From Cladochytrium replicatum (lineage: Eukaryota > Chytridiomycota > Chytridiomycetes > Cladochytriales > Cladochytriaceae): a DNA stretch of 59,409 nt. The DNA lies in assembly GCA_025526935.1 (NCBI GenBank), contig JAHLKD010000153.1, forward strand, positions 1 to 59,409, read 5' to 3'. Positions 1 through 59,409 of this stretch are shown piece by piece. Each line of letters opens with the position of its first letter. Positions within the stretch are counted from its first letter, which is position 1. The notes under the pieces are model-generated. The model was not told the origin of the DNA and searched no databases. It saw nothing but the letters and a program-made list of their open reading frames with translations. The position numbers were made by a program, and so were the translations under genes.

Positions 1-3000
1 TTTGGTCACATCCACTTACGGACATCTTTCGAACGGCAGAGAAGCTCAACTCAAAATGCCCAAGGTTGAACCGATGCATTCAATCTTGTCACAAATCAAT
101 TATGGATATGTTGAAAAAATGTAATATAAATAAAAATTGGCCAGAATTGTTTGGTCTGTAGTCGCACGAAGCTGAAGCAGAAGCCGATTTATTCTACAAT
201 AAGTCGAGCTCCGAGGAAACTTTTCCGTCTGTTTTCCGATGTCGTACGTTTAATCTACGACGGACAGAAGAAGAGATATTGGCAGATCATTGTCGACGAA
301 CAACCTCGTTTCATCACAATCTACTTCCTGAATCGAAAGAGTGATGCGGTGGATAGTATGATTCGACATATCGCTGATGTGGAAAATCGCAATCACCCAT
401 TACACGTTGCTGAACTACGTTCCGATTCAGGAGAATTGATTACTAAACGTTGATCCAATGGTGCAATACCAAGATTCCTCGCATCCGCGTCCACCCAGCT
501 CCTCCGTCAGTAAAGGAACTCGATGGTCTATCAGAGCGGAATATACAATCGATCAAGTATATGTCGGACGCGATGCTGCTACAAGCTGGACTACCACGAA
601 CACTTCAATTCGTGCAACTCTCCATCCTATACGCTGCGGTCGTCAAGAACGCTACTTTCCATTCAGCTGTGAATGCGATTCCGTACTGTGCTTACCTTGA
701 CAAGCGGATAGATTTGGCAACTATCCACGCCTTTGGAACACTCGTTAGTTTGTGGATCTCACACGAACAAAGGTTGGCGCGCAGAATCCGAGACAAGTCT
801 GAACTAGGTCTGTTTCTCGGATACAAGGGTGAAGACCTGAAGATCTTCATAGCACTCAATTTTCGGACAAACACAATAGGCGAATACTTCCATGTTACGT
901 TCCACGAGGGAGTTTTTGTTGGTTATAATCCTACCCGACAGTTACTCGACGATCTTACGGTACAATATCCACTGAAGGCCGGGACATATTTCGATGTTGA
1001 TCAAATACCAACCGGGGATCAGGGGGTGCAAGAGACGACTGTTGAGTTTGTCTCAGACAATTTCCCGATTTCTACCGTTGCAGACGAAGAAATCGATGAG
1101 GATATAAACGACGACCCCATATATTACCGCTTAGAAGAAGCCGGTGACATGCATGTTGTTGAACATTTACATGGACTAGACGATGATGACCCAGACGATG
1201 CTGATTATGATCCAAATGCTGATTTATCGACTCCACAATCCATTACTGAAGAATCTCCGAATTTGTCTTCCGTATCTCCTGTAGAGGAATATGATGCACA
1301 ACTCGAAAGTGATCTTCAATTCATTGGAGAAGATGTCGACGAAGCATATGCAGCAAGAAAACGAAAACGTCAAGCAAGTGCAAATTTGTCGAACGCCAAA
1401 AGGAAACAAAATTCCTTGTTTACCCGGTCCGTTCCTAATATCGATTGGACCCTGAAGGCCGATTCCTCATATCCAACACAACCAATTGCGAATGGAAATA
1501 TACGGACTGCACCAAAGACTCTTCGTGAGGCTTTATCACGATCCGATGAGGCTCCATTCTGGTTAGCGGCGATGAAGGAGGAAGTTACACAACTAGTCGG
1601 CAACAATACTTGGGCCGAAACGTTTTTACCTGATGGATGGAATTTATTATCGGGCAAATGGGTTTTCACATATAAGCTTGACGAACATGGCAATATTACT
1701 CGATTCAAAGCACGTTGGGTCGTACGAGGATTTTCACAGATTGAAGGATTGGATTTCGATGAAACCTATTCTCCAGTTACGAAAACGTCCACGATCCGTT
1801 TTCTGATTGCATTAGCAGCATTAGTCGGCATGATCATATTCCAGTTTGATATCAAGGGTGCATATCTCAATGCAATACTGGAAGAAGAGAACTACGTCGA
1901 ACTCCCTCATGGTTTCGGACGAGTAGATTTCCAGAATCGACCCATCGTCTGCAGACTTATCAAAAGTCTGTACGGTCTACACCAGGCAGCTCGAGAATGG
2001 TACAAAACTCTTTGGAAACAATATCTCAGTGTTGGTTTCGTGCGGAATATTGCAGACATCTGTCATTTCTGGCGATACAATCCAACAAATAATACCCGCG
2101 AACACACTACCGTTCATGTCGATGATATACTACATTTTTCCACAGATCCAAACGCATATCATCGGTTTCAGACCGATTTGGAAACTTCGTTCACAGTAGG
2201 CAGTACTTCGAAGGCGAAATGGATTCTGAAAATGGAGTTATTGCAGACAACGGAAGGATATTTCCTTAGCAATGCATTGTACGTAAAGAAGATTCTCGAA
2301 GAAGCGAATTTATGGGGTACCAACATCAAACCGACCAAAACACCGATGTCAAAATCATATATCTTTGATGAGACCACACCAACACTGTCCGATGCCGAGG
2401 CAACACAATTTCGATCAATGTTAATGAAGATATCGTACGTGGCGACTAAGACACGACCGGATATTTCATACGCAGTCAATATTTTGGCACAACATCAGAT
2501 TGATCCTCGACAGTCAGAATCAAAGGCTCTCTATCGATTACAACGATATTTACTCGGTACTTGGGATTACGGTTTACACTATACACGGACTGGTATCACG
2601 TCTCCGATGCTAAGACCCGACGGTCTCTACATGTTTGATTCGGCTAACAACCCACAAGGTTATGCCGATGCAGACTGGGCGGGCGATGCAGATAGATACT
2701 CACGAACCGGTTACGTGGTAATGTTCGCTAATGCGGCAATCAGTTGGCAGTCGATTCGACAACAGACTATTGCAGCCTCGTCGTCGGAAGCCGAACTGTA
2801 TGCGCTGAACGAACTATCGCGTGAGATGAAGTGGATGAAAAATCTTATGACGGGTATTGGAATTACGTCGTTCAATCCGCTCCGTTTATGGCAAGACAAT
2901 CAATCCACCGAGTCTATCGCAAACAATCTGTTCAACAACAAACGGACCAAACACATGGACGTTCGCGAGAGATTTGTGAATCTCCAAGTTGAACAGAAAC

Positions 3001-3137
3001 ATCAGGAGTTACACCATATGGATACTTCTGATATGATCGCGGACATCTTAACTAAACCTCTTGGAAGTAAATTATACCTTAAACACAGGGGCTCGTTGGG
3101 GCTAGTCAGTCAGTCTTCACTTAATATACTATCTTGA
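1..3137 (+). pseudogene. Ty1/copia (family A) pol: integrase, reverse transcriptase, RNase H; frameshifted
   Basis: Copia-type polyprotein whose 5' part (gag, protease) lies before the window. Positions 1-150 still show the integrase zinc-finger start (FGHIHLR) but in broken frames. 151-453 encodes the integrase core, and 450-3137 is an 895-codon open frame with the integrase C-terminal part, an acidic linker, reverse transcriptase and RNase H. The RT includes KWVFTYKLDEHGNITRFKAR and FQFDIKGAYLNA. The usual YVDD box reads HVDD (TTVHVDDILHF), so both aspartates are kept but the Tyr is replaced. RNase H shows YADADWAGD, AASSSEAELYAL and the DNQS box. At least two indels break the integrase, so this copy cannot make a full Pol. 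It ends just before a polypurine tract and a 3' LTR, which fixes its orientation. A related copy lies at 32042-33722 on the other strand. Confidence 0.93.
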
Positions 3138-3250
3138 ACGACCGGCTGGCGATGTCCATACAACTCACCTTTATTTCAATAGAATATCAACTTCAGCATT
3201 TACAGAAAGTTATGATCGGTTGAGTGATACTCTCGGTTGTACCTATCTAA

Positions 3251-3264
3251 TGACTGAGGGGGTG
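3251..3264 (+). promoter_or_regulatory. Polypurine tract of copia-A
   Basis: Purine-rich stretch (tgactgagggggtg) immediately before the LTR start TGTTAAG. This is the expected plus-strand primer position in LTR retrotransposons and supports the LTR boundary. Confidence 0.7.
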
Positions 3265-3863
3265 TGTTAAGTATTTCGATTGATGGACTTGGCCAATCCA
3301 GTCATTGATAGTACAAAAACACAAACGCCCGATATACAGAAATGTCACTCTTCACTGAGCAACATTTCTAACTATTGAACTAAAGCATATAGATGATGAT
3401 CTATTACGAGTTTGGATACCTCCAGTTATTTCTTCATGGGTTATATTTATTGCGGCCATAGGTATAGTAAACTGTCATTACTTTTCTATCATCCACTTGT
3501 AGAAGTGAAGCCCGGATCAGATCACAGCAAAGGTTTACATATGATTAACGCGTTCGTGGGAATCATGTGTGAGAACAATCCTGTTGAGGAGAGCTAGATC
3601 TCACGCACAGCTTAGCATGATTATGCTTCGCTACGCCTGTGAGAAGAAGAGTCAAACCTTATCGCTTCGATCCAGATCTTCCGGAAGGAAAAGCCAAAAC
3701 GACAGTACACTTATTTAAGGAGCCTGTGGCGATACACACAAGGAGCATTCTCTTGCGCTAGTACTTGTGACTCGCAATCTTCTTTATTCATCTCTTAGAA
3801 ACATTAACCCGTGAATTAGCAACACACACAACCTGAGGATCCAGACCACAGCTTTGTTCAACA
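3265..3863 (+). repeat. Family-A LTR (3' LTR of the copia-A element)
   Basis: 599-bp LTR starting TGTTAAG and ending TTCAACA, with TGTT/AACA inverted ends. The same sequence recurs at 6375-6968 (solo), 24074-24263 plus 31440-31467 (split) and 31468-32041 (reverse strand). A TATA-like TTATTTAAGG lies at 3711-3720, followed by a conserved stretch that may carry the transcript start. Boundaries are set by comparing copies. Confidence 0.88.
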
Positions 3864-4263
3864 TGTTTTTACTTTCAAAAGAAAAAGTTCAGCTGAGGAT
3901 GACAACGGGATTATTGTTGATCCTCGAAATCGAACTTGCGACTTGATGTTGAATGGCTTGTGGTTTAACTCACAACGCTAGCTTTGTTGTTATCCAAAAC
4001 TTTCATTCCTGTTTCTATTTCTGCTTTATGTTCTTCGACGAAAACTTCAAAAGCCAGCGTTCCAGAAAATTCCGGATCACCAGCAAACTTGAAGGGGACT
4101 TACCAAAGGAGGAAGGAGAGCGCCGCTGCTGACGTGGCAAGGACAAATTAAGGGAGGCTTTGTTGGGAATGGGAGAACCTATAAAAGGTGTGAGTCTTAA
4201 GCTTCCAATACATTGAACAAGTACCTCTTATCTGATCTTACCTGCCTACGACGAAATTCTACA
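3864..4263 (+). repeat. 5'-truncated family-B copia LTR
   Basis: Matches the reverse complement of the two 438-bp LTRs at 17550-17987 and 22352-22789, but lacks roughly the first 35 bp. It keeps the CTATAAAAGG TATA element near 4183 and the terminal ATTCTACA. It directly abuts the end of the family-A LTR with no spacer, which suggests that the copia-A element inserted into, or recombined at, this older LTR. Confidence 0.85.
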
Positions 4264-4373
4264 TTGCTCTTGCTGCAATTGTCAAATTACACATTTATCA
4301 ATTTGACATTACAGCACTACAAACATGACACAAGCTTGCCTATTTTATCCTAAAATGATGCAACTATTTTTCG

Positions 4374-4462
4374 CTCAGGACTCATGAAAATCTCTTACCT
4401 AGCTACAAAGACCAGACCTGATTTATCTTTTGCTGTCAATGTCTTGGCACAGCATGCGTAAT
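4374..4462 (+). pseudogene. Copia reverse transcriptase scrap
   Basis: About 85 bp encode LMKISYLATKTRPDLSFAV, matching MLMKISYVATKTRPDISYAV of the copia-A polymerase near 2420-2490. The fragment ends at a TAA and is flanked by unrelated AT-rich DNA. It is a relic of a third, more diverged copia lineage. The 110 bp before it (4264-4373) show nothing recognisable. Confidence 0.75.
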
Positions 4463-4960
4463 CATACATTACATGAAAGAACTTGCATTTCTAACTATTG
4501 GTCATGAAGACATCCTCCTTTACTCATTGAAATCTAGTAGAGTTCTGCGAGTGGGTGATCACGCGTTTGAGAAAAATGTGATGCTAATCAGTTTGCTGCT
4601 GACAGTTATATCATACTCGAGTATATCTCGTATGATACTAATGCAAGGTACTATATGTTTATTTCTCATTGAGAACATGTCATTGTAGACAAGATTATAG
4701 CTAATCTTCATGTTCTGCTCACAATGGTTATTGTGAACGATCACTGGGATCTATATCTCTCTATTCGAGAGAATAATGTATATATTAGATATTCCTATAA
4801 ATCTGTAGCCACAGGTTAATTATAAAAGCCGAAACGACAGTATTTTTGAATTGTTTGCACAATTCAAAGAGTCTGTGGCGATATGAGATTTTGGTGGCTG
4901 TGGTGCCAGAGCGTGATTGGAGAAACACGAAACTCTGCACATACACAGATCAACCTGAGG
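4463..4960 (+). repeat. Probable diverged copia LTR
   Basis: Shows short islands in the same order as the family-A LTR: CATTTCTAACTATTGG, then AAAGCCGAAACGACAGTA, then GTCTGTGGCGATA, then CAACCTGAGGA, with different sequence between them. The simplest reading is an LTR of a related family belonging to the pol scrap just upstream. It also holds a strong hairpin (CTCACAATGGTTATTGTGAAC, near 4718). No coding sequence is seen here. The LTR limits are not defined, and 4961-5036 is unassigned. Confidence 0.45.
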
Positions 4961-5036
4961 ACTATCTCTAGCGCAAGTCCCAGATCAGCAGCACTTAAAC
5001 TGATCAAATCACATCGCCCTCAAACCAAATTTCGAC

Positions 5037-7278
5037 AGCCTTTGAAAATTGATAATATTGATCCTTAAAACGAGGATCGAGTACCGTATCGACTGCTAAA
5101 CACGGGCTCTTAGCAATTGAGTGATATATTCTCAGCTTATGTAGTGCATTTCGAAATGCTTTGGTGAAAGTTTCATCTAATTCTGCCTCCTCTAGGTCCT
5201 GCAATTGATTGATAAGATCGTTGTAAAATGGAATAACAAGGGGAAGTGTTGGATATCTAGACCCCTCGATTGCCTTTGATATAACCTCGAAAACACTCAA
5301 ACCATCCCGGGTCTTCTGTAGGACTTCCCATTGCTTTGGATTTATTGACCAATCTTTCAAAGAATCTTCAATCCAGCATATTTTGTCCATTGCCTCTCGT
5401 AGCTGTAAGGCTTGTTTGACCCTATAGAACGTGCTATTCCAGCGAGTTGTCACATCGATAATTGGTAATAGAGGAACAAGTTTCACAAATTGGCACGAAT
5501 CAATAAATGAGCTTCGTTGTTTTGGGGAAGACCGGATTCCTCTGACTAGTAGTCGAAGAAGGTTTATGACATTAACGCCAGAGTTATCGTCATTTGCGAC
5601 TGTGTCCCCTGCAGGCCCAAATGTATCGATAAAATCCTTTGCTGCAAGATTGATAATGTGTGCCATACACCGCATGTGTTGAGTTTCTGCAGACCACGCA
5701 ATATCCCTATCTTCCAATAGCGTCTCCAGCTTAGCACTCATGGTAAAGTGGTTTGAACCGTTGTTGGTTGTAATGCACAATAAGCGTTCACCCGATAGCA
5801 TGCCAAATTCATCCAGACACTTGACAAGCTGATTAGCCATGGCGACGCCTTCATGCTTTACAAACTTCAGAATAATCTGCAGCAGCAAGTCCTGCAGCTC
5901 CCATTCTTTCGTGATGAAGTGGGCAGTAATTCCAAGAAACGAAATAGTTTGGCTGAAAAGTCTTCAGCATGCTGACAAAGAACTCGTTCTCCACAACAGT
6001 GAAAGCCTGATTGTCTGCAGCAATCCAGTCCAAAATCCACCGCCACGCTGCATCTGGATTGAACACAAAGTCTTGCTCCTTCTCCAGCAACCTGAAATTC
6101 AATGTCTGTTGTCCCTTGGGGACGATGTCCAACAGTCCAAGCGACCTGGCAATACTTCCATGGTGGTTTTTCAGATGGCGGAGGAAGTTTTTTGTTGATC
6201 CCATCTTATCAACCTTCTGGCCCCACTTGCATTTCACAACCAAACATTTCTCAGTCCATTATCAACCTTATAGTAATCCTTCGCTATGCCGCCTAGACTA
6301 CCTCTACAGTCCGACATGCTTTCAACATCTGCGTCTGATGAAAGCATTGATGGTTGACTTGATCCAGCTGCGGGTGTTAAGTATTTCGATTGATGGACTT
6401 GGCCAATCCAGTCATTGATAGTACAAAACACAAACGCCCGATATACAGAAATGTCACTCTTCACCGAGCAACATTTCTAACTATACAACTAGATGACGAT
6501 CTATTACGAGTTTGGACACCTCTGGTTATTTCTTCATTGGTTATGTTGATTTTAGCCATACATATAGTAAACTGTCATTACTTTTCTATCATCCACTTGT
6601 AGAAGTAAAGCCCGGATCAGATCAGAGCAAAGGTTTACATATGATTAACGCGTTCGTGGGAATCATGTGTGAGAACAATCCTGTTGAGGAGAGCTAGATC
6701 TCACGCACAGCTTAGCATGATTGATTATGCTTTGCTACGCCTGTGAGAAGAAGAGTTAAACCTTATCGCTGCGATCCAGATCTTCCAGAAGGAAAAGCCA
6801 AAACGACAGTACACTTATTTAAGGAGCCTGTGGCGATACACACAAGGAGCATTCTCTTGTGCTAGCACTTGTGACTTGCAATCTTCTTTATTCATCTCTT
6901 ACTAACATTATAACCCGTGAATTAACACACACACAACCTGAGGATCCAGACCACAGCTTTGTTCAACAGCAGGCTCCTGACTGAAGAGTCAGCAAAACTA
7001 ATGTCGGCAGGAAGCTCTGGTGCACGCTGAGAAGTCAGGCCCAACTCGCTGGAGTCATTGGAAGAAGATGTGGAGCTCAGCTCTTGAGCGCTGTTGTTGC
7101 CACCGTGTCCTGATACACATCTGCGTTTGTCCTGCATGCTGTTCCCCTCGCTGGACGCCTCTGAAATTTGAGGGGCTGGCAGACTTTGCTTCTGTGTGTC
7201 AAGCGGATGACTGTCCACTAGTCATTGGCTCTCGTCGGACGCTGCCTTATGCTTTGGTTTAAGACAGGCGGCGTCTAT
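5037..7278 (-). pseudogene. hAT transposase relic (interrupted by a solo LTR)
   Basis: Aligns throughout with the intact transposase at 25380-27815. Several independent lesions are visible. The start codon aligned with that of hAT-1 is ATA instead of ATG (7276-7278). A solo LTR sits in the coding sequence at 6375-6968. About 140 bp are deleted near 5950, removing the segment before the first catalytic Asp through DCWTSKNQ and shifting the frame. The 3' truncation removes the C-terminal dimerisation region. The core with TTNNGSNHF (Asn in place of the second catalytic Asp) and the CxxH box CMAHIINLAAK is still readable. It is certainly non-functional. Confidence 0.93.
6375..6968 (+). mobile_element. 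Family-A solo LTR with 5-bp target duplication
   Basis: Complete 594-bp LTR (TGTTAAG...TTCAACA) without internal sequence. It is flanked by GCGGG on the left and GCAGG on the right. The uninterrupted hAT-1 sequence at the same place has a single GCAGG, so this is a 5-bp target duplication with one later substitution. It arose by LTR-LTR recombination of an element that had inserted into hAT-2. Confidence 0.93.
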
Positions 7279-7389
7279 TTTTGCTCTGGTGTGGCTGGAA
7301 CGTTACTGACTCAAAGTGTCCAGGTGCACAGAAAGCACAGCTCTCAAGGTCTGTCGTGGTTTAAATTGTTTGTTACAGAACTTCCGTTG

Positions 7390-7720
7390 TGACTTCTTGG
7401 AAAGTGTCCGGGTAGAATCGTATTGCTAGTAACATTGATAGAGAGGTTAGTTGTACTTGATAGAGATCAGTGAAGTATCAGTGAAGTACCGTCAATGAGT
7501 TGAGAAAGTGTCCGGGTGGACAGAATCCTATTGCTAGTAACATTGATAGAGAGGTTAGTTGTATTGGGTAGAGATAACTGAAGTACGTCAATGAGTTGAG
7601 AAAGTGTCTGGGTGGACAGAAAATACATGCCTCGATGTCTGTTGTGATGCAAATTGTTTGATACATACAAAACTTATATTGCGTCTTCTTGGAAAGTGTC
7701 CGCGTGGACAGAAAGAACAA
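7390..7720 (-). repeat. Short array of the hAT ~97-bp subterminal repeat
   Basis: Two to three complete units, plus variant units at the edges, centred on GTGTCCGGGTGGACAG (about 7399, 7507, 7602, 7695). The equivalent array in hAT-1 has seven full units, so unit number varies between copies. Confidence 0.85.
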
Positions 7721-7861
7721 TAGCTTTGTTTTAGCTTCCCTATCACATCTGGTTTTACTCGGGTCTGATTCTTGACCCGAGAAGGGTTTTACTACTGGAC
7801 CCGATAACCGAACCGGATCCAACCCCAAAATTTTCAAGACCCTAAAACCCGCCGATCCTTA

Positions 7862-8960
7862 CTACTGGTCGGGGGGGAGTGTAAGGGAACCCACCATTTA
7901 GCATTCAATTATTCCTTCCTTAATATTTTATCATTTTTGTTACTTAATTCCTATTAGTGGATCATGGGTTACAATGATTGGTCCTAATACGTGGCTGAAA
8001 GCGGAGGTTGGTGACAATTGTGCACAGACGATCCCCAATTCCCTTAGACTCTTGTGGGGAGCTCTAGTGCAATTATCATATTCCCATCTCATCCAGGTAA
8101 CTTAACTAAAATGAAAATCTGCCAGAGTATTCAATATGTGTATCATATTCCCTATCTCATCCAGGATCCTTACAGCAATGTTGCATTGGCCGTTTATGCT
8201 GCTAAGGTGACATGTTTGTGCACGGTGCTCATTTGACAGAGTAGTTTGCCAGTTTCTTTTGAGAAGAGTTGCACTTGAATGTGAAGCCGATGGCACTGCT
8301 GCTCCAGTTGTTGGAGATGAGAACTGGCATTGCTCCTGTGATCCATATTGGTGGTAGTGATCATATTCTCAAGCATACATGTGTGAAGGCTCACATTCTG
8401 AGTGTCGAGTTGCTGTTCAACAAGTGCAGCTTGTCTTTCTCCATGGTCCATTTGTGCAATTGCCTGAATGTGACCTTTGCAAGTAGGCTCAAGCGGCGGG
8501 TCAACTGAGATTGGCTGGTGATTGTGTTTCTCTTCACGTTCTTCGGGGTGAGATGTACCAGGTTCATCAGGATCATTGCCAGCTTCAAGAATTGCATGGA
8601 TGGTTGCTTTACTGCAATGATTTCTTTCTTGCATTGTCAGGTCGAACAGTCGTGGCCTCTCTTCCTGCTGTGCACTGCCATTATTGTGACGTGAGCGCAC
8701 TAATGATAGTAGCACCGTTTTAGAATGGGTTCGAATGTTATTTTGTTTTTGATCCTACAAAATATAACAAACAGGTGAAAATATAACAGATGATTTATTG
8801 CCACAGATGATTTTTATGTCACATCACGGATGATTTTACCTGACCACGTCATATTTACAAACGGCTTGCACAAATATTGTTCGACTTTCTGAAACTAATC
8901 TTTCTATTTTTGCCGAATTATTATTGGATTAATTAGTCGGCACTTTCGATCAAAAAATGT
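7862..8960. other. Gene-poor stretch with one anonymous reading frame
   Basis: Just outside the hAT-2 end lies a G-run followed by TGTAAGGGAACCC (from about 7868), which looks like the polypurine tract and LTR start of a Ty3/gypsy element. No matching LTR end or second copy is present, so this is only suggestive. A 173-codon minus-strand frame at 8194-8715 is rich in Gln, His and Glu with heptad-like spacing at its end. It has no recognisable domain and may be chance. A short repeat (ATCTCATCCAGG) occurs at 8086 and 8153. Nothing else was recognised. Confidence 0.4.
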
Positions 8961-9025
8961 TCAACTAGTGGACACCTCTCTTTGTTCGGAATTACTCCAC
9001 ACCCACGCTTTTAGCTGCCAGAACG

Positions 9026-10339
9026 ATGACAGTCAAGGTGTTCATTCTCAGCTCTGGATCCCGCGGCGACGTGCAGCCCTACCTGGTCTTCGGACTCCTC
9101 CTCCTACACAACCCCGTCTACCAGATCACAATGGTCGTGCCCCCGAGTTTCCAATCCTGGATCGAATCCCATGACCTCGCCTTCCAGCCCTACAGCGACG
9201 ACGACCCCTTCTCCGATCCCGACAAGCTAAAACGCATGGGCGAACTCGTTGTCCGTGGAAACGACCGCGAGCTCCTCTCCGTCTTCCAGCCCAGCAAAGA
9301 CTCCACCGCCGCCACGTTCCAGCACCTCGTTGAAGTATGCACACACGCCGACCTTCTGATTGGTGGCACGACCTCTGCGTTTGTGACGGCATGCGTAGCG
9401 GAGAAACTCAAAAAGAAACACGGTGTGGTGCATTTGATCCCTTTTACTCGCACGAACGAGTTCCCTTCCGCGCTCATAGGGAAGCTACCTGTGTCGTTTG
9501 GGTGGATTAATAACCTCACGTACACGATCCAGACTGTCGGGATGCATATTGTAGGTGGGGACATGCTCAACTACGCACGCAAGCATATTGGTCTTGAACC
9601 GCTTGGCATGTTTGATTTCGAACGGATGCTGGCTTCTGTCCCGAGTTTTTGCGGGTATAGCAACGCGGTCATACCGAGACCAAATGACTGGCCTGCGCAT
9701 GTTTCCGACGGATGCTATTTTCTTTACACAACGCCGACGGAAAAGGAATGGTTGGGAGAAGAGTTGGAGGCATTCTTGCAAGGGGGTCCGCCGGTGGTAT
9801 ACATTGGTTTCGGGAGCATGCCGGTGCACGATCGACCGGAGTTTATCAAGTTTATAACTGAAATTGTCGCGCTGTCGCCCCCAGGGATCCGCTACATCGT
9901 CCACGTTGGCAAGGTCTCACCCACCTCTTCCAGCTCTCCCCACCCAGCCTTTGAATCACTCAAACCACGAGTATGCGCAATCAAAAGCGCCCCCCACATG
10001 CTTCTTTTCCCTCGTTGCGCGATGGTAGTGCACCACGGCGGCGCGGGGACGACGGGGACGGCCTTTGCGGCCGGTGCCGTGCAGATGGTGCTGAGTTTCA
10101 TTGCGGACCAGGTGTATTGGGGCCAAATTGTGAGCGAAAGGGGATGCGGGCCATTAGGAATGCCCTTTCGGAAGGCAAAGGTCGCGGTGGTGGTTGCGAA
10201 GATTATGGAGGGGATCATGAAGGTGGGGTACAAAGAGTGCGCGGCGAAGATCAGGGATGAGATTAAGAAGGTGGAGGCGGGAGAGCTTGTGAGGGGATGG
10301 GTCGAGAAGATCTTGGCATTGAAGACGCCTGGATCATGA
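9026..10339 (+). CDS. Family-1 glycosyltransferase (UDP-sugar dependent, sterol glucosyltransferase-like)
   Basis: Intronless 437-residue protein with a complete GT-B layout. The N-terminal acceptor half begins FILSSGSRGDVQPYL (residues 6-20), the G-R/D-V-QP signature of sterol and related glycosyltransferases. The C-terminal donor half has PVVYIGFGSM (256-265), the nucleotide-sugar motif HHGGAGTTG (336-344) and the DQ pair (361-362) that usually contacts the sugar. Such enzymes transfer a hexose from UDP-sugar to a lipid or small hydrophobic acceptor; the actual acceptor here is inferred only. Unlike yeast Atg26-type enzymes it lacks GRAM and PH domains, so it resembles the short cytosolic form. 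The start at 9026 places the motif at the N terminus as in the family. The coding sequence is more GC-rich than the repeats around it, and it has no visible functional neighbour. Confidence 0.9.
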   Translation: MTVKVFILSSGSRGDVQPYLVFGLLLLHNPVYQITMVVPPSFQSWIESHDLAFQPYSDDDPFSDPDKLKRMGELVVRGNDRELLSVFQPSKDSTAATFQHLVEVCTHADLLIGGTTSAFVTACVAEKLKKKHGVVHLIPFTRTNEFPSALIGKLPVSFGWINNLTYTIQTVGMHIVGGDMLNYARKHIGLEPLGMFDFERMLASVPSFCGYSNAVIPRPNDWPAHVSDGCYFLYTTPTEKEWLGEELEAFLQGGPPVVYIGFGSMPVHDRPEFIKFITEIVALSPPGIRYIVHVGKVSPTSSSSPHPAFESLKPRVCAIKSAPHMLLFPRCAMVVHHGGAGTTGTAFAAGAVQMVLSFIADQVYWGQIVSERGCGPLGMPFRKAKVAVVVAKIMEGIMKVGYKECAAKIRDEIKKVEAGELVRGWVEKILALKTPGS

Positions 10340-11383
10340 ATTTGGCGTTGGTAAATTTGTTATATTGTGACAGGTGTCCAAACCATATTATTTATTGGAG
10401 CACCAAACCATGGCAATTGTTGCTGCAACAAGGGTGATAGAGTTGCCGGCACCAAAGTAGATCGACATGACATCGCATAAGTTTGTGGAGCTACACCACC
10501 GAGATTCACACATGACATGCAGAAGCAAGGCATATCAGGGTTTTGAGTTAAACAGTATGTAAAATTGGCAGAAGGGAACAGCTTGAAACCAGTCTTGCGT
10601 CTGGAATTCAGGCTCTATAATGAGGGGTGCAATTCGCTAGATGCAGGTCATCGTCAGTTTGAGGAGGGGGAAAGAGACTAGGGAAGGTAGCCTTTGGGTG
10701 TCATAGCTCTGGTTTCTACCCCTTGTTGGACTGAGGGCCACAGCGCGATACGGGTTTGGTGGGTTCACATCACCTACTGGTAAACTGCATGCAGATTGCT
10801 AGCAAGGGAGTATGATCCCTGCTATCTCTACGCGTCTAGCCGAGAGGTTATTGCCTGTTCATCTGCTGGAAAATAGTTTCACAAGATGAAGGGTGGATTT
10901 GAACCAGGATTGGTTGGTGGAGAACAAGATCTGCAGTGTTGCATCATCACCTGGCGCTGTTGACCTGTCTCCTGAAAGTAAAATAACGTTCAAGTGACTG
11001 TACTTGCTTCTACAGCAATCCGCAAGGCTAAGTCTGAACACTGGGAGCAAGGGAACCAATCTACTGCTTCTGAAATCGGCTTCAGGTCACTCAGTAGTCT
11101 GTCTAAAATGATCTGTTGCTATTTGCAACGCGTTATTAGATCTATGGTCACGTTTTCTATTTCTAAGCAGCTCTAATACTTATACATTGTCTAATGTGGA
11201 CAGGGTCAGATCTGCAGCTCCAGTAGCACATTCGGGTGACTCTATTAAAGTATAACTCCAAAAATATTGTTTACAAAATACTGAAAGTTTCTGTTGCTAT
11301 TAAACAGGGAATCGTGCAGGGAAAACTAGTGTTTCAGCAGATGTGCATTCAGACAATGAATTTACCGGGCTTCATCATCAGCA
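10340..11383. other. Intergenic stretch without recognised features
   Basis: Probable 3' region of the glycosyltransferase gene, then about 1 kb of mixed-composition DNA. Only short frames (60-66 codons) with no recognisable domain are present. I see no terminal repeats or transposon signature. Confidence 0.5.
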
Positions 11384-13542
11384 ATTGCAACCTTTAGTTT
11401 CAAAAAGTGGCTCAATGTCAATTGGAGAAGAGAAGGAGGATGTACAGGAGATGTTATTTGATGATGACATACTTGCAGAACAGCTAGCAGTATATGACTA
11501 AATATTCGGTTTGAATATCATTTCTGCAAGCGACACTTCCAATGATGATCTTGCTAATAGTAGCGTGGTGCCAGAGAAAACACTAACAACTGTGGATCAA
11601 GCTTCGGCTACAGACATTTCTGATGTCAATTATGTTAACGATATAAATGTGTCAGAAAGGGGCACCTTGATGTGAGCAACTATCACCAGAAATGAGAAAA
11701 CTATCATACAATAATCAATCAGAATCAATTTCATCATCAATATTATCACCACAAGATATTCAGTCCACTTCAGATTCTCTAAATATATCAGATATTGAAA
11801 CAGGAGCAGCTGAAGAAACGTTTTCAATAATTGACATTGATGATGAAGAAGTTGATAATGAGAGTGTTGAAGATGAGCCAACAGAGGAATCACTGTCAGG
11901 TGTAGTTGAACAGTATATCACATCACTTTTTGAAAAAATCACAAATAGAGAAGGATCCTGAGGGCTGCCCAGAGTGCTACAGAGGCAGTCCACCATCAAT
12001 GTGGATTTCACCTCCTGATCCTATTTTTGCTCTTCAGAACAATCCTTTTGACCCTTCACCTCTCTACTACCCTGATGTTTTTCTATGGCTTCCTCATGTT
12101 CTCGTCCTACGAGAGAAACTTTGTTGCCTTAAATGTAAGACAAAACTCAAGCTAAATGGGTTTGCATCAAAACCAAAAGCTCGCAGAATTTTTGATATGC
12201 ATTCATCATTCTTTGTTAGGTCACAAAGGTAAGAGTTGTCAAACAACTAGTATATCTGGCTGATCCTTGTATCCTATTAATAAGTGTACTAATAAAGGAT
12301 GCGAACAGACAATACTCGGTCACATACCCAGTCTTGTTCAGTCACTCCCTAAAGTTGTACAACTTTCATTTCCAGCTGAGCTGTCGCACCGAAGTGGGAT
12401 ATCTTGTAAATTAGGCAACAACATCAAACATCAATGTCACTTAGATGATTACATTCCTTCAGACATGGTTGGAAAACTTACCCCGCATCACAATTTCCTT
12501 GCACAACAGCTGGGGACCAAATTTGCAACTGCTCCAGTGCATACTATTGAGGAGTCAACTCTCTTCAAGAAGCTGATGAAAGACAACAATGTCCAATTAA
12601 TAAGTGCTAGTGATAGGTTTGTGGATTCCAACAACACAAAACGAAAGTCAAAACAAAAACCCAAAACAGTTTCTGACAACAATGCAAATCTTACAATATT
12701 GCCAAAAGAGCTGGACTGGATTGCCCTTACCAAATCTTGGAATGTATTTGCAAGTGGCAGAAGTATATTTTATAAGCTCCCAGAGCAACTTCTCAGCTAT
12801 TTCAAGTCATGGATGGGCGCTTGTGCAGAAGAAAACTCCCTGCACAATCATGCTGGGGCTGAGAAAAATATACAGGACATTTTATTGGCTCAATCACGTC
12901 ATATTATCACTAATAAGCCCTTCCAACGTAAGGTGTGTGACCTACCTGTGGTGTCTGCAGCTATTTCAACACCCTCTGGATTCTGGATGAGAGGCAACTT
13001 GTCAAGCGTCTCTCGTTTGGATTTGCATGTTGCTGCTTCTACAAGACAGCAAGAAGCTTTCAGACCTCCACATGAGCTGTTCATTGAAAATTTCCGCACA
13101 GCTTCTTCACCTACCAGACATGATTCAGATGTACTGAAAGCTGCAAACCAAGTTCCTTCAATTTCAGGACTTCGACAGAATTTTATTGTCAGACCAGCTT
13201 TATATCCAGCCTTGCGCTCTCAACAAGGTATAGTTGGGTTGGGAACCATCATTCAAAATCAAAGTCATTTTCAAACAGTTACCTGCAATTATCAACTGCC
13301 AATATCATGGTTAGTTAGCTTCACTGGTCCAACAATGTTCAATACTTACCACTATTTAGCCTAGATTGTTGCCTGCATCAAGCCAAATTGGCGAAGTCCA
13401 CACTCATCTACAGCCTCAGCTGCGGGAAAAACGGAAGAGAACGTGCCAAGTTCCAGAATGTCCATCCCCAACTACGTGCCCTGGCCATCGTAAGCGTGAG
13501 GATTGTATATCAAAACGTCCGGGTCCATCTTCAACTGATTGA
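11384..13542 (+). pseudogene. Broken gene resembling the uncharacterised DUF6729-type family
   Basis: Read across frames, the region has an acidic Ser/Asp-rich N-terminal part (11384-11930). It is followed by WISPPDPIFALQNNPFDPS and YYPDVFLWLPH, a CxxC pair (CLKCKTKLKLNG), and a second Cys/Gly segment (CTNKGCEQTILGHIPSLVQ, from about 12280). The 365-codon frame 12267-13364 continues with LSHRSGIS. A C-terminal Cys-rich end, CQVPECPSPTTCPGHRKRE, finishes at a TGA (13540-13542). From memory this order matches large fungal and animal proteins carrying DUF6729, which are often multicopy and suspected to be mobile-element linked. The gene is split by shifts near 11950, 12230-12280 and 13364. A GT...AG intron could not be made to join the frames at 12230, so I treat it as a pseudogene. 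Confidence 0.55.
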
Positions 13543-13771
13543 AGCTTGAATCATTAATATTAATAAATGATGCATAATTAAAGCAATGTGTCAGAAAGGT
13601 GATGATGGTAACTATCATTAAATTTATTCCTTGGAAAAAACCAAGAAAGAGGTTGGAATAAAAAGTCACTTACAGGATTCGAACGGCAACCCAAGTTTCA
13701 ATACTCGGGAGAAAGCCATTGCGCCCCAACCTTTCCAACTCTCTCTCTCTCTCTCTCTCTCTCAAAAGTCA

Positions 13772-15155
13772 ATGCCGCCTCCCAGCGCTCCACATGCGCA
13801 GCCGCCTGATGCGCCGCATGCCGCGCCGCCTGCCGCACCCCCACTGTGCCCCCTGATGGACTTTCTGGTGGCACTGTGATTTTTGAGGCCCATTCGCTCC
13901 CCTGTGCCTCGTCTGTTGAAAATTCCACTCCACAGCTTCCATTCTCCGCTCCTGCCTCTCCAATTCACTGGGCTGATGATGTGAATATGGGGGAGGATGA
14001 AAATGCCGAATCACGTGACTTCCGATCACGTGACTGATGCCAGACCTGCTGAACATGAATTGCCCCGTGGTCGCTCCCGTTCTCGTCCCAGATCACATCT
14101 GCCCGGTGTCCGGGTTCTTGCTGCTGTGGCTGCTCCCTCGAGTGTTGCATCTCTGGCCGATCTCCGTGTCGTTCTCACTCAGATGCAATCTGTTTGTGCA
14201 ACCTTTGATCGGTTGGCAATGCTGGATCCTATGCTTGCACATTTGCCGAGGGACACTTCTGCTGAATTTTTTAGTGTTTGTCGTGATATGGCCAAGGATC
14301 TGGTGGGTTGCTTTGGGAGGCGCTGCCTTTGCCTTCACCTCCGGTTGCCCCCGTCTCCCGCCCTGATAATGTGGCTGCGCCTGTGTGCCTTCCCAGACAA
14401 CTGCATGGTGACCCTCCAATTCGGGACGATCTTGGGAACTCTGGTGCCCCTGGCCCTCGCCCCCCGTCTAGTTGACCTGCCCCACGTGGACCTCGTGGTC
14501 CACACACTTATGCTGCTGCTGCTGCCAATGCCCGTGCCTGTGTGCTTGAGAGTCACCCCACACTGAGTGCTGAATCTTGTCAGAAGCTGTCAGGACTGCC
14601 CTTGCTGGTCATGACCCCACTTTGAATGTCAGCCTTCGTGGTCCTCGGCCTGTTGTATTCTATCCACCGACCTCTCCGCTGCTGGTCTCCCCACCTGCTG
14701 ATCTTTAGGCCGCTGTGGATGATTTGACCACAGTGTACATCAAGGACATCATGAGACAGCAGCTTGGCTTTGTGCAGACCATGCTGAGTGCTCTCTTGGG
14801 CAATGAGGTGGTGCGTGGTATCGGCCACATCAGTTTTATTGGTTGCAACATTGCTTCCTTTGTCTGTATTCGCTCAACTGCAAATTGCTCTCCGTGCGCG
14901 CTTCTCCACCCAAGAAGCTTCTACTGACGAATCAAACCGTGACTTTCTTTGCCGAGCCTCTACTCTGCCTTTGGAGCAGCGGGAGGCTGCGGTCAGGGAA
15001 GTTGTCCACAAGCGATATGAACATATCCTCAGTTCAGTTACTGGTCCTGCTATTTTCTGTATGTCCGTGGTTAGCTCTTCATGGATGCTCAGACTGTGCT
15101 GGACAGTGCCCGTGTGATTGCGCGTCAGCCTCACTCAACCCATCTTCGTCAATGA
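13772..15155 (+). pseudogene. LINE-1 ORF1 relic
   Basis: Pro/Ala-rich start at 13772, then segments matching LINE-2 ORF1 in order: HWADDVN...ESRDFRSRD (about 13965-14035), HISFIGCNIASFVC (about 14830) and a final ARQPHSTHLRQ. The final TGA overlaps the ORF2 start as ATGA near 15152. At least three frame changes and a premature stop near 14707 disrupt it. By family analogy ORF1 would be the RNA-binding chaperone-like protein of a LINE. No clear CCHC knuckle is visible. Confidence 0.75.
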
Positions 15156-17549
15156 TCAGTGTTCGAGTTGGTACCTTCAATTGTCGAAATTTGAGCTTTG
15201 GAGTTCTTTGATTCACTGTTTCGTTTTATGCGTGCAAATCACATTGTTTTTCTGCTCCTGACTGAAACACACCTTTTTCCTTTAGACCCACTGCCTTCCC
15301 CCGATTTGATTTTTGACACTCGTTTTTCTCCTGGGTCATTGGGTAAGCGAAAGGCTGGTGTGGGAGTCTTGATCAATCGCAGTCTTTGTAGAGCTTCTGA
15401 TTTCCGTCTGGTTTCTAGTTATGGTGGCACCTCTCTATGGTTTACATTTCGTGGGCTTTTGGTTGGAGGGTATTATTTGCCTCCGTGTTGTATTGCTCAG
15501 GACCCCTTCCTTGAAGAGTTTATTGCTTCGCTTCCTCAACATGTCCCATCGTCTCCGTGCCCTGTTCTTTTGTTGGCCGATTTCAATGCCCGTTTTTTAG
15601 CTACTGGTGATCATTCTTCAAATTGTAGGGGTAGATTGTTTGAGCAATTCATTTCTGCCGCTAGTTTCTCTCTAGTTAAGCACCCTTCCTGTCATAACCA
15701 CACATTTTCTTCTCGCAATGGTGACTCCATTATCGATTTGTTGTTTATCAACCCTCTGCTTCAATGTGATCCTATTTCTTACATAGTTCATAGTTGTCTA
15801 GCCAACGGCGAGTTTATGCCTTGGGCTTCTGACCATTTTCTGGTTACAGCTGTTTTTTCTTTTGCTCCTCCACTCCCTCTGCTGCTCCCCCCTACAAGCG
15901 CTGGGCTGCTCATCTGTTGCGTGAACCTGCTGTCTTTCAAGCAATGGAGGATGAGGGACATTTCTTTTTTGATCCCACCCTTTGCTGATGTCAATCCTGC
16001 GCTCAGTCCAATTTTAGAAGCTTCCCCCTTTGCCCACATGTCTGTGGATGCTGCACAGGGATGTATTGACTCTGCATTGGATATTATTTTGTCCTTTATT
16101 ACTTCGTGTGCTGCTTGTGTCATTGGACCCCCCAGTTTAGTTCGCTGTCGCCCTGCCCTGCCATTGTTGCCGCTGCATTTAGTGGCCTTGCGACGGAGCT
16201 ACTTACTTGCTCATAAGCACTTTTAAGCTGTTTCTTCCTGTGATGATCCTGATCCTGTTTTAGTTGAGTATTGCCGCTTGGAGCGTGACCTGCTATCCCG
16301 TGAGCGTGTCAAAGCTTTTTGTACTTGGTCTCTTTCTCAGCGAGCTTGAGAGGCTTCTGGCGACAATATGTTTAGTTCTTCTCCTAGTTCTTTAACCGAG
16401 GTTAGCAAAGTTCTTTCCACCGCGCATAGGTGTCATGAACGGTGCTCAGCTGCAAGTGGTTTATTGTCTGATCCTGCCTCTTTATCTCATTATCGCAATC
16501 ACTTTGCCTCCGTTTATCAGACTCAGTTTGCACAATCCTCGGCCAGTGCAGAACCCCTATATGCGCTGAATGATTCTGTGTCAGTTAGTGTTAGTGACTT
16601 TGTTTGTGCTATTCGTTCTTCCCCAAACAACTCTGCTCCTGGCCCAAACCATATTCCAGCTGAGTTATTTAAGCCGTTAGCTTCTGATGTTGCTATTCTT
16701 TTTGTTCAACTTTCAAACGCTATTTTCCGTTCAGGTTTGTTGCCCTCTGCCTAGAATGCTGGCTTGTTGTTACCTGTTTGGAAGAATAAGGGTTCCATTG
16801 GTGATATTAGTCAGTACCGCCCCATTACTTTAACCAATGTTGATAGAAAAATCTTTGAGCGCACCCTGCTTCCTATGCTTGTTGCTTATGTTGGTAAACT
16901 TGATCCCGCCCAAGCTGGTCTCCAGGCCAATCGACCAGGTGTTGAGTGTGTTTTTGCATTAGATGCTACGGGCTTCCCGTACTGCTCTGCCTTATTGTGT
17001 TACTTTCTTAGATATTAAAGCAGCGTATGATACTGTGCATAGGCCACTTTTGTGGGAACGTCTTTGTCAATTTCCCAGAATTCCAAACCGTTTGAGCTCT
17101 GTTTTGATGAGTATGTTTGATCGTTGTTCTTCTCAGGTTGTTATAGAGAATCGTGCTTCTGATGTGTTTTCGCTTCCACGAGGTCTTTTTCAAGGTTCTG
17201 TTTTGTCTCCGTTCTTCTACTCAGTTTTCATCAATCCTTTAGCACAGCTCCTTTGTCGTGAATCCTCTCATCTTACTAGGTTTTCTTATAACACTCCTGT
17301 TTTCAATTTGTTGTTTTTTGCTGATGACATAGCTTTGTTTTCTGCTACCCCTGAGCAAGCCCAACGTGCACTGAAAATTTGTGAAGATTTTGCTTTAGCT
17401 CTCATTTTGTGTTTCACCTTCACAGTGTGCTGTGTTATCTTCTCAACGGATACCCACCCCCTTGAAGCTTCATGGCTCTGCCCTCCCTGTCGAGGTTTCA
17501 TTTAGATATCTTGGTCACTATTTTGCTATTGCAGGGTTTGATCTTGCTG
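15152..17549 (+). pseudogene. LINE-1 ORF2 relic: AP endonuclease and reverse transcriptase (5' part)
   Basis: The N-terminal apurinic-type endonuclease is recognisable (RVGTFNCRNLS, LLLTETHLF, LLADFNARF, ASDHFLVTAVF at 15160-15850). It is followed by the reverse transcriptase: YRPITLTNVDRKIFE (about 16815), FLDIKAAYDTVHRPL (about 17005), GLFQGSVLSPFFYSV and LLFFADDIALFS (about 17315). Frame changes near 15200 and 17000, stops near 16225, 16348 and 16752, and the copia-B insertion at 17549 inactivate it. The FADD box is intact. Confidence 0.92.
17545..17549 (+). repeat. Target-site duplication of copia-B, left copy (TGCTG)
   Basis: TGCTG before the left LTR matches TGCTG at 22790-22794 after the right LTR. 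The duplicated 5 bp belong to the LINE-1 coding sequence, which shows that copia-B is younger than LINE-1. Confidence 0.9.
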
Positions 17550-17987
17550 TGTAGAATTTTGTCGTAGGCAGGTAAGATCAGATAAGAGGTACTTGTTCAA
17601 TATATTGGAAGCTTAAGACTCACACCTTTTATAGGTTCTCCCATTCCCAACAAAGCCTCCCTTAATTTGTCCTTGCCACGTCAGCAGCGGCGCTCTCCTT
17701 CCTCCTTTGGTAAGTCCCCTTCAAATTTGCTGGTGATCCGGAATTTTCTGGAACGCTGGCTTTTGAAGTTTTCGTCGAAGAACATAAAGCCGAAATAGAA
17801 ACAGGAATGAAAGTTTTGGATAACAACAAAGCTAGCGTTGTGGGTTAAACCACAAGCCATTCAACATCAAGTCGCAAGTTCGATTTCGAGGATCAACAAT
17901 AATCCAGTTGTCATCCTCAGCTGAACATTTTCTTTTGAAAGTAAAAACAAAGAAGGAAAACTGTTATGAACGAAACAACACTCAACA
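17550..17987 (-). repeat. Copia-B 3' LTR
   Basis: 438 bp. On the minus strand it begins TGTTGAG and ends ATTCTACA. It carries a TATA box, CTATAAAAGG, at 17625-17634 (minus strand). It shares length and ends with 22352-22789. Differences between the two LTRs are concentrated in the half that is 5' on the minus strand. Confidence 0.95.
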
Positions 17988-18108
17988 CTCCCCCGTTTCT
18001 GAACAAAAGTTCTTCCTTTGAAAGTTGAAAAGAAATAACAATTGAAAAACAAACATAGAAGCCAGAAGGAATGCAAACATAATTGGTGTGTCCTTTAAGA
18101 AACAAAAC

Positions 18109-21100
18109 CTAATTTTCTCTCATCTCTTTCATTGCATCTACCATCCCAAGTAGACCCATCAGTTTCTCATGTCGACGTCGTGCGAGACCCTTGGTGAAGA
18201 TGTCTGCCACCTGATCCTCTGTGGGGATATACTGCACGTCAATGTCCCCAGATCGAGTGCGGCCACGCATGATGTGATATCGCAAAGCGATATGCCGGGA
18301 CATGAATCCGGGATTGCGGGCACCAGCAATTGCAGCGGTATTGTCGCAGTGGACTACAGGCGGAGCAGCAAAGGAATATCCAAGTTCTTCAAGCATGTGC
18401 TTTACCCAAACGAGTTCGTCGCTAGCTGTGGATAGTGCAACGTACTCCGCTTCTGCTGTCAAACTCGCCGCTGATGTTTGAAGCTTGCTCCCCCATTGAT
18501 CAAGATAGCATATCCCGTAGTCGACCTTTTGTTGTCAGGATCTCCGGCATGATCCGCGTCCGCATAGCATACAATCTCAAGGCAATCTCGTTGTCCATAG
18601 CGGATTCCAATTGAGGGAGTGTGCAGCAGGTAGGCGAGCACAAGTTCCGCCGCGCACCAATGAGTGTACTGAGGTGCGTTTTGATAACGCGCAACGGTGC
18701 CAGTGGCAAACGAGATATCGGGTCGTGTGCTCGTCGCGGCGTATAGGAGCTGACCGACGATTGTGCGATAGCTAATCTCATTTCGCTCGACCTCGATCTC
18801 CTCTCCCATATCCTTGAAGATTGTAACGCCAGCTTCAACTGGTGTTTTCCGCTCGAATCTGATCTTACATTTCTTCGCCGACATTCTGATGTACTGCGCT
18901 TGAGAGATGGTGAGCTTGCCGCCGTCCTTATCGTAGTCAATTTCCCAGCCGAGATAATACTTCGGAGATCCTGCCTCGCTGACCTCAAATCGTCGCTTCA
19001 TCAACTCCTCGATTTGATTCACCTCGTCCTCATCGGTCGACGCCACCAGAATATCGTCCACGTAGATGACAACAAGCGTGAGCGACGATCCCTCTCGACG
19101 GTAGTAGAGGCAGACATCGCTATCGGAACGTTTCAGCTTGATGACGGTCACTAGGAAATCGTCGAAGAGACTATTCCACTCGCGAGGCGGCTGCTTGAGG
19201 CCATAAAGCGCACGAATAGCTAAGCAGACCCAATCTTCCTTGCCTGGTTCAATGAATCCCTCTGGCTGCTCGTAGTAGAGTTCGCGGTCGATGATGCGCG
19301 CATTCAGGAACGCTGTTTTGATGTCGTACTGGCGCATCACCATCCGTTCCTGCACCACGAAAGCCAACACAACTCGAACAGTTTGTTTTCGAGCCACCGG
19401 AGAAAACGTCTCATCAAAGTCCTCTCCCTCGCGTTGCGAATATCCTTTCGCAATGAACCGCGCCTTGTGCCGAACCATCTTCCCCTTGGCGTTTGTCTTG
19501 TAGCGATATACCCAGCCTGACTTGATGATGTTTCGCCCTGCAGGCCTCGGTACAAGTCGCCACGTTGAGTTCTCGCGATGCGCAAGGATCTCCTCTTGCA
19601 TGGCAGCCGTCCAGTCGTCCTTCTCCAGGCTCGCCATGGCTTCCTCATACGTCCTTGGTTCCGTGTGCAAGATCACCTTCCTTTTCGAGGCTACTCGTGC
19701 CGATCCGACTTGTTTCACCTTCTCAAAGCCATACCGTTCGACTGACCTTTTCTCTCGGCTTCCTCGGCGCACAGGAATCTTACTAGTGCTGGGTTTCCGC
19801 TTCAATAGCCCAGGATCTTGCACCTCTACTTCGTCGTCCTCCGATTCCGTGTCCTTGTCCCTTGAATTGGTCTCGACCTCCCCCTCACTGTTGTCGCTGT
19901 CGCTATCTCTATAGCTGCTGTCATCGCTGTTGCTGTTGTTGCTGGCCAAGTCGGTGTGTTTGAGCGGTTTTGCCGAGTCTCTGTGTTGGGGGAGGTTTTC
20001 GAAAGAGACCAGTTCAAGGGCATCAGTAAGGGCTCGCTCATTCCAGGTATGCTTCTCATCAAACACCACCGACTTGCTTCTCATCATTACTTTCCTTTTC
20101 GGGTCCCAGACACGAAATCCGAATGCTTCGTATCCAACGAAGATTCCTGGGATCGCTCGATCCGCTAGCTTGCCCGATGGGAGGGGATCGTGCACGTATG
20201 CCACGCATCCCCAGGTCCGCAGTTTGCTGACGTTTGGTTTTCTGCCTGTCGCGGCCTCCAATGGCGTAATCGTCTTGCCGATCTTGCGCAGGAGCCGGTT
20301 GTTTAGGTAACATGCTGTTACCATCGCCTCGCCCCATAGCTTGCTGTTTGCCCCTGCCTCATTTAACATAGCTCGTGTAAGATTTTGGAGGGTCCAATTT
20401 GCTCGCTCAACAGGTCCATTCTGCATCGGGGTGTACGGCATGGTAGTGTGATGTTGAATGCCGCGCTTCCGTGCCCATGCCTCGTACTTTTGTGAAATCA
20501 ACTCTTTTGCGTTGTCGGTGACAACTACTTGGACCTCCTTGCCAGTAAGGAGTCCTATCTCTCGCACGGCATCTTGACTGAACTCGAATGCCAGATCCTT
20601 GGTTTTCAGGGGGCGTACAACCAGGACTCCAGAGTTCCTGTGTGCTGCGACCGCGGCATAGATTGCACCTCCGTAGGTGGGCGGCTTTATTGGTCCTTGG
20701 AGATCGATGTAGAGGGTGCTATGGGAATTAACGTCAATGTCCTTGATCCGTGGAAAGCTAGTTCTGGTCAACTTAGCTTTCACACAGGTCGGACAAGGGT
20801 CCAACCTCTCAGTTCCATCGATCTCCATTCCTTCAACTAGCTTCTGGGCCTCCTCGATCCGATTGAATCCAGCGTGTCCGAACCTTCTATGCCAAGTGAT
20901 GAGATCCGCTGTTGCGTCGTTACGTCGTGCCACCCTGGCGATCGATCGGGACAGATCAAGCGCAAACAAGTTGCAAGTCTTATCTTGTGTGAACTCAGTG
21001 ACTATCTCATTGTTGCGACCGATCTGGATCTTCTTGCCAGCACCGTAGAGCTTGAGACGGTGTTCTATGAGTCGATTCCATGATACCAAGTTGTCAGACA

Positions 21101-22352
21101 GGTTCGGAGCGAAGTACACTTCACTAAGGATCACCTCCCTCTCCCGCCCTCCAACTGATACCAGCAATCGAACTCTTCCGATCCCGACAACCTTGAGTCC
21201 TGATCCAGCATTTGCGGTGTCGATCTCAATCGGAGTAATCTTCCGCAACTCGATGAACGCCCTTTGGTTGTTGCACAGGTGGTGCGAAGCCCCAGTGTCG
21301 AAGAACCACTTAGAAGATCGATCAGAGAATCTCTCCGAAGCCATGAACGCAATCGCAGGTAGCGTTACTTCGTTTGCGTGCCCACCGCTTCTTCCGCCGC
21401 CGCGGTTGGATCCTCCATTTCCTCGACCGCGTCCTCTACCGCCGCTCCCTCGACCTCGACCACCTCTTCCAGTACCTCGTCCGCCACCTCGACCCCCTCG
21501 ACCTCCGCTACCACCTCGTCCGTTTCCAGAGCCTTGATTTGAACCACCCAAACTCGAGGTCTGGTTAGGACAGTTGGCAGCGAAGTGGCCTGGCTGGCTA
21601 CAGTTCCAGCAAAGTCGTTGGTTGCCGCCGGAGGTCTGATAAGCTTGATCTCGACTGTTACCTTCCTCGTTTTCGCGACTTCGTCGTTTGCTTTCGTCGT
21701 CGAGAAGTCGGCCGACAACATATTGGTAGTCCTTTCGGCGGGTGTCATCCTCAACGTCAATTGTGGCAATCACAGTATCGAATTCCGGAGGGAGGGAGCT
21801 GAGCAGGTAGATGATGTGCTGGTCTGGGGAAATGGAATCACCAATAGCGGTCAGTCTCTGGACAATCATGGCAAGTTCCGAGATGTGGGTCTTAAGATCA
21901 GACCCGGTACTCATCTTTTTCCCCATTAGCTCGCATCGGAGTGTGATCCTGTTGACGTTGGCCTGGTGCTGGTACATCTGATCGAGGGCTACGAGCATCG
22001 CCTTTGCTGTGTTCGCGCTGGTGACAAGCGAAAGTACGACGTTGCTGAGCTTCCCGATGATCTGGGATCGGGCCTTGCAATCATCCAGAACACTTTCTTC
22101 ATGGGCGGCGACTTCGGCCTTGCCAGCATTGCTAGTCTCGTCAAAACCAGTTCGCAGTCGTGGGTCAGGATTTGGTCCCTTGTCGACAACTGTCCAGAGC
22201 TCCTTGCCCTCGAGATAGGCCACCATGCGGAGTCGCCAGGTATGATAATTCTCTCTGTCAAAGACAAAGAGATTGTCATCCTGAGCTTTGCGGGTCATGA
22301 GCGCCGTTGGTTTCGGTTGTTGTTGGGAAGAGCGAGAATCCTTTGCTACCAT
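18109..22352 (-). pseudogene. Copia-B gag-pol polyprotein, one frameshift before RNase H
   Basis: The main frame 22352-18459 (1,297 codons) runs Gag (FVFDRENYHTWRLRMVAYLE), a CX2CX4HX4C knuckle (C248, C251, H256, C261) with a Gly/Arg-rich tail, protease (FFDTGASHH, about residue 350), and integrase with its HHCC finger and D,D,E core (LYIDLQGP, VVTDNAKEL, NGPVERANW). RT follows with KARFIAKGYSQREGEDFDE and the intact YVDD box (VVIYVDDILVAS), then the start of RNase H. The frame then runs out at FKHQRRV. The remaining RNase H (LTAEAEYVALSTAS, CDNTAAIAGA, HIALRYHIM) continues in another frame, 18462-18109. The missing residues around a TGGGGGAGC stretch near 18500 suggest a slippage deletion. 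The first ATG overlaps the LTR/PBS junction; an alternative in-frame Met lies at residue 19. Confidence 0.95.
22332..22351 (-). promoter_or_regulatory. Copia-B primer-binding site overlapping the gag start
   Basis: Directly after the LTR end (minus strand ...TTCTACA) comes TGGTAGCAAAGG. TGG is the complement of a tRNA CCA end, and TGGTA is typical of initiator-Met primers. The last LTR base A plus the PBS TGG make the ATG of the gag-pol frame. Confidence 0.7.
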
Positions 22353-22789
22353 GTAGAATTTTGTCGTAGGCAGGTAAGATCAGATAAGAGGTACTTGTTC
22401 AATATATTGGAAGCTTAAGACTCACACCTTTTATAGGTTCTCCCATTCCCAACAAAGCCTCCCTTAATTTGTCCTTGCCACGTCAGCAGCGGCGCTCTCC
22501 TTCCTCCTTTGGTAAGTCCCCTTCAAGTTTGCTGGTGATCCGGAATTTTCTGGAACGCTGGCTTTTGAAGTTTTCGTCGAAGAACATGAAGCCGAAATAG
22601 AAACAGGAATGAAACTTTTGGATAATAACAAAGCTAGCGTCGTGGGTTAAACCACAAGCCATTCAACATAATGTCGCAAGTTCGATTCCGAGGATCAACA
22701 ATAATCCTGTTATTATCCTCAGCTGAACTTTTTCTTTTGAAAGTAAAAACAAAGAAGGAAAACTTTTATGAACGAAACAACACTCAACA
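22352..22789 (-). repeat. Copia-B 5' LTR
   Basis: 438 bp, same ends as the 3' LTR, with the TATA box at 22427-22436 (minus strand). Transcription would start here and run leftwards through gag-pol. Confidence 0.95.
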
Positions 22790-22794
22790 TGCTG

Positions 22795-23927
22795 CAACTA
22801 TTGATCATCGCTTAGAGAAAGCTCGTGCCTCATTGCACTTTTTGCACCTTATGTCTCGTACTTTGGTGGGTCTGCTCCTCATGTTGCCAGGTTGTTGTTT
22901 TTGTCTTTTATTAGACTTTTGTCTTTTATTAGACCTTCACTTGAGTTTGGTTTAGCACTTATTCGGCCTTCCACTGCTCAGCTTCAGGTACTCGAGCGTT
23001 TTTGTTATCATGCACTGTGTCGTCTCTGTTTTTGCTAGCCCATACCACTTCGCGTGTTGGTTTGTTGCTGTTTGCGCAAATTCCTACTTTTGAGTTCAGG
23101 CTGAAGTACCTTCAGGCAAGTATGTTTGCTCGCTGGTCTAGTGATTCCAGCCCTCTGTTACCAGCTGCTGTGTTGGAATTCTATCGGTCATCTCCAGTCG
23201 GTTATGGTTCATCTCCTTATTTTTCCGCTTGTCACAATGATCTCATTGTTCCCATTCCTGTTGTGCCCCCACTTCATCCGTTGATGTTGCATTTTCAATC
23301 TTTAGCTGTTGCGCATAATGGACCAATTGCAGTTTTGTTTGCCCGTGTCCGCAATTTGAAACTTCGTCACCCTTTGTTGCTACCCCCACACCAACATCTC
23401 CCAACAATATGTCTTCATTTGTTCCTGCTATATTGGCTTGGCCGCCTGTTTCCAAACCCCCGACCTTATTGTAGGAACTGTCATGATGCCCCTGAAGTGA
23501 CGTGTGCCCATGTCTCTGTGTGTCTACATTTGCATGCTAGTTTGTCTGCTAGTTTTGATTTAGGCCCGCCTGACAATCCCCGCCTCCCTCTTGACATTGC
23601 AATTGATATGCTTTCACCACGGCCTTTTTATCCTTCCCCTGCTTTTTCCCAGTGGGTTCTTGTTCTTCGTGCACTTAACGGCATTTGGTCAAACTGTCTT
23701 GGTTATGACCTAGTTTTGTCTCCAGCTCCTGATTGTATCTTGTCTGCTTTTGTTGATTTGGATATGCCTTAGTGTTTTGAAACATTTTACTTTTCCTACA
23801 GCTCGCATGGCTCCCTATCTGCTGCCAATTTACATGTATTTTTACACTTGTATTTGGATTTTGCACCAGCGGGTGATATGTATTGGTTGGACAATAAACA
23901 CATGTTATGAAGTTCAAAAAAAAAAAA
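22795..23927 (+). pseudogene. LINE-1 ORF2 C-terminal part and 3' tail
   Basis: Continuation of LINE-1 after copia-B (22790-22794 is the duplicated target). It includes a Cys/His motif CRNCHDAPEVTCAHVSVC (about 23475-23525), of the kind found near the C terminus of LINE ORF2 proteins. The frame ends VDLDMP at about 23772. It is followed by a ~140-bp 3' UTR (CACCAGCGGGTGATATGTAT) and poly(A) at 23916-23927. The same 3' UTR occurs at 54903-55044. Confidence 0.9.
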
Positions 23928-24073
23928 TCGAAAATGTTTTACAATACAAATTTTGGTTTCCACTTAATTAATTAATTAATTAATTTTTTGCCAGCACCAG
24001 GCACCATTCCCCCAACTCTTTCCCAAAATCTCTTTCTTTGCCACATTTGCTGCGCACACCACGACAGTCTCCG

Positions 24074-24263
24074 AGCAACATTTTAACTATTGAACTAAAG
24101 CATATAGATGATGATCTATTACGAGTTTGACCACCTCCGGCTATTTCTTCATGGGTTATATTTATATAAGCTATAGGTATAGTGAACTGTCATTTCTTTT
24201 TTCTTATCCACTTGTAGAAGTAAAGCCCAGATCAGATCAGAGCAAAGGTTTACATATGATTAC
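24074..24263 (+). repeat. Family-A LTR fragment, left of hAT-1
   Basis: Matches the family-A LTR from GAGCAACATTT to TTTACATATGATTA. The LTR continues at 31440 on the other side of hAT-1, so hAT-1 inserted here. The first part of the LTR is missing. The 146 bp before it (23928-24073) hold only an ATTA repeat and C/T-rich DNA. Confidence 0.9.
24256..24263 (+). repeat. 8-bp target-site duplication of hAT-1, left copy (ATGATTAC)
   Basis: ATGATTAC here and at 31440-31447 are identical. Eight base pairs is the diagnostic duplication length for hAT transposons. Confidence 0.95.
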
Positions 24264-24278
24264 TAAGGATCGGCGGGT
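24264..24278 (+). repeat. hAT-1 left terminal inverted repeat
   Basis: TAAGGATCGGCGGGT. Pairs with the right end at 31425-31439 with a single A/T difference at the sixth base. The same terminus is found at the 5' end of hAT-2 (7847-7861, minus strand). Confidence 0.9.
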
Positions 24279-24284
24279 TTTAGG

Positions 24285-24437
24285 GTCTTTCGGGTCGGGT
24301 CCGGGTCCATTGACTAAATGTACCCGACCCGAGTGCCGGGTTTTCATGGAAAATTTTCGGGTCGGATCCGGGTCGGGTATCGGGTCCAGTAGGAAAACCC
24401 TTCTCGGGTCAAAAGTCAGACCCGAGTAAAACCCGAT
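24285..24437 (+). repeat. hAT-1 left subterminal GGGTC/GACCC cluster
   Basis: Many copies of GGGTC and its complement GACCC in both orientations within about 150 bp, such as CGGGTCGGGTCCGGGTCC. A corresponding cluster lies at the other end (31270-31430) and in hAT-2 (7748-7860). Clustered short motifs near hAT ends are typically transposase-binding sites; that role is inferred. Confidence 0.75.
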
Positions 24438-24463
24438 GTGATAGAGAATCTAAAACGAAGCTA

Positions 24464-25350
24464 TTGTTCTTTCTGTCCACGCGGACACTTTCCAAGAAGA
24501 CGCAATATAAGTTTTGTATGTATCAAACAATTTTGCATCACAACGGACATCGAGGCATGTATTTTCTGTCCACCCGGACACTTTCTCAACTCATTGACGT
24601 ACTTCAGTTATCTCTACCCAATACAACTAACCTCTCTATCAATGTTACTAGCAATAAGATTCTGTCCAACCGGACACTTTCTTAACTCATTGACGGTACT
24701 TGAGTGATCTCTATCAAGTACAACTAACATCTCTATCAATGTTACTAGCAATAAAATTATGTCCACCCGGACACTTTCTCAACTCATTGACGGTACTTCA
24801 GTGATCTCTATCAAGTACAGCTAACCTCTCTATCAATGTTACTAGCAATAAGATTCTGTCCACCCGGACACTTTCTTAACTCATTGACGGTACTTGAGTG
24901 ATCTCTATCAAGTACAAACTAACATCTCTATCAATGTTACTAGCAATAAGATTCTGTCCACCCGGACACTTTCTCAACTCATTGACGTACTTCAGTTATC
25001 TCTACCCAATACAGCTAACCTCTCTATCAATGTTACTAGCAATACGATTCTGTCCACCCGGACACTTTCTCAACTCATTGACGTACTTCAGTTATCTCTA
25101 CCCAATACAGCTAACCTCTCTATCAATGTTACTAGCAATAGGATTCTGTCCACCCGGACACTTTCTCAACTCATTGACGTACTTCAGTTATCTCTACCCA
25201 GTACAACTAACCTCTATCAATGTTACTAGCAATACGATTCTGTCCACCCGGACACTTTCCAAGAAGTCACAACGGAAGTTCTGTAACAAACAATTTCTAC
25301 CACGACAGACCTCGAGAGCTGTGCTTTCTGTGCACCTGGACATTAGAGTC
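24464..25350 (+). repeat. Array of the ~97-bp hAT repeat, forward orientation
   Basis: Seven complete units of 95-98 bp, each with a core CTGTCCACCCGGACACTTTC (near 24570, 24667, 24763, 24861, 24959, 25055, 25151). Longer variant units bracket them on either side (about 24478 and 25246) and share a TCCAAGAAG extension. The core holds GTCC/GGAC half-sites. The array ends about 50 bp before the transposase start. Confidence 0.92.
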
Positions 25351-25379
25351 GGTAACGTTCCAGCCACACCACAGCAAAA

Positions 25380-27815
25380 ATGGACGCCGCCTTTGTTAAA
25401 CCAAAGCGTAAGGCAGCGTCCGACGCAAGCCAAAGACTAGTGGACAGTCATCCGCTTGACACACGGAAGCGAAGTCTGCCAGCCCCCCAAATTTCAGAGG
25501 CGTCCAGCGAGGGGAACATCATGCAGGACAAACGCAGACGTGTATCAGGACACTGTGGCAACAACAGCGCTCGAGAGCCGAGCTCCACATCTTCTTCCAA
25601 TGACTCCAGCGAGTTGGGCCTGGCTTCTCAGCATGCACCACAGCTTCCTGCCGACGTTAGTTTTGCTGACTCTTCAGTGCGACAGGAGCCTGCAGCTGGA
25701 TCAGTTCAACCATCAATGCTTTCATCAGACGCAGATGTTGATAGCATGTCGGACTGTAGAGGTAGTCGAGGCGGCATAGCGAAGGATTACTATAAGGTTG
25801 ATAATGGTCTGAGAACATGTTTGGTTGCGAAATGCAATTGGAGCCAGAAGGTCGATAAGACGGGATCAACAAAAAACTTCCTCTGGCATCTGAAAAACCA
25901 CCATGGAAGTATTGCCAGGTCGCTTGGACTGTTGGACATCGTCCCCAAGGGACAACAGACATTGAATTTCGGCTCGCAGGAGAAGGAGCAAAACTTTGTG
26001 TTCAATCCAGACGTAGCGTGGCGGTCGATTTTGGACTGGATTGCTGCAGACAATCAGGCTTTTACTGTTGTGGAGAACGAGTTCTTTGTCAGCATGCTGA
26101 AGACTTTTCAGCCAAACTATACACCAAAGACGGCAAAAGCAGTGAAGCAAAAGGAGATGGATCTTTACGATAGGCAGAAGGAGCTCATTAAAGGTCTGAT
26201 TGTTGGTTCGCCTTCAAAAGTATCAATAACAGCTGACTGTTGGACATCGAAGAACCAGATTTCTTTTCTTGGAATTACTGCCCACTTCATCACGAAAGAA
26301 TGGGAGCCGCAGGACTTGCTGCTGCAGATGATTCCGATGGTTGGAAAGCATGAAGGCGTCGCCATAGCTAGTCAGCTTGTCAAGTGTCTGGATGAATTTG
26401 GCATGCTATCGGGTGAACGCTTATTGTGCATTACAACCGACAACGGTTCAAACAACTTTACCATGAGTGCTAAGCTGGAGACGCTCTTGGAAGATAGGGA
26501 TATTGCGTGGTCTGCAGAAACTCAACACATGCGGTGTATGGCACACATTATCAATCTTGCAGCAAAGGATTTTATCGATACATTCGCGCCCGCAGGGGAC
26601 ACAGTCGCAAATGACGATAACTCCGGCGTTAATGTCATAAACCTTCTTCGACGGCTAGTCAGAGGAATCCGGTCTTCCCCAAAACGACGAAGCTCATTTA
26701 TTGATTCGTGCCGATTTGTGAAACTGGTTCCTCTATTACCAATTATCGATGTGACAACTCGCTGGAATAGCACGTTCTATATGGTCAAACGAGCCTTACA
26801 GCTACGAGAGGCAATGGACAAAATATGCTGGATTGAAGATTCTTTGAAAGATTGGTCAATAAATCCAAAGCAATGGGAGGTCCTACAGAAGATCCGGGAT
26901 GGTTTGAGTGTTTTCGAGGTTATATCAAAGGCAATCGAAGGGTCTAGATATCCAACACTTCCGCTTGTTATTCCATTTTACAACGATCTTATCGATCAAC
27001 TGGAGGACCTAGAGGATGCAGAATTAGATGAAACTTTCACCAAAGCATTTCGAAATGCACTAGATAAGCTGAGAATATATTACTCAATCGCTAAGAGCCC
27101 GTGTTTAGCAGTTGCTACGGTACTCGATCCTCGTTTTAAGGATCAATATTATCGATTTTCAAAGGCTTGGGAGAAAGATGTAGGAAGGGATCAGGTCACC
27201 CTAGTGCGGAAAGTCTGGGCGGAATCGTATAAGTCACGGAAAATCAAGAACAGTGGTGCCGATGTTTTTGGAAACACGCCAGAACGTCGACACGATTCGA
27301 GCGGAGCTTCCGGTGATAGACAGAAAAAAACGGACGCTGAACGCTTGAGAGCCATTAGATCCGTTTTCATCTGGCAAGAAGAGATTCCTGAGGAAAAAGA
27401 TGAGCTGGATCGCTATCTTGGCGATCAGGTACTCCGCGGTATTGATTCTGATGGGAAGCCAATCAATATTATGGACTGGTGGAAGACCGTTGGAAGTGTG
27501 AACTTTCCAGCCCTAAGCCAGATGGCAATGGACTATTTAGGAATACCAGCAACAAGCGCTCCAGTCGAACGAAAGTTTTCAGCCGGGGTTGATTTGGTAC
27601 CTGCAACTCGCAACCGCCTTGCTCCAAGAACAATAAATGCGTTGATGTGCCGTCATGACTGGTTGCATCAATTGAGTGCTGAAGAACCGTTCAAAAATGA
27701 TTCCCTAGATTCAAAAAGTGATGTTAGTGAGGATTTTGTAAAGGTGCATAATTTTGGCGAGGATTTTGATGTGGTATTAGAGTTGGAAGCAACTGATGAT
27801 AACCCACTCTTTTAA
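25380..27815 (+). CDS. hAT-family transposase (intact, BED zinc finger)
   Basis: Uninterrupted 811-residue protein. Order: a basic/Ser-rich N-terminal part with KRRR (51-54); a BED-type zinc finger with C147, C152, H170 and H174/175; an RNase H-like catalytic core with the first Asp in ITADCWTS (D286), the second in TTDNGSNN (D354) and the CxxH box RCMAHIINLAA (386-396); then the C-terminal hAT dimerisation region (WWKTVGS, YLGIPATSAPVERKFS, TRNRLAPRTINALMC). All hallmarks of a cut-and-paste hAT transposase are present, and no stop or frameshift was found. It acts in the nucleus on the element termini. The first ATG, 25380, lies just after the repeat array and is the codon mutated to ATA in hAT-2. 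Repeat units on both sides could serve as promoter or binding sites, though nothing in the sequence proves regulation. Confidence 0.95.
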   Translation: MDAAFVKPKRKAASDASQRLVDSHPLDTRKRSLPAPQISEASSEGNIMQDKRRRVSGHCGNNSAREPSSTSSSNDSSELGLASQHAPQLPADVSFADSSVRQEPAAGSVQPSMLSSDADVDSMSDCRGSRGGIAKDYYKVDNGLRTCLVAKCNWSQKVDKTGSTKNFLWHLKNHHGSIARSLGLLDIVPKGQQTLNFGSQEKEQNFVFNPDVAWRSILDWIAADNQAFTVVENEFFVSMLKTFQPNYTPKTAKAVKQKEMDLYDRQKELIKGLIVGSPSKVSITADCWTSKNQISFLGITAHFITKEWEPQDLLLQMIPMVGKHEGVAIASQLVKCLDEFGMLSGERLLCITTDNGSNNFTMSAKLETLLEDRDIAWSAETQHMRCMAHIINLAAKDFIDTFAPAGDTVANDDNSGVNVINLLRRLVRGIRSSPKRRSSFIDSCRFVKLVPLLPIIDVTTRWNSTFYMVKRALQLREAMDKICWIEDSLKDWSINPKQWEVLQKIRDGLSVFEVISKAIEGSRYPTLPLVIPFYNDLIDQLEDLEDAELDETFTKAFRNALDKLRIYYSIAKSPCLAVATVLDPRFKDQYYRFSKAWEKDVGRDQVTLVRKVWAESYKSRKIKNSGADVFGNTPERRHDSSGASGDRQKKTDAERLRAIRSVFIWQEEIPEEKDELDRYLGDQVLRGIDSDGKPINIMDWWKTVGSVNFPALSQMAMDYLGIPATSAPVERKFSAGVDLVPATRNRLAPRTINALMCRHDWLHQLSAEEPFKNDSLDSKSDVSEDFVKVHNFGEDFDVVLELEATDDNPLF

Positions 27816-27859
27816 ATATAAATTGTTGTTTAGACTGTTCATCTGTTGAAGTACCGTCC

Positions 27860-29440
27860 AGGAGTTGAGAAAGCGACCGCCTGGACAGAATCCTATTACA
27901 AGTAGTATTTGTAGAGAGGTTGGTTGTACTTGATCGAGATCAGTGAAGTATCAGTGAAGTACCGTCAATGAGTTGAGAAAGTGTCCGGGTGGACAGAATC
28001 TTATTGCTAGTAACATTATTAGAGAGGTTAGCTGTACTTGATAGAGATCACTGAAGTACCGTCAATGAGTTGAGAAAGTGTCCGGGTGGACAGAATCCTA
28101 TTGCTAGTAACATTGATAGAGAGGTTAGTTGTATTGGGTAGAGATCACTGAAGTACCGTCAATGAGTTGAGAAAGTGTCCGGGTGGACAGAATCCTATTG
28201 CTAGTAGTATTTGTAGAGAGGTTAGCTGTACCTGATAGAGATTACTGAAGTACCGTCAATGAGTTGAGAAAGTGTCCGGGTGGACAGAATCGTATTGCTA
28301 GTAACATTGATAGAGAGGTTAGCTGTATTGGGTAGAGATAACTGAAGTACGTCAATGAGTTGAGAAAGTGTCCGGGTGGACAGAATCTTATTGCTAGTAA
28401 CATTGATAGAGATGTTAGTTTGTACTTGATAGAGATCACTCAAGTACCGTCAATGAGTTAAGAAAGTGTCCGGGTGGACAGAATCTTATTGCTAGTAACA
28501 TTGATAGAGAGGTTAGTTGTATTGGGTAGAGATCACTGAAGTACCGTAAATGAGTTGAGAAAGTGTCCGGGTGGACAGAATCCTATTGCTAGTAGTATTT
28601 GTAGAGAGGTTAGCTGTACCTGATAGAGATTACTGAAGTACCGTCAATGAGTTGAGAAAGTGTCCGGGTGGACAGAATCGTATTGCTAGTAACATTGATA
28701 GAGAGGTTAGTTGTATTGGGTAGAGATCACTGAAGTACCGTCAATGAGTTGAGAAAGTGTCCGGGTGGACAGAATCGTATTGCTAGTAACATTGATAGAG
28801 AGGTTAGTTGTATTGGGTAGAGATCACTGAAGTACCGTAAATGAGTTGAGAAAGTGTCCGGGTGGACAGAATCTTATTGCTAGTAACATTGATAGAGAGG
28901 TTAGTTGTATTGGGTAGAGATCACTGAAGTACCGTCAATGAGTTGAGAAAGTGTCCGGGTGGACAGAATCGTATTGCTAGTAACATTGATAGAGAGGTTA
29001 GTTGTATTGGGTAGAGATCACTGAAGTACCGTCAATGAGTTGAGAAAGTGTCCGGGTGGACAGAATCCTATTGCTAGTAGTATTTGTAGAGAGGTTAGCT
29101 GTACCTGATAGAGATTACTGAAGTACCGTCAATGAGTTGAGAAAGTGTCCGGGTGGACAGAAATCTGGGAGACTGAGTGTCACTGTGTCTGTCTGGGTAG
29201 AATAGGATTCTGTCCCCCCGGACACTTTCTCAACTCGTTGACGGTACTTCAGTAATTTCTATCAGGTACAGCTAACCTCTCTATTAATGTTACTAGCAAT
29301 AAGATTCTGTCCACCCGGACACTTTCTCAACTCATTTACGGTACTTCAGTGATCTCTATCAAGTACAGCTAACCTCTCTATCAATTTTACTAGCAATAAG
29401 ATTCTGTCCACCCGGACAGAATCCTCTCTATCAATGTTAC
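27860..29440 (-). repeat. Large array of the ~97-bp hAT repeat, reverse orientation, with a terminal flip
   Basis: About fourteen units with core GTGTCCGGGTGGACAG (first variant near 27869, then about every 92-99 bp from 27985 to 29146), in the opposite orientation to the array at 24464-25350. After 29160 the orientation reverses again for about three units (near 29215, 29310, 29407), forming a palindromic junction around 29190. Two sub-types alternate: one with AACATTGATAGAGAGG and one with GTATTTGTAGAGAGG, which suggests amplification of multi-unit blocks. Confidence 0.92.
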
Positions 29441-29586
29441 TAGCCAGTTTCTTCCCTAGCTTATTATTATTTTCAGATCGGGTAGAAAACTATAGTGTCA
29501 GGGAAGTATTATAGCATACATTCCTGTAACATTCCGGCTAAGAACACCGGGCCAAGTATCTTCCCACGACAAACAGTACAAACACC

Positions 29587-31139
29587 ATGCCTCGAACTAC
29601 AAAGAAGCGAGCGTTAAAACAATCCAGACCATCATCTGAAAGAGAATCAAGTGCAGTGGTACTAAAGGGGATGCTGACTATTTGCTCATCGACGGACTCT
29701 GCTGCTTCAGACATACGACTTTGGTATCGAAAATTCAAAGCAAGCAGCCACAGCTACGACTCGGAGGACTCCATCAGCAACTGTCAAACAAATCATGATG
29801 AATGCGGCCCAAGATTTGTTCTTCAAGGGTTGATTGACTGACTTAACTCTGACAGCAAGTTCGTCAAGCCCTGAACAAAATTCACGATGAATGCAGTGGA
29901 CGAACGGAGTTCATAACAGCAGCAAACGCCTATCGTATGGAGTGCTTGAAAAGCTCTTCCTTTCAGAAGGAAACAACATTTCTGGACTTTTACAGGCGGC
30001 AGGGACACAAGTACGGCATTTACAGAGGAATGCCCGTCACTGCAAAGGTTGATGAGTTCCAAGCGACCATCAAACGAGCAGATGAGGACCGTGAAAGGAC
30101 AAAACAGGTCCTCAAACAGTCAGAACGACTGTTGAACATGACAAAAGATCTTGAAGAGACTGCAATGAACGAGAGAAGGACCCGCATCGCAGCAGAAGTG
30201 CGAGAGAAGGCTCTCATTGATGAATTGGGCAGGGCGGGTGCATTGATTCAGCACGGCGAGCACGAAGAGCTAGCAAGATTCAGGGAGATCACCGCCGCAA
30301 TGGAAAGGGAGAAGCAGGCAACTTCCCAGGAGATTTCACAATGGAAATCACGTGTGACCGCCCTGGAGGGAGAGCTTGCTGCTCTGAAACGACAGGCTGG
30401 TCATTCAGAAGCTGCAGCACCTGCGGCGCCAACATCAACAGGCGGCCCAATAAGCATATCGTCGGCTATCAAGGGGATTGGTAGAATTCCGAAGGTACAT
30501 CGAACCAGTTCTCCAACGAGTTCCCTTGCATTGCTTAGCCTGCAGCAGCATCGTCGTACGGCTATCCTTTTGGTGAAAGAGGTCATCCAGGGTATCTGCT
30601 TCCAGATGCATAAGATCAATGAGGTTATTTATGACCTTAAATTGCCGTCTCTTCCACCAGCAATCAAGTACGTCAATGTAAACTACGAAGTCCTCTCCCG
30701 AAATGAGTTTTTACGGCCCATATTTGTTGAATCAGACGACCGCTCAAGCCGAATATCAACTTCAAGTAGCAGTTCTCGGAGCAGCCTTACTCTTCTTAGG
30801 GTGCACATTTTGCTCGGAAACTGGATACGGCACAATAATTCGCTAAGTACGTCTGCCACTATCTATCGCATGTTCAGGGCATTAGTGGATGCATATCCTT
30901 CTGAGTGGCTAAGGTTCTGGACGGCATACATCGGGCATCTTTCGTCCATAACGCTCCCTGAGGTGGATTGGAAACCTTGGAAGACAGGTTTAGCCAAGGA
31001 TTTCATGCTTTCAAATGACGACATTGATCGGTTCATCAGGACTGGGTTGGCGAAGGACGTAACCAGTGGTGGATGGGACTCTGACGATATGAACCAGATA
31101 CAGAAGCTGATTTGGGCTGTTCCACCTATCAACTTGTGA
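29587..31139 (+). CDS. Passenger gene of hAT-1: coiled-coil protein of unknown function
   Basis: The best supported part is 29937-31139, a 400-codon frame. Residues about 40-150 are strongly heptad-like and charged (for example DEDRERTKQVLKQSERLL and ALEGELAALKRQ), predicting a coiled coil. The remainder has no family I recognise (SEWLRFWTAYIGHLSS, WDSDDMNQIQKLIW). An 84-codon frame from the ATG at 29587 (MPRTTKKRALKQSRP, basic) may be its first exon. The reading continues between them as QVRQALNKIHDECSGRTEF after an AG at about 29860, but the donor is unclear, so the 5' structure is uncertain. The gene lies inside the hAT termini and downstream of the large array, on the same strand as the transposase. 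It could be a second transposition protein, a captured host gene, or an unrelated passenger. Confidence 0.6.
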
Positions 31140-31269
31140 TTGCTCAGTGGAGTTTTGTTTCTTTTTACGATAGTGTTTCTAAAATACACACTGTCCACAC
31201 AGACACAAAGTGTTCATGTAAATATCCGTGGTCTAACTCAAAATTCAATCAATCCTCTCCTGGGCAGCA

Positions 31270-31430
31270 AAAACCCGGCGGGTCAGGGTCGGGTACAGGT
31301 TTCAACCACTTCGGGTCCGGGTATTCCCTTTGTACCCGTCAGTGACCCGGCGGGTCCCCAGACAAACACGACCCGACCCAAAGGGTTTGGTGCGGGTCGC
31401 CACTGAAACCCGGACCCGACCCGGACCCGC
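31270..31430. repeat. hAT-1 right subterminal GGGTC/GACCC cluster
   Basis: Counterpart of the cluster at 24285-24437, again with GGGTC and GACCC in both orientations up to the terminus. Confidence 0.75.
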
Positions 31431-31439
31431 CGAACCTTA
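31425..31439 (-). repeat. hAT-1 right terminal inverted repeat
   Basis: Minus strand TAAGGTTCGGCGGGT, matching the left end with one difference. Immediately followed by the second ATGATTAC (31440-31447). Confidence 0.9.
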
Positions 31440-31467
31440 ATGATTACCATATTTGTAGGAATCATGT
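31440..31467 (+). repeat. Family-A LTR fragment, right of hAT-1
   Basis: Begins with the 8-bp target duplication (31440-31447) and continues the LTR interrupted at 24263 (ATGATTA...GGAATCATGT). It stops after 28 bp where it meets an A-LTR in the opposite orientation. Confidence 0.75.
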
Positions 31468-32041
31468 ACAGCTTTGGATCCTCACGTTGCATGTATTGAT
31501 TCACGGGCCAATGATAACAAGAGATGAATAAAGAAGATTGCGAGTCACAAGTGCTAACGCAAGAGAATGCTGCTTGCATATATCGCCACAGGCTCCTTAA
31601 ATAAGTGTACTGTCATTTTGGCTTTTCCGTCCGGAAGCTCTGGATCGCAGCGATAAGGTTTGACTATTCTTCTCACATGCATAGCGAAGCATAATCATGC
31701 TTAGCTGTGCATGAGATCTAGCTCTCCTCACCAGGATTGTTGTTGCACATGTTTCCCACGATGTGGGTGTAAACCTTTGCTCTGATCTGATCTGGGCTTC
31801 ACTTTTACAAGTGGATAATAGAAAAGTAATGACAGTTTACTATATGTATGGCTAAAATCAACATAACCAATGAAGAAATAACCAGAGGTGTCCAAACTCG
31901 TAATAGATCATCATCTATATGCTTTAGTTCAATAGTTAGAAATGTTGCTCAGTGAAGAGTGACATTTTTGTATATCAGGCGTTTGTGTTTTGTACTATCA
32001 ATGACTGGATTGGCCAAGTCCATCAATTGAAATACTTAACA
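31468..32041 (-). repeat. Family-A LTR, reverse orientation
   Basis: Nearly complete LTR whose start TGTTAAG is at 32041 on the minus strand. Its end (about 31468) is degraded. It keeps the TATTTAAGG element and the other conserved blocks. It is inserted in or joined to copia integrase sequence at 32042. Confidence 0.88.
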
Positions 32042-33722
32042 CTGACTTCTCTGATACTTTGCGACTAGACCTTTCTACTAGAGAAATCCAGAGACTAACC
32101 AGGGTACCAAAGGTGTGAATGATTGCCGGATCAATCAGCTTGTCAAAGTAAACAGCATGTGGTACATTCTTAGTTCTAGAATGGTAAACACAATTTTTGA
32201 CAGTCGCAGCATAAAGGATGGCAAATTTGATGAACTGTAACGTATGTGGAAGACCAGCTGTTTTCAGCATAGACTTGTACATCTCTTTTATTGAACGGAC
32301 ATTTCGGTCAGCAAGACCATTCAGCTCTTTGACTGATGCAGGTAAAGGATGCACATGTATGCGCAGTACCTCGTTACTCTAACAAGTCAAGAATTGGTTT
32401 GACAATAGTTCTCCAGAATCGGATATCACTTCATAGACATGAAGTGGCAGAAATCTATTTTCAACATCTGCGATGTGTCTTAGCATACTATCAGAGGCTT
32501 CGCTCTTTCGTTGCAAGAAGTAGATTGTGATGTGAGAACTGTATTCATCTACGATAATCTGCCAGTGACCTATTGTTTTGCCATTTCTGACAATCAGTAC
32601 TGCATCAGTATGTGGGCAACATAATTTCCTCAGTGCTGGACTTAGTGTTGAGTAAATTGGAGTTTGTACAGCCGTGGTCTGATGGCAAATTATGCAGTTC
32701 TGTAAAATAGACGAGTTAACAAAATGAAGTGCATCACTCCTGACTTTGGGCAGTTTCTTTCCCAGAGAATGTAAAGTTTGCAGGATTTTCCGCAAATGTA
32801 TGTGACCAAATTGCCGGTGTAATCTAGCGAATTTGTTGATGGTCACAGCTGAAACGTTGTTCCATTATCAGCCTTTGTTTGGGAGTATAGAGTTAATGTT
32901 GCAGATGAAGCTCCGTCTAAAACTTCACCCCCGTAATCTCTAGTTTTGTTAGAATCTTTTGGGAAAACATTGTTGTCCTTCACTGTGTCAAACCTTACAC
33001 CAGACGTGGTTGTCTGCTGCTCTTGGGCAGTGTTTGTAGTGGTACCAGATAAAACATTCTGTTTGCCAACAGAGAGTGCAGAATTAGAAAGATTCGTCAA
33101 AATAGCTGCACCTATTTTGGAAGAGTGTTTCAGTAATGGATTAGTGGTATCCAAACTTCCATGAAGATAATATAAACCTCCACGTATTAAACCAATGGTA
33201 ACACATTGTTCAGTTTCTTTGTTTGACAAATAGACTTGGTCTTTGGTAAAACTGACTATATCACCTTCATCCCCGATGATGCTATAGACAGATATAAGTG
33301 TATCCTCTAAATCAGGAACAAAAAGTGCGTTTTGAATGTGTTTTATTGAACCATTTGACAAAACAAGTGCAATATCTCCATAGCCTTTAATAGGAATGGG
33401 ATGATTGTCTGCCAAGTAAACATCTCCTGCATCATTAACGTAAAATAAATTCTTGAATGCATGTCTGTCTGGAGTCATCCAAGCAGTAGCACCAGAGTCA
33501 ATCAAAGCATCCTTAGATTTTGATGCGGCACGATGGTTTGCAGTCTTACTGTTGGCATTTCCTTTATGTGAGGAAGCATGTTTCTCAATCAAATATTTGA
33601 GTTGTTTACACTCTGCAGAAGAATGAGAAGAGTTGGGATGTAAAACACAAACCTCATGAGCAGCATGAGCTTTTGGTAGCCATTTGGTCTTTGCTCGCAT
33701 GGCTTTGCAGTCGCACATGATA
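32042..33722 (-). pseudogene. Copia-A-related gag-protease-integrase remnant
   Basis: Minus-strand remnant in three frames. 33718-32843 carries the end of Gag and the protease (ALIDSGATAWMTPD, then PIPIKGYGDIAL, a typical copia protease and pre-integrase region). 32846-32379 has the integrase zinc finger (LHRQFGHIHLRKI, then CIICHQ) and core. 32354-32042 has the next part (VKELNGLADRNVRSIKEMY). It matches 1-830 of the window, so it is the same family. The remaining integrase, RT and RNase H are absent: coding sequence meets an LTR directly at 32042. The 5' side is cut at about 33722. Confidence 0.9.
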
Positions 33723-33734
33723 GGACCTCAACTA

Positions 33735-33850
33735 CAAACGATGATAACTCTGGCGTTAATTTGATAAATTTCTGCAACAGCTGGTCAGAGCATACTAGAG
33801 CAATATTTACTGATTGGGACCAGTGGATTGGTAATGAAGCTGTGCCTTTA
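33735..33850 (+). pseudogene. Scrap of hAT transposase
   Basis: About 110 bp encoding NDDNSGVNLIN, then LLQQLV in a shifted frame, matching NDDNSGVNVINLLRRLV of the hAT-1 transposase (around 26620-26730). It directly follows the cut 5' end of the copia remnant. A third, ancient hAT copy in this window. Confidence 0.7.
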
Positions 33851-35026
33851 TAAACGACGCACTATGGTTGAAATCCGTGTTTGAGTCTCACAGTCAACTC
33901 TGCTATAATGGAGTATACCGTACTCCAATTACGTCTATTCACAACAACATCTGTCCGTCATTGGCATGGAAACCATCTAATAAAGACACTACTCTATCTC
34001 GTGGACTGATGAAATAATTACTGATGGATTTCTTCTTAAATATAATTGTGGAAACTGTACTACCTGAATTTTCATAATGATATTCGAGTAAAAAGAACAA
34101 AGATCACATTTTCTTTGTTTTAGGTTGTATATATTGGACAACAATCCTTGTCAAGTTAAGATATCTACTTTTGAATCATTTATTCTGGGGAAAAATCTTT
34201 TCAATTTAAGAGATTCATTTCTTTGAATCTGAATATGAGGGACTAGTCTTAATCAAATTAAGAGAAATTGACAAAAACACATAATATTATCAAATGCATA
34301 TTACAGATACAACAAGGCGTCAGCAGTTGATCATCTGTGGGAAAAGTAACTTGAAAACGAAACCCCAATATTTTTCAGCTGCTGATTGTGGTAATTTTTT
34401 CATATCTCAAATGTTCTCAAATATTACTTAATCAATTTCCTCTGAAACCACTTTTTGTGACTGAATTTGACCCTGTCACAAATTGAAATCTTACAGAGTC
34501 TTAAACTAGCCTGTAAGAGAAACAATAAAGCATCATCAATCTCACCACACTGGTTAGAAGGAAGAGAAAATTATTTAACACACCAGATATGAAGAAAAGA
34601 TTGGAAAGTCGAGGAGATCTATATGTTGCAGTACAGGCAATCAAAAACAAGTCGAGGGAGCAGAGGTGAAGTAGTCAGCCCCAGCTTTTTCTGGAAACAC
34701 TAGAATATCAGCAGTAGATAGACGAGTGCATCACATCACAATTCAGCACAGTTCCAATGAAACGAAGTTTGTAACTATTGCTTTTTCACACGCACAACAA
34801 ATGACATAACTCGTCAGCCACAGCGGTTGTTGTGGCCTTGTGGCTTGACACATTCCTGTTGTGCCTGGAATTCTGTCGTTGTGGAGATCCGCAGCACTCA
34901 TCTCGGCAGGCAATCCGTGTGAGCGAAGCGAACTCGAGCTAGCAATCTGGGCATTAAGGATTTCATCTTTCTACCGTCGGATTTTTCACATCTGTCCAGC
35001 CATTGAATCGATCGGTGCCACTCAAC
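33851..35026. other. AT-rich upstream region of the first PAK kinase gene
   Basis: No coding sequence or element was recognised. It includes a short perfect inverted repeat GGAGTATACCGTACTCC (about 33916) and presumably the promoter and 5' UTR of the kinase gene starting at 35027. Confidence 0.5.
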
Positions 35027-37642
35027 ATGGCGTCTTCAACCTATGTGATTAAGAGGGGCTACGCCCAAGTTAAGGAAGATGGCTTCAAAAGTTTCATCTG
35101 GTCGAAAAGATGGATGCTACTCAGAGAGCAGATCTTGACATTTCATCGGAACGAGGTGAGGGCGTCGCACCATTTAGTTGACAGGCAGCTTAACGCACTC
35201 AAAAGAACACATACCAAGCGCTGGTTGTTCTGTTCTTGAAGGAAGTGGAGGCTGTCAACCGTTCAGAAGTAAAGGAAAACACTTTCGAAATCCAAATGAA
35301 AGACGGAAAGACTTACTACATCGCCTGCAAAAGCGATGAAGAAGTTTATTCATGGATGGATGAGATTTATCAGGTAGAAAATTATTTGCGACGCCGAGAA
35401 ATTGTTATAACACAATTTGTGTCGAAGCGCTCACCTCTTGGTATTTCAACCCCAACCAACTTCGTTCACAAAGTCCATGTCGGGTTTGACCCTATCACAG
35501 GACTTTTCTCGGTACGTCACATTGCTGCATGGTTATTTTCTACACATCCTCGAATTTTTTGCAAAGGGTCTTCCTGGAGATTGGAGGTCGCTTCTTGAGT
35601 CGTCAAATATCTCCAAGGAAGAAATGAGCAAAAACCCTCAAGCTGTGCTGGATGTTCTCGAATTTTACACGGAGAACATGAAGAGCCAGCAGCAGGATAT
35701 GATTTCACCACCTCCCGCACCGAGACGGCCACAGCAAAATCCCGACATGTCTCCGTCTCCCTACAGATCTGAGAATGGCTTGAGGACACCGCCCATGAAT
35801 GATCCTTACGGCCAATCAATGGTTAGTTATAACCACGTACGGGGGGGATTCAGCTATTAATTGTAAATCAGCCTAGGAACTCTCCTCCACAGTCCACACG
35901 TCCTTCAATGTCACAGCGTCCGCCGGAGCGTCCTGTGGCCGGTCCACCAATGATCCCACCATTGCGGGCTCGCGGTGATTCGTTAGTAAGTCCAGGACAT
36001 ACAATGATGCATGAGTTAGGGTTGAATGCCTGATTGCACAATAGATGCCTGGTGGTGCGAAAGTTCAGGAGTACAGGTTGAATTATCCAAGTCGTAAGTG
36101 TAATTTACCTTTTGCTTGACGAGGCTGATAAGTTTTACCCAAGGTTCCGAAGTAGACGAAAGGGACTACGGAGAGCGAGACCGATCTGATCGCGATAGAG
36201 ATCGATACGAACGGGACCGGATTGATCGGGAGCGTGACGATCGTGACCGAACGGAGCGTGACAGAGAACAACTACGCGAGCGAGAGAGAGCTGTTGAACG
36301 TGAACGTGAGCGTGAGCGTGAACGTCAGGAGCGTGAACGCGAGCGAGAGAGGGAGCGCGCTGAGCGTGAGGCGCGTGCTGCAGCTGTTGCCGAGAGGGAG
36401 CAACTTGAGAAGGAACGAGGCAGGGAGCGAGACAATGAGAGAGAGCGCGGGAGGGAACGCGAGAAGGAAAACGTGGAGTTGAAGGAGGAGCCGGCCCCGT
36501 CCACTCCGAAGAAAAAGAAGGACCCCCGACTATCGACCATGACGGATGCGCAGGTTATGGACAAGCTTCGATCTGTCGTATCGAAGGGCGATCCAACAAC
36601 TATGTACACTAAAATTAAGAAAGTTGGACAAGGGTCAGTTCAAGGAAGTTCTGTTCTTGTTTCTTTTAACTCAACTCCATTTTTAGTGCATCGGGATCGG
36701 TTTATTTTGCAAAGGACAATCGCAATGGTGAACAGGTGGCGATTAAGCAGATGGACCTTGCTGCACAGCCTCGAAAGGAACTCATCGTCAACGAAATTCT
36801 GATCATGAAAGAGTCGCAGCATCCCAATATTGTCAATTTCAGAGACGCTTATCTGCTTCGTGGAGATCTTTGGATCGTGATGGAGTATATGGAGGCGGGT
36901 GCTCTGACGGATATCATAGACAACAACACCATGAACGAGAGCCAGATCGCTGCTGTATGTCAAGAAGTATGGAAATTCGGAAAAGGAGATGAATTTAGTA
37001 ACTCACATAACGTACATTTAGGCCGTCAGAGGACTTCATCACTTGCATTCGCGTGACATCATTCATCGTGACATCAAAAGTGACAATGTACTGCTGAATG
37101 CTGATGGCCACGTCAAAATCAGTAAGTTAGTGAAATTATTATAGCGACAGCTATTAGCTAATTACACGATGTTTTCGTTCAGCTGACTTCGGTTTCTGTG
37201 CAAAGTTGACCGCGGATAGAGGCAAGCGCGCAACGATGGTCGGAACGCCATACTGGATGGCTCCCGAAGTCGTGAAGCAGAAGGAATACGGCCCACGTGT
37301 CGACGTTTGGTCGCTTGGGATCATGGCGATTGAAATGATTGAGGGCGAGCCTCCGTATCTGGAGGAAGAACCCCTGAAAGCCCTTTACTTGATCGCTACC
37401 AATGGAACTCCCACACTGAAGAATCCTGAGAAACTGAGTGGTGTTTTCAAAAACTTCTTAGGGCGCTGTTTGGAGGTGGATGTGAACAAGAGGGCGTCTA
37501 CTGAGGAATTGTTGACGGTAAGCTGTTTCCTCTATTCTCTCGGCGCATTTCTCATGAATGTCCTCTGCAGCATCCGTTCTTGAAGCTTGCAGCTCCACAT
37601 ACGGCCCTTACACCCTTGGTCAAGCGGGCTCGAAAGGGCTGA
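35027..37642 (+). CDS. PAK-family protein kinase, PH-CRIB-kinase (Cla4-type), copy 1
   Basis: Eleven exons: 35027-35155, 35206-35373, 35428-35511, 35567-35821, 35872-35985, 36045-36093, 36144-36633, 36687-36966, 37022-37121, 37183-37517, 37571-37642; 2,076 nt, 691 residues, all GT...AG. An N-terminal PH domain (1-99; [17 protein letters not shown]) would bind phosphoinositides. The CRIB motif [16 protein letters not shown] (about 104-119) binds GTP-Cdc42/Rac. A Ser/Pro linker is followed by a Glu/Arg-rich helix-like stretch (about 272-385), then the kinase: Gly loop GQGASGSV (428-435), K450, [10 protein letters not shown] with D540, DFG (D558), activation Thr574 in [13 protein letters not shown]. 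This is the architecture of fungal Cla4 kinases, which act at the cortex in polarity and septin organisation. The exon pattern is shared with the genes at 44365-47261 and 47439-50293. Confidence 0.95.
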
Positions 37643-38138
37643 GTTGATCATTGCTTCCATATTTCTATCAAGCACTCTTCTTGCCCCCCACATGTGCGAT
37701 TGTGTGGAGCATGTTTATCATCCCTTTCTCAGTGCTCTCTGATGGAGCCTTTTCTTTTGGTTGGAACTCTCATTTTTCTTTTCGGCTAAATATTCGAAAC
37801 ATTAGTTAAAAAGATTTTTGCAAATCAAACACTCGTTTCTTCATTGAAGAATAGAAGACACAATGCTGAAGCAGTGGATGAGGTGGGGAAGGGACAAATT
37901 GGGACAAAGTGAAGCTCAACGGTGCACTTAGCACCATGAGCTCGCCCACAGCATAGAAACAAGTGAATTGGGCACATCCCAAGTCTATAACAGAGGTACC
38001 GTTGGAATATTTTGGAAAACTTTACAACCCTGAATAATATATAATTCCCAAATAATCGAAACTGAAGCCGGAGTTTCACTTACGGCAACAACCAAGAAAA
38101 ATCGAACAAATTGCCGGCCAAGAGAACTAGAATAACGT
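37643..38138. other. Intergenic region between kinase copy 1 and a kinase relic
   Basis: 3' region of the first kinase gene and of the converging relic. No coding sequence or repeats were recognised. Confidence 0.5.
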
Positions 38139-38395
38139 TCATGCCTTTTCAACTCTTTTCACGAGAGCCGCCAGATCGCTTAAAGGCACGGAGAGTCCGA
38201 AAAAAGGATGCTAGAGTCGTGACTCGTTCAACCAGTCTGAACTAACTTCAAACGATGCCAATTTTCTCACCGAAAGGAGTCATCAGCCGACGGACGCTTG
38301 CTAACGCTAACCTCCAAGCATCTTGCAAGAAAGTTCTTGACTACTGGCCTGAGCTTTTCAGGGTTCGTAAGTGCCGGGTGCCGTTTGTGACGATA
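38139..38395 (-). pseudogene. 3' relic of a fourth PAK kinase gene
   Basis: The minus strand retains the last exon, 38210-38139, exactly 72 nt as in the three intact genes, ending with TGA and encoding HPFFGLSVPLSDLAALVKR. It is preceded by an intron ending CTAG and by a partial exon 10 (about 38395-38279) with KNFLARCLEVSVSKRPSADD, matching [17 protein letters not shown]. The partial exon has a shifted frame further upstream (LRTLKSSGQ for LKNPEKLSG) and stops where the gypsy element begins. It is closest in feel to copy 2 (44365-47261), which has the same orientation. Confidence 0.88.
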
Positions 38396-41180
38396 CCCAA
38401 CAACCTCAGCCAACTATGGAAGCGTACATTCTCGCGCTCGAAAAAGTTATCTCCGAACTTTAAAACACAAGATTGCGACCTCTTCCACGGTTAAGATCCA
38501 GGGTCCCGAATCTTTCTCCGGTCAACGAAACAAGAATCGACTCTTCTTGACGCAGATCGACGACAAGTTCGCCGCGGAACCGTTACGGTACCCTACGGAC
38601 GAAATCAAGATCATTGCGGTTAAAGCTTGGACTATTGGGAATGCCCGCAATTGGATTACTCTTACTGTGAACAACGACGCAACACAAGCTTTCGACTCTC
38701 ATGGATCATGCTTCGATACGAAATCTTGCATGTCTTTGGTGAAGATCATCGAAAGCTTAATGCTCAGCAAAAGCTTGAAACTCTCCGCCAGACTGGCTCA
38801 GCTTCTGCATATCTCTCCATATTCTCGAAACTCGCCGCCGAATCTGGATACAACGAGGACACTCTGTACCGGCTATTCAAAGCTGGGTTAAAAGACAAAG
38901 TTCGCGAATTACTGATGCCCTTCCCTCGCTCTCACTTCAAAATATCTTGCTGACTACCAAGCTCCTGCTGTTGAAATCGATCAAGATTTGTTTGACCATA
39001 GCAAGGGCAAAAAACCAACTCGCGATACGAATTCCAACTCCAGATCTCGACAGAATCCCCAATATTCTTCTTCTTCCGGCCGTTCTTTGATGGATTTAGA
39101 CAACATGCAAACTTCCCGAAAACTTACCGCTACTGAGCGCAAAGAACTCCGCAAAGCCGGCAAAAAATGCTTCTAGTGCCGCAAATCTGGTCATCTCGTC
39201 CACGAATGCCCTAAGCATCTAAAACGTCACAACGGTGATTCCTCTGGTATTTCAAAAACAGCTACAACCACAGCATCTTCTTTGTCATCGGGAAATGCGG
39301 AGTGCCAGTGAACGAGTCAGGCTCTCCAGTGCAAATCAAATCCGACGAATATATTCAGATTGGTGTTCTTTCCCTGCATCCCCAGAAACATTTTACTTTC
39401 ACTGTTACCTTTTTTCCCCAGAACTCTCAAACCAACAAACCTTGTTGCTTTCCTTGATACTGGCTGCACCGATTATCTTCTTCATCCTCAAATCGTTAAA
39501 AAACTTCTATTGAATCCTCAACCCACCGAATCTCCTCTCAACGTTCGACTTGGCGATGGCACCTATGTTACTAATCCTGTTGAGTTAGAAACTGAACCCC
39601 TTTTGCTTGCTTTTGGTACTCACTTGAGAAAAAGACTTTCCGCATTTTTGAATCAAAACACGATTTCATTCTCCCTCTCGCCTGGCTCGAAGAACATAAC
39701 CCGCAAATCAACTGGGTTACAAAGCAAATCTTCAACGGCGACTTCTGCCGTTTACGAACGCCATTCCACTCTCTTTTGCTACCGCTGTTCTTACGAAGGA
39801 CAATGCTTCAACGACCGTTCTGGTTGATGATCGTGGTGTCCCTCTGATTCTCGCCAACTTCTCTGATGTTTGCTATGAAGGACACACTTTCAGCAAATCC
39901 TACAGTTCCGGTACATCGTACCTACGATTACCCTGTCGATCTTGAACCAGGGAAACCTCTTCCTCCGTTTTCTCCCATCTACACTTTGAACGATCACGAA
40001 CATGAAGAGCTATGAAAGTATATTGATGATGCTCTCCGCCGTGGCTGGATTCAACCCTCGACTTCTCTGATGGCTGCCCCTATTTCCTTCGTCCTGAAAG
40101 AGAATGGTGGAATTTGGCCCGCTGTTGACTATCGCCGTTTAAATACAATAGCGATCAAGAATCAGTATCCCATACCTTGTTTTCTGATATGGTTAACTGT
40201 TTATGCCTGTTGGTTCAGACAGCTCGATCTCCCAAATGCCTACCATCTTCTTCGCATCCGTCAAGGCGATGAGTGGAAAACCGCCTTCCGCTGTCGTTTT
40301 TGGTTATTCGAGTACCTTGTACTTCCTTATGGACTCACCAACGCTCCCGCTGCATTCCAGCACTTCATGAACAATATCTTGAAAGATCACCTTGACCACT
40401 GCATTGTTTTTTATTTAGACAACATCCTGATCTACTCCGAAGATTTCGATGCTTCATGACGATGGCCCTTATCATCCTGTTGGCTTTCATTCTCATCAGT
40501 TCACTCCTGCCGAAGTCAACTACGATACGCATGATCACAAATAGAGGCCCTCATTTCCAGTCAAAATGACTGGAAACGCTTCTTCAAACTTCTTGGTGTG
40601 AAACGAGCACTCTCTACTGCGTTCCACCCTCAGACTGATGGACAATCCAAGAACCTGAATAAAACTGTTCAGCAATATCTCCTATGTTTTGCAAGCGCTC
40701 AACCTAACCTCTGGTCAATATCTTCCTCTTGCTGCATTAGCTTACAAAAAATCCGTCAATGCGACTACTGGCTTCTTCCGTTCTTTGCAATTTATGTCGT
40801 AATCTCTCGCTTGATCCTGAACTTCCCATGATCTCCTTTGTTCCTAAAGCCGAAGCGAAAGCTGTAGCAAAAGCTGAAGCAAAAGCCAAACAGATCAAGG
40901 CTATCCACGAGGAACTTCTTGCTCAGATCCACAAGAGTCCCAGAAACTTTACGCCGATCAACACCGAGGTCCCGCTCCAAAATACGAAATCGAAAATAAA
41001 GTCTGGCTCATTTCAACCAATGTAAAGACCGCCGCAAACAAGAAGTTAGCTGACAAGAAACTCAGACCTTTCAAGATCATCGAAAAGATCGACGATCTCA
41101 CTTTGAAGCTCGACTTATTCAACCCTGAAGATTCATCCTGTTTTCCCCTTCAGTCTCCTCGAACCTGCACCACTAAGGAG
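38396..41180 (+). pseudogene. Ty3/gypsy retrotransposon relic
   Basis: Degenerate gag-pol. Gag starts at about 38416 (MEAYILALEKVISEL, then a stop) and continues with SAYLSIFSKLAAESGYNEDT. A CCHC knuckle at about 39165-39215 reads KKCF-stop-CRKSGHLVHEC, with an amber codon inside it. The protease DTGC motif is at about 39455. The reverse transcriptase at about 40070-40459 has AVDYRRLN, FRQLDLPNAYHLLRI and YLDN in place of YLDD. Then come RNase H scraps (VGFHSHQFTPAEVNYDTHDH, about 40480) and late integrase (STAFHPQTDGQSKNLN, about 40618), with the intervening parts deleted. It ends near VFP...LLEP at about 41165. No LTR was identified on either side. The gypsy order (RT, RNase H, integrase) is clear. 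Confidence 0.92.
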
Positions 41181-41708
41181 GCAAGAGATTGGTCAACACA
41201 TGTCACGTGACAGAAATGATCATTACCTTTTTGGATAGTTTCAGCACTCGAAACACTTTGTTTTACTTTGTTGTCTTTTGTTTTCTTACCGTTCTGCAAT
41301 TTTTCTTATTTGGAAATATTTGCTTTTGAGAAATGTTTTAAGAATGTTTTACTTGATTACTTACCTTTTGTTTCTTCCGCATTCCACTTCTTCTTTATAA
41401 GTTCGAATGTTTTCACTTGTTCTGTTTAGTTTCTGCTATTTCAATATTTACTGCGATATTTCTTCACAACTTACCTTCTTGAACCATCTCGACACAAACG
41501 CGAGTGCACCGATCTGTCCACGTGATGAAATATCCCTTTCAAGTTTTGTGTGAACTGGCGAGGGCAGATGGTGCCAAATGAGCACCCCATCTGCTCTGGG
41601 GCAGTTCCCCCTTTCAACACCTCCATCCCTTCGATTCACTTATCCAGCATTTCACCCACAAGGCGGTGCTCTGGCGCTTCAGGGGTCACCGGGTAAGCAT
41701 CCCGTTCC
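41181..41708. other. Unassigned stretch
   Basis: T-rich DNA after the gypsy relic. No coding sequence, LTR or other feature was recognised. Confidence 0.4.
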
Positions 41709-43624
41709 CTAAACATTGTCCTGTTCTATCTCTGCCGCTGATGCTCTGGGATCAAAGTCTCTTTCCGCGTGCTTGAGCCCGGGGATGGCAGTGGGGATAT
41801 CTCCAGGCTCCCACTTCATCTCGGCATTCAGAAGCCTAAGGATTGCGACAATGTCCCCCAGAACAGCCATCACAGTGGATGAAAGCAAAAACCACACATT
41901 GCAATAATCTTCACAATTGTTGTTTCCCAACTCCCCTTTTGTACCCTCCATATCCCTGTACCTTCTGTAACTGCACCCCAACATCAAAGTTTGGTTGGCT
42001 GATTCGCTGAGTCTAATTTCAAGCTCCTGCTTGCGAAGATCAAGTTCCGATATTTTGAGGTCAAGCTCGGTTTTGCGCAATTTTTGTCCCAGCGATGCTC
42101 CTCACTCTCCATTGGCTGCTTGTCAACTTCTATCCTTGCAGAAGCTGCAGCCAATTCATCCTGCGCCTCCGCTTGAACTCTGATGTGGCGCTAACCTTAT
42201 GACACTTAGCAGACCTTGCTGATGCTGTAGTAGAACTCGTCTCAGATACCGTCTTCTTCTTTTCTACTGCCAGCGTAGTTGGTGTCGCGTCTTCATCGCC
42301 ATCGCCATCCTCTGATTCCGAACTGCGCACTTCATCTTCCTTGTCGTCAACCACATCAGGAGAGTTTGTGCCAAAAAGAAGAGCTTTGGCATCTTCCCCA
42401 CTAACTTCTGGAGGCGGGCGCACCAGCACAATCTCCCATTATTGCATCCAAGCTGTCAAAATCGGGAACTTTGTTGCAAATTTCTGATCCACAATGTATA
42501 CCCTCTTTTGTGATTGTCCTCCGTGAGCCTGTTTCCTGTCTGCTCCAGCATTTCACAGTGTGTAAAAACCAAGGGCTTCTCCTGGCAGCGGTAGGGCGTC
42601 TTTAGCTGTACTGTAGCTAGCACAACAGCTCCAGGTTCTGTCTCTTGGCCCAGTACCTGTTCTCCCAGGTGCGTATATGCCTAATACTCCGACAGGCTGT
42701 ACACTACACCCAAGCTGGTCAGGCAACCAGGGAATGCTGTGGTCAAAGACATTGGTCACATCAACTCCTATATTCAAGTGAACAGTGCGTGTGGGCATAC
42801 CTGTGGTCAAAGACATTGGTCACATCAACTCAAATGACCAAGCCACACCACATTCCCCACTAAATGCCAAGATCACTCCACACAGGACCTGCCAAACATG
42901 GATATAAATACATGAAATACAAGTCCATAAATAAGAATGAAGTGGGATTGACAAAAAAACTCTCAGGTCAAAGAGAAAAAAGACAACCCAAAGGATAACC
43001 CATATAGCAAACAGTCTGATATGCTAGTTTTTAACACAGTGATACTTCTCTGTTCAAATGCTTGACTTTTGACTTCACTTGGTTGAAAGTGTGGATGATA
43101 CTTGTCGTGGCACGGAACTTCTCCAAAAGCTCCTCAATCACCTTGTCTTGCTCCTCCCTTCAACCTTTGTTGTTCCCTTCCTTTTTGTTCCAGCGTTTCG
43201 GAAGTTTGTGTACCATGACACTCCGTTATTGGTAAATTCGCCCATGAGGCCAAGTGGAGCATCCCGCTCTTTGCTTGACCAAGTAAGGTATGTCAGCGAT
43301 GTTTGAGGCTGTAGGAGTTTGGTATGGCGTTCTCCCTGGGACAGAACCTTGTGGTGATTGTGCTGGGAGTCTTCCAAACAGTGCTGGACGAGTACCAGAG
43401 AGTACTGGGGTGGTTGGACAGCCTGATTGCATCGTATTCAGATAGATGGGATTGGTTTGATTGGGGTGGATAACTGAAGAGTCAGCTGGTGGCAGTGAAG
43501 TTTCGCTCATCTGATCGATGAGCGAGTTGCAAGGGCCCTTTTGGGACCCCTCATCCATGGGTCGCTGATAAATTTTATTGGTCGAAAAATTCAGCAAACC
43601 CAGATGGGGGTACTTGAATACCAA
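41709..43624 (-). pseudogene. Possible Myb/SANT-type, transposon-associated gene relic
   Basis: Minus-strand pieces: 43624-43226 (Pro/Ser-rich, MDEGSQKGPCNSLIDQM); EICNKVPDFDSLDAIMGD at about 42470-42425; an acidic segment 42429-42130 (SSESEDGDGDEDATP) followed by KRRRR; then 42080-41709 with ELDLKISELDLRKQELEI, a Leu/Glu coiled coil. This order (acidic, basic, ELDLR-type coiled coil, with a CP-x-DAI-GD segment) resembles fungal transposon-linked proteins with Myb/SANT-like DNA-binding domains, but I could not see the SANT motif itself. The pieces are in different frames. A 23-bp segment is repeated at about 42750 and 42813. Confidence 0.35.
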
Positions 43625-44364
43625 TGACTAAGTGAAAATTTACTGATCATATTCAAGTGTCGTAAATAGATGGTTTTTCTAACTTCACTAGATTTATTGA
43701 GAAAGACTGTTCTCCTTTTAAGAGCAGAAACGGCAAAGGAAACATCTAGAAAGTAGGAAAAGAGAAAAGGAAAAGAAACTTTTAACTCTCCAAATCAGGT
43801 AAACAATCAAGAAAATGAATGATTCAGTGGCAGATGAACGGTTCAGGTGTAAACGACATCAAGTTTTGAGAAATTTTTCACGATCTTGAAGCCAATGCTA
43901 TCTCAAAAGACCAATACGCATTCCATGGCGAAGGCAATTGCGGAATGCCTTTTGGTATTCTAACTCCAGCTGAGATAACTTTTAGGAGTTAGAACGATGC
44001 CATTTAATGACTTAACGTGGGGAAAGGAAATAAAGCATTTGGAGACACTATATTATTACCAATGAACGAACAATAGGCAATTTTTGAAACTAAACGATAC
44101 CAGAAGACACCACACAGTAACAGATTGGTGAGAAACTAAAGGCTGAAAAACGAACAAACAAAGTCACAACCAATAACGGTGCGCTTTCGAAAAGTTTGTC
44201 CGCTAAAAGTTTGCAGAAAAAGCCAGCGCATAATAGACATTTGATTGGATGAATATTCAATTGATCTAATTGGGAGATTCACTGCGAATCGATGCTGTGG
44301 AAAATGTAGTCAAAGGAAAGAGGGATACAGAGACTGAAAATTGGGACACTACTGCACATTTTTC
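43625..44364. other. Intergenic region downstream of kinase copy 2
   Basis: AT-rich DNA with no recognised coding sequence. Presumably holds the 3' UTR of the minus-strand kinase gene. Confidence 0.45.
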
Positions 44365-47261
44365 TTAAGCCTTTTGAACTCGTTTCACAAGGGCTGAAAG
44401 ACCGCTCGCCTGTACCGAAAGTCGGAACAGAGGGTGCTAGGGGTCACCAAAGTTAGAACCAGACATTTCTCGAATAAAGTATTACTCACCGATAGCAGTT
44501 CGTCAGCAGACGCTCGCTTGGGAACGTCTACCTCCAAGCACCTTCCAAGAAAGTTTTTGAATACCGTGCTGAGCTTCTCAGGATTCTTCAGTGTTGGCGT
44601 GCCGTTCGTTACGATAAGGTAAAGCGCTTTTAGGGGCTCTTCGTCAAAGTATGGTGGCTCGCTCTCGACCATCTCGATTGCCATGATTCCAAGCGACCAC
44701 ACGTCGACTTTCGGACCATAATCTTTCTGCTTGACAACCTCGGGCGCCATCCAGAATGGCGTACCGACCATTGTCGCACGCTTGCCGCGCTCGGGCGTGA
44801 GCTTGGCACAGTAGCCAAAGTCGGCTGTCCAGAGCCTTAAGTATTATTTCAATGATGTGTGAATTGAAAACTCACTGATCTTAACATTGCCAGAGATGTC
44901 GAGCAGGACGTTGTCGGACTTGATATCACGATGAATAATTTGTCGAGAGTGAAGATGCGAAAGACCTTTGAGCGTCTGAAAGTAGTTAAACCAATGGCAA
45001 TCAACATAATTCATGGACGATACCTCTTGGCAAATAGTGGCAATCTGTCCGTCGGTCATTGTCGTCTTTTCGATGATCTCGTTCAGTGGACCGGCTTCCA
45101 TAAGCTCCATAACGATCCACAAGTCCCCACGCATTAAGAAAGAATCCTTGAAGTTGACAATGTTGGGATGTTGCGACTCCTTCATAATCAGAATTTCGTT
45201 CACGATAAGGTCTTTGCGGGGCTGGGCTGCGAGGTCCATCAACTTAATTGCAACACGCTCCGAACTTCGGTTGTCTCTGGCGACGTACACGGTTCCCGAC
45301 GCTCTGTAGAACCAAGGAATATTCAAACGGACATGTAAAATGAAATCAAGCTACCAACCCTTGTCCGATCTTCTTGACTTTGGTGTACAGTGTTGTTGGG
45401 TCGGCCATGTTTACAATAGATCGAAGCTTTTCCATGATCTGCTCCTGTGGCAACGTCGAAAGACGAACCTCTTTCGGTGACGCCTTTTTGGCCGCAGCCT
45501 CCGCCTCTGCGAGCTTCTTCTTGGCTGCCGCTTCTTTCTCCTCCTTCTCTCGTTTTTCCTTCTCCCGTTGCTCCTTTTCTCTCTGCTCTTTTTCTCGAAG
45601 CTCCTTTTCTCGTTGTTCCTTTTCTATCTGTTCTCGCTCCTTCTGCTCCCGTTCGCGCTGCTCTTTTTCTCTGAGCTCCCTTTCCCTTTCCCTCTCTCGC
45701 TCACGTTCTTTTTCACGCTCGACTTCTTTCGATCTCTCCTTCTCCCGCTCAATTTCTCGCAATCTCTCGCGGTCACGCTCCAACTCCATCTCAAGCTCCC
45801 ATTCCCTCTCCACACGTTCGCGCTCCAGACGCTCCAGTTCAAGCCTTTGGCGCTCTTTCTCGGCAAGATCGCGCCTTTCGCGTTCGATTTGCTCGCGTTC
45901 AAGTCTGTCGCGCTCGATCTGGTCGCGTTCTGCGCGTTCCCGCTGCTCACGCCGCTCCCGTTCGTAGATTTCACGCTGTTTGCGCTCGTACTGCTCTCGT
46001 TCTGCGCGCTCGCGTTGCACACGCCGGTCGCGTTCACGCTCGAGTTTGTCGCGCTCCATCCGCTCGCGCTCGATACGGTCCAGACGGTCGCGCTCTCGAG
46101 ACGCCTCCATCAAATCAGTACCTAATTAAGTAGGAGTTTAGCAGACGCAAAATGTAACACGAAAACTAGTAGCAGTACGTGATATGTGTGCAATGCGAGG
46201 ATCACGGGGATCCGGCTGGACTTTGGCCGGAACGGCAGGAGCCTGAAATGTCATTTAATCCCAAATCCAATTTACGCGAGATGGTCACATACCAGAGAGT
46301 CGCGACGGGCGCCGACTGCAGGAAGTGTGCTCTGAGGAGGTGGCCTGGTGAGGGCAGGTGGTCTCTGAGGGGCATATCGGCCCTGCAATTTCAAATTAAG
46401 TTCAGCGAAAGAAATAACAAAGCTGATTTTCCCACATTTCCGTATCCAGGCGAAGTAGGGGGACTGCGGTAAGGATCTTCAGATGAGGTTCTTGGTGGTG
46501 GTTCGATAGACATGATTCCAGGGGATGGGGCACCAGTAGGACGCTTTGGTGCTGGCATTATTGCGTCGTCCCGCGATCGGGACAAGGTCGCAGTGTAGAA
46601 CTCTAGAACATCAAGAACTGCCTGGGGATTTTTGGACATTTCTTCTTTAGAAATGTTGGACCGTTCCAAAAGATTCGACCAGTCTTTGGGCATGCCCTAG
46701 TGCAGAGTCTCAGATAACATCGGCAAGATTTCCAATCGTTCACTTACAGTAAATAGGCCAGTGATGCCGTCAAAACCAACATGAACTTTGTGCACAAAGT
46801 TTGTAGGAGTTGAAATGCCACGTGGAGAACGCTGGAGGAACAAAACGAGCAGTGAGCGGAAGGATGTAAGCCATGACCACCATCCCACCTTGTAAATCTC
46901 GTCCATCCAGGAGTAAAGGTCGTCATCGCTTCTACAGGCGACATAGTAGCACTTTCCGTCCTTCAGCAAAATTTCAAAGCAGTTTTCTTTGACCTCTGAG
47001 CGAGTAACGTTCTCGATATCGTTCAGGACAATGACGGCAGAAGCCTGAGTACTGGTCTATGGGAAGCGAGTACAATGATGAGCTGAGGAAGAACTGAGAG
47101 CATGAAAGCGACTTCGACCAGTAATTCTTTTGCCGGCGGTGTATTACCTCACTCTTGTGCAAGGTAAGCACCTGCTCGCGGAGGACAAGCCAGCGCCGTG
47201 ACCAGAAAGTCATGATGCCCTCTTCCTTGACCTGGGCATCGCCCCGCTTGACGTACGCCAT
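44365..47261 (-). CDS. PAK-family protein kinase, PH-CRIB-kinase (Cla4-type), copy 2
   Basis: Exons on the minus strand: 47261-47148, 47053-46889, 46831-46748, 46696-46436, 46382-46293, 46242-46179, 46121-45359, 45303-45024, 44975-44876, 44824-44490, 44436-44365; 2,328 nt, 775 residues. PH domain about 1-93 (the most diverged of the three: [19 protein letters not shown]); [20 protein letters not shown] (about 98-113); a long Glu/Arg-rich region in exon 7 (763 nt, against 490 and 691 in the paralogs). The kinase has Gly loop GQGASGTV, K534, HRDIKSDN with D624, DFGY (D642), Thr658 and GTPFWMAPE. All catalytic residues are kept. The first ATG used (47261) aligns with the other copies; an in-frame Met lies 22 codons upstream. 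It is divergent from copy 3 across 177 bp. Confidence 0.94.
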
Positions 47262-47438
47262 CAATTGCAACTGGAGAGTCGAGAGTCGAGTTTGGCGACC
47301 TGAGCCGTGGAGGCGCGACGGAAGCAAAGCGTTTATTGGGCAGGTGTGTGGCGGACAGTGGCTTAGTGATCAGGCTGTCTAGCGGCTGTGCTAGCATTTG
47401 CTAGAAATCGTCTAGCAATCCGATTCTGGCATCACACA
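47262..47438. promoter_or_regulatory. Bidirectional promoter between kinase copies 2 and 3
   Basis: Only 177 bp separate the two divergent start codons, so core promoters and 5' leaders must share this segment. No clear TATA box is seen. Co-regulation is plausible but inferred. Confidence 0.6.
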
Positions 47439-50293
47439 ATGTCGCAGCACTCCAGTGTGGTGAAGAGCGGGTATGCTCAGGTCAAGGAGGATGGCCTCAA
47501 GGGCTTCATGTGGTCGAAGCGTTGGATTCTCTTGCGGGACCAGATACTCACCTTCCACAGGAACGAGGTGGGTTTGTGCAATGCCACCACCCCGCACACC
47601 AAACTGACCAACTTACCTCAAAAGAGCACCTATCAAGCACTAAATGTCTTGTTTCTCAAAGAAGTCGAAGGCGTTAGCCGCTCCGAAGTGAAAGAAAACA
47701 CCTTCGAATTGCAGATGAAAGATGGCAAGACATTCTACGTTGCTTGCAAAAGCGATGACGAGGTTTACTCATGGATGGACGAAATCTATCAGGTGAGCGG
47801 AAAGAGTGGTAAGCATCACACATGGCATTTGTTCTGATGCGCTATTGCTCCGCTCCAGCGCTCGCCATTGGGCATTTCCACCCCAACAAATTTCGTCCAC
47901 AAAGTGCATGTTGGTTTCGATTCTATCACGGGCCTCTTTACGGTATGTTGTTCTAACCAAGTGTCGGTCGCTTTGATATAACACTGAGACACAGGGGTTG
48001 CCCCAAGACTGGCGCTCGCTCCTTGAAAAGTCAAACATATCCAAAGAAGAAATGACAAAGAATCCTCAGGCAGTATTAGACGTTCTCGAGTTTTACACAG
48101 AGAACATGACCAGCCAACGAAACAACATGATTTCACCTCCGCCTAAAACTCCGACATCACCAAGCGTGTCATACGACTCGGCGTACAGCTCCGATGGATA
48201 CAGGAGCGATACGTACAGCCCTCCTTCTCCAGGAATGAATGTAAGGCATAAAATAATGATTCGCTATATAAAACAAATCACAAATTGTAACAGGGCCGTG
48301 TTTTTACCCCAAGACCCCCAGGAGCATCTCGCCCACATCCCCCGTCAGGTCTTCCCCAGGTTGGAATCCGAAGAGACTCCTTAGTATGATGTTTGTTGCA
48401 CGCACGTCTTCATCCTGTTAACTGGAGTCATCTCAAAGGCACCTTCTGTTGCTGCTGGAAGGACACAGGGAGAACATCCTGATCCTCGTGGGACATACAA
48501 TCAGATGGACTACCGTGATCCACGCGCAACCTACATGTCTCGTACGTGCGAATCGCACTCATCTCGTCTGTGCACTTATGTAATATCAAAACAGGGATGG
48601 ATCCATACGAGGAACGGATGGAGCGAGAACGAGCTGAGAGGATGGGACGTGAGCGTGTGGAACACGAGCGGTACGAGGGTGAACTCGTACAGCGAGAACG
48701 CGAACGCCTCGAGCGCGAACAACTGGAGGCAGAACGGCTGGAGCGTGCTGATCGCGAGCGGGAGAGATTAAACCGGATCGAACGCGAGAGGTTGGACGGC
48801 TCTGCACGGATCGAGCGCGAACGGCTCGAGCGGGAGCGGATGGAGCGGGAGAAGGCTGAGCGCGCTCGACAGGACCGTGAAAGAGTGGAGCGAGAGCGAG
48901 CTGAGAGGGAGCGTGTTGACAGGGAGCGCGCGAAAGAACGCGAGCATGAGCGTGCGTTGGAGAGGGAAACGACGGAGAGGGCGGAGAGGGAAGCCAGAGA
49001 GGCACGCGAGGCGAAAGAAAGGGAGAGGCAGAAAGAGCGGGAGAGGGAGAGGGAGAAGGAGAAGGAGCGAGAAAGGGAACGGGAGAGGGCGATCGCTGCA
49101 AACGGAGCTGGAAAGGATGACGGTGAAAACAAGGAGCTTGCGGCGATCGTGCCCAAAAAGAAGTCTGGGAAAGAGCCACGATTGTCGACGATGTCGGATT
49201 CTCAGATCATGGAGAAGCTGAGAGGCATTGTGAACAAGGCAGACCCAACAACTCTTTTCACAAAGGTCAAGAAGATCGGGCAAGGGTAAGTCTTACCTTC
49301 ACTTAATTTACGTCGTGTTCAATTTTACTTTATCAGAGCGTCAGGCACGGTTTATGTAGCGAAAGATAACCGCACTGATGAAAAAGTAGCCATCAAATTG
49401 ATGGACTTGTCCGCACAACCCCGAAAAGAGCTCATCGTCAACGAGATCTTGGTCATGAGGGAATCTCAGCACCCAAACATTGTCAACTTCAAGGATTCGT
49501 TCTTGCTCCGCGGCGATCTATGGATCGTGATGGAGCTGATGGAAGCTGGCCCGCTCAACGAAATTATTGACAACAACACAATTAACGAGGGTCAGATTGC
49601 TGCCATCTGCCATGAGGTACAGGAGTATCACTTAATATGTGGATAAAATGCTCACAGTGGATCTGGAAGTCCATTAAAGGTTTACACCACCTTCACTCAC
49701 GACATGTAATTCACCGAGATATTAAGAGTGATAATGTGCTTCTTAACGCAAACGGAAATGTCAAGATCAGTAAGTGGCCAAAAGAAGTCGTTTGCCATGT
49801 TCAGTTCTTCAACGCTCCTCTTTCTTGAATAGCGGACTTTGGGTTCTCTGCCAAACTCACTGTTGACCGTGGCAAACGCGCGACCATGGTTGGAACGCCT
49901 TACTGGATGGCACCGGAAGTGGTCAAACAGAAGGAGTACGGCGCGAAAGTCGACGTGTGGTCACTCGGTATCATGGCAATCGAGATGATTGAAGGGGAGC
50001 CACCGTACCTTGAGGAAGAGCCTCTGAAAGCGCTCTACTTGATCGCTACAAACGGTACGCCGACTTTGAAAAACCCCGAGAAACTCAGCGGAGCATTCAA
50101 GAACTTCTTGGGTAGATGCTTGGAGGTTGATGTTTCAAAGAGGGCGACGATGGAGGAGCTTTTGACGGTATGTTGACAACTTTCTCAAACATTCCAATTA
50201 ACAACGTACTCTATTTGGCAGCATCCATTCTTGAGGTTGGCTGTGCCATTGAGTGCGCTTGCACCATTGGTGAAACGAGCAAAGAAGGCTTGA
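47439..50293 (+). CDS. PAK-family protein kinase, PH-CRIB-kinase (Cla4-type), copy 3
   Basis: Exons: 47439-47567, 47625-47792, 47859-47942, 47995-48240, 48294-48383, 48439-48541, 48595-49285, 49337-49616, 49670-49769, 49833-50167, 50222-50293; 2,298 nt, 765 residues. PH domain about 1-99, very close to copy 1 ([19 protein letters not shown]). [20 protein letters not shown] (about 104-119). Pro/Ser linker, then a long Glu/Arg-rich segment (exon 7), then the kinase with GQGASGTV, K524, [10 protein letters not shown] with D614, DFGF (D632), Thr648 and GTPYWMAPE. Exons 1-3, 5 and 8-11 have the same lengths as copy 1, except that exon 5 matches copy 2. The start at 47439 aligns with copy 1; an upstream in-frame ATG at 47388 would add 17 residues. 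An active Cdc42/Rac effector kinase is predicted. Confidence 0.95.
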
Positions 50294-50584
50294 GCATGCT
50301 TTATACTTACAGTGATAGATTATGCGGTTGTGGTATAATGTCGGCTTTTCTCGGCTCGTATTTCCTTCCTTGCAGTGCGATGCTTGAAATTTTTTTGATT
50401 GTGATACTCCACCCAAGCAGCGTTGTTAAGGCCACAAAAATCAGTGGTCTATCCCTGCTATGCTATCAATTATGTTTAGGAGCCCATTCATCTTGCATTT
50501 CCGCCCTCTTTTTGTAAAATTCGATTCTATTTGATGATTTGTAAGAGGCTTGGTTCGCGAAGCGACGCGTTCTTCTCCCCGCCA

Positions 50585-52113
50585 ATGGACAGATCAATTC
50601 CGGCGTCCACCCAAAACCGAATTTCAGCAGTCAATCCTGGTCAGCCACGAGTGACAAGAAGATCAAGCGCAGTGGCGGTAGCTGGAAATTCCAAACCTTT
50701 AAGAGTCGAAACTACGCAACCGCCCGCACCTAACAATGCTCCACAATCAGCACCACCAGTGATCGCGTCGGGTCGTATCGGTCCGGTCATGTATGCTCAT
50801 AATCCGTACGCTTACGTGTCCCCAGGCTTTGGGTTTATGTATCCGACCCCGACGACTGGACCGAGGTCCGCCCCTGCGATGATGCAAATGGGCGGAGGTG
50901 GTTGCATGGGTTTCGTTCCATTCGGCATGGGGGGGCAGCCTACTGGGATGATTCCGTACTACATCCCTCAGCGTGTTGAGTCTCTGATTTACGCACGGGC
51001 TCCGTCGGAAGATGTCTGTCGTGCACCAAAGAAGGGTACGGCGGCTGATACGCAGAGTTCAAAGGAAGATGTCGGCGCTGTTAGGGCTCGAGAACTGGGA
51101 CGCATGGATCTGGACGAACAGGGATCAAAGGCTTCCGGCAGTCAACAAGAAGAGGAGGGTGCCGCACGTGCTGCGGAGGAGCCGACTGTGCCGATTGGTG
51201 ATGCGGATGCGGAGGATAAGAAGGCTGGCTCGAGGCGCGACGAAGCCAGAGGCGACGGATCAAGACGTGTTCTAGCTCTTGCTTGTGATAAGGTACGCAG
51301 GGAAGGGGTTCGATAAAAATATCTTGATTATCGTATAAATCATGACCTGGGTTTCGTTCAAAGATTGTTTCCGCCGCAAAAGCGGTGGGATTTCTGACCA
51401 ATGATTTCAAAGCGGGCTTGGAAAAGGGTGGGCCAAGTGGAGTGGCAGAAAGGGGTGCAGCATTCCGAGATGTTGGGATCAAAGCACTTGAAGTTTACCA
51501 GCGAGTTCAGCAGCTTAGGCAGATGTGTCTGCTGCAGCAGGTATTCCAAGTCTCTAAAACGTGGTATACAGAAGATGCTGATCACATTCTTTAGTGGAAC
51601 GAGGCTGCCGGGAAGCAAAAAGAAGTGAGAAAGCGGAAGAGGAGTAGCGATCACGAGAAAGCAGATGATGAAGGATGCCTCAACACAAAGACAGGGGGTG
51701 GCAATGGTCATCTGATGGCGGGCGACGCGGCAGCCATGCCATGTACTTTTGGATTCGCACCTGGTTTAGGAGGGACTCCGTTTATGGGCTACCTCCCACT
51801 TACGGCCGCTCATCCTCATGGAGTTTACCCCACTGTGCCAGGGATGGTCAACCCTCAGGACTTGGTTGTTTCAAACCCAATGGCAATCCCTGTCCTTATG
51901 AGCAGAGCTGCAGCGCCAGTGGTGACGGGGTCGGAAGGAAGCAGCGAGAAACGGAACTATGGTGAAGCTCCAGTCGAAGAATCAGGAAAATTGAAAGACG
52001 GGGAGAAGGGACGCGACAATGATAAAGATAAAACCAAACGAAACGACACCGGGAGGCATGGGGACGAATCTATGGTTGCCACGATCCTCCTTGAGCTGAC
52101 TTCGCGAGACTAG
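50585..52113 (+). CDS. Protein of unknown function, Pro/Gly-rich with a conserved-looking middle segment
   Basis: Three exons (50585-51292, 51364-51540, 51595-52113) join in frame with GT...AG introns to give 467 residues. Residues 1-235: low complexity, with MYAHNPYAYVSPGFGFMYP and GMGGQPTGMIPYY, then acidic/Ala-rich. Residues 237-295 (exon 2) look folded and helical: VGFLTNDFKAGLEKGGPSG and IKALEVYQRVQQLRQMCLLQ. Then a basic motif RKRKR, likely a nuclear signal, another Pro/Gly/Met-rich part (GFAPGLGGTPFMGYLPL) and a charged C terminus. I do not recognise the family; a nuclear or RNA-associated role would fit the composition but is a guess. The ATG at 50585 is the second in-frame Met of the region; one at 50531 would add 18 residues. 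Same strand as its neighbours, no shared function evident. Confidence 0.75.
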
Positions 52114-52599
52114 TAGCAGCCTTGCTGAGAAGCGCTTTTTGGAACAATTCTGAAGCTTAAGAGCTAGAGATTCCTTTTTCATCCGTTTTGCATCCGGACC
52201 TTTCTTCACACTGTTGTGTGGATCGTTTTGCCAAATATAAATGGGACCATTTTAATAACTGTACGTCCATAACGCAGGTGAGTGCCTCTACGATGGACAG
52301 CGATAGGGCACCCTAATAAGCGACGTTGTTTTGATCTTTCGCACGAAAATTCCGGCACCTCTGGCGAGGTAGGAGCAGATCCTCCGACGAGGCAATTTGA
52401 CAAGTGCGAGATATCTGAACAAAAATACTAGCACCACCAGCGCGACATGGTCTGTCGCAAAGCTCGAGAGACCATCACGTCGAGGGCAGAAAAGAACAAA
52501 ATGGAAAGTGGAAGAAAGGACAAGAAGAAGGCTTAGGCACAGAGACAGTTTTAAAAGGAACACCAACAGACGCCACACGCGAAGTTGACGAATATTCAG
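52114..52599. other. Intergenic region upstream of the CyP40 gene
   Basis: 3' region of the preceding gene and promoter/5' leader of the cyclophilin gene. Purine-rich DNA (about 52490-52550) precedes the start codon. No further features were recognised. Confidence 0.5.
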
Positions 52600-54143
52600 A
52601 TGGCAGCCATCCACGACTCCTCGGTGAGGTAAGACCAGCTGGTGAACCTATCGGGATCACGGTATTCAACGTAGTGTTTATCGCAGCAACCCTTCAAACC
52701 CGCTATGCTTCTTCGACTTGGTGCAGGGGGACAGGCCTCTGGGCCGTATTGTTATGGAGATCTTTGCAGATGCGGTGCCAAAAACTGCTGAGAACTTCCG
52801 TGCGCTTTGCACTGGCGAAATCACCACTGAAGCTGGTCTGCATTTACACTACAAGGGATCAATCTTTCACAGGGTAAGTCTGTCGATCGGAGGTGATTTG
52901 CAGTTCGATAACGCGTTCATTCTTCCAAGGTTATCAAAGGGTTCATGATCCAAGGAGGAGGTGAGCGTGATGGATGATCAGCGAAGGCACGTGGTTAACT
53001 TTGCTTTTGCTTTATCAGACTTTACCAACAGGAACGGTACTGGTGGTGTTAGTGTCTACGGTGAAAAGTTTGCCGATGAAGCTTTCATCTTCAAACACGA
53101 CAAACCTTTTCTATTGAGTATGGCGAATGCCGGGAAGAACACCAACGGCAGGTTAGTAGAAACAAATCATCCCCCATTATCGATGGCTTATTCTGCCTAT
53201 TGTAGCCAATTCTTTATTACCACCGTTCCCACACCGCATCTCGATAACAAGCACGTTATTTTCGGAAAGGTGTTGAAGGTAGACAGTTCTTTCTACTTTT
53301 CGGTGACGATTATTCACGCCTTCGGAATTCAGGGACAAAATGTTGTACGAAAGGTCGAACACACCGCGACCGACAGTGGAGACAGACCGCAGGTTGAAGT
53401 CACAATCGCCGATTGCGGACAACTTCCCGCGGGAGCCGACATAAATGCGGTTGATGTTCCTGCCGATGGCGACGCTTACATGGATTTCCCGGAGGATGAA
53501 CCAAGCCTTGAGAACGACGCTACCAAGGCTGATACGATTATCAAAATCGCGGGGCATTTAAAGGAGCTCGGAAACACCGCCTTTAAGTCCGCGAACGCCG
53601 GTGCTGGAACAGCCGATCCAGACTTCCGTGTCGCCGTTGAAAAGTATGAGAAGGCGGTTCGGTACGTGAACGAGATTCCGGACCCGTTGAATGACGCGGA
53701 CCTGTCGGCATCTCAGAAGAAGCAGCTCCTGTCGATCAAAGTGAGCAGTTTACTCAATCTATCGATGGTTAGTTATTTCTGCCTGCTCGGTTGGCAAGAA
53801 TCTGAAGCGAATCTCTGTTTAGTGCCATTTAAAGACCCAAAGCTGGGAATCCACTAAAAACACGGCTACCCAAGCATTGGACATCCTTAGCAGAATCGCT
53901 GCGAACGCAGACAAAGATGTTGCATCAAGCGCTACTGACGCTGACAGATGCAAAGCCTTGTTCAGGAGAGGACAAGCGTTCAGTCACTCCAACAGCCACG
54001 AGGAAGCACTGAAGGACATGGAGGAGGCGGCGAAGCTGTCTCCCGATGACAAGTTGATCAAGAGCTGGGTTGCAAAGATTGTTAAGGGAATCAAGGACAG
54101 GAAGGAGAAGGAACGGCAAGCATACGCTAAGATGTTCCAGTGA
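52600..54143 (+). CDS. CyP40-type peptidyl-prolyl isomerase with TPR domain (Hsp90 co-chaperone)
   Basis: Seven exons: 52600-52628, 52687-52873, 52931-52961, 53019-53151, 53206-53278, 53333-53767, 53823-54143; 1,209 nt, 402 residues. The cyclophilin domain (about 12-182) has [38 protein letters not shown] with the catalytic Arg, [20 protein letters not shown], and the family's HVIFGKV. The residue equal to Trp121 of human CyPA is His (PTPHLDNKH), as known for human CyP40, where it lowers cyclosporin affinity. The C-terminal half (about 220-390) is a TPR domain ([39 protein letters not shown]) that would dock the C terminus of Hsp90, followed by a basic charged tail ([15 protein letters not shown]). 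Length and domain order match the family (about 370 residues). The 29-nt first exon is supported by the frame [20 protein letters not shown]. Confidence 0.95.
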
Positions 54144-54821
54144 GAACTTGGTCGCTAATAAAGTTATTTGACTGTTGTGTCAAGGAGTTTGCTGATGATA
54201 AATGTTCGCAACGTTTTTGACTGTGCAGTGTAACAGTGTAACTGACATCTTATCTTCGGCAGGTTAAAGGCGGAGAGCGTTAATGCGACCGTGTGTGCTG
54301 GCAATGTTCATTGATGTGACGAGAGGGAGAAGCTTGGATTGGATATTTTGGCAAGGTTGCGATTTTGAACGCGAATCTTGGACTACTTGATGATGAGGAT
54401 CAGATCGGCGATCTCGATGGATAGAATGGTGTCGATCATTGATGCTGGTCGCTGAATCAGAATATGTTTGCTTTTCAACATAGATCCCAATCCGAACAAC
54501 GACATAAGAAGAAATGATCCGATCTTTGCATGATGAACAGCATGATGAGAAGCGAAACTGCGTCGCGTGACAATCATGAAGCGATGAAAGGTGGAGATTG
54601 GATGGATGGTTTCAGAATGGTTGTGTGTTTGAATTTCATCAATGTTAAAAACAAATCCTTTATCAACTTATTGCTGCGAAAATAAGCTCGATTAAATTTT
54701 ACAACGAAATGGTCACACAACACTCCCATATCTGGTGAGCTGCGTTCATTGGTAAAATGTACGGATAGTGTGTTGGCATATTCCTAATCTTGCGGAACGT
54801 ATGGTTGCATCTTTCTAACTT
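54144..54821. other. Intergenic region between the CyP40 gene and tRNA-Phe
   Basis: No coding sequence or element was recognised. It includes the trailer side of the minus-strand tRNA gene; the first run of four T on that strand comes only about 70 nt after the tRNA end. Confidence 0.5.
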
Positions 54822-54895
54822 TGCGCCCTCCCGGGATTGAACCGGGGACCTTAAGATCTTCAGTCTTACGCTACTCCCAGCTGAGCTAAGGACGC
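54822..54895 (-). tRNA. tRNA-Phe (GAA)
   Basis: Cloverleaf on the minus strand: acceptor GCGTCCT/AGGGCGC (7 bp, one G-U), D-arm GCTCAGCTGGGAGTAGC, anticodon stem TAAGA/TCTTA with loop CTGAAGA giving anticodon GAA, variable AGGTC, T-arm CCCGG/CCGGG with loop TTCAATC, discriminator A. It aligns closely with yeast tRNA-Phe (shared GCTCAG..GGGAG, GACTGAAGATCT, AGGTC). The D-arm carries one extra base and a mismatched fourth pair, there is no intron, and no oligo(T) terminator lies close behind. It could therefore be a weak or inactive copy. Confidence 0.82.
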
Positions 54896-54902
54896 CTGGA
54901 CC

Positions 54903-55039
54903 TCTACGGCTCGCACGGCTCCCCATGTGCTGCCAATTTACGTGTATTTTTACACTTGTATTTGGATTTTGCACCAGCGGGTGATATGTATTGGTTGGAC
55001 AATAAATACATATTATGAAGTTCAAAAAAAAAAAAAAAA

Positions 55040-55044
<5 letters not shown>
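54903..55044 (+). mobile_element. 5'-truncated LINE 3' end with poly(A)
   Basis: Matches the last ~140 bp of LINE-1 (23790-23927) including CACCAGCGGGTGATATGTAT, and ends in a 21-nt A run (55024-55044). A short 5'-truncated insertion is typical of target-primed reverse transcription. It lies 8 bp upstream of the tRNA-Phe gene and is directly joined to the next LINE. Confidence 0.9.

Positions 55045-55123
<79 letters not shown>
55045..55123 (+). repeat. (CT)n microsatellite at the LINE-2 5' end
   Basis: 79 bp of uninterrupted CT repeat immediately before the LINE ORF1. The LINE-1 copy has the same feature in the same place but only 25 bp long (13739-13763), so the tract is part of the element's 5' UTR and has expanded or contracted. 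Confidence 0.9.
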
Positions 55124-55129
<6 letters not shown>

Positions 55130-56528
55130 ATGCCGCCTCCCAGCGCTCCGCCTGCGCAGCCGCCCGCCGCGCCGCCCGCCGCACCCGCCTCAAAAATTTT
55201 CATCGCTTCTGGCCGTGCTCGCTCCCGTGCTCCCTCTGTGTCCCACCCTCGCGCCCCTCAGGAAAACATTCCTGACTCTCAGCCCAGCAACTTTGATGGA
55301 GAAAATTTTCTGTGGGCAGATGAAGTGAATTCTCCTCACGAATCACGTGACTGCCGATCACGTGACCAAGCATCATCCACTTCAGAACCGGCTCGAATTA
55401 GAGGAAGATCCCCCGCAAGTGTCGTTGATGTTCACATGAATGATACAGTCGAAATGTCACTTACCCTTGCTGATGCTGATCCCAAAGGGAAACGTCGAGC
55501 ATCAAAATCACCCCCTGACTCGCCGACCTGCCTCTCGTGCCAGGGTCGAGAAGAATGCCTCTGCAGCTGATCATGCTACCTCTCCCTTGCCTACTCCTCG
55601 TGACCGATTCTTGGATGCTCTGCATATGCTGGCCCCTGCTCAAACTTCTGGATCTCATCCATTAGTGATGTCTGCTTTCACTCATGCAATGCAATTTCTC
55701 CCAGTATTGGAACCAGAGACTGAGGCTGCCTTCTTTGCTGCATTGACTATTGCTGTAGTTCCGTTGGTTGAAACTATCAGCTGCCCTCCTGCTGCTGTCT
55801 CTGCCGTGCCTTCCTATGCTCAAGTTGCGAGTGCTAGCCGACCGCCACCTGCCCCTGCTACTCGCAATCCTGGGCCTTTCAGCACTGCAAAATTTGCCTC
55901 TCGTGCATCAAATGCTATTGTTCGTATTGAAGCTGCCGAAGCAGATGCTCAACCCGCCCTTTATCGCTCAGTGGTTGCTGGAGTGGACCCCCTATCTCGC
56001 AGATCACTACGGCCACCCAGATTGGTGATTGATTACCCGGCTGAGTCACCAATTTTGATCAATCCTCCTCAGCCTGTTCGTGATCGTGCTGCTGGTTTTG
56101 CTACTGTGAGGTTTAAGGAAATTAGTCGTCAGCCACTTAATCAGCTCCGCACTCTGATTAATCGAATTTCTGGAAACCCTCAATTTTCCCGTGACATTCG
56201 CCATATTAGTTTTATTGGGCGTAACACTGCTGAGTTTATTTGTACTTCTGACTGTGCTGACAAGCTCCGCAAGGACATTTTTCCAGGTGATGAGGTGCCC
56301 GTTGATCTTTTTGACCCTGGGCAGCTTCGTTCTGGGTCTGTTCAATCACTTGAGCAACGTCAAGTTGCTGTAGCAAAGGCTGTTCACAAAAGATTTGCTC
56401 ACCTCTTGCGAATTACTCATGATCCTGCAGTTTTTCATTATCTTCGTTCTAATCTTCCTGCTGCAGACTTTGAAGCTACTGTTTCTTTAGCCCGTTCTTC
56501 GCGTTCTGAACCTACATCTCGCAATTAA
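55130..56528 (+). pseudogene. LINE-2 ORF1 (one frameshift)
   Basis: Starts MPPPSAPPAQPPAAPPAAPA right after the CT tract. The first frame runs to 55570 and the second from 55440 to 56528; they are joined by a single shift near 55540-55560. The C-terminal third (IRHISFIGRNTAEFICTSDC; EQRQVAVAKAVHKRFAHLL) is conserved with LINE-1 and is probably the RNA-binding core. CLSCQGREECLC near the shift could be a Cys cluster. The stop TAA (56526-56528) overlaps the ORF2 ATG (56528-56530). Confidence 0.85.
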
Positions 56529-59409
56529 TGTGGACTTTTCGTTCTGGAACCTTCAACTGTAGAGGTTTGCCTCTGGATTTTTCAGATTTACTTGCTTGGC
56601 TTGTTACTCATCAGCTTGATTTTTTAGTTTTAACAGAAACTCATCAGTTAACTTTAGACAGTGTTTCTTCTGAGTATTTGTTGTTTGATTCTCGTCCTCC
56701 ACCAGACGCTCCTTTGGCATCTGGTGTTGCTCTTCTTATTAACCCACATCGTTGCAGTACTTATCAATTTAGGTTGATTGCATCAGTTCCTTCTGGGTTT
56801 GGTTTGTGGTTTAGGTTTCGTCAGGTCGTGATTGGTGGATTTTATTTTCCCCCACGTTGGACTGCGGAAGACTGTTTGGGTGCATTATCTGATTTTCCTC
56901 AATTTGTTTCGAATTCGGATACACCAGTAGTTTTGATGGGTGACTTCAATTTTAGAACTCAGAGCACTGGTGATCATGTTACTAATGCCCGTGCCAGAGC
57001 ACTTCTTCCTTTTTTTACAGCCCACTCACTTTCATTGGTTGTCCCAGCTTCTTCTTCAGCTCGTCGCCCAACTTTTCGTTCCCACTTAGGGAGTTCAATT
57101 ATTGATTTGTTTTTTGCTTCTACTTATGTGACAGCTTCCTCTTATTTAGTGCATGATCAACCCCAGTCTATGGCTCCCCATCCTTCAGACCATTTTGCAG
57201 TGACCTGTTCATTTTCTTTAGCTGGCCCAGATCCTCAGGCCACTGTGCCTCCTCCTCTACCTTCTTGGAATCTCCCATTGTTAAAGGATGAAGTTATTCG
57301 TAAGTCGCACAGAGAAACTGCTAAGATTCTGCTTCCTCCAACATCAGAGGCGCTAACAGCAGCATTGGAACCACTTCAGGTCCCTGTGGGGACTTCTCTT
57401 TCTCGTGCAGTGGCCCAGGGAGCAATTGATTCTGCATTTCAAATTATAGTTGATTTTGTTGAGGCAACAGCAGTTCTGACATTGGGACCACCAACACCTC
57501 GTCGTAGAGCACCAGCGACCACTCCTTTGCCCCCTGAGATTGCTTTGTTGCGTAGTAAGGCTCGTTCAGCATTCCGTGACTATTATTCCCTCTTTCACCA
57601 CAATTCTTCTGACCCTCTTCTTCCTTTTCTAAGAACTCGCCAACGTGATAGTCACAAAGCATTCAAATCAGCTCTGAGATCACACAGGCGTAAGACAAAA
57701 GCAAATTTTTTTGATGACCCTAGTTCTTCATCAGTGCCTTCTCTTCTGAAACATGTGTCTCATGCTCGGCGCTGCGCTAACTTTCGTACTTCAGCTAATG
57801 GTTTAGATTTTGATCCTCAGTCTTTAGCCAAATATTCTGATCATTTTGCTAGTGTCTACAATGCTCAAGCTGCTGACCCAGTTTCACCTTCAATTGTTCT
57901 GTGTGATTTTCAGCTGCCATTGGATGTTGAAGCTTTTGTTCTAGCTATTAGGGACTGCCCTTTGGAGTCTGCCCCGGGTCATGATCGTCTGCCTGCAGAA
58001 CTTTATCGCCCAATTTCAGCTATTCTTGCTCCATTGTTCTTGCAACTTTCTCAGTCCATTTTTCGCAGTAGTCTTACACCCACTTCATGGAATCTTGGGC
58101 TTTTGCACCCAGTTTGGAAGCAACGTGGTACGCTTGGTGATATTACTAATTATCGCCCCATTACTCTTTCGTGTGTTGCCCGAAAAATTTTGAGCGAGCT
58201 TTGTTGCCACATCTTTATTCTGCTATCACATCTCAACGCCCACTTGATGCTGCCCAAGCGGGATTTCAGTCACACCGCTCGGGAATGGAATGTGTTTTTG
58301 GTCTTCAGGCATGTATCTCCCGTGCGTCTAATGCCAAGGTTCCTTGGGTTGCTGGTTTTTTAGATATTCAAGCAGCTTATGACACCACAAATCGTGCAAT
58401 TCTTTGGGCTGAGCTTCTTTCTAGGGGAGTACCGTTGCCATTTGTTTTTGTTTTGAAGTCGCTGTTTGATTTTTGTTCTTCCAGAGTGGTTGTTGCAAAC
58501 TGTTTTTCAGATCCTTTTGATTTGTTTCAAGGTTCTGTTCTCAGTCCACTTCTCTATATCACTTTTCTTGATCCTCTACCTGGGCTCCTCTGACCATTTG
58601 CCCCTCCTATAACACTCTTTCATCCTGCCAAACCACGATGTAATTCTTTTCTATTTGCAGATGATTTGGCCTTGTTTGCACTTACTTTGGATGCTATGCA
58701 GGTTCTTCTCTCTGTTTGTGACCAGTTTGCCCAAGCTCGTGGTTTTTCTTTTGCTCCTTTGAAGTCTGTGATTCTCACAAAATTCCTATTCCTGCTCATT
58801 AGCCTTTGCTTCTTCATGGTCAAAGTCTGCCTGTCAAGCCTTCATTTCGTTATCTGGGTTGCTTTTTTGGAGATACTGGATTTGATGTTTCACGGACTAT
58901 TTCCCATCGCTTGCCAAAGCGCGCGCAGCTTCTTTTGCTTTGCTTTCTTTTTCAAGGATGTGTAGTTCTCATTCTCTGGTTGTGGTTCGTCATTTGTTTT
59001 TGTCTTTTATTCGACCTACGCTTGAATTTGGTTTATATTTTATTCTTCCCTCTGTTGCTGTTTGCAAACCAGTTCGGACTTTTATTCACCAATGTTTGTG
59101 TCGATTTCTTCGCCTTTCATTTTCCACTTCAATTGCTGGGGTTTTACTGTTTTTTAAGTTTCCTGACCTTCAGTTTCGGCTTCAATATCTGCAGTTTCAG
59201 ATGTTTCAACGTTGGCTGGATGATGATGCCCCTGATATGGTTCACTCTATGTTGTCATTCTTTCTTCACCAGGGAAAGCACTTTCGTTGTTCTCCTGTCC
59301 CTTTCAACAATCACTTCCTCTTCCCGGCTGCAAATGTTGTAGTTCCCAAACCTTCTGATGTTATCGCAAATCACTTTCACCAAGTAGCCTCATCTGCCTA
59401 TGGTTCTAT
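56528..59409 (+). pseudogene. LINE-2 ORF2: AP endonuclease-reverse transcriptase, frameshifted, incomplete at window end
   Basis: 56528-58198 encodes the endonuclease (SGTFNCRGLPLDFSDLL, FLVLTETHQL, VVLMGDFNF, PSDHFAVTCSF, residues about 5-235), a linker and the RT start (YRPITLSCVARKIL). A shift near 58190 moves to 58171-58593 (FLDIQAAYDTTNRAILWAEL, FQGSVLSPLLYITF), which ends at a TGA. The FADD box (FADDLALFA, about 58657) follows in a third frame. Later pieces (SFRYLGCFFGDTGFDVSRT, about 58830) are again shifted. The organisation is that of an APE-type LINE; the exact clade was not determined. Confidence 0.93.

Follow-up and report, generated by a model that had tools for sequence, protein, structure and literature searches.

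Genes for Cla4-type PAKs stand side by side on one contig of the chytrid Cladochytrium replicatum, which raises the question of how such an array arose, how many genes of this type the genome holds and what sets the copies apart. A preliminary description of the window (the whole stretch analysed, 59,409 nucleotides of contig JAHLKD010000153.1, hereafter C153) had placed in it three full PH-CRIB-kinase genes, here called A, B and C, and the remnant of a fourth (relic D), in the order +, (-), -, +. Gene models, Pfam and tblastn confirm these coordinates (Table 1). The splice sites are conserved, as had also been claimed: in each gene 11 exons are joined across ten GT-AG introns with identical phases (0,0,0,0,0,1,2,0,1,0), the junctions near A exons 4-7 and B exons 6-7 having been placed by eye at GT/AG. 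B and C lie head to head with 178 bases between their start codons. In a tblastn search limited to positions 37650-44360, relic D matched B with an E-value of 3e-13, and no 5' part of it was found in that interval of the window. Because of the E-values and the common gene structure, the cluster can be taken as real and chance as excluded.

Table 1. Positions of the Cla4-type kinase genes, their charged spacer exons and neighbouring features on C153 (the window) and C77
Feature	Contig	Positions	Strand	Description and basis
Gene A	C153	35027..37642	+	Cla4-type PH-CRIB-kinase; 11 exons, 689 aa, intact; gene model and Pfam
Exon 7 of A	C153	36144..36633	+	Most of the R/E/D-rich spacer (121-residue run), reaching to kinase start
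Relic D	C153	38142..38377	-	The two 3'-terminal exons of a B-like fourth kinase gene; reading frame decayed; tblastn
Retroelement-like ORF fragments	C153	38391..41210	+	Between relic D and gene B; ORF list, recognised by eye
Gene B	C153	44365..47261	-	Cla4-type PH-CRIB-kinase; 11 exons, 776 aa, intact; gene model and Pfam
Exon 7 of B	C153	45359..46121	-	R/E-rich spacer, run of 208 residues, no P/G, up to kinase start
Gene C	C153	47439..50293	+	Cla4-type PH-CRIB-kinase; 11 exons, 765 aa, intact; gene model and Pfam
Exon 7 of C	C153	48595..49285	+	Most of the R/E-rich spacer (173-residue run), reaching to kinase start
Flank	C153	50480..54099	+	One ORF lacks a Pfam match, another carries part of a cyclophilin domain; counterpart adjoins the C77 cluster at the same place
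A'	C77	75756-73127	-	Homeolog of A; gene model
B-like relic	C77	71477-72357	+	5' half; place matches relic D; tblastn
B'	C77	68000-70942	+	Homeolog of B; gene model
C'	C77	67837-64933	-	Homeolog of C; gene model

In A, B and C alike, an N-terminal PH domain (PF00169, 45.7-47.5 bits against a cut-off of 25.1) is directly followed by PBD/CRIB (PF00786, 81.8-86.2 bits) and, at the C-terminus, by Pkinase (PF00069), all three domains scoring above the curated Pfam cut-offs. A PDB search made with B only returned PAK1-3 as the nearest kinases. Beside the CRIB of A, 59 residues align to the autoinhibitory segment of PAK1 (1f3m_A, E 1.7e-21), which makes this segment appear PAK1-like; over the same segment B and C share 87-92% identity with A. 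The alignment of A, B and C also bears out that the catalytic residues are kept, with the glycine loop, further catalytic motifs and APE intact. The proposed divergence of the PH domain and linker holds in part: the linkers (45-49%) and the PH domain of B (60-62% to A and C) have diverged, but the PH domains of A and C are 84% identical. The most likely role of each gene product, those of the three further genes described below included, is that of a Cla4 PAK. The same order of PH, CRIB and kinase is found in Dictyostelium PAKc and the Entamoeba PH-domain PAKs, which, unlike the C. replicatum kinases, are non-fungal (PMC8847673).

Whole-genome searches placed CRIB matches in three genes of C153 and in another three of C77; C34 and C115 have two such places apiece, and C44 has one. 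With the PH, CRIB and kinase of gene C as query, a Cla4-type PH was found only on C153 and C77 among the 91 of 292 candidates scored. The two places on C34 and one on C115 are of Ste20-type, with no Cla4 PH found there; the second place on C115 is a fragment, and that on C44, proline-rich after the CRIB, reads by eye as WASP-like. The three intact genes described earlier are therefore only half of the set, since the cluster occurs twice and C77 holds three more, so that by these searches the genome has six Cla4-type genes. In a kinase tree of 8 rows with a Ste20-type outgroup, B and C group together, apart from A, with a support of 97; the first C34 and C115 copies entered it by their kinase parts only, their models being doubtful upstream and without a stop codon, and the models of C44 and of the second copies on C34 and C115 were left out due to frameshifts or stops.

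The cluster on C77 contains the same three intact genes, mirrored, and is collinear with that on C153, with 77-80% DNA identity across the genes (blastn); intron 4 in the model of A' has 38 bases and may be wrong. A and B are separated by 6.7 kb on C153, their homeologs on C77 by 2.2 kb. Synteny is established on one side, where the flank matches C77 62673-64619 in five pieces in order and one 79-base piece in the opposite orientation (blastn), while the other side is mobile-element-rich in the parts read. The two relics keep different parts of a B-like gene, the 3' end on C153 and the 5' half on C77. We infer that both stem from one ancestral gene D; these matching relics make an ancestral array of four genes probable.

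We read the divergence as two successive layers of duplication. Among themselves, A, B and C share 64-71% amino acid identity, and their synonymous sites are saturated over the whole gene; this identifies them as old paralogs, supports the local duplication first proposed and rules them out as mutual alleles or assembly duplicates. The homeologs are closer, with a dS of 0.74 for A/A', 0.82 for B/B' (without 14 spacer codons of B') and 0.78 for C/C' (Nei-Gojobori with Jukes-Cantor correction). Their dN/dS is 0.029-0.044 over the whole gene and 0.008-0.026 in the kinase domain. Such strong purifying selection fits retained, possibly distinct functions, naming none; the specialisation of the copies suggested earlier is a candidate reading.

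The second layer appears to reach well beyond the kinases. Septin, chitin-synthase and small-GTPase matches follow each other in the same order and strand on C1 and C4, ~190 and ~410 kb apart, so that the collinearity of these three matches spans about 600 kb. Matches to these families, as well as to CCT and the proteasome, look paired, with alignment carried out for the CCT pairs only. Among the latter, dS is 0.67-0.75 in five of six and 1.21 in the remaining one (from 8 exon pairs open in both copies, a subset of such exons), and flanks align too in five of six, pair C2/C11 having little similarity outside the gene. The Cla4 homeologs are thus close in synonymous divergence to five of the six CCT pairs. 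At the same time, MCM matches (8 loci) form no obvious pair, flagellar RIB43A is present in a single copy, and two of the eight CCT genes are single by our reading. Single-looking MCM matches point to gene loss or to a partial event; taken with RIB43A and the two CCT genes, they mean that a whole-genome event would need heavy later gene loss, or else that only part of the genome was duplicated.

These unduplicated families are what a copying of the cluster by one or many segmental duplications would account for. We regard this as improbable, as three Cla4 pairs and five of six CCT pairs fall at a dS of 0.67-0.82 across many contigs, and C1 and C4 remain collinear over their long shared stretch. 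Very improbable is a true Cla4 count of three, with C77 and C153 as diverged haplotypes of a single locus, the assembly being diploid or dikaryotic: uncollapsed haplotypes also give two collinear copies, but homeolog dS is about 0.75-0.8, the introns, at 0.52-0.58 identity per alignment column against 0.48-0.49 when shuffled (one shuffle each), hardly align, so that the homeologs are not alleles, MCM and RIB43A look single-copy, and the relics retain different gene parts. We reject a mixed culture of two species, which the single-looking MCM and RIB43A make improbable.

We read the six genes as the product of tandem duplication followed by an old genome-scale duplication, which we infer to have been genome-wide. 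In the ancestry of this flagellated fungus, local duplication of a Cla4-type PAK gene would have given rise to an array A(+) D(-) B(-) C(+), which a whole-genome duplication or hybridisation would then have copied; D would have decayed in both descendants while A, B and C stayed, leaving six intact kinases. In each of these, the PH domain would hold the kinase at membrane lipids, CRIB and the autoinhibitory segment would keep it inactive pending the binding of GTP-Cdc42/Rac, and the released kinase would act on polarity and septin targets. The genome contains Cdc42-like and septin-like genes, with matches for both looking doubled, and also chitin synthases. Taken jointly, this gene history and the assignment to Cla4 appear to us highly probable.

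An expansion of the Cla4 family is by itself fairly ordinary. Yeast has two Cla4-type genes, against six in two clusters in C. replicatum. The yeast pair, Cla4 and Skm1, has the same PH-CRIB-kinase order and is itself a whole-genome-duplication pair; yeast Cla4 is not known to have a long charged helical spacer. S. cerevisiae Cla4/Skm1 and the present kinases have the PAK family as common ground, with activation by Cdc42 in yeast (PMC8847673, PMC5412356). Beauveria bassiana likewise has Cla4 paralogs within one fungus, Cla4A and Cla4B, one of them reported as functionally redundant, but only two in comparison with six here (PMC11203800). Our literature search found no relevant paper on chytrid Cla4 and, for rhizoids and Cdc42, a general review; among the open-access papers listed, no title or abstract opening reported genome duplication in a flagellated fungus.

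An unusual feature of these kinases is the R/E/D-rich run between CRIB and kinase, of about 120-210 residues in A, B and C. Each class has its own run length, which homeologs share almost exactly (121, 173-178 or 208-214 residues); as a complete helix, the run would measure about 18, 26 and 31-32 nm, respectively. P and G together number 0 in B and B' and 4-7 in the other four proteins, and the run (121-214 residues), being long, rich in R/K and E/D and poor in P/G, has the composition of a single alpha-helix (SAH). Opposite charges spaced at i+3/i+4 exceed shuffles by only 1.3-2.9 standard deviations across the six proteins (B' without 14 residues). AlphaFold, applied to single sequences and prone to model such charged stretches as helices, predicts one helix of 101 residues for exon 7 of A and one of 205 residues for exon 7 of B, the latter with pLDDT >= 90 in 15 of the 20 ten-residue blocks at its start. 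The spacer is accordingly predicted to be helical in A and B and may be a length-tuned leash, an idea drawn from composition, length and these models. That the charged, predicted-helical spacer sets the reach of the kinase is a tentative proposal, which we would stop short of calling probable. Its closest working parallel is the single alpha-helix of INCENP, a leash of Aurora B in which a long single helix tethers the kinase and its length influences the substrates phosphorylated (PMC4571873); however, that helix belongs to the partner protein of a different kinase, whereas the helix of the Cla4 spacer would act in cis and is a prediction.

Instead of a helical leash, the spacer could be a disordered mixed-charge segment by which the kinase is steered into the nucleus or into condensates. 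Mixed-charge domains enriched in Arg reportedly direct proteins to membraneless organelles (PMC9324279), nuclear entry is possible for yeast PAKs (PMC5412356), and the spacer of A contains RD-repeats. We consider this doubtful, though a serious candidate, since the 208-residue run of B, free of proline and glycine, is modelled as one helix with most blocks at high pLDDT, and homeologs differ so little in run length. A coiled coil that dimerises the kinases would agree with the long predicted helices but is quite unlikely: B contains a 15-base, five-residue repeat, and with charged residues making up about three quarters of the run, little hydrophobic seam is left. Returning to the leash, its fullest version would be that the Cla4 kinases of this lineage gained an in-cis helical leash of three class-specific lengths and that the duplications kept a graded set, whereby from the same PH-CRIB anchor targets would be phosphorylated at different membrane distances. 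We put this forward as speculation that is unlikely to hold as a whole.

Six Cla4-type PAKs, formed as an old tandem array that was copied in a larger duplication, amount to a clean natural experiment in the growth of a polarity-kinase family and, because the Cdc42-like and septin-like matches also look doubled, one in which the partners could be studied together. For a flagellated fungus, a genome duplication would merit confirmation in its own right. Should the spacer indeed be a helix whose length is of consequence, it would control PAK reach and autoinhibition in a novel manner.

The preliminary description had proposed three complete kinase genes with PH, CRIB and kinase domains and the relic of a fourth, and the gene models, the domains and the relic lying between genes A and B bear this out. 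In each gene the ten introns (48–91 bases, GT-AG) have positions and phases common to all three, with some exon junctions of A and B placed by eye, and B and C stand head to head with 178 bases between their start codons. The nearest solved structures to the kinase domain of B are PAK1-3, and the PAK1 fragment 1f3m_A aligns with the CRIB segment of A, including the part after CRIB. Amino acid identity among the three proteins is 0.64–0.71, with synonymous sites saturated over the whole gene, and a kinase tree (8 rows, Ste20-type kinases as outgroup) sets A apart from (B,C) with a support of 97.

Kinase genes and neighbouring features in the window (the whole of contig C153, 59,409 bases; assembly of 50.5 Mb in 198 contigs)
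Feature	Position	Strand	Description
Gene A	35027-37642	+	complete PH-CRIB-kinase gene, 11 exons
Relic D	38377-38142	-	final two exons of a gene resembling B, frame decayed
Gene B	47261-44365	-	complete PH-CRIB-kinase gene, 11 exons
Gene C	47439-50293	+	complete PH-CRIB-kinase gene, 11 exons
Copia-type element piece	1-3870		RVT_2
Glycosyltransferase-like ORF	8969-10336		EryCIII-like C-terminal domain; among mobile elements
Copia-type ORF	18462-22379	-	1306 residues; gag, integrase and reverse-transcriptase domains
hAT element	24564-29418		transposase ORF (25356-27812) with oppositely oriented tandem arrays, repeat unit 96-97 bases, on its two sides
4.5 kb element	54904-59409		endonuclease domain (Pfam Exo_endo_phos); at contig end

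Searching the whole genome for CRIB yielded 17 matches. By location these amount to three genes on C153, another three on contig C77, a pair of places on each of C34 and C115, and a single one on C44. On C77 the three genes (A', B' and C', the homeologs of A, B and C) have open reading frames and mirror the order seen in the window. At the DNA level the window and C77 are 80.1% identical in A, 77.4% in the end of B and 78.7% across 45357-50294. The flank at 50.6-54.1 kb has a counterpart at C77 62673-64619, matched by five pieces in order and a further one in the other orientation. With the gene C protein minus its charged spacer as query, and 91 of 292 candidates scored, a Cla4-type PH was found only on C153 and C77; with three genes on each, there are therefore six intact Cla4-type genes, within the limits of the assembly and the searches. 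Cla4 paralogs within a single fungus are already known: two papers name yeast Cla4 and Skm1 together (PMC8847673, PMC5412356) and a third names Beauveria Cla4A/B (PMC11203800). We found no report on Cla4 kinases of chytrids in the open-access literature. The gene expansion itself is ordinary in kind.

The homeologs have diverged to a dS of 0.74 (A/A'), 0.82 (B/B') and 0.78 (C/C'), with dN/dS of 0.029, 0.039 and 0.044 over the whole gene and 0.008, 0.026 and 0.018 in the kinase domain, respectively; identity per alignment column in their introns is 0.52-0.58 vs 0.48-0.49 for shuffled partners. Each gene's nearest relative is its homeolog, and thus nothing indicates gene conversion among the members of a cluster after the copying. 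Of 95 aligned bases in an exon piece of relic D, 76 are identical to B, and at C77 71477-72357, between B' and A', tblastn detects pieces of a B-like gene's 5' half in the sense expected for D. From these pieces we infer that the order before copying was A D B C, with D broken in both copies and different parts surviving. Retroelement-like ORF fragments were seen by eye upstream of D, in its own sense.

Matches to a CCT profile occurred at 17 loci, 12 of which were read as six pairs (C2/C11, C99/C62, C24/C25, C81/C120, C6/C28 and C100/C142) and two, on C60 and C20, as genes without a partner; loci on C70, C18 and C30 were left out as presumed HSP60 or other relatives. The two copies align along the gene in every pair, and for five pairs the alignment extends kilobases into the flank; the exception is C2/C11, with little similarity outside the gene. 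The six dS values are 0.75, 0.67, 0.73, 0.73, 0.73 and 1.21 (79-370 codons per pair). Septin-profile matches at 16 loci resemble eight pairs, unaligned, and some may be other GTPases since the profile also matched 6 of 14 prokaryote controls, below the cut-off. Chitin-synthase and small-GTPase matches appear partly paired. Contig C1 has septin, chitin-synthase and small-GTPase matches near 783, 974 and 1382 kb, and C4 has them in the same order and strand near 115, 307 and 724 kb, the small-GTPase matches in these collinear sets being weak (E 5e-8 and 2e-8). Proteasome matches fell at 23 loci by our own grouping.

The paired and unpaired families are best accounted for by a duplication of the whole genome, or one through hybridisation, with genes lost afterwards. 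Only part of the genome may have been duplicated: the MCM family, with 8 loci among the genome matches, has no obvious pairs, and RIB43A is single in the assembly, both of which count against genome-wide doubling. The local duplication first proposed holds for the tandem origin and is only half of the story, the C77 cluster and the CCT pairs pointing to a larger duplication as the rest. We consider this history, a tandem array and then a larger duplication, highly probable together with the Cla4 assignment. RIB43A points to flagella and Chitin_synth_1 to a fungus, suggesting a flagellated fungus; no genome duplication in such a fungus was found among the open-access papers listed, judged by title or abstract start.

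Cdc42-like matches (C10/C23) and septin matches (C1/C4) look paired, as does a further small-GTPase pair by appearance (C12/C46, its Rac-like identity a guess), so that much of the polarity module may persist in duplicate. Ste20-type PAKs form a tandem pair at C34 354-360 kb, with one more and a fragment of a second at C115 122-129 kb; they are a second kinase cluster of similar history. The copia-type element at the window's start occurs in at least 25 nearly complete copies that are about 99% identical, and hence has been active recently. The 4.5 kb element recurs at no fewer than 29 further places (96-99% identity) among the matches listed, and two copies reach base 1 of C1 and C12; it may be end-associated, or the contigs may merely break in repeats.

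D, E, K and R make up about three quarters of the charged spacer that separates CRIB from the kinase. Measured in one way for the six proteins alike, its length is 121/121 (A/A'), 208/214 (B/B') and 173/178 (C/C'); under a stricter measure the values become 84/84 for A/A', 208/200 for B/B' (with an older model of B') and 111/116 for C/C'. Two Ste20-type models have, by eye, a P/A/S-rich stretch ahead of the kinase instead. AlphaFold on single sequences predicts exon 7 as one helix in B (205 residues, mean pLDDT 84.8) and in A (101 residues, 80.0), but the i+3/i+4 charge pattern is just 1.3-2.9 standard deviations over shuffles, and a single helix is thus plausible, short of proven. Its main rival is a disordered mixed-charge segment. 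No open-access paper describing a single alpha-helix spacer in a PAK was found, judged by title and abstract start.

The PH domain of such kinases sits on membrane lipids, GTP-Cdc42/Rac releases the CRIB and autoinhibitory segment, and the kinase acts on polarity and septin targets. In the mechanism we propose, these kinases would work in this way, with the spacer setting the reach of the kinase. That spacer length determines how far the kinase reaches is a tentative suggestion by analogy, and its full form, with class-specific lengths as graded leashes giving different target distances, seems unlikely. The precedent for helix length affecting substrates is INCENP, where, as reported in PMC4571873, altering the length of the single helix affected how Aurora B phosphorylated its near and its far substrates, whereas here the spacer lies within the kinase protein and the helix is predicted. 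What merits a bench test is the charged spacer with its class-specific lengths.
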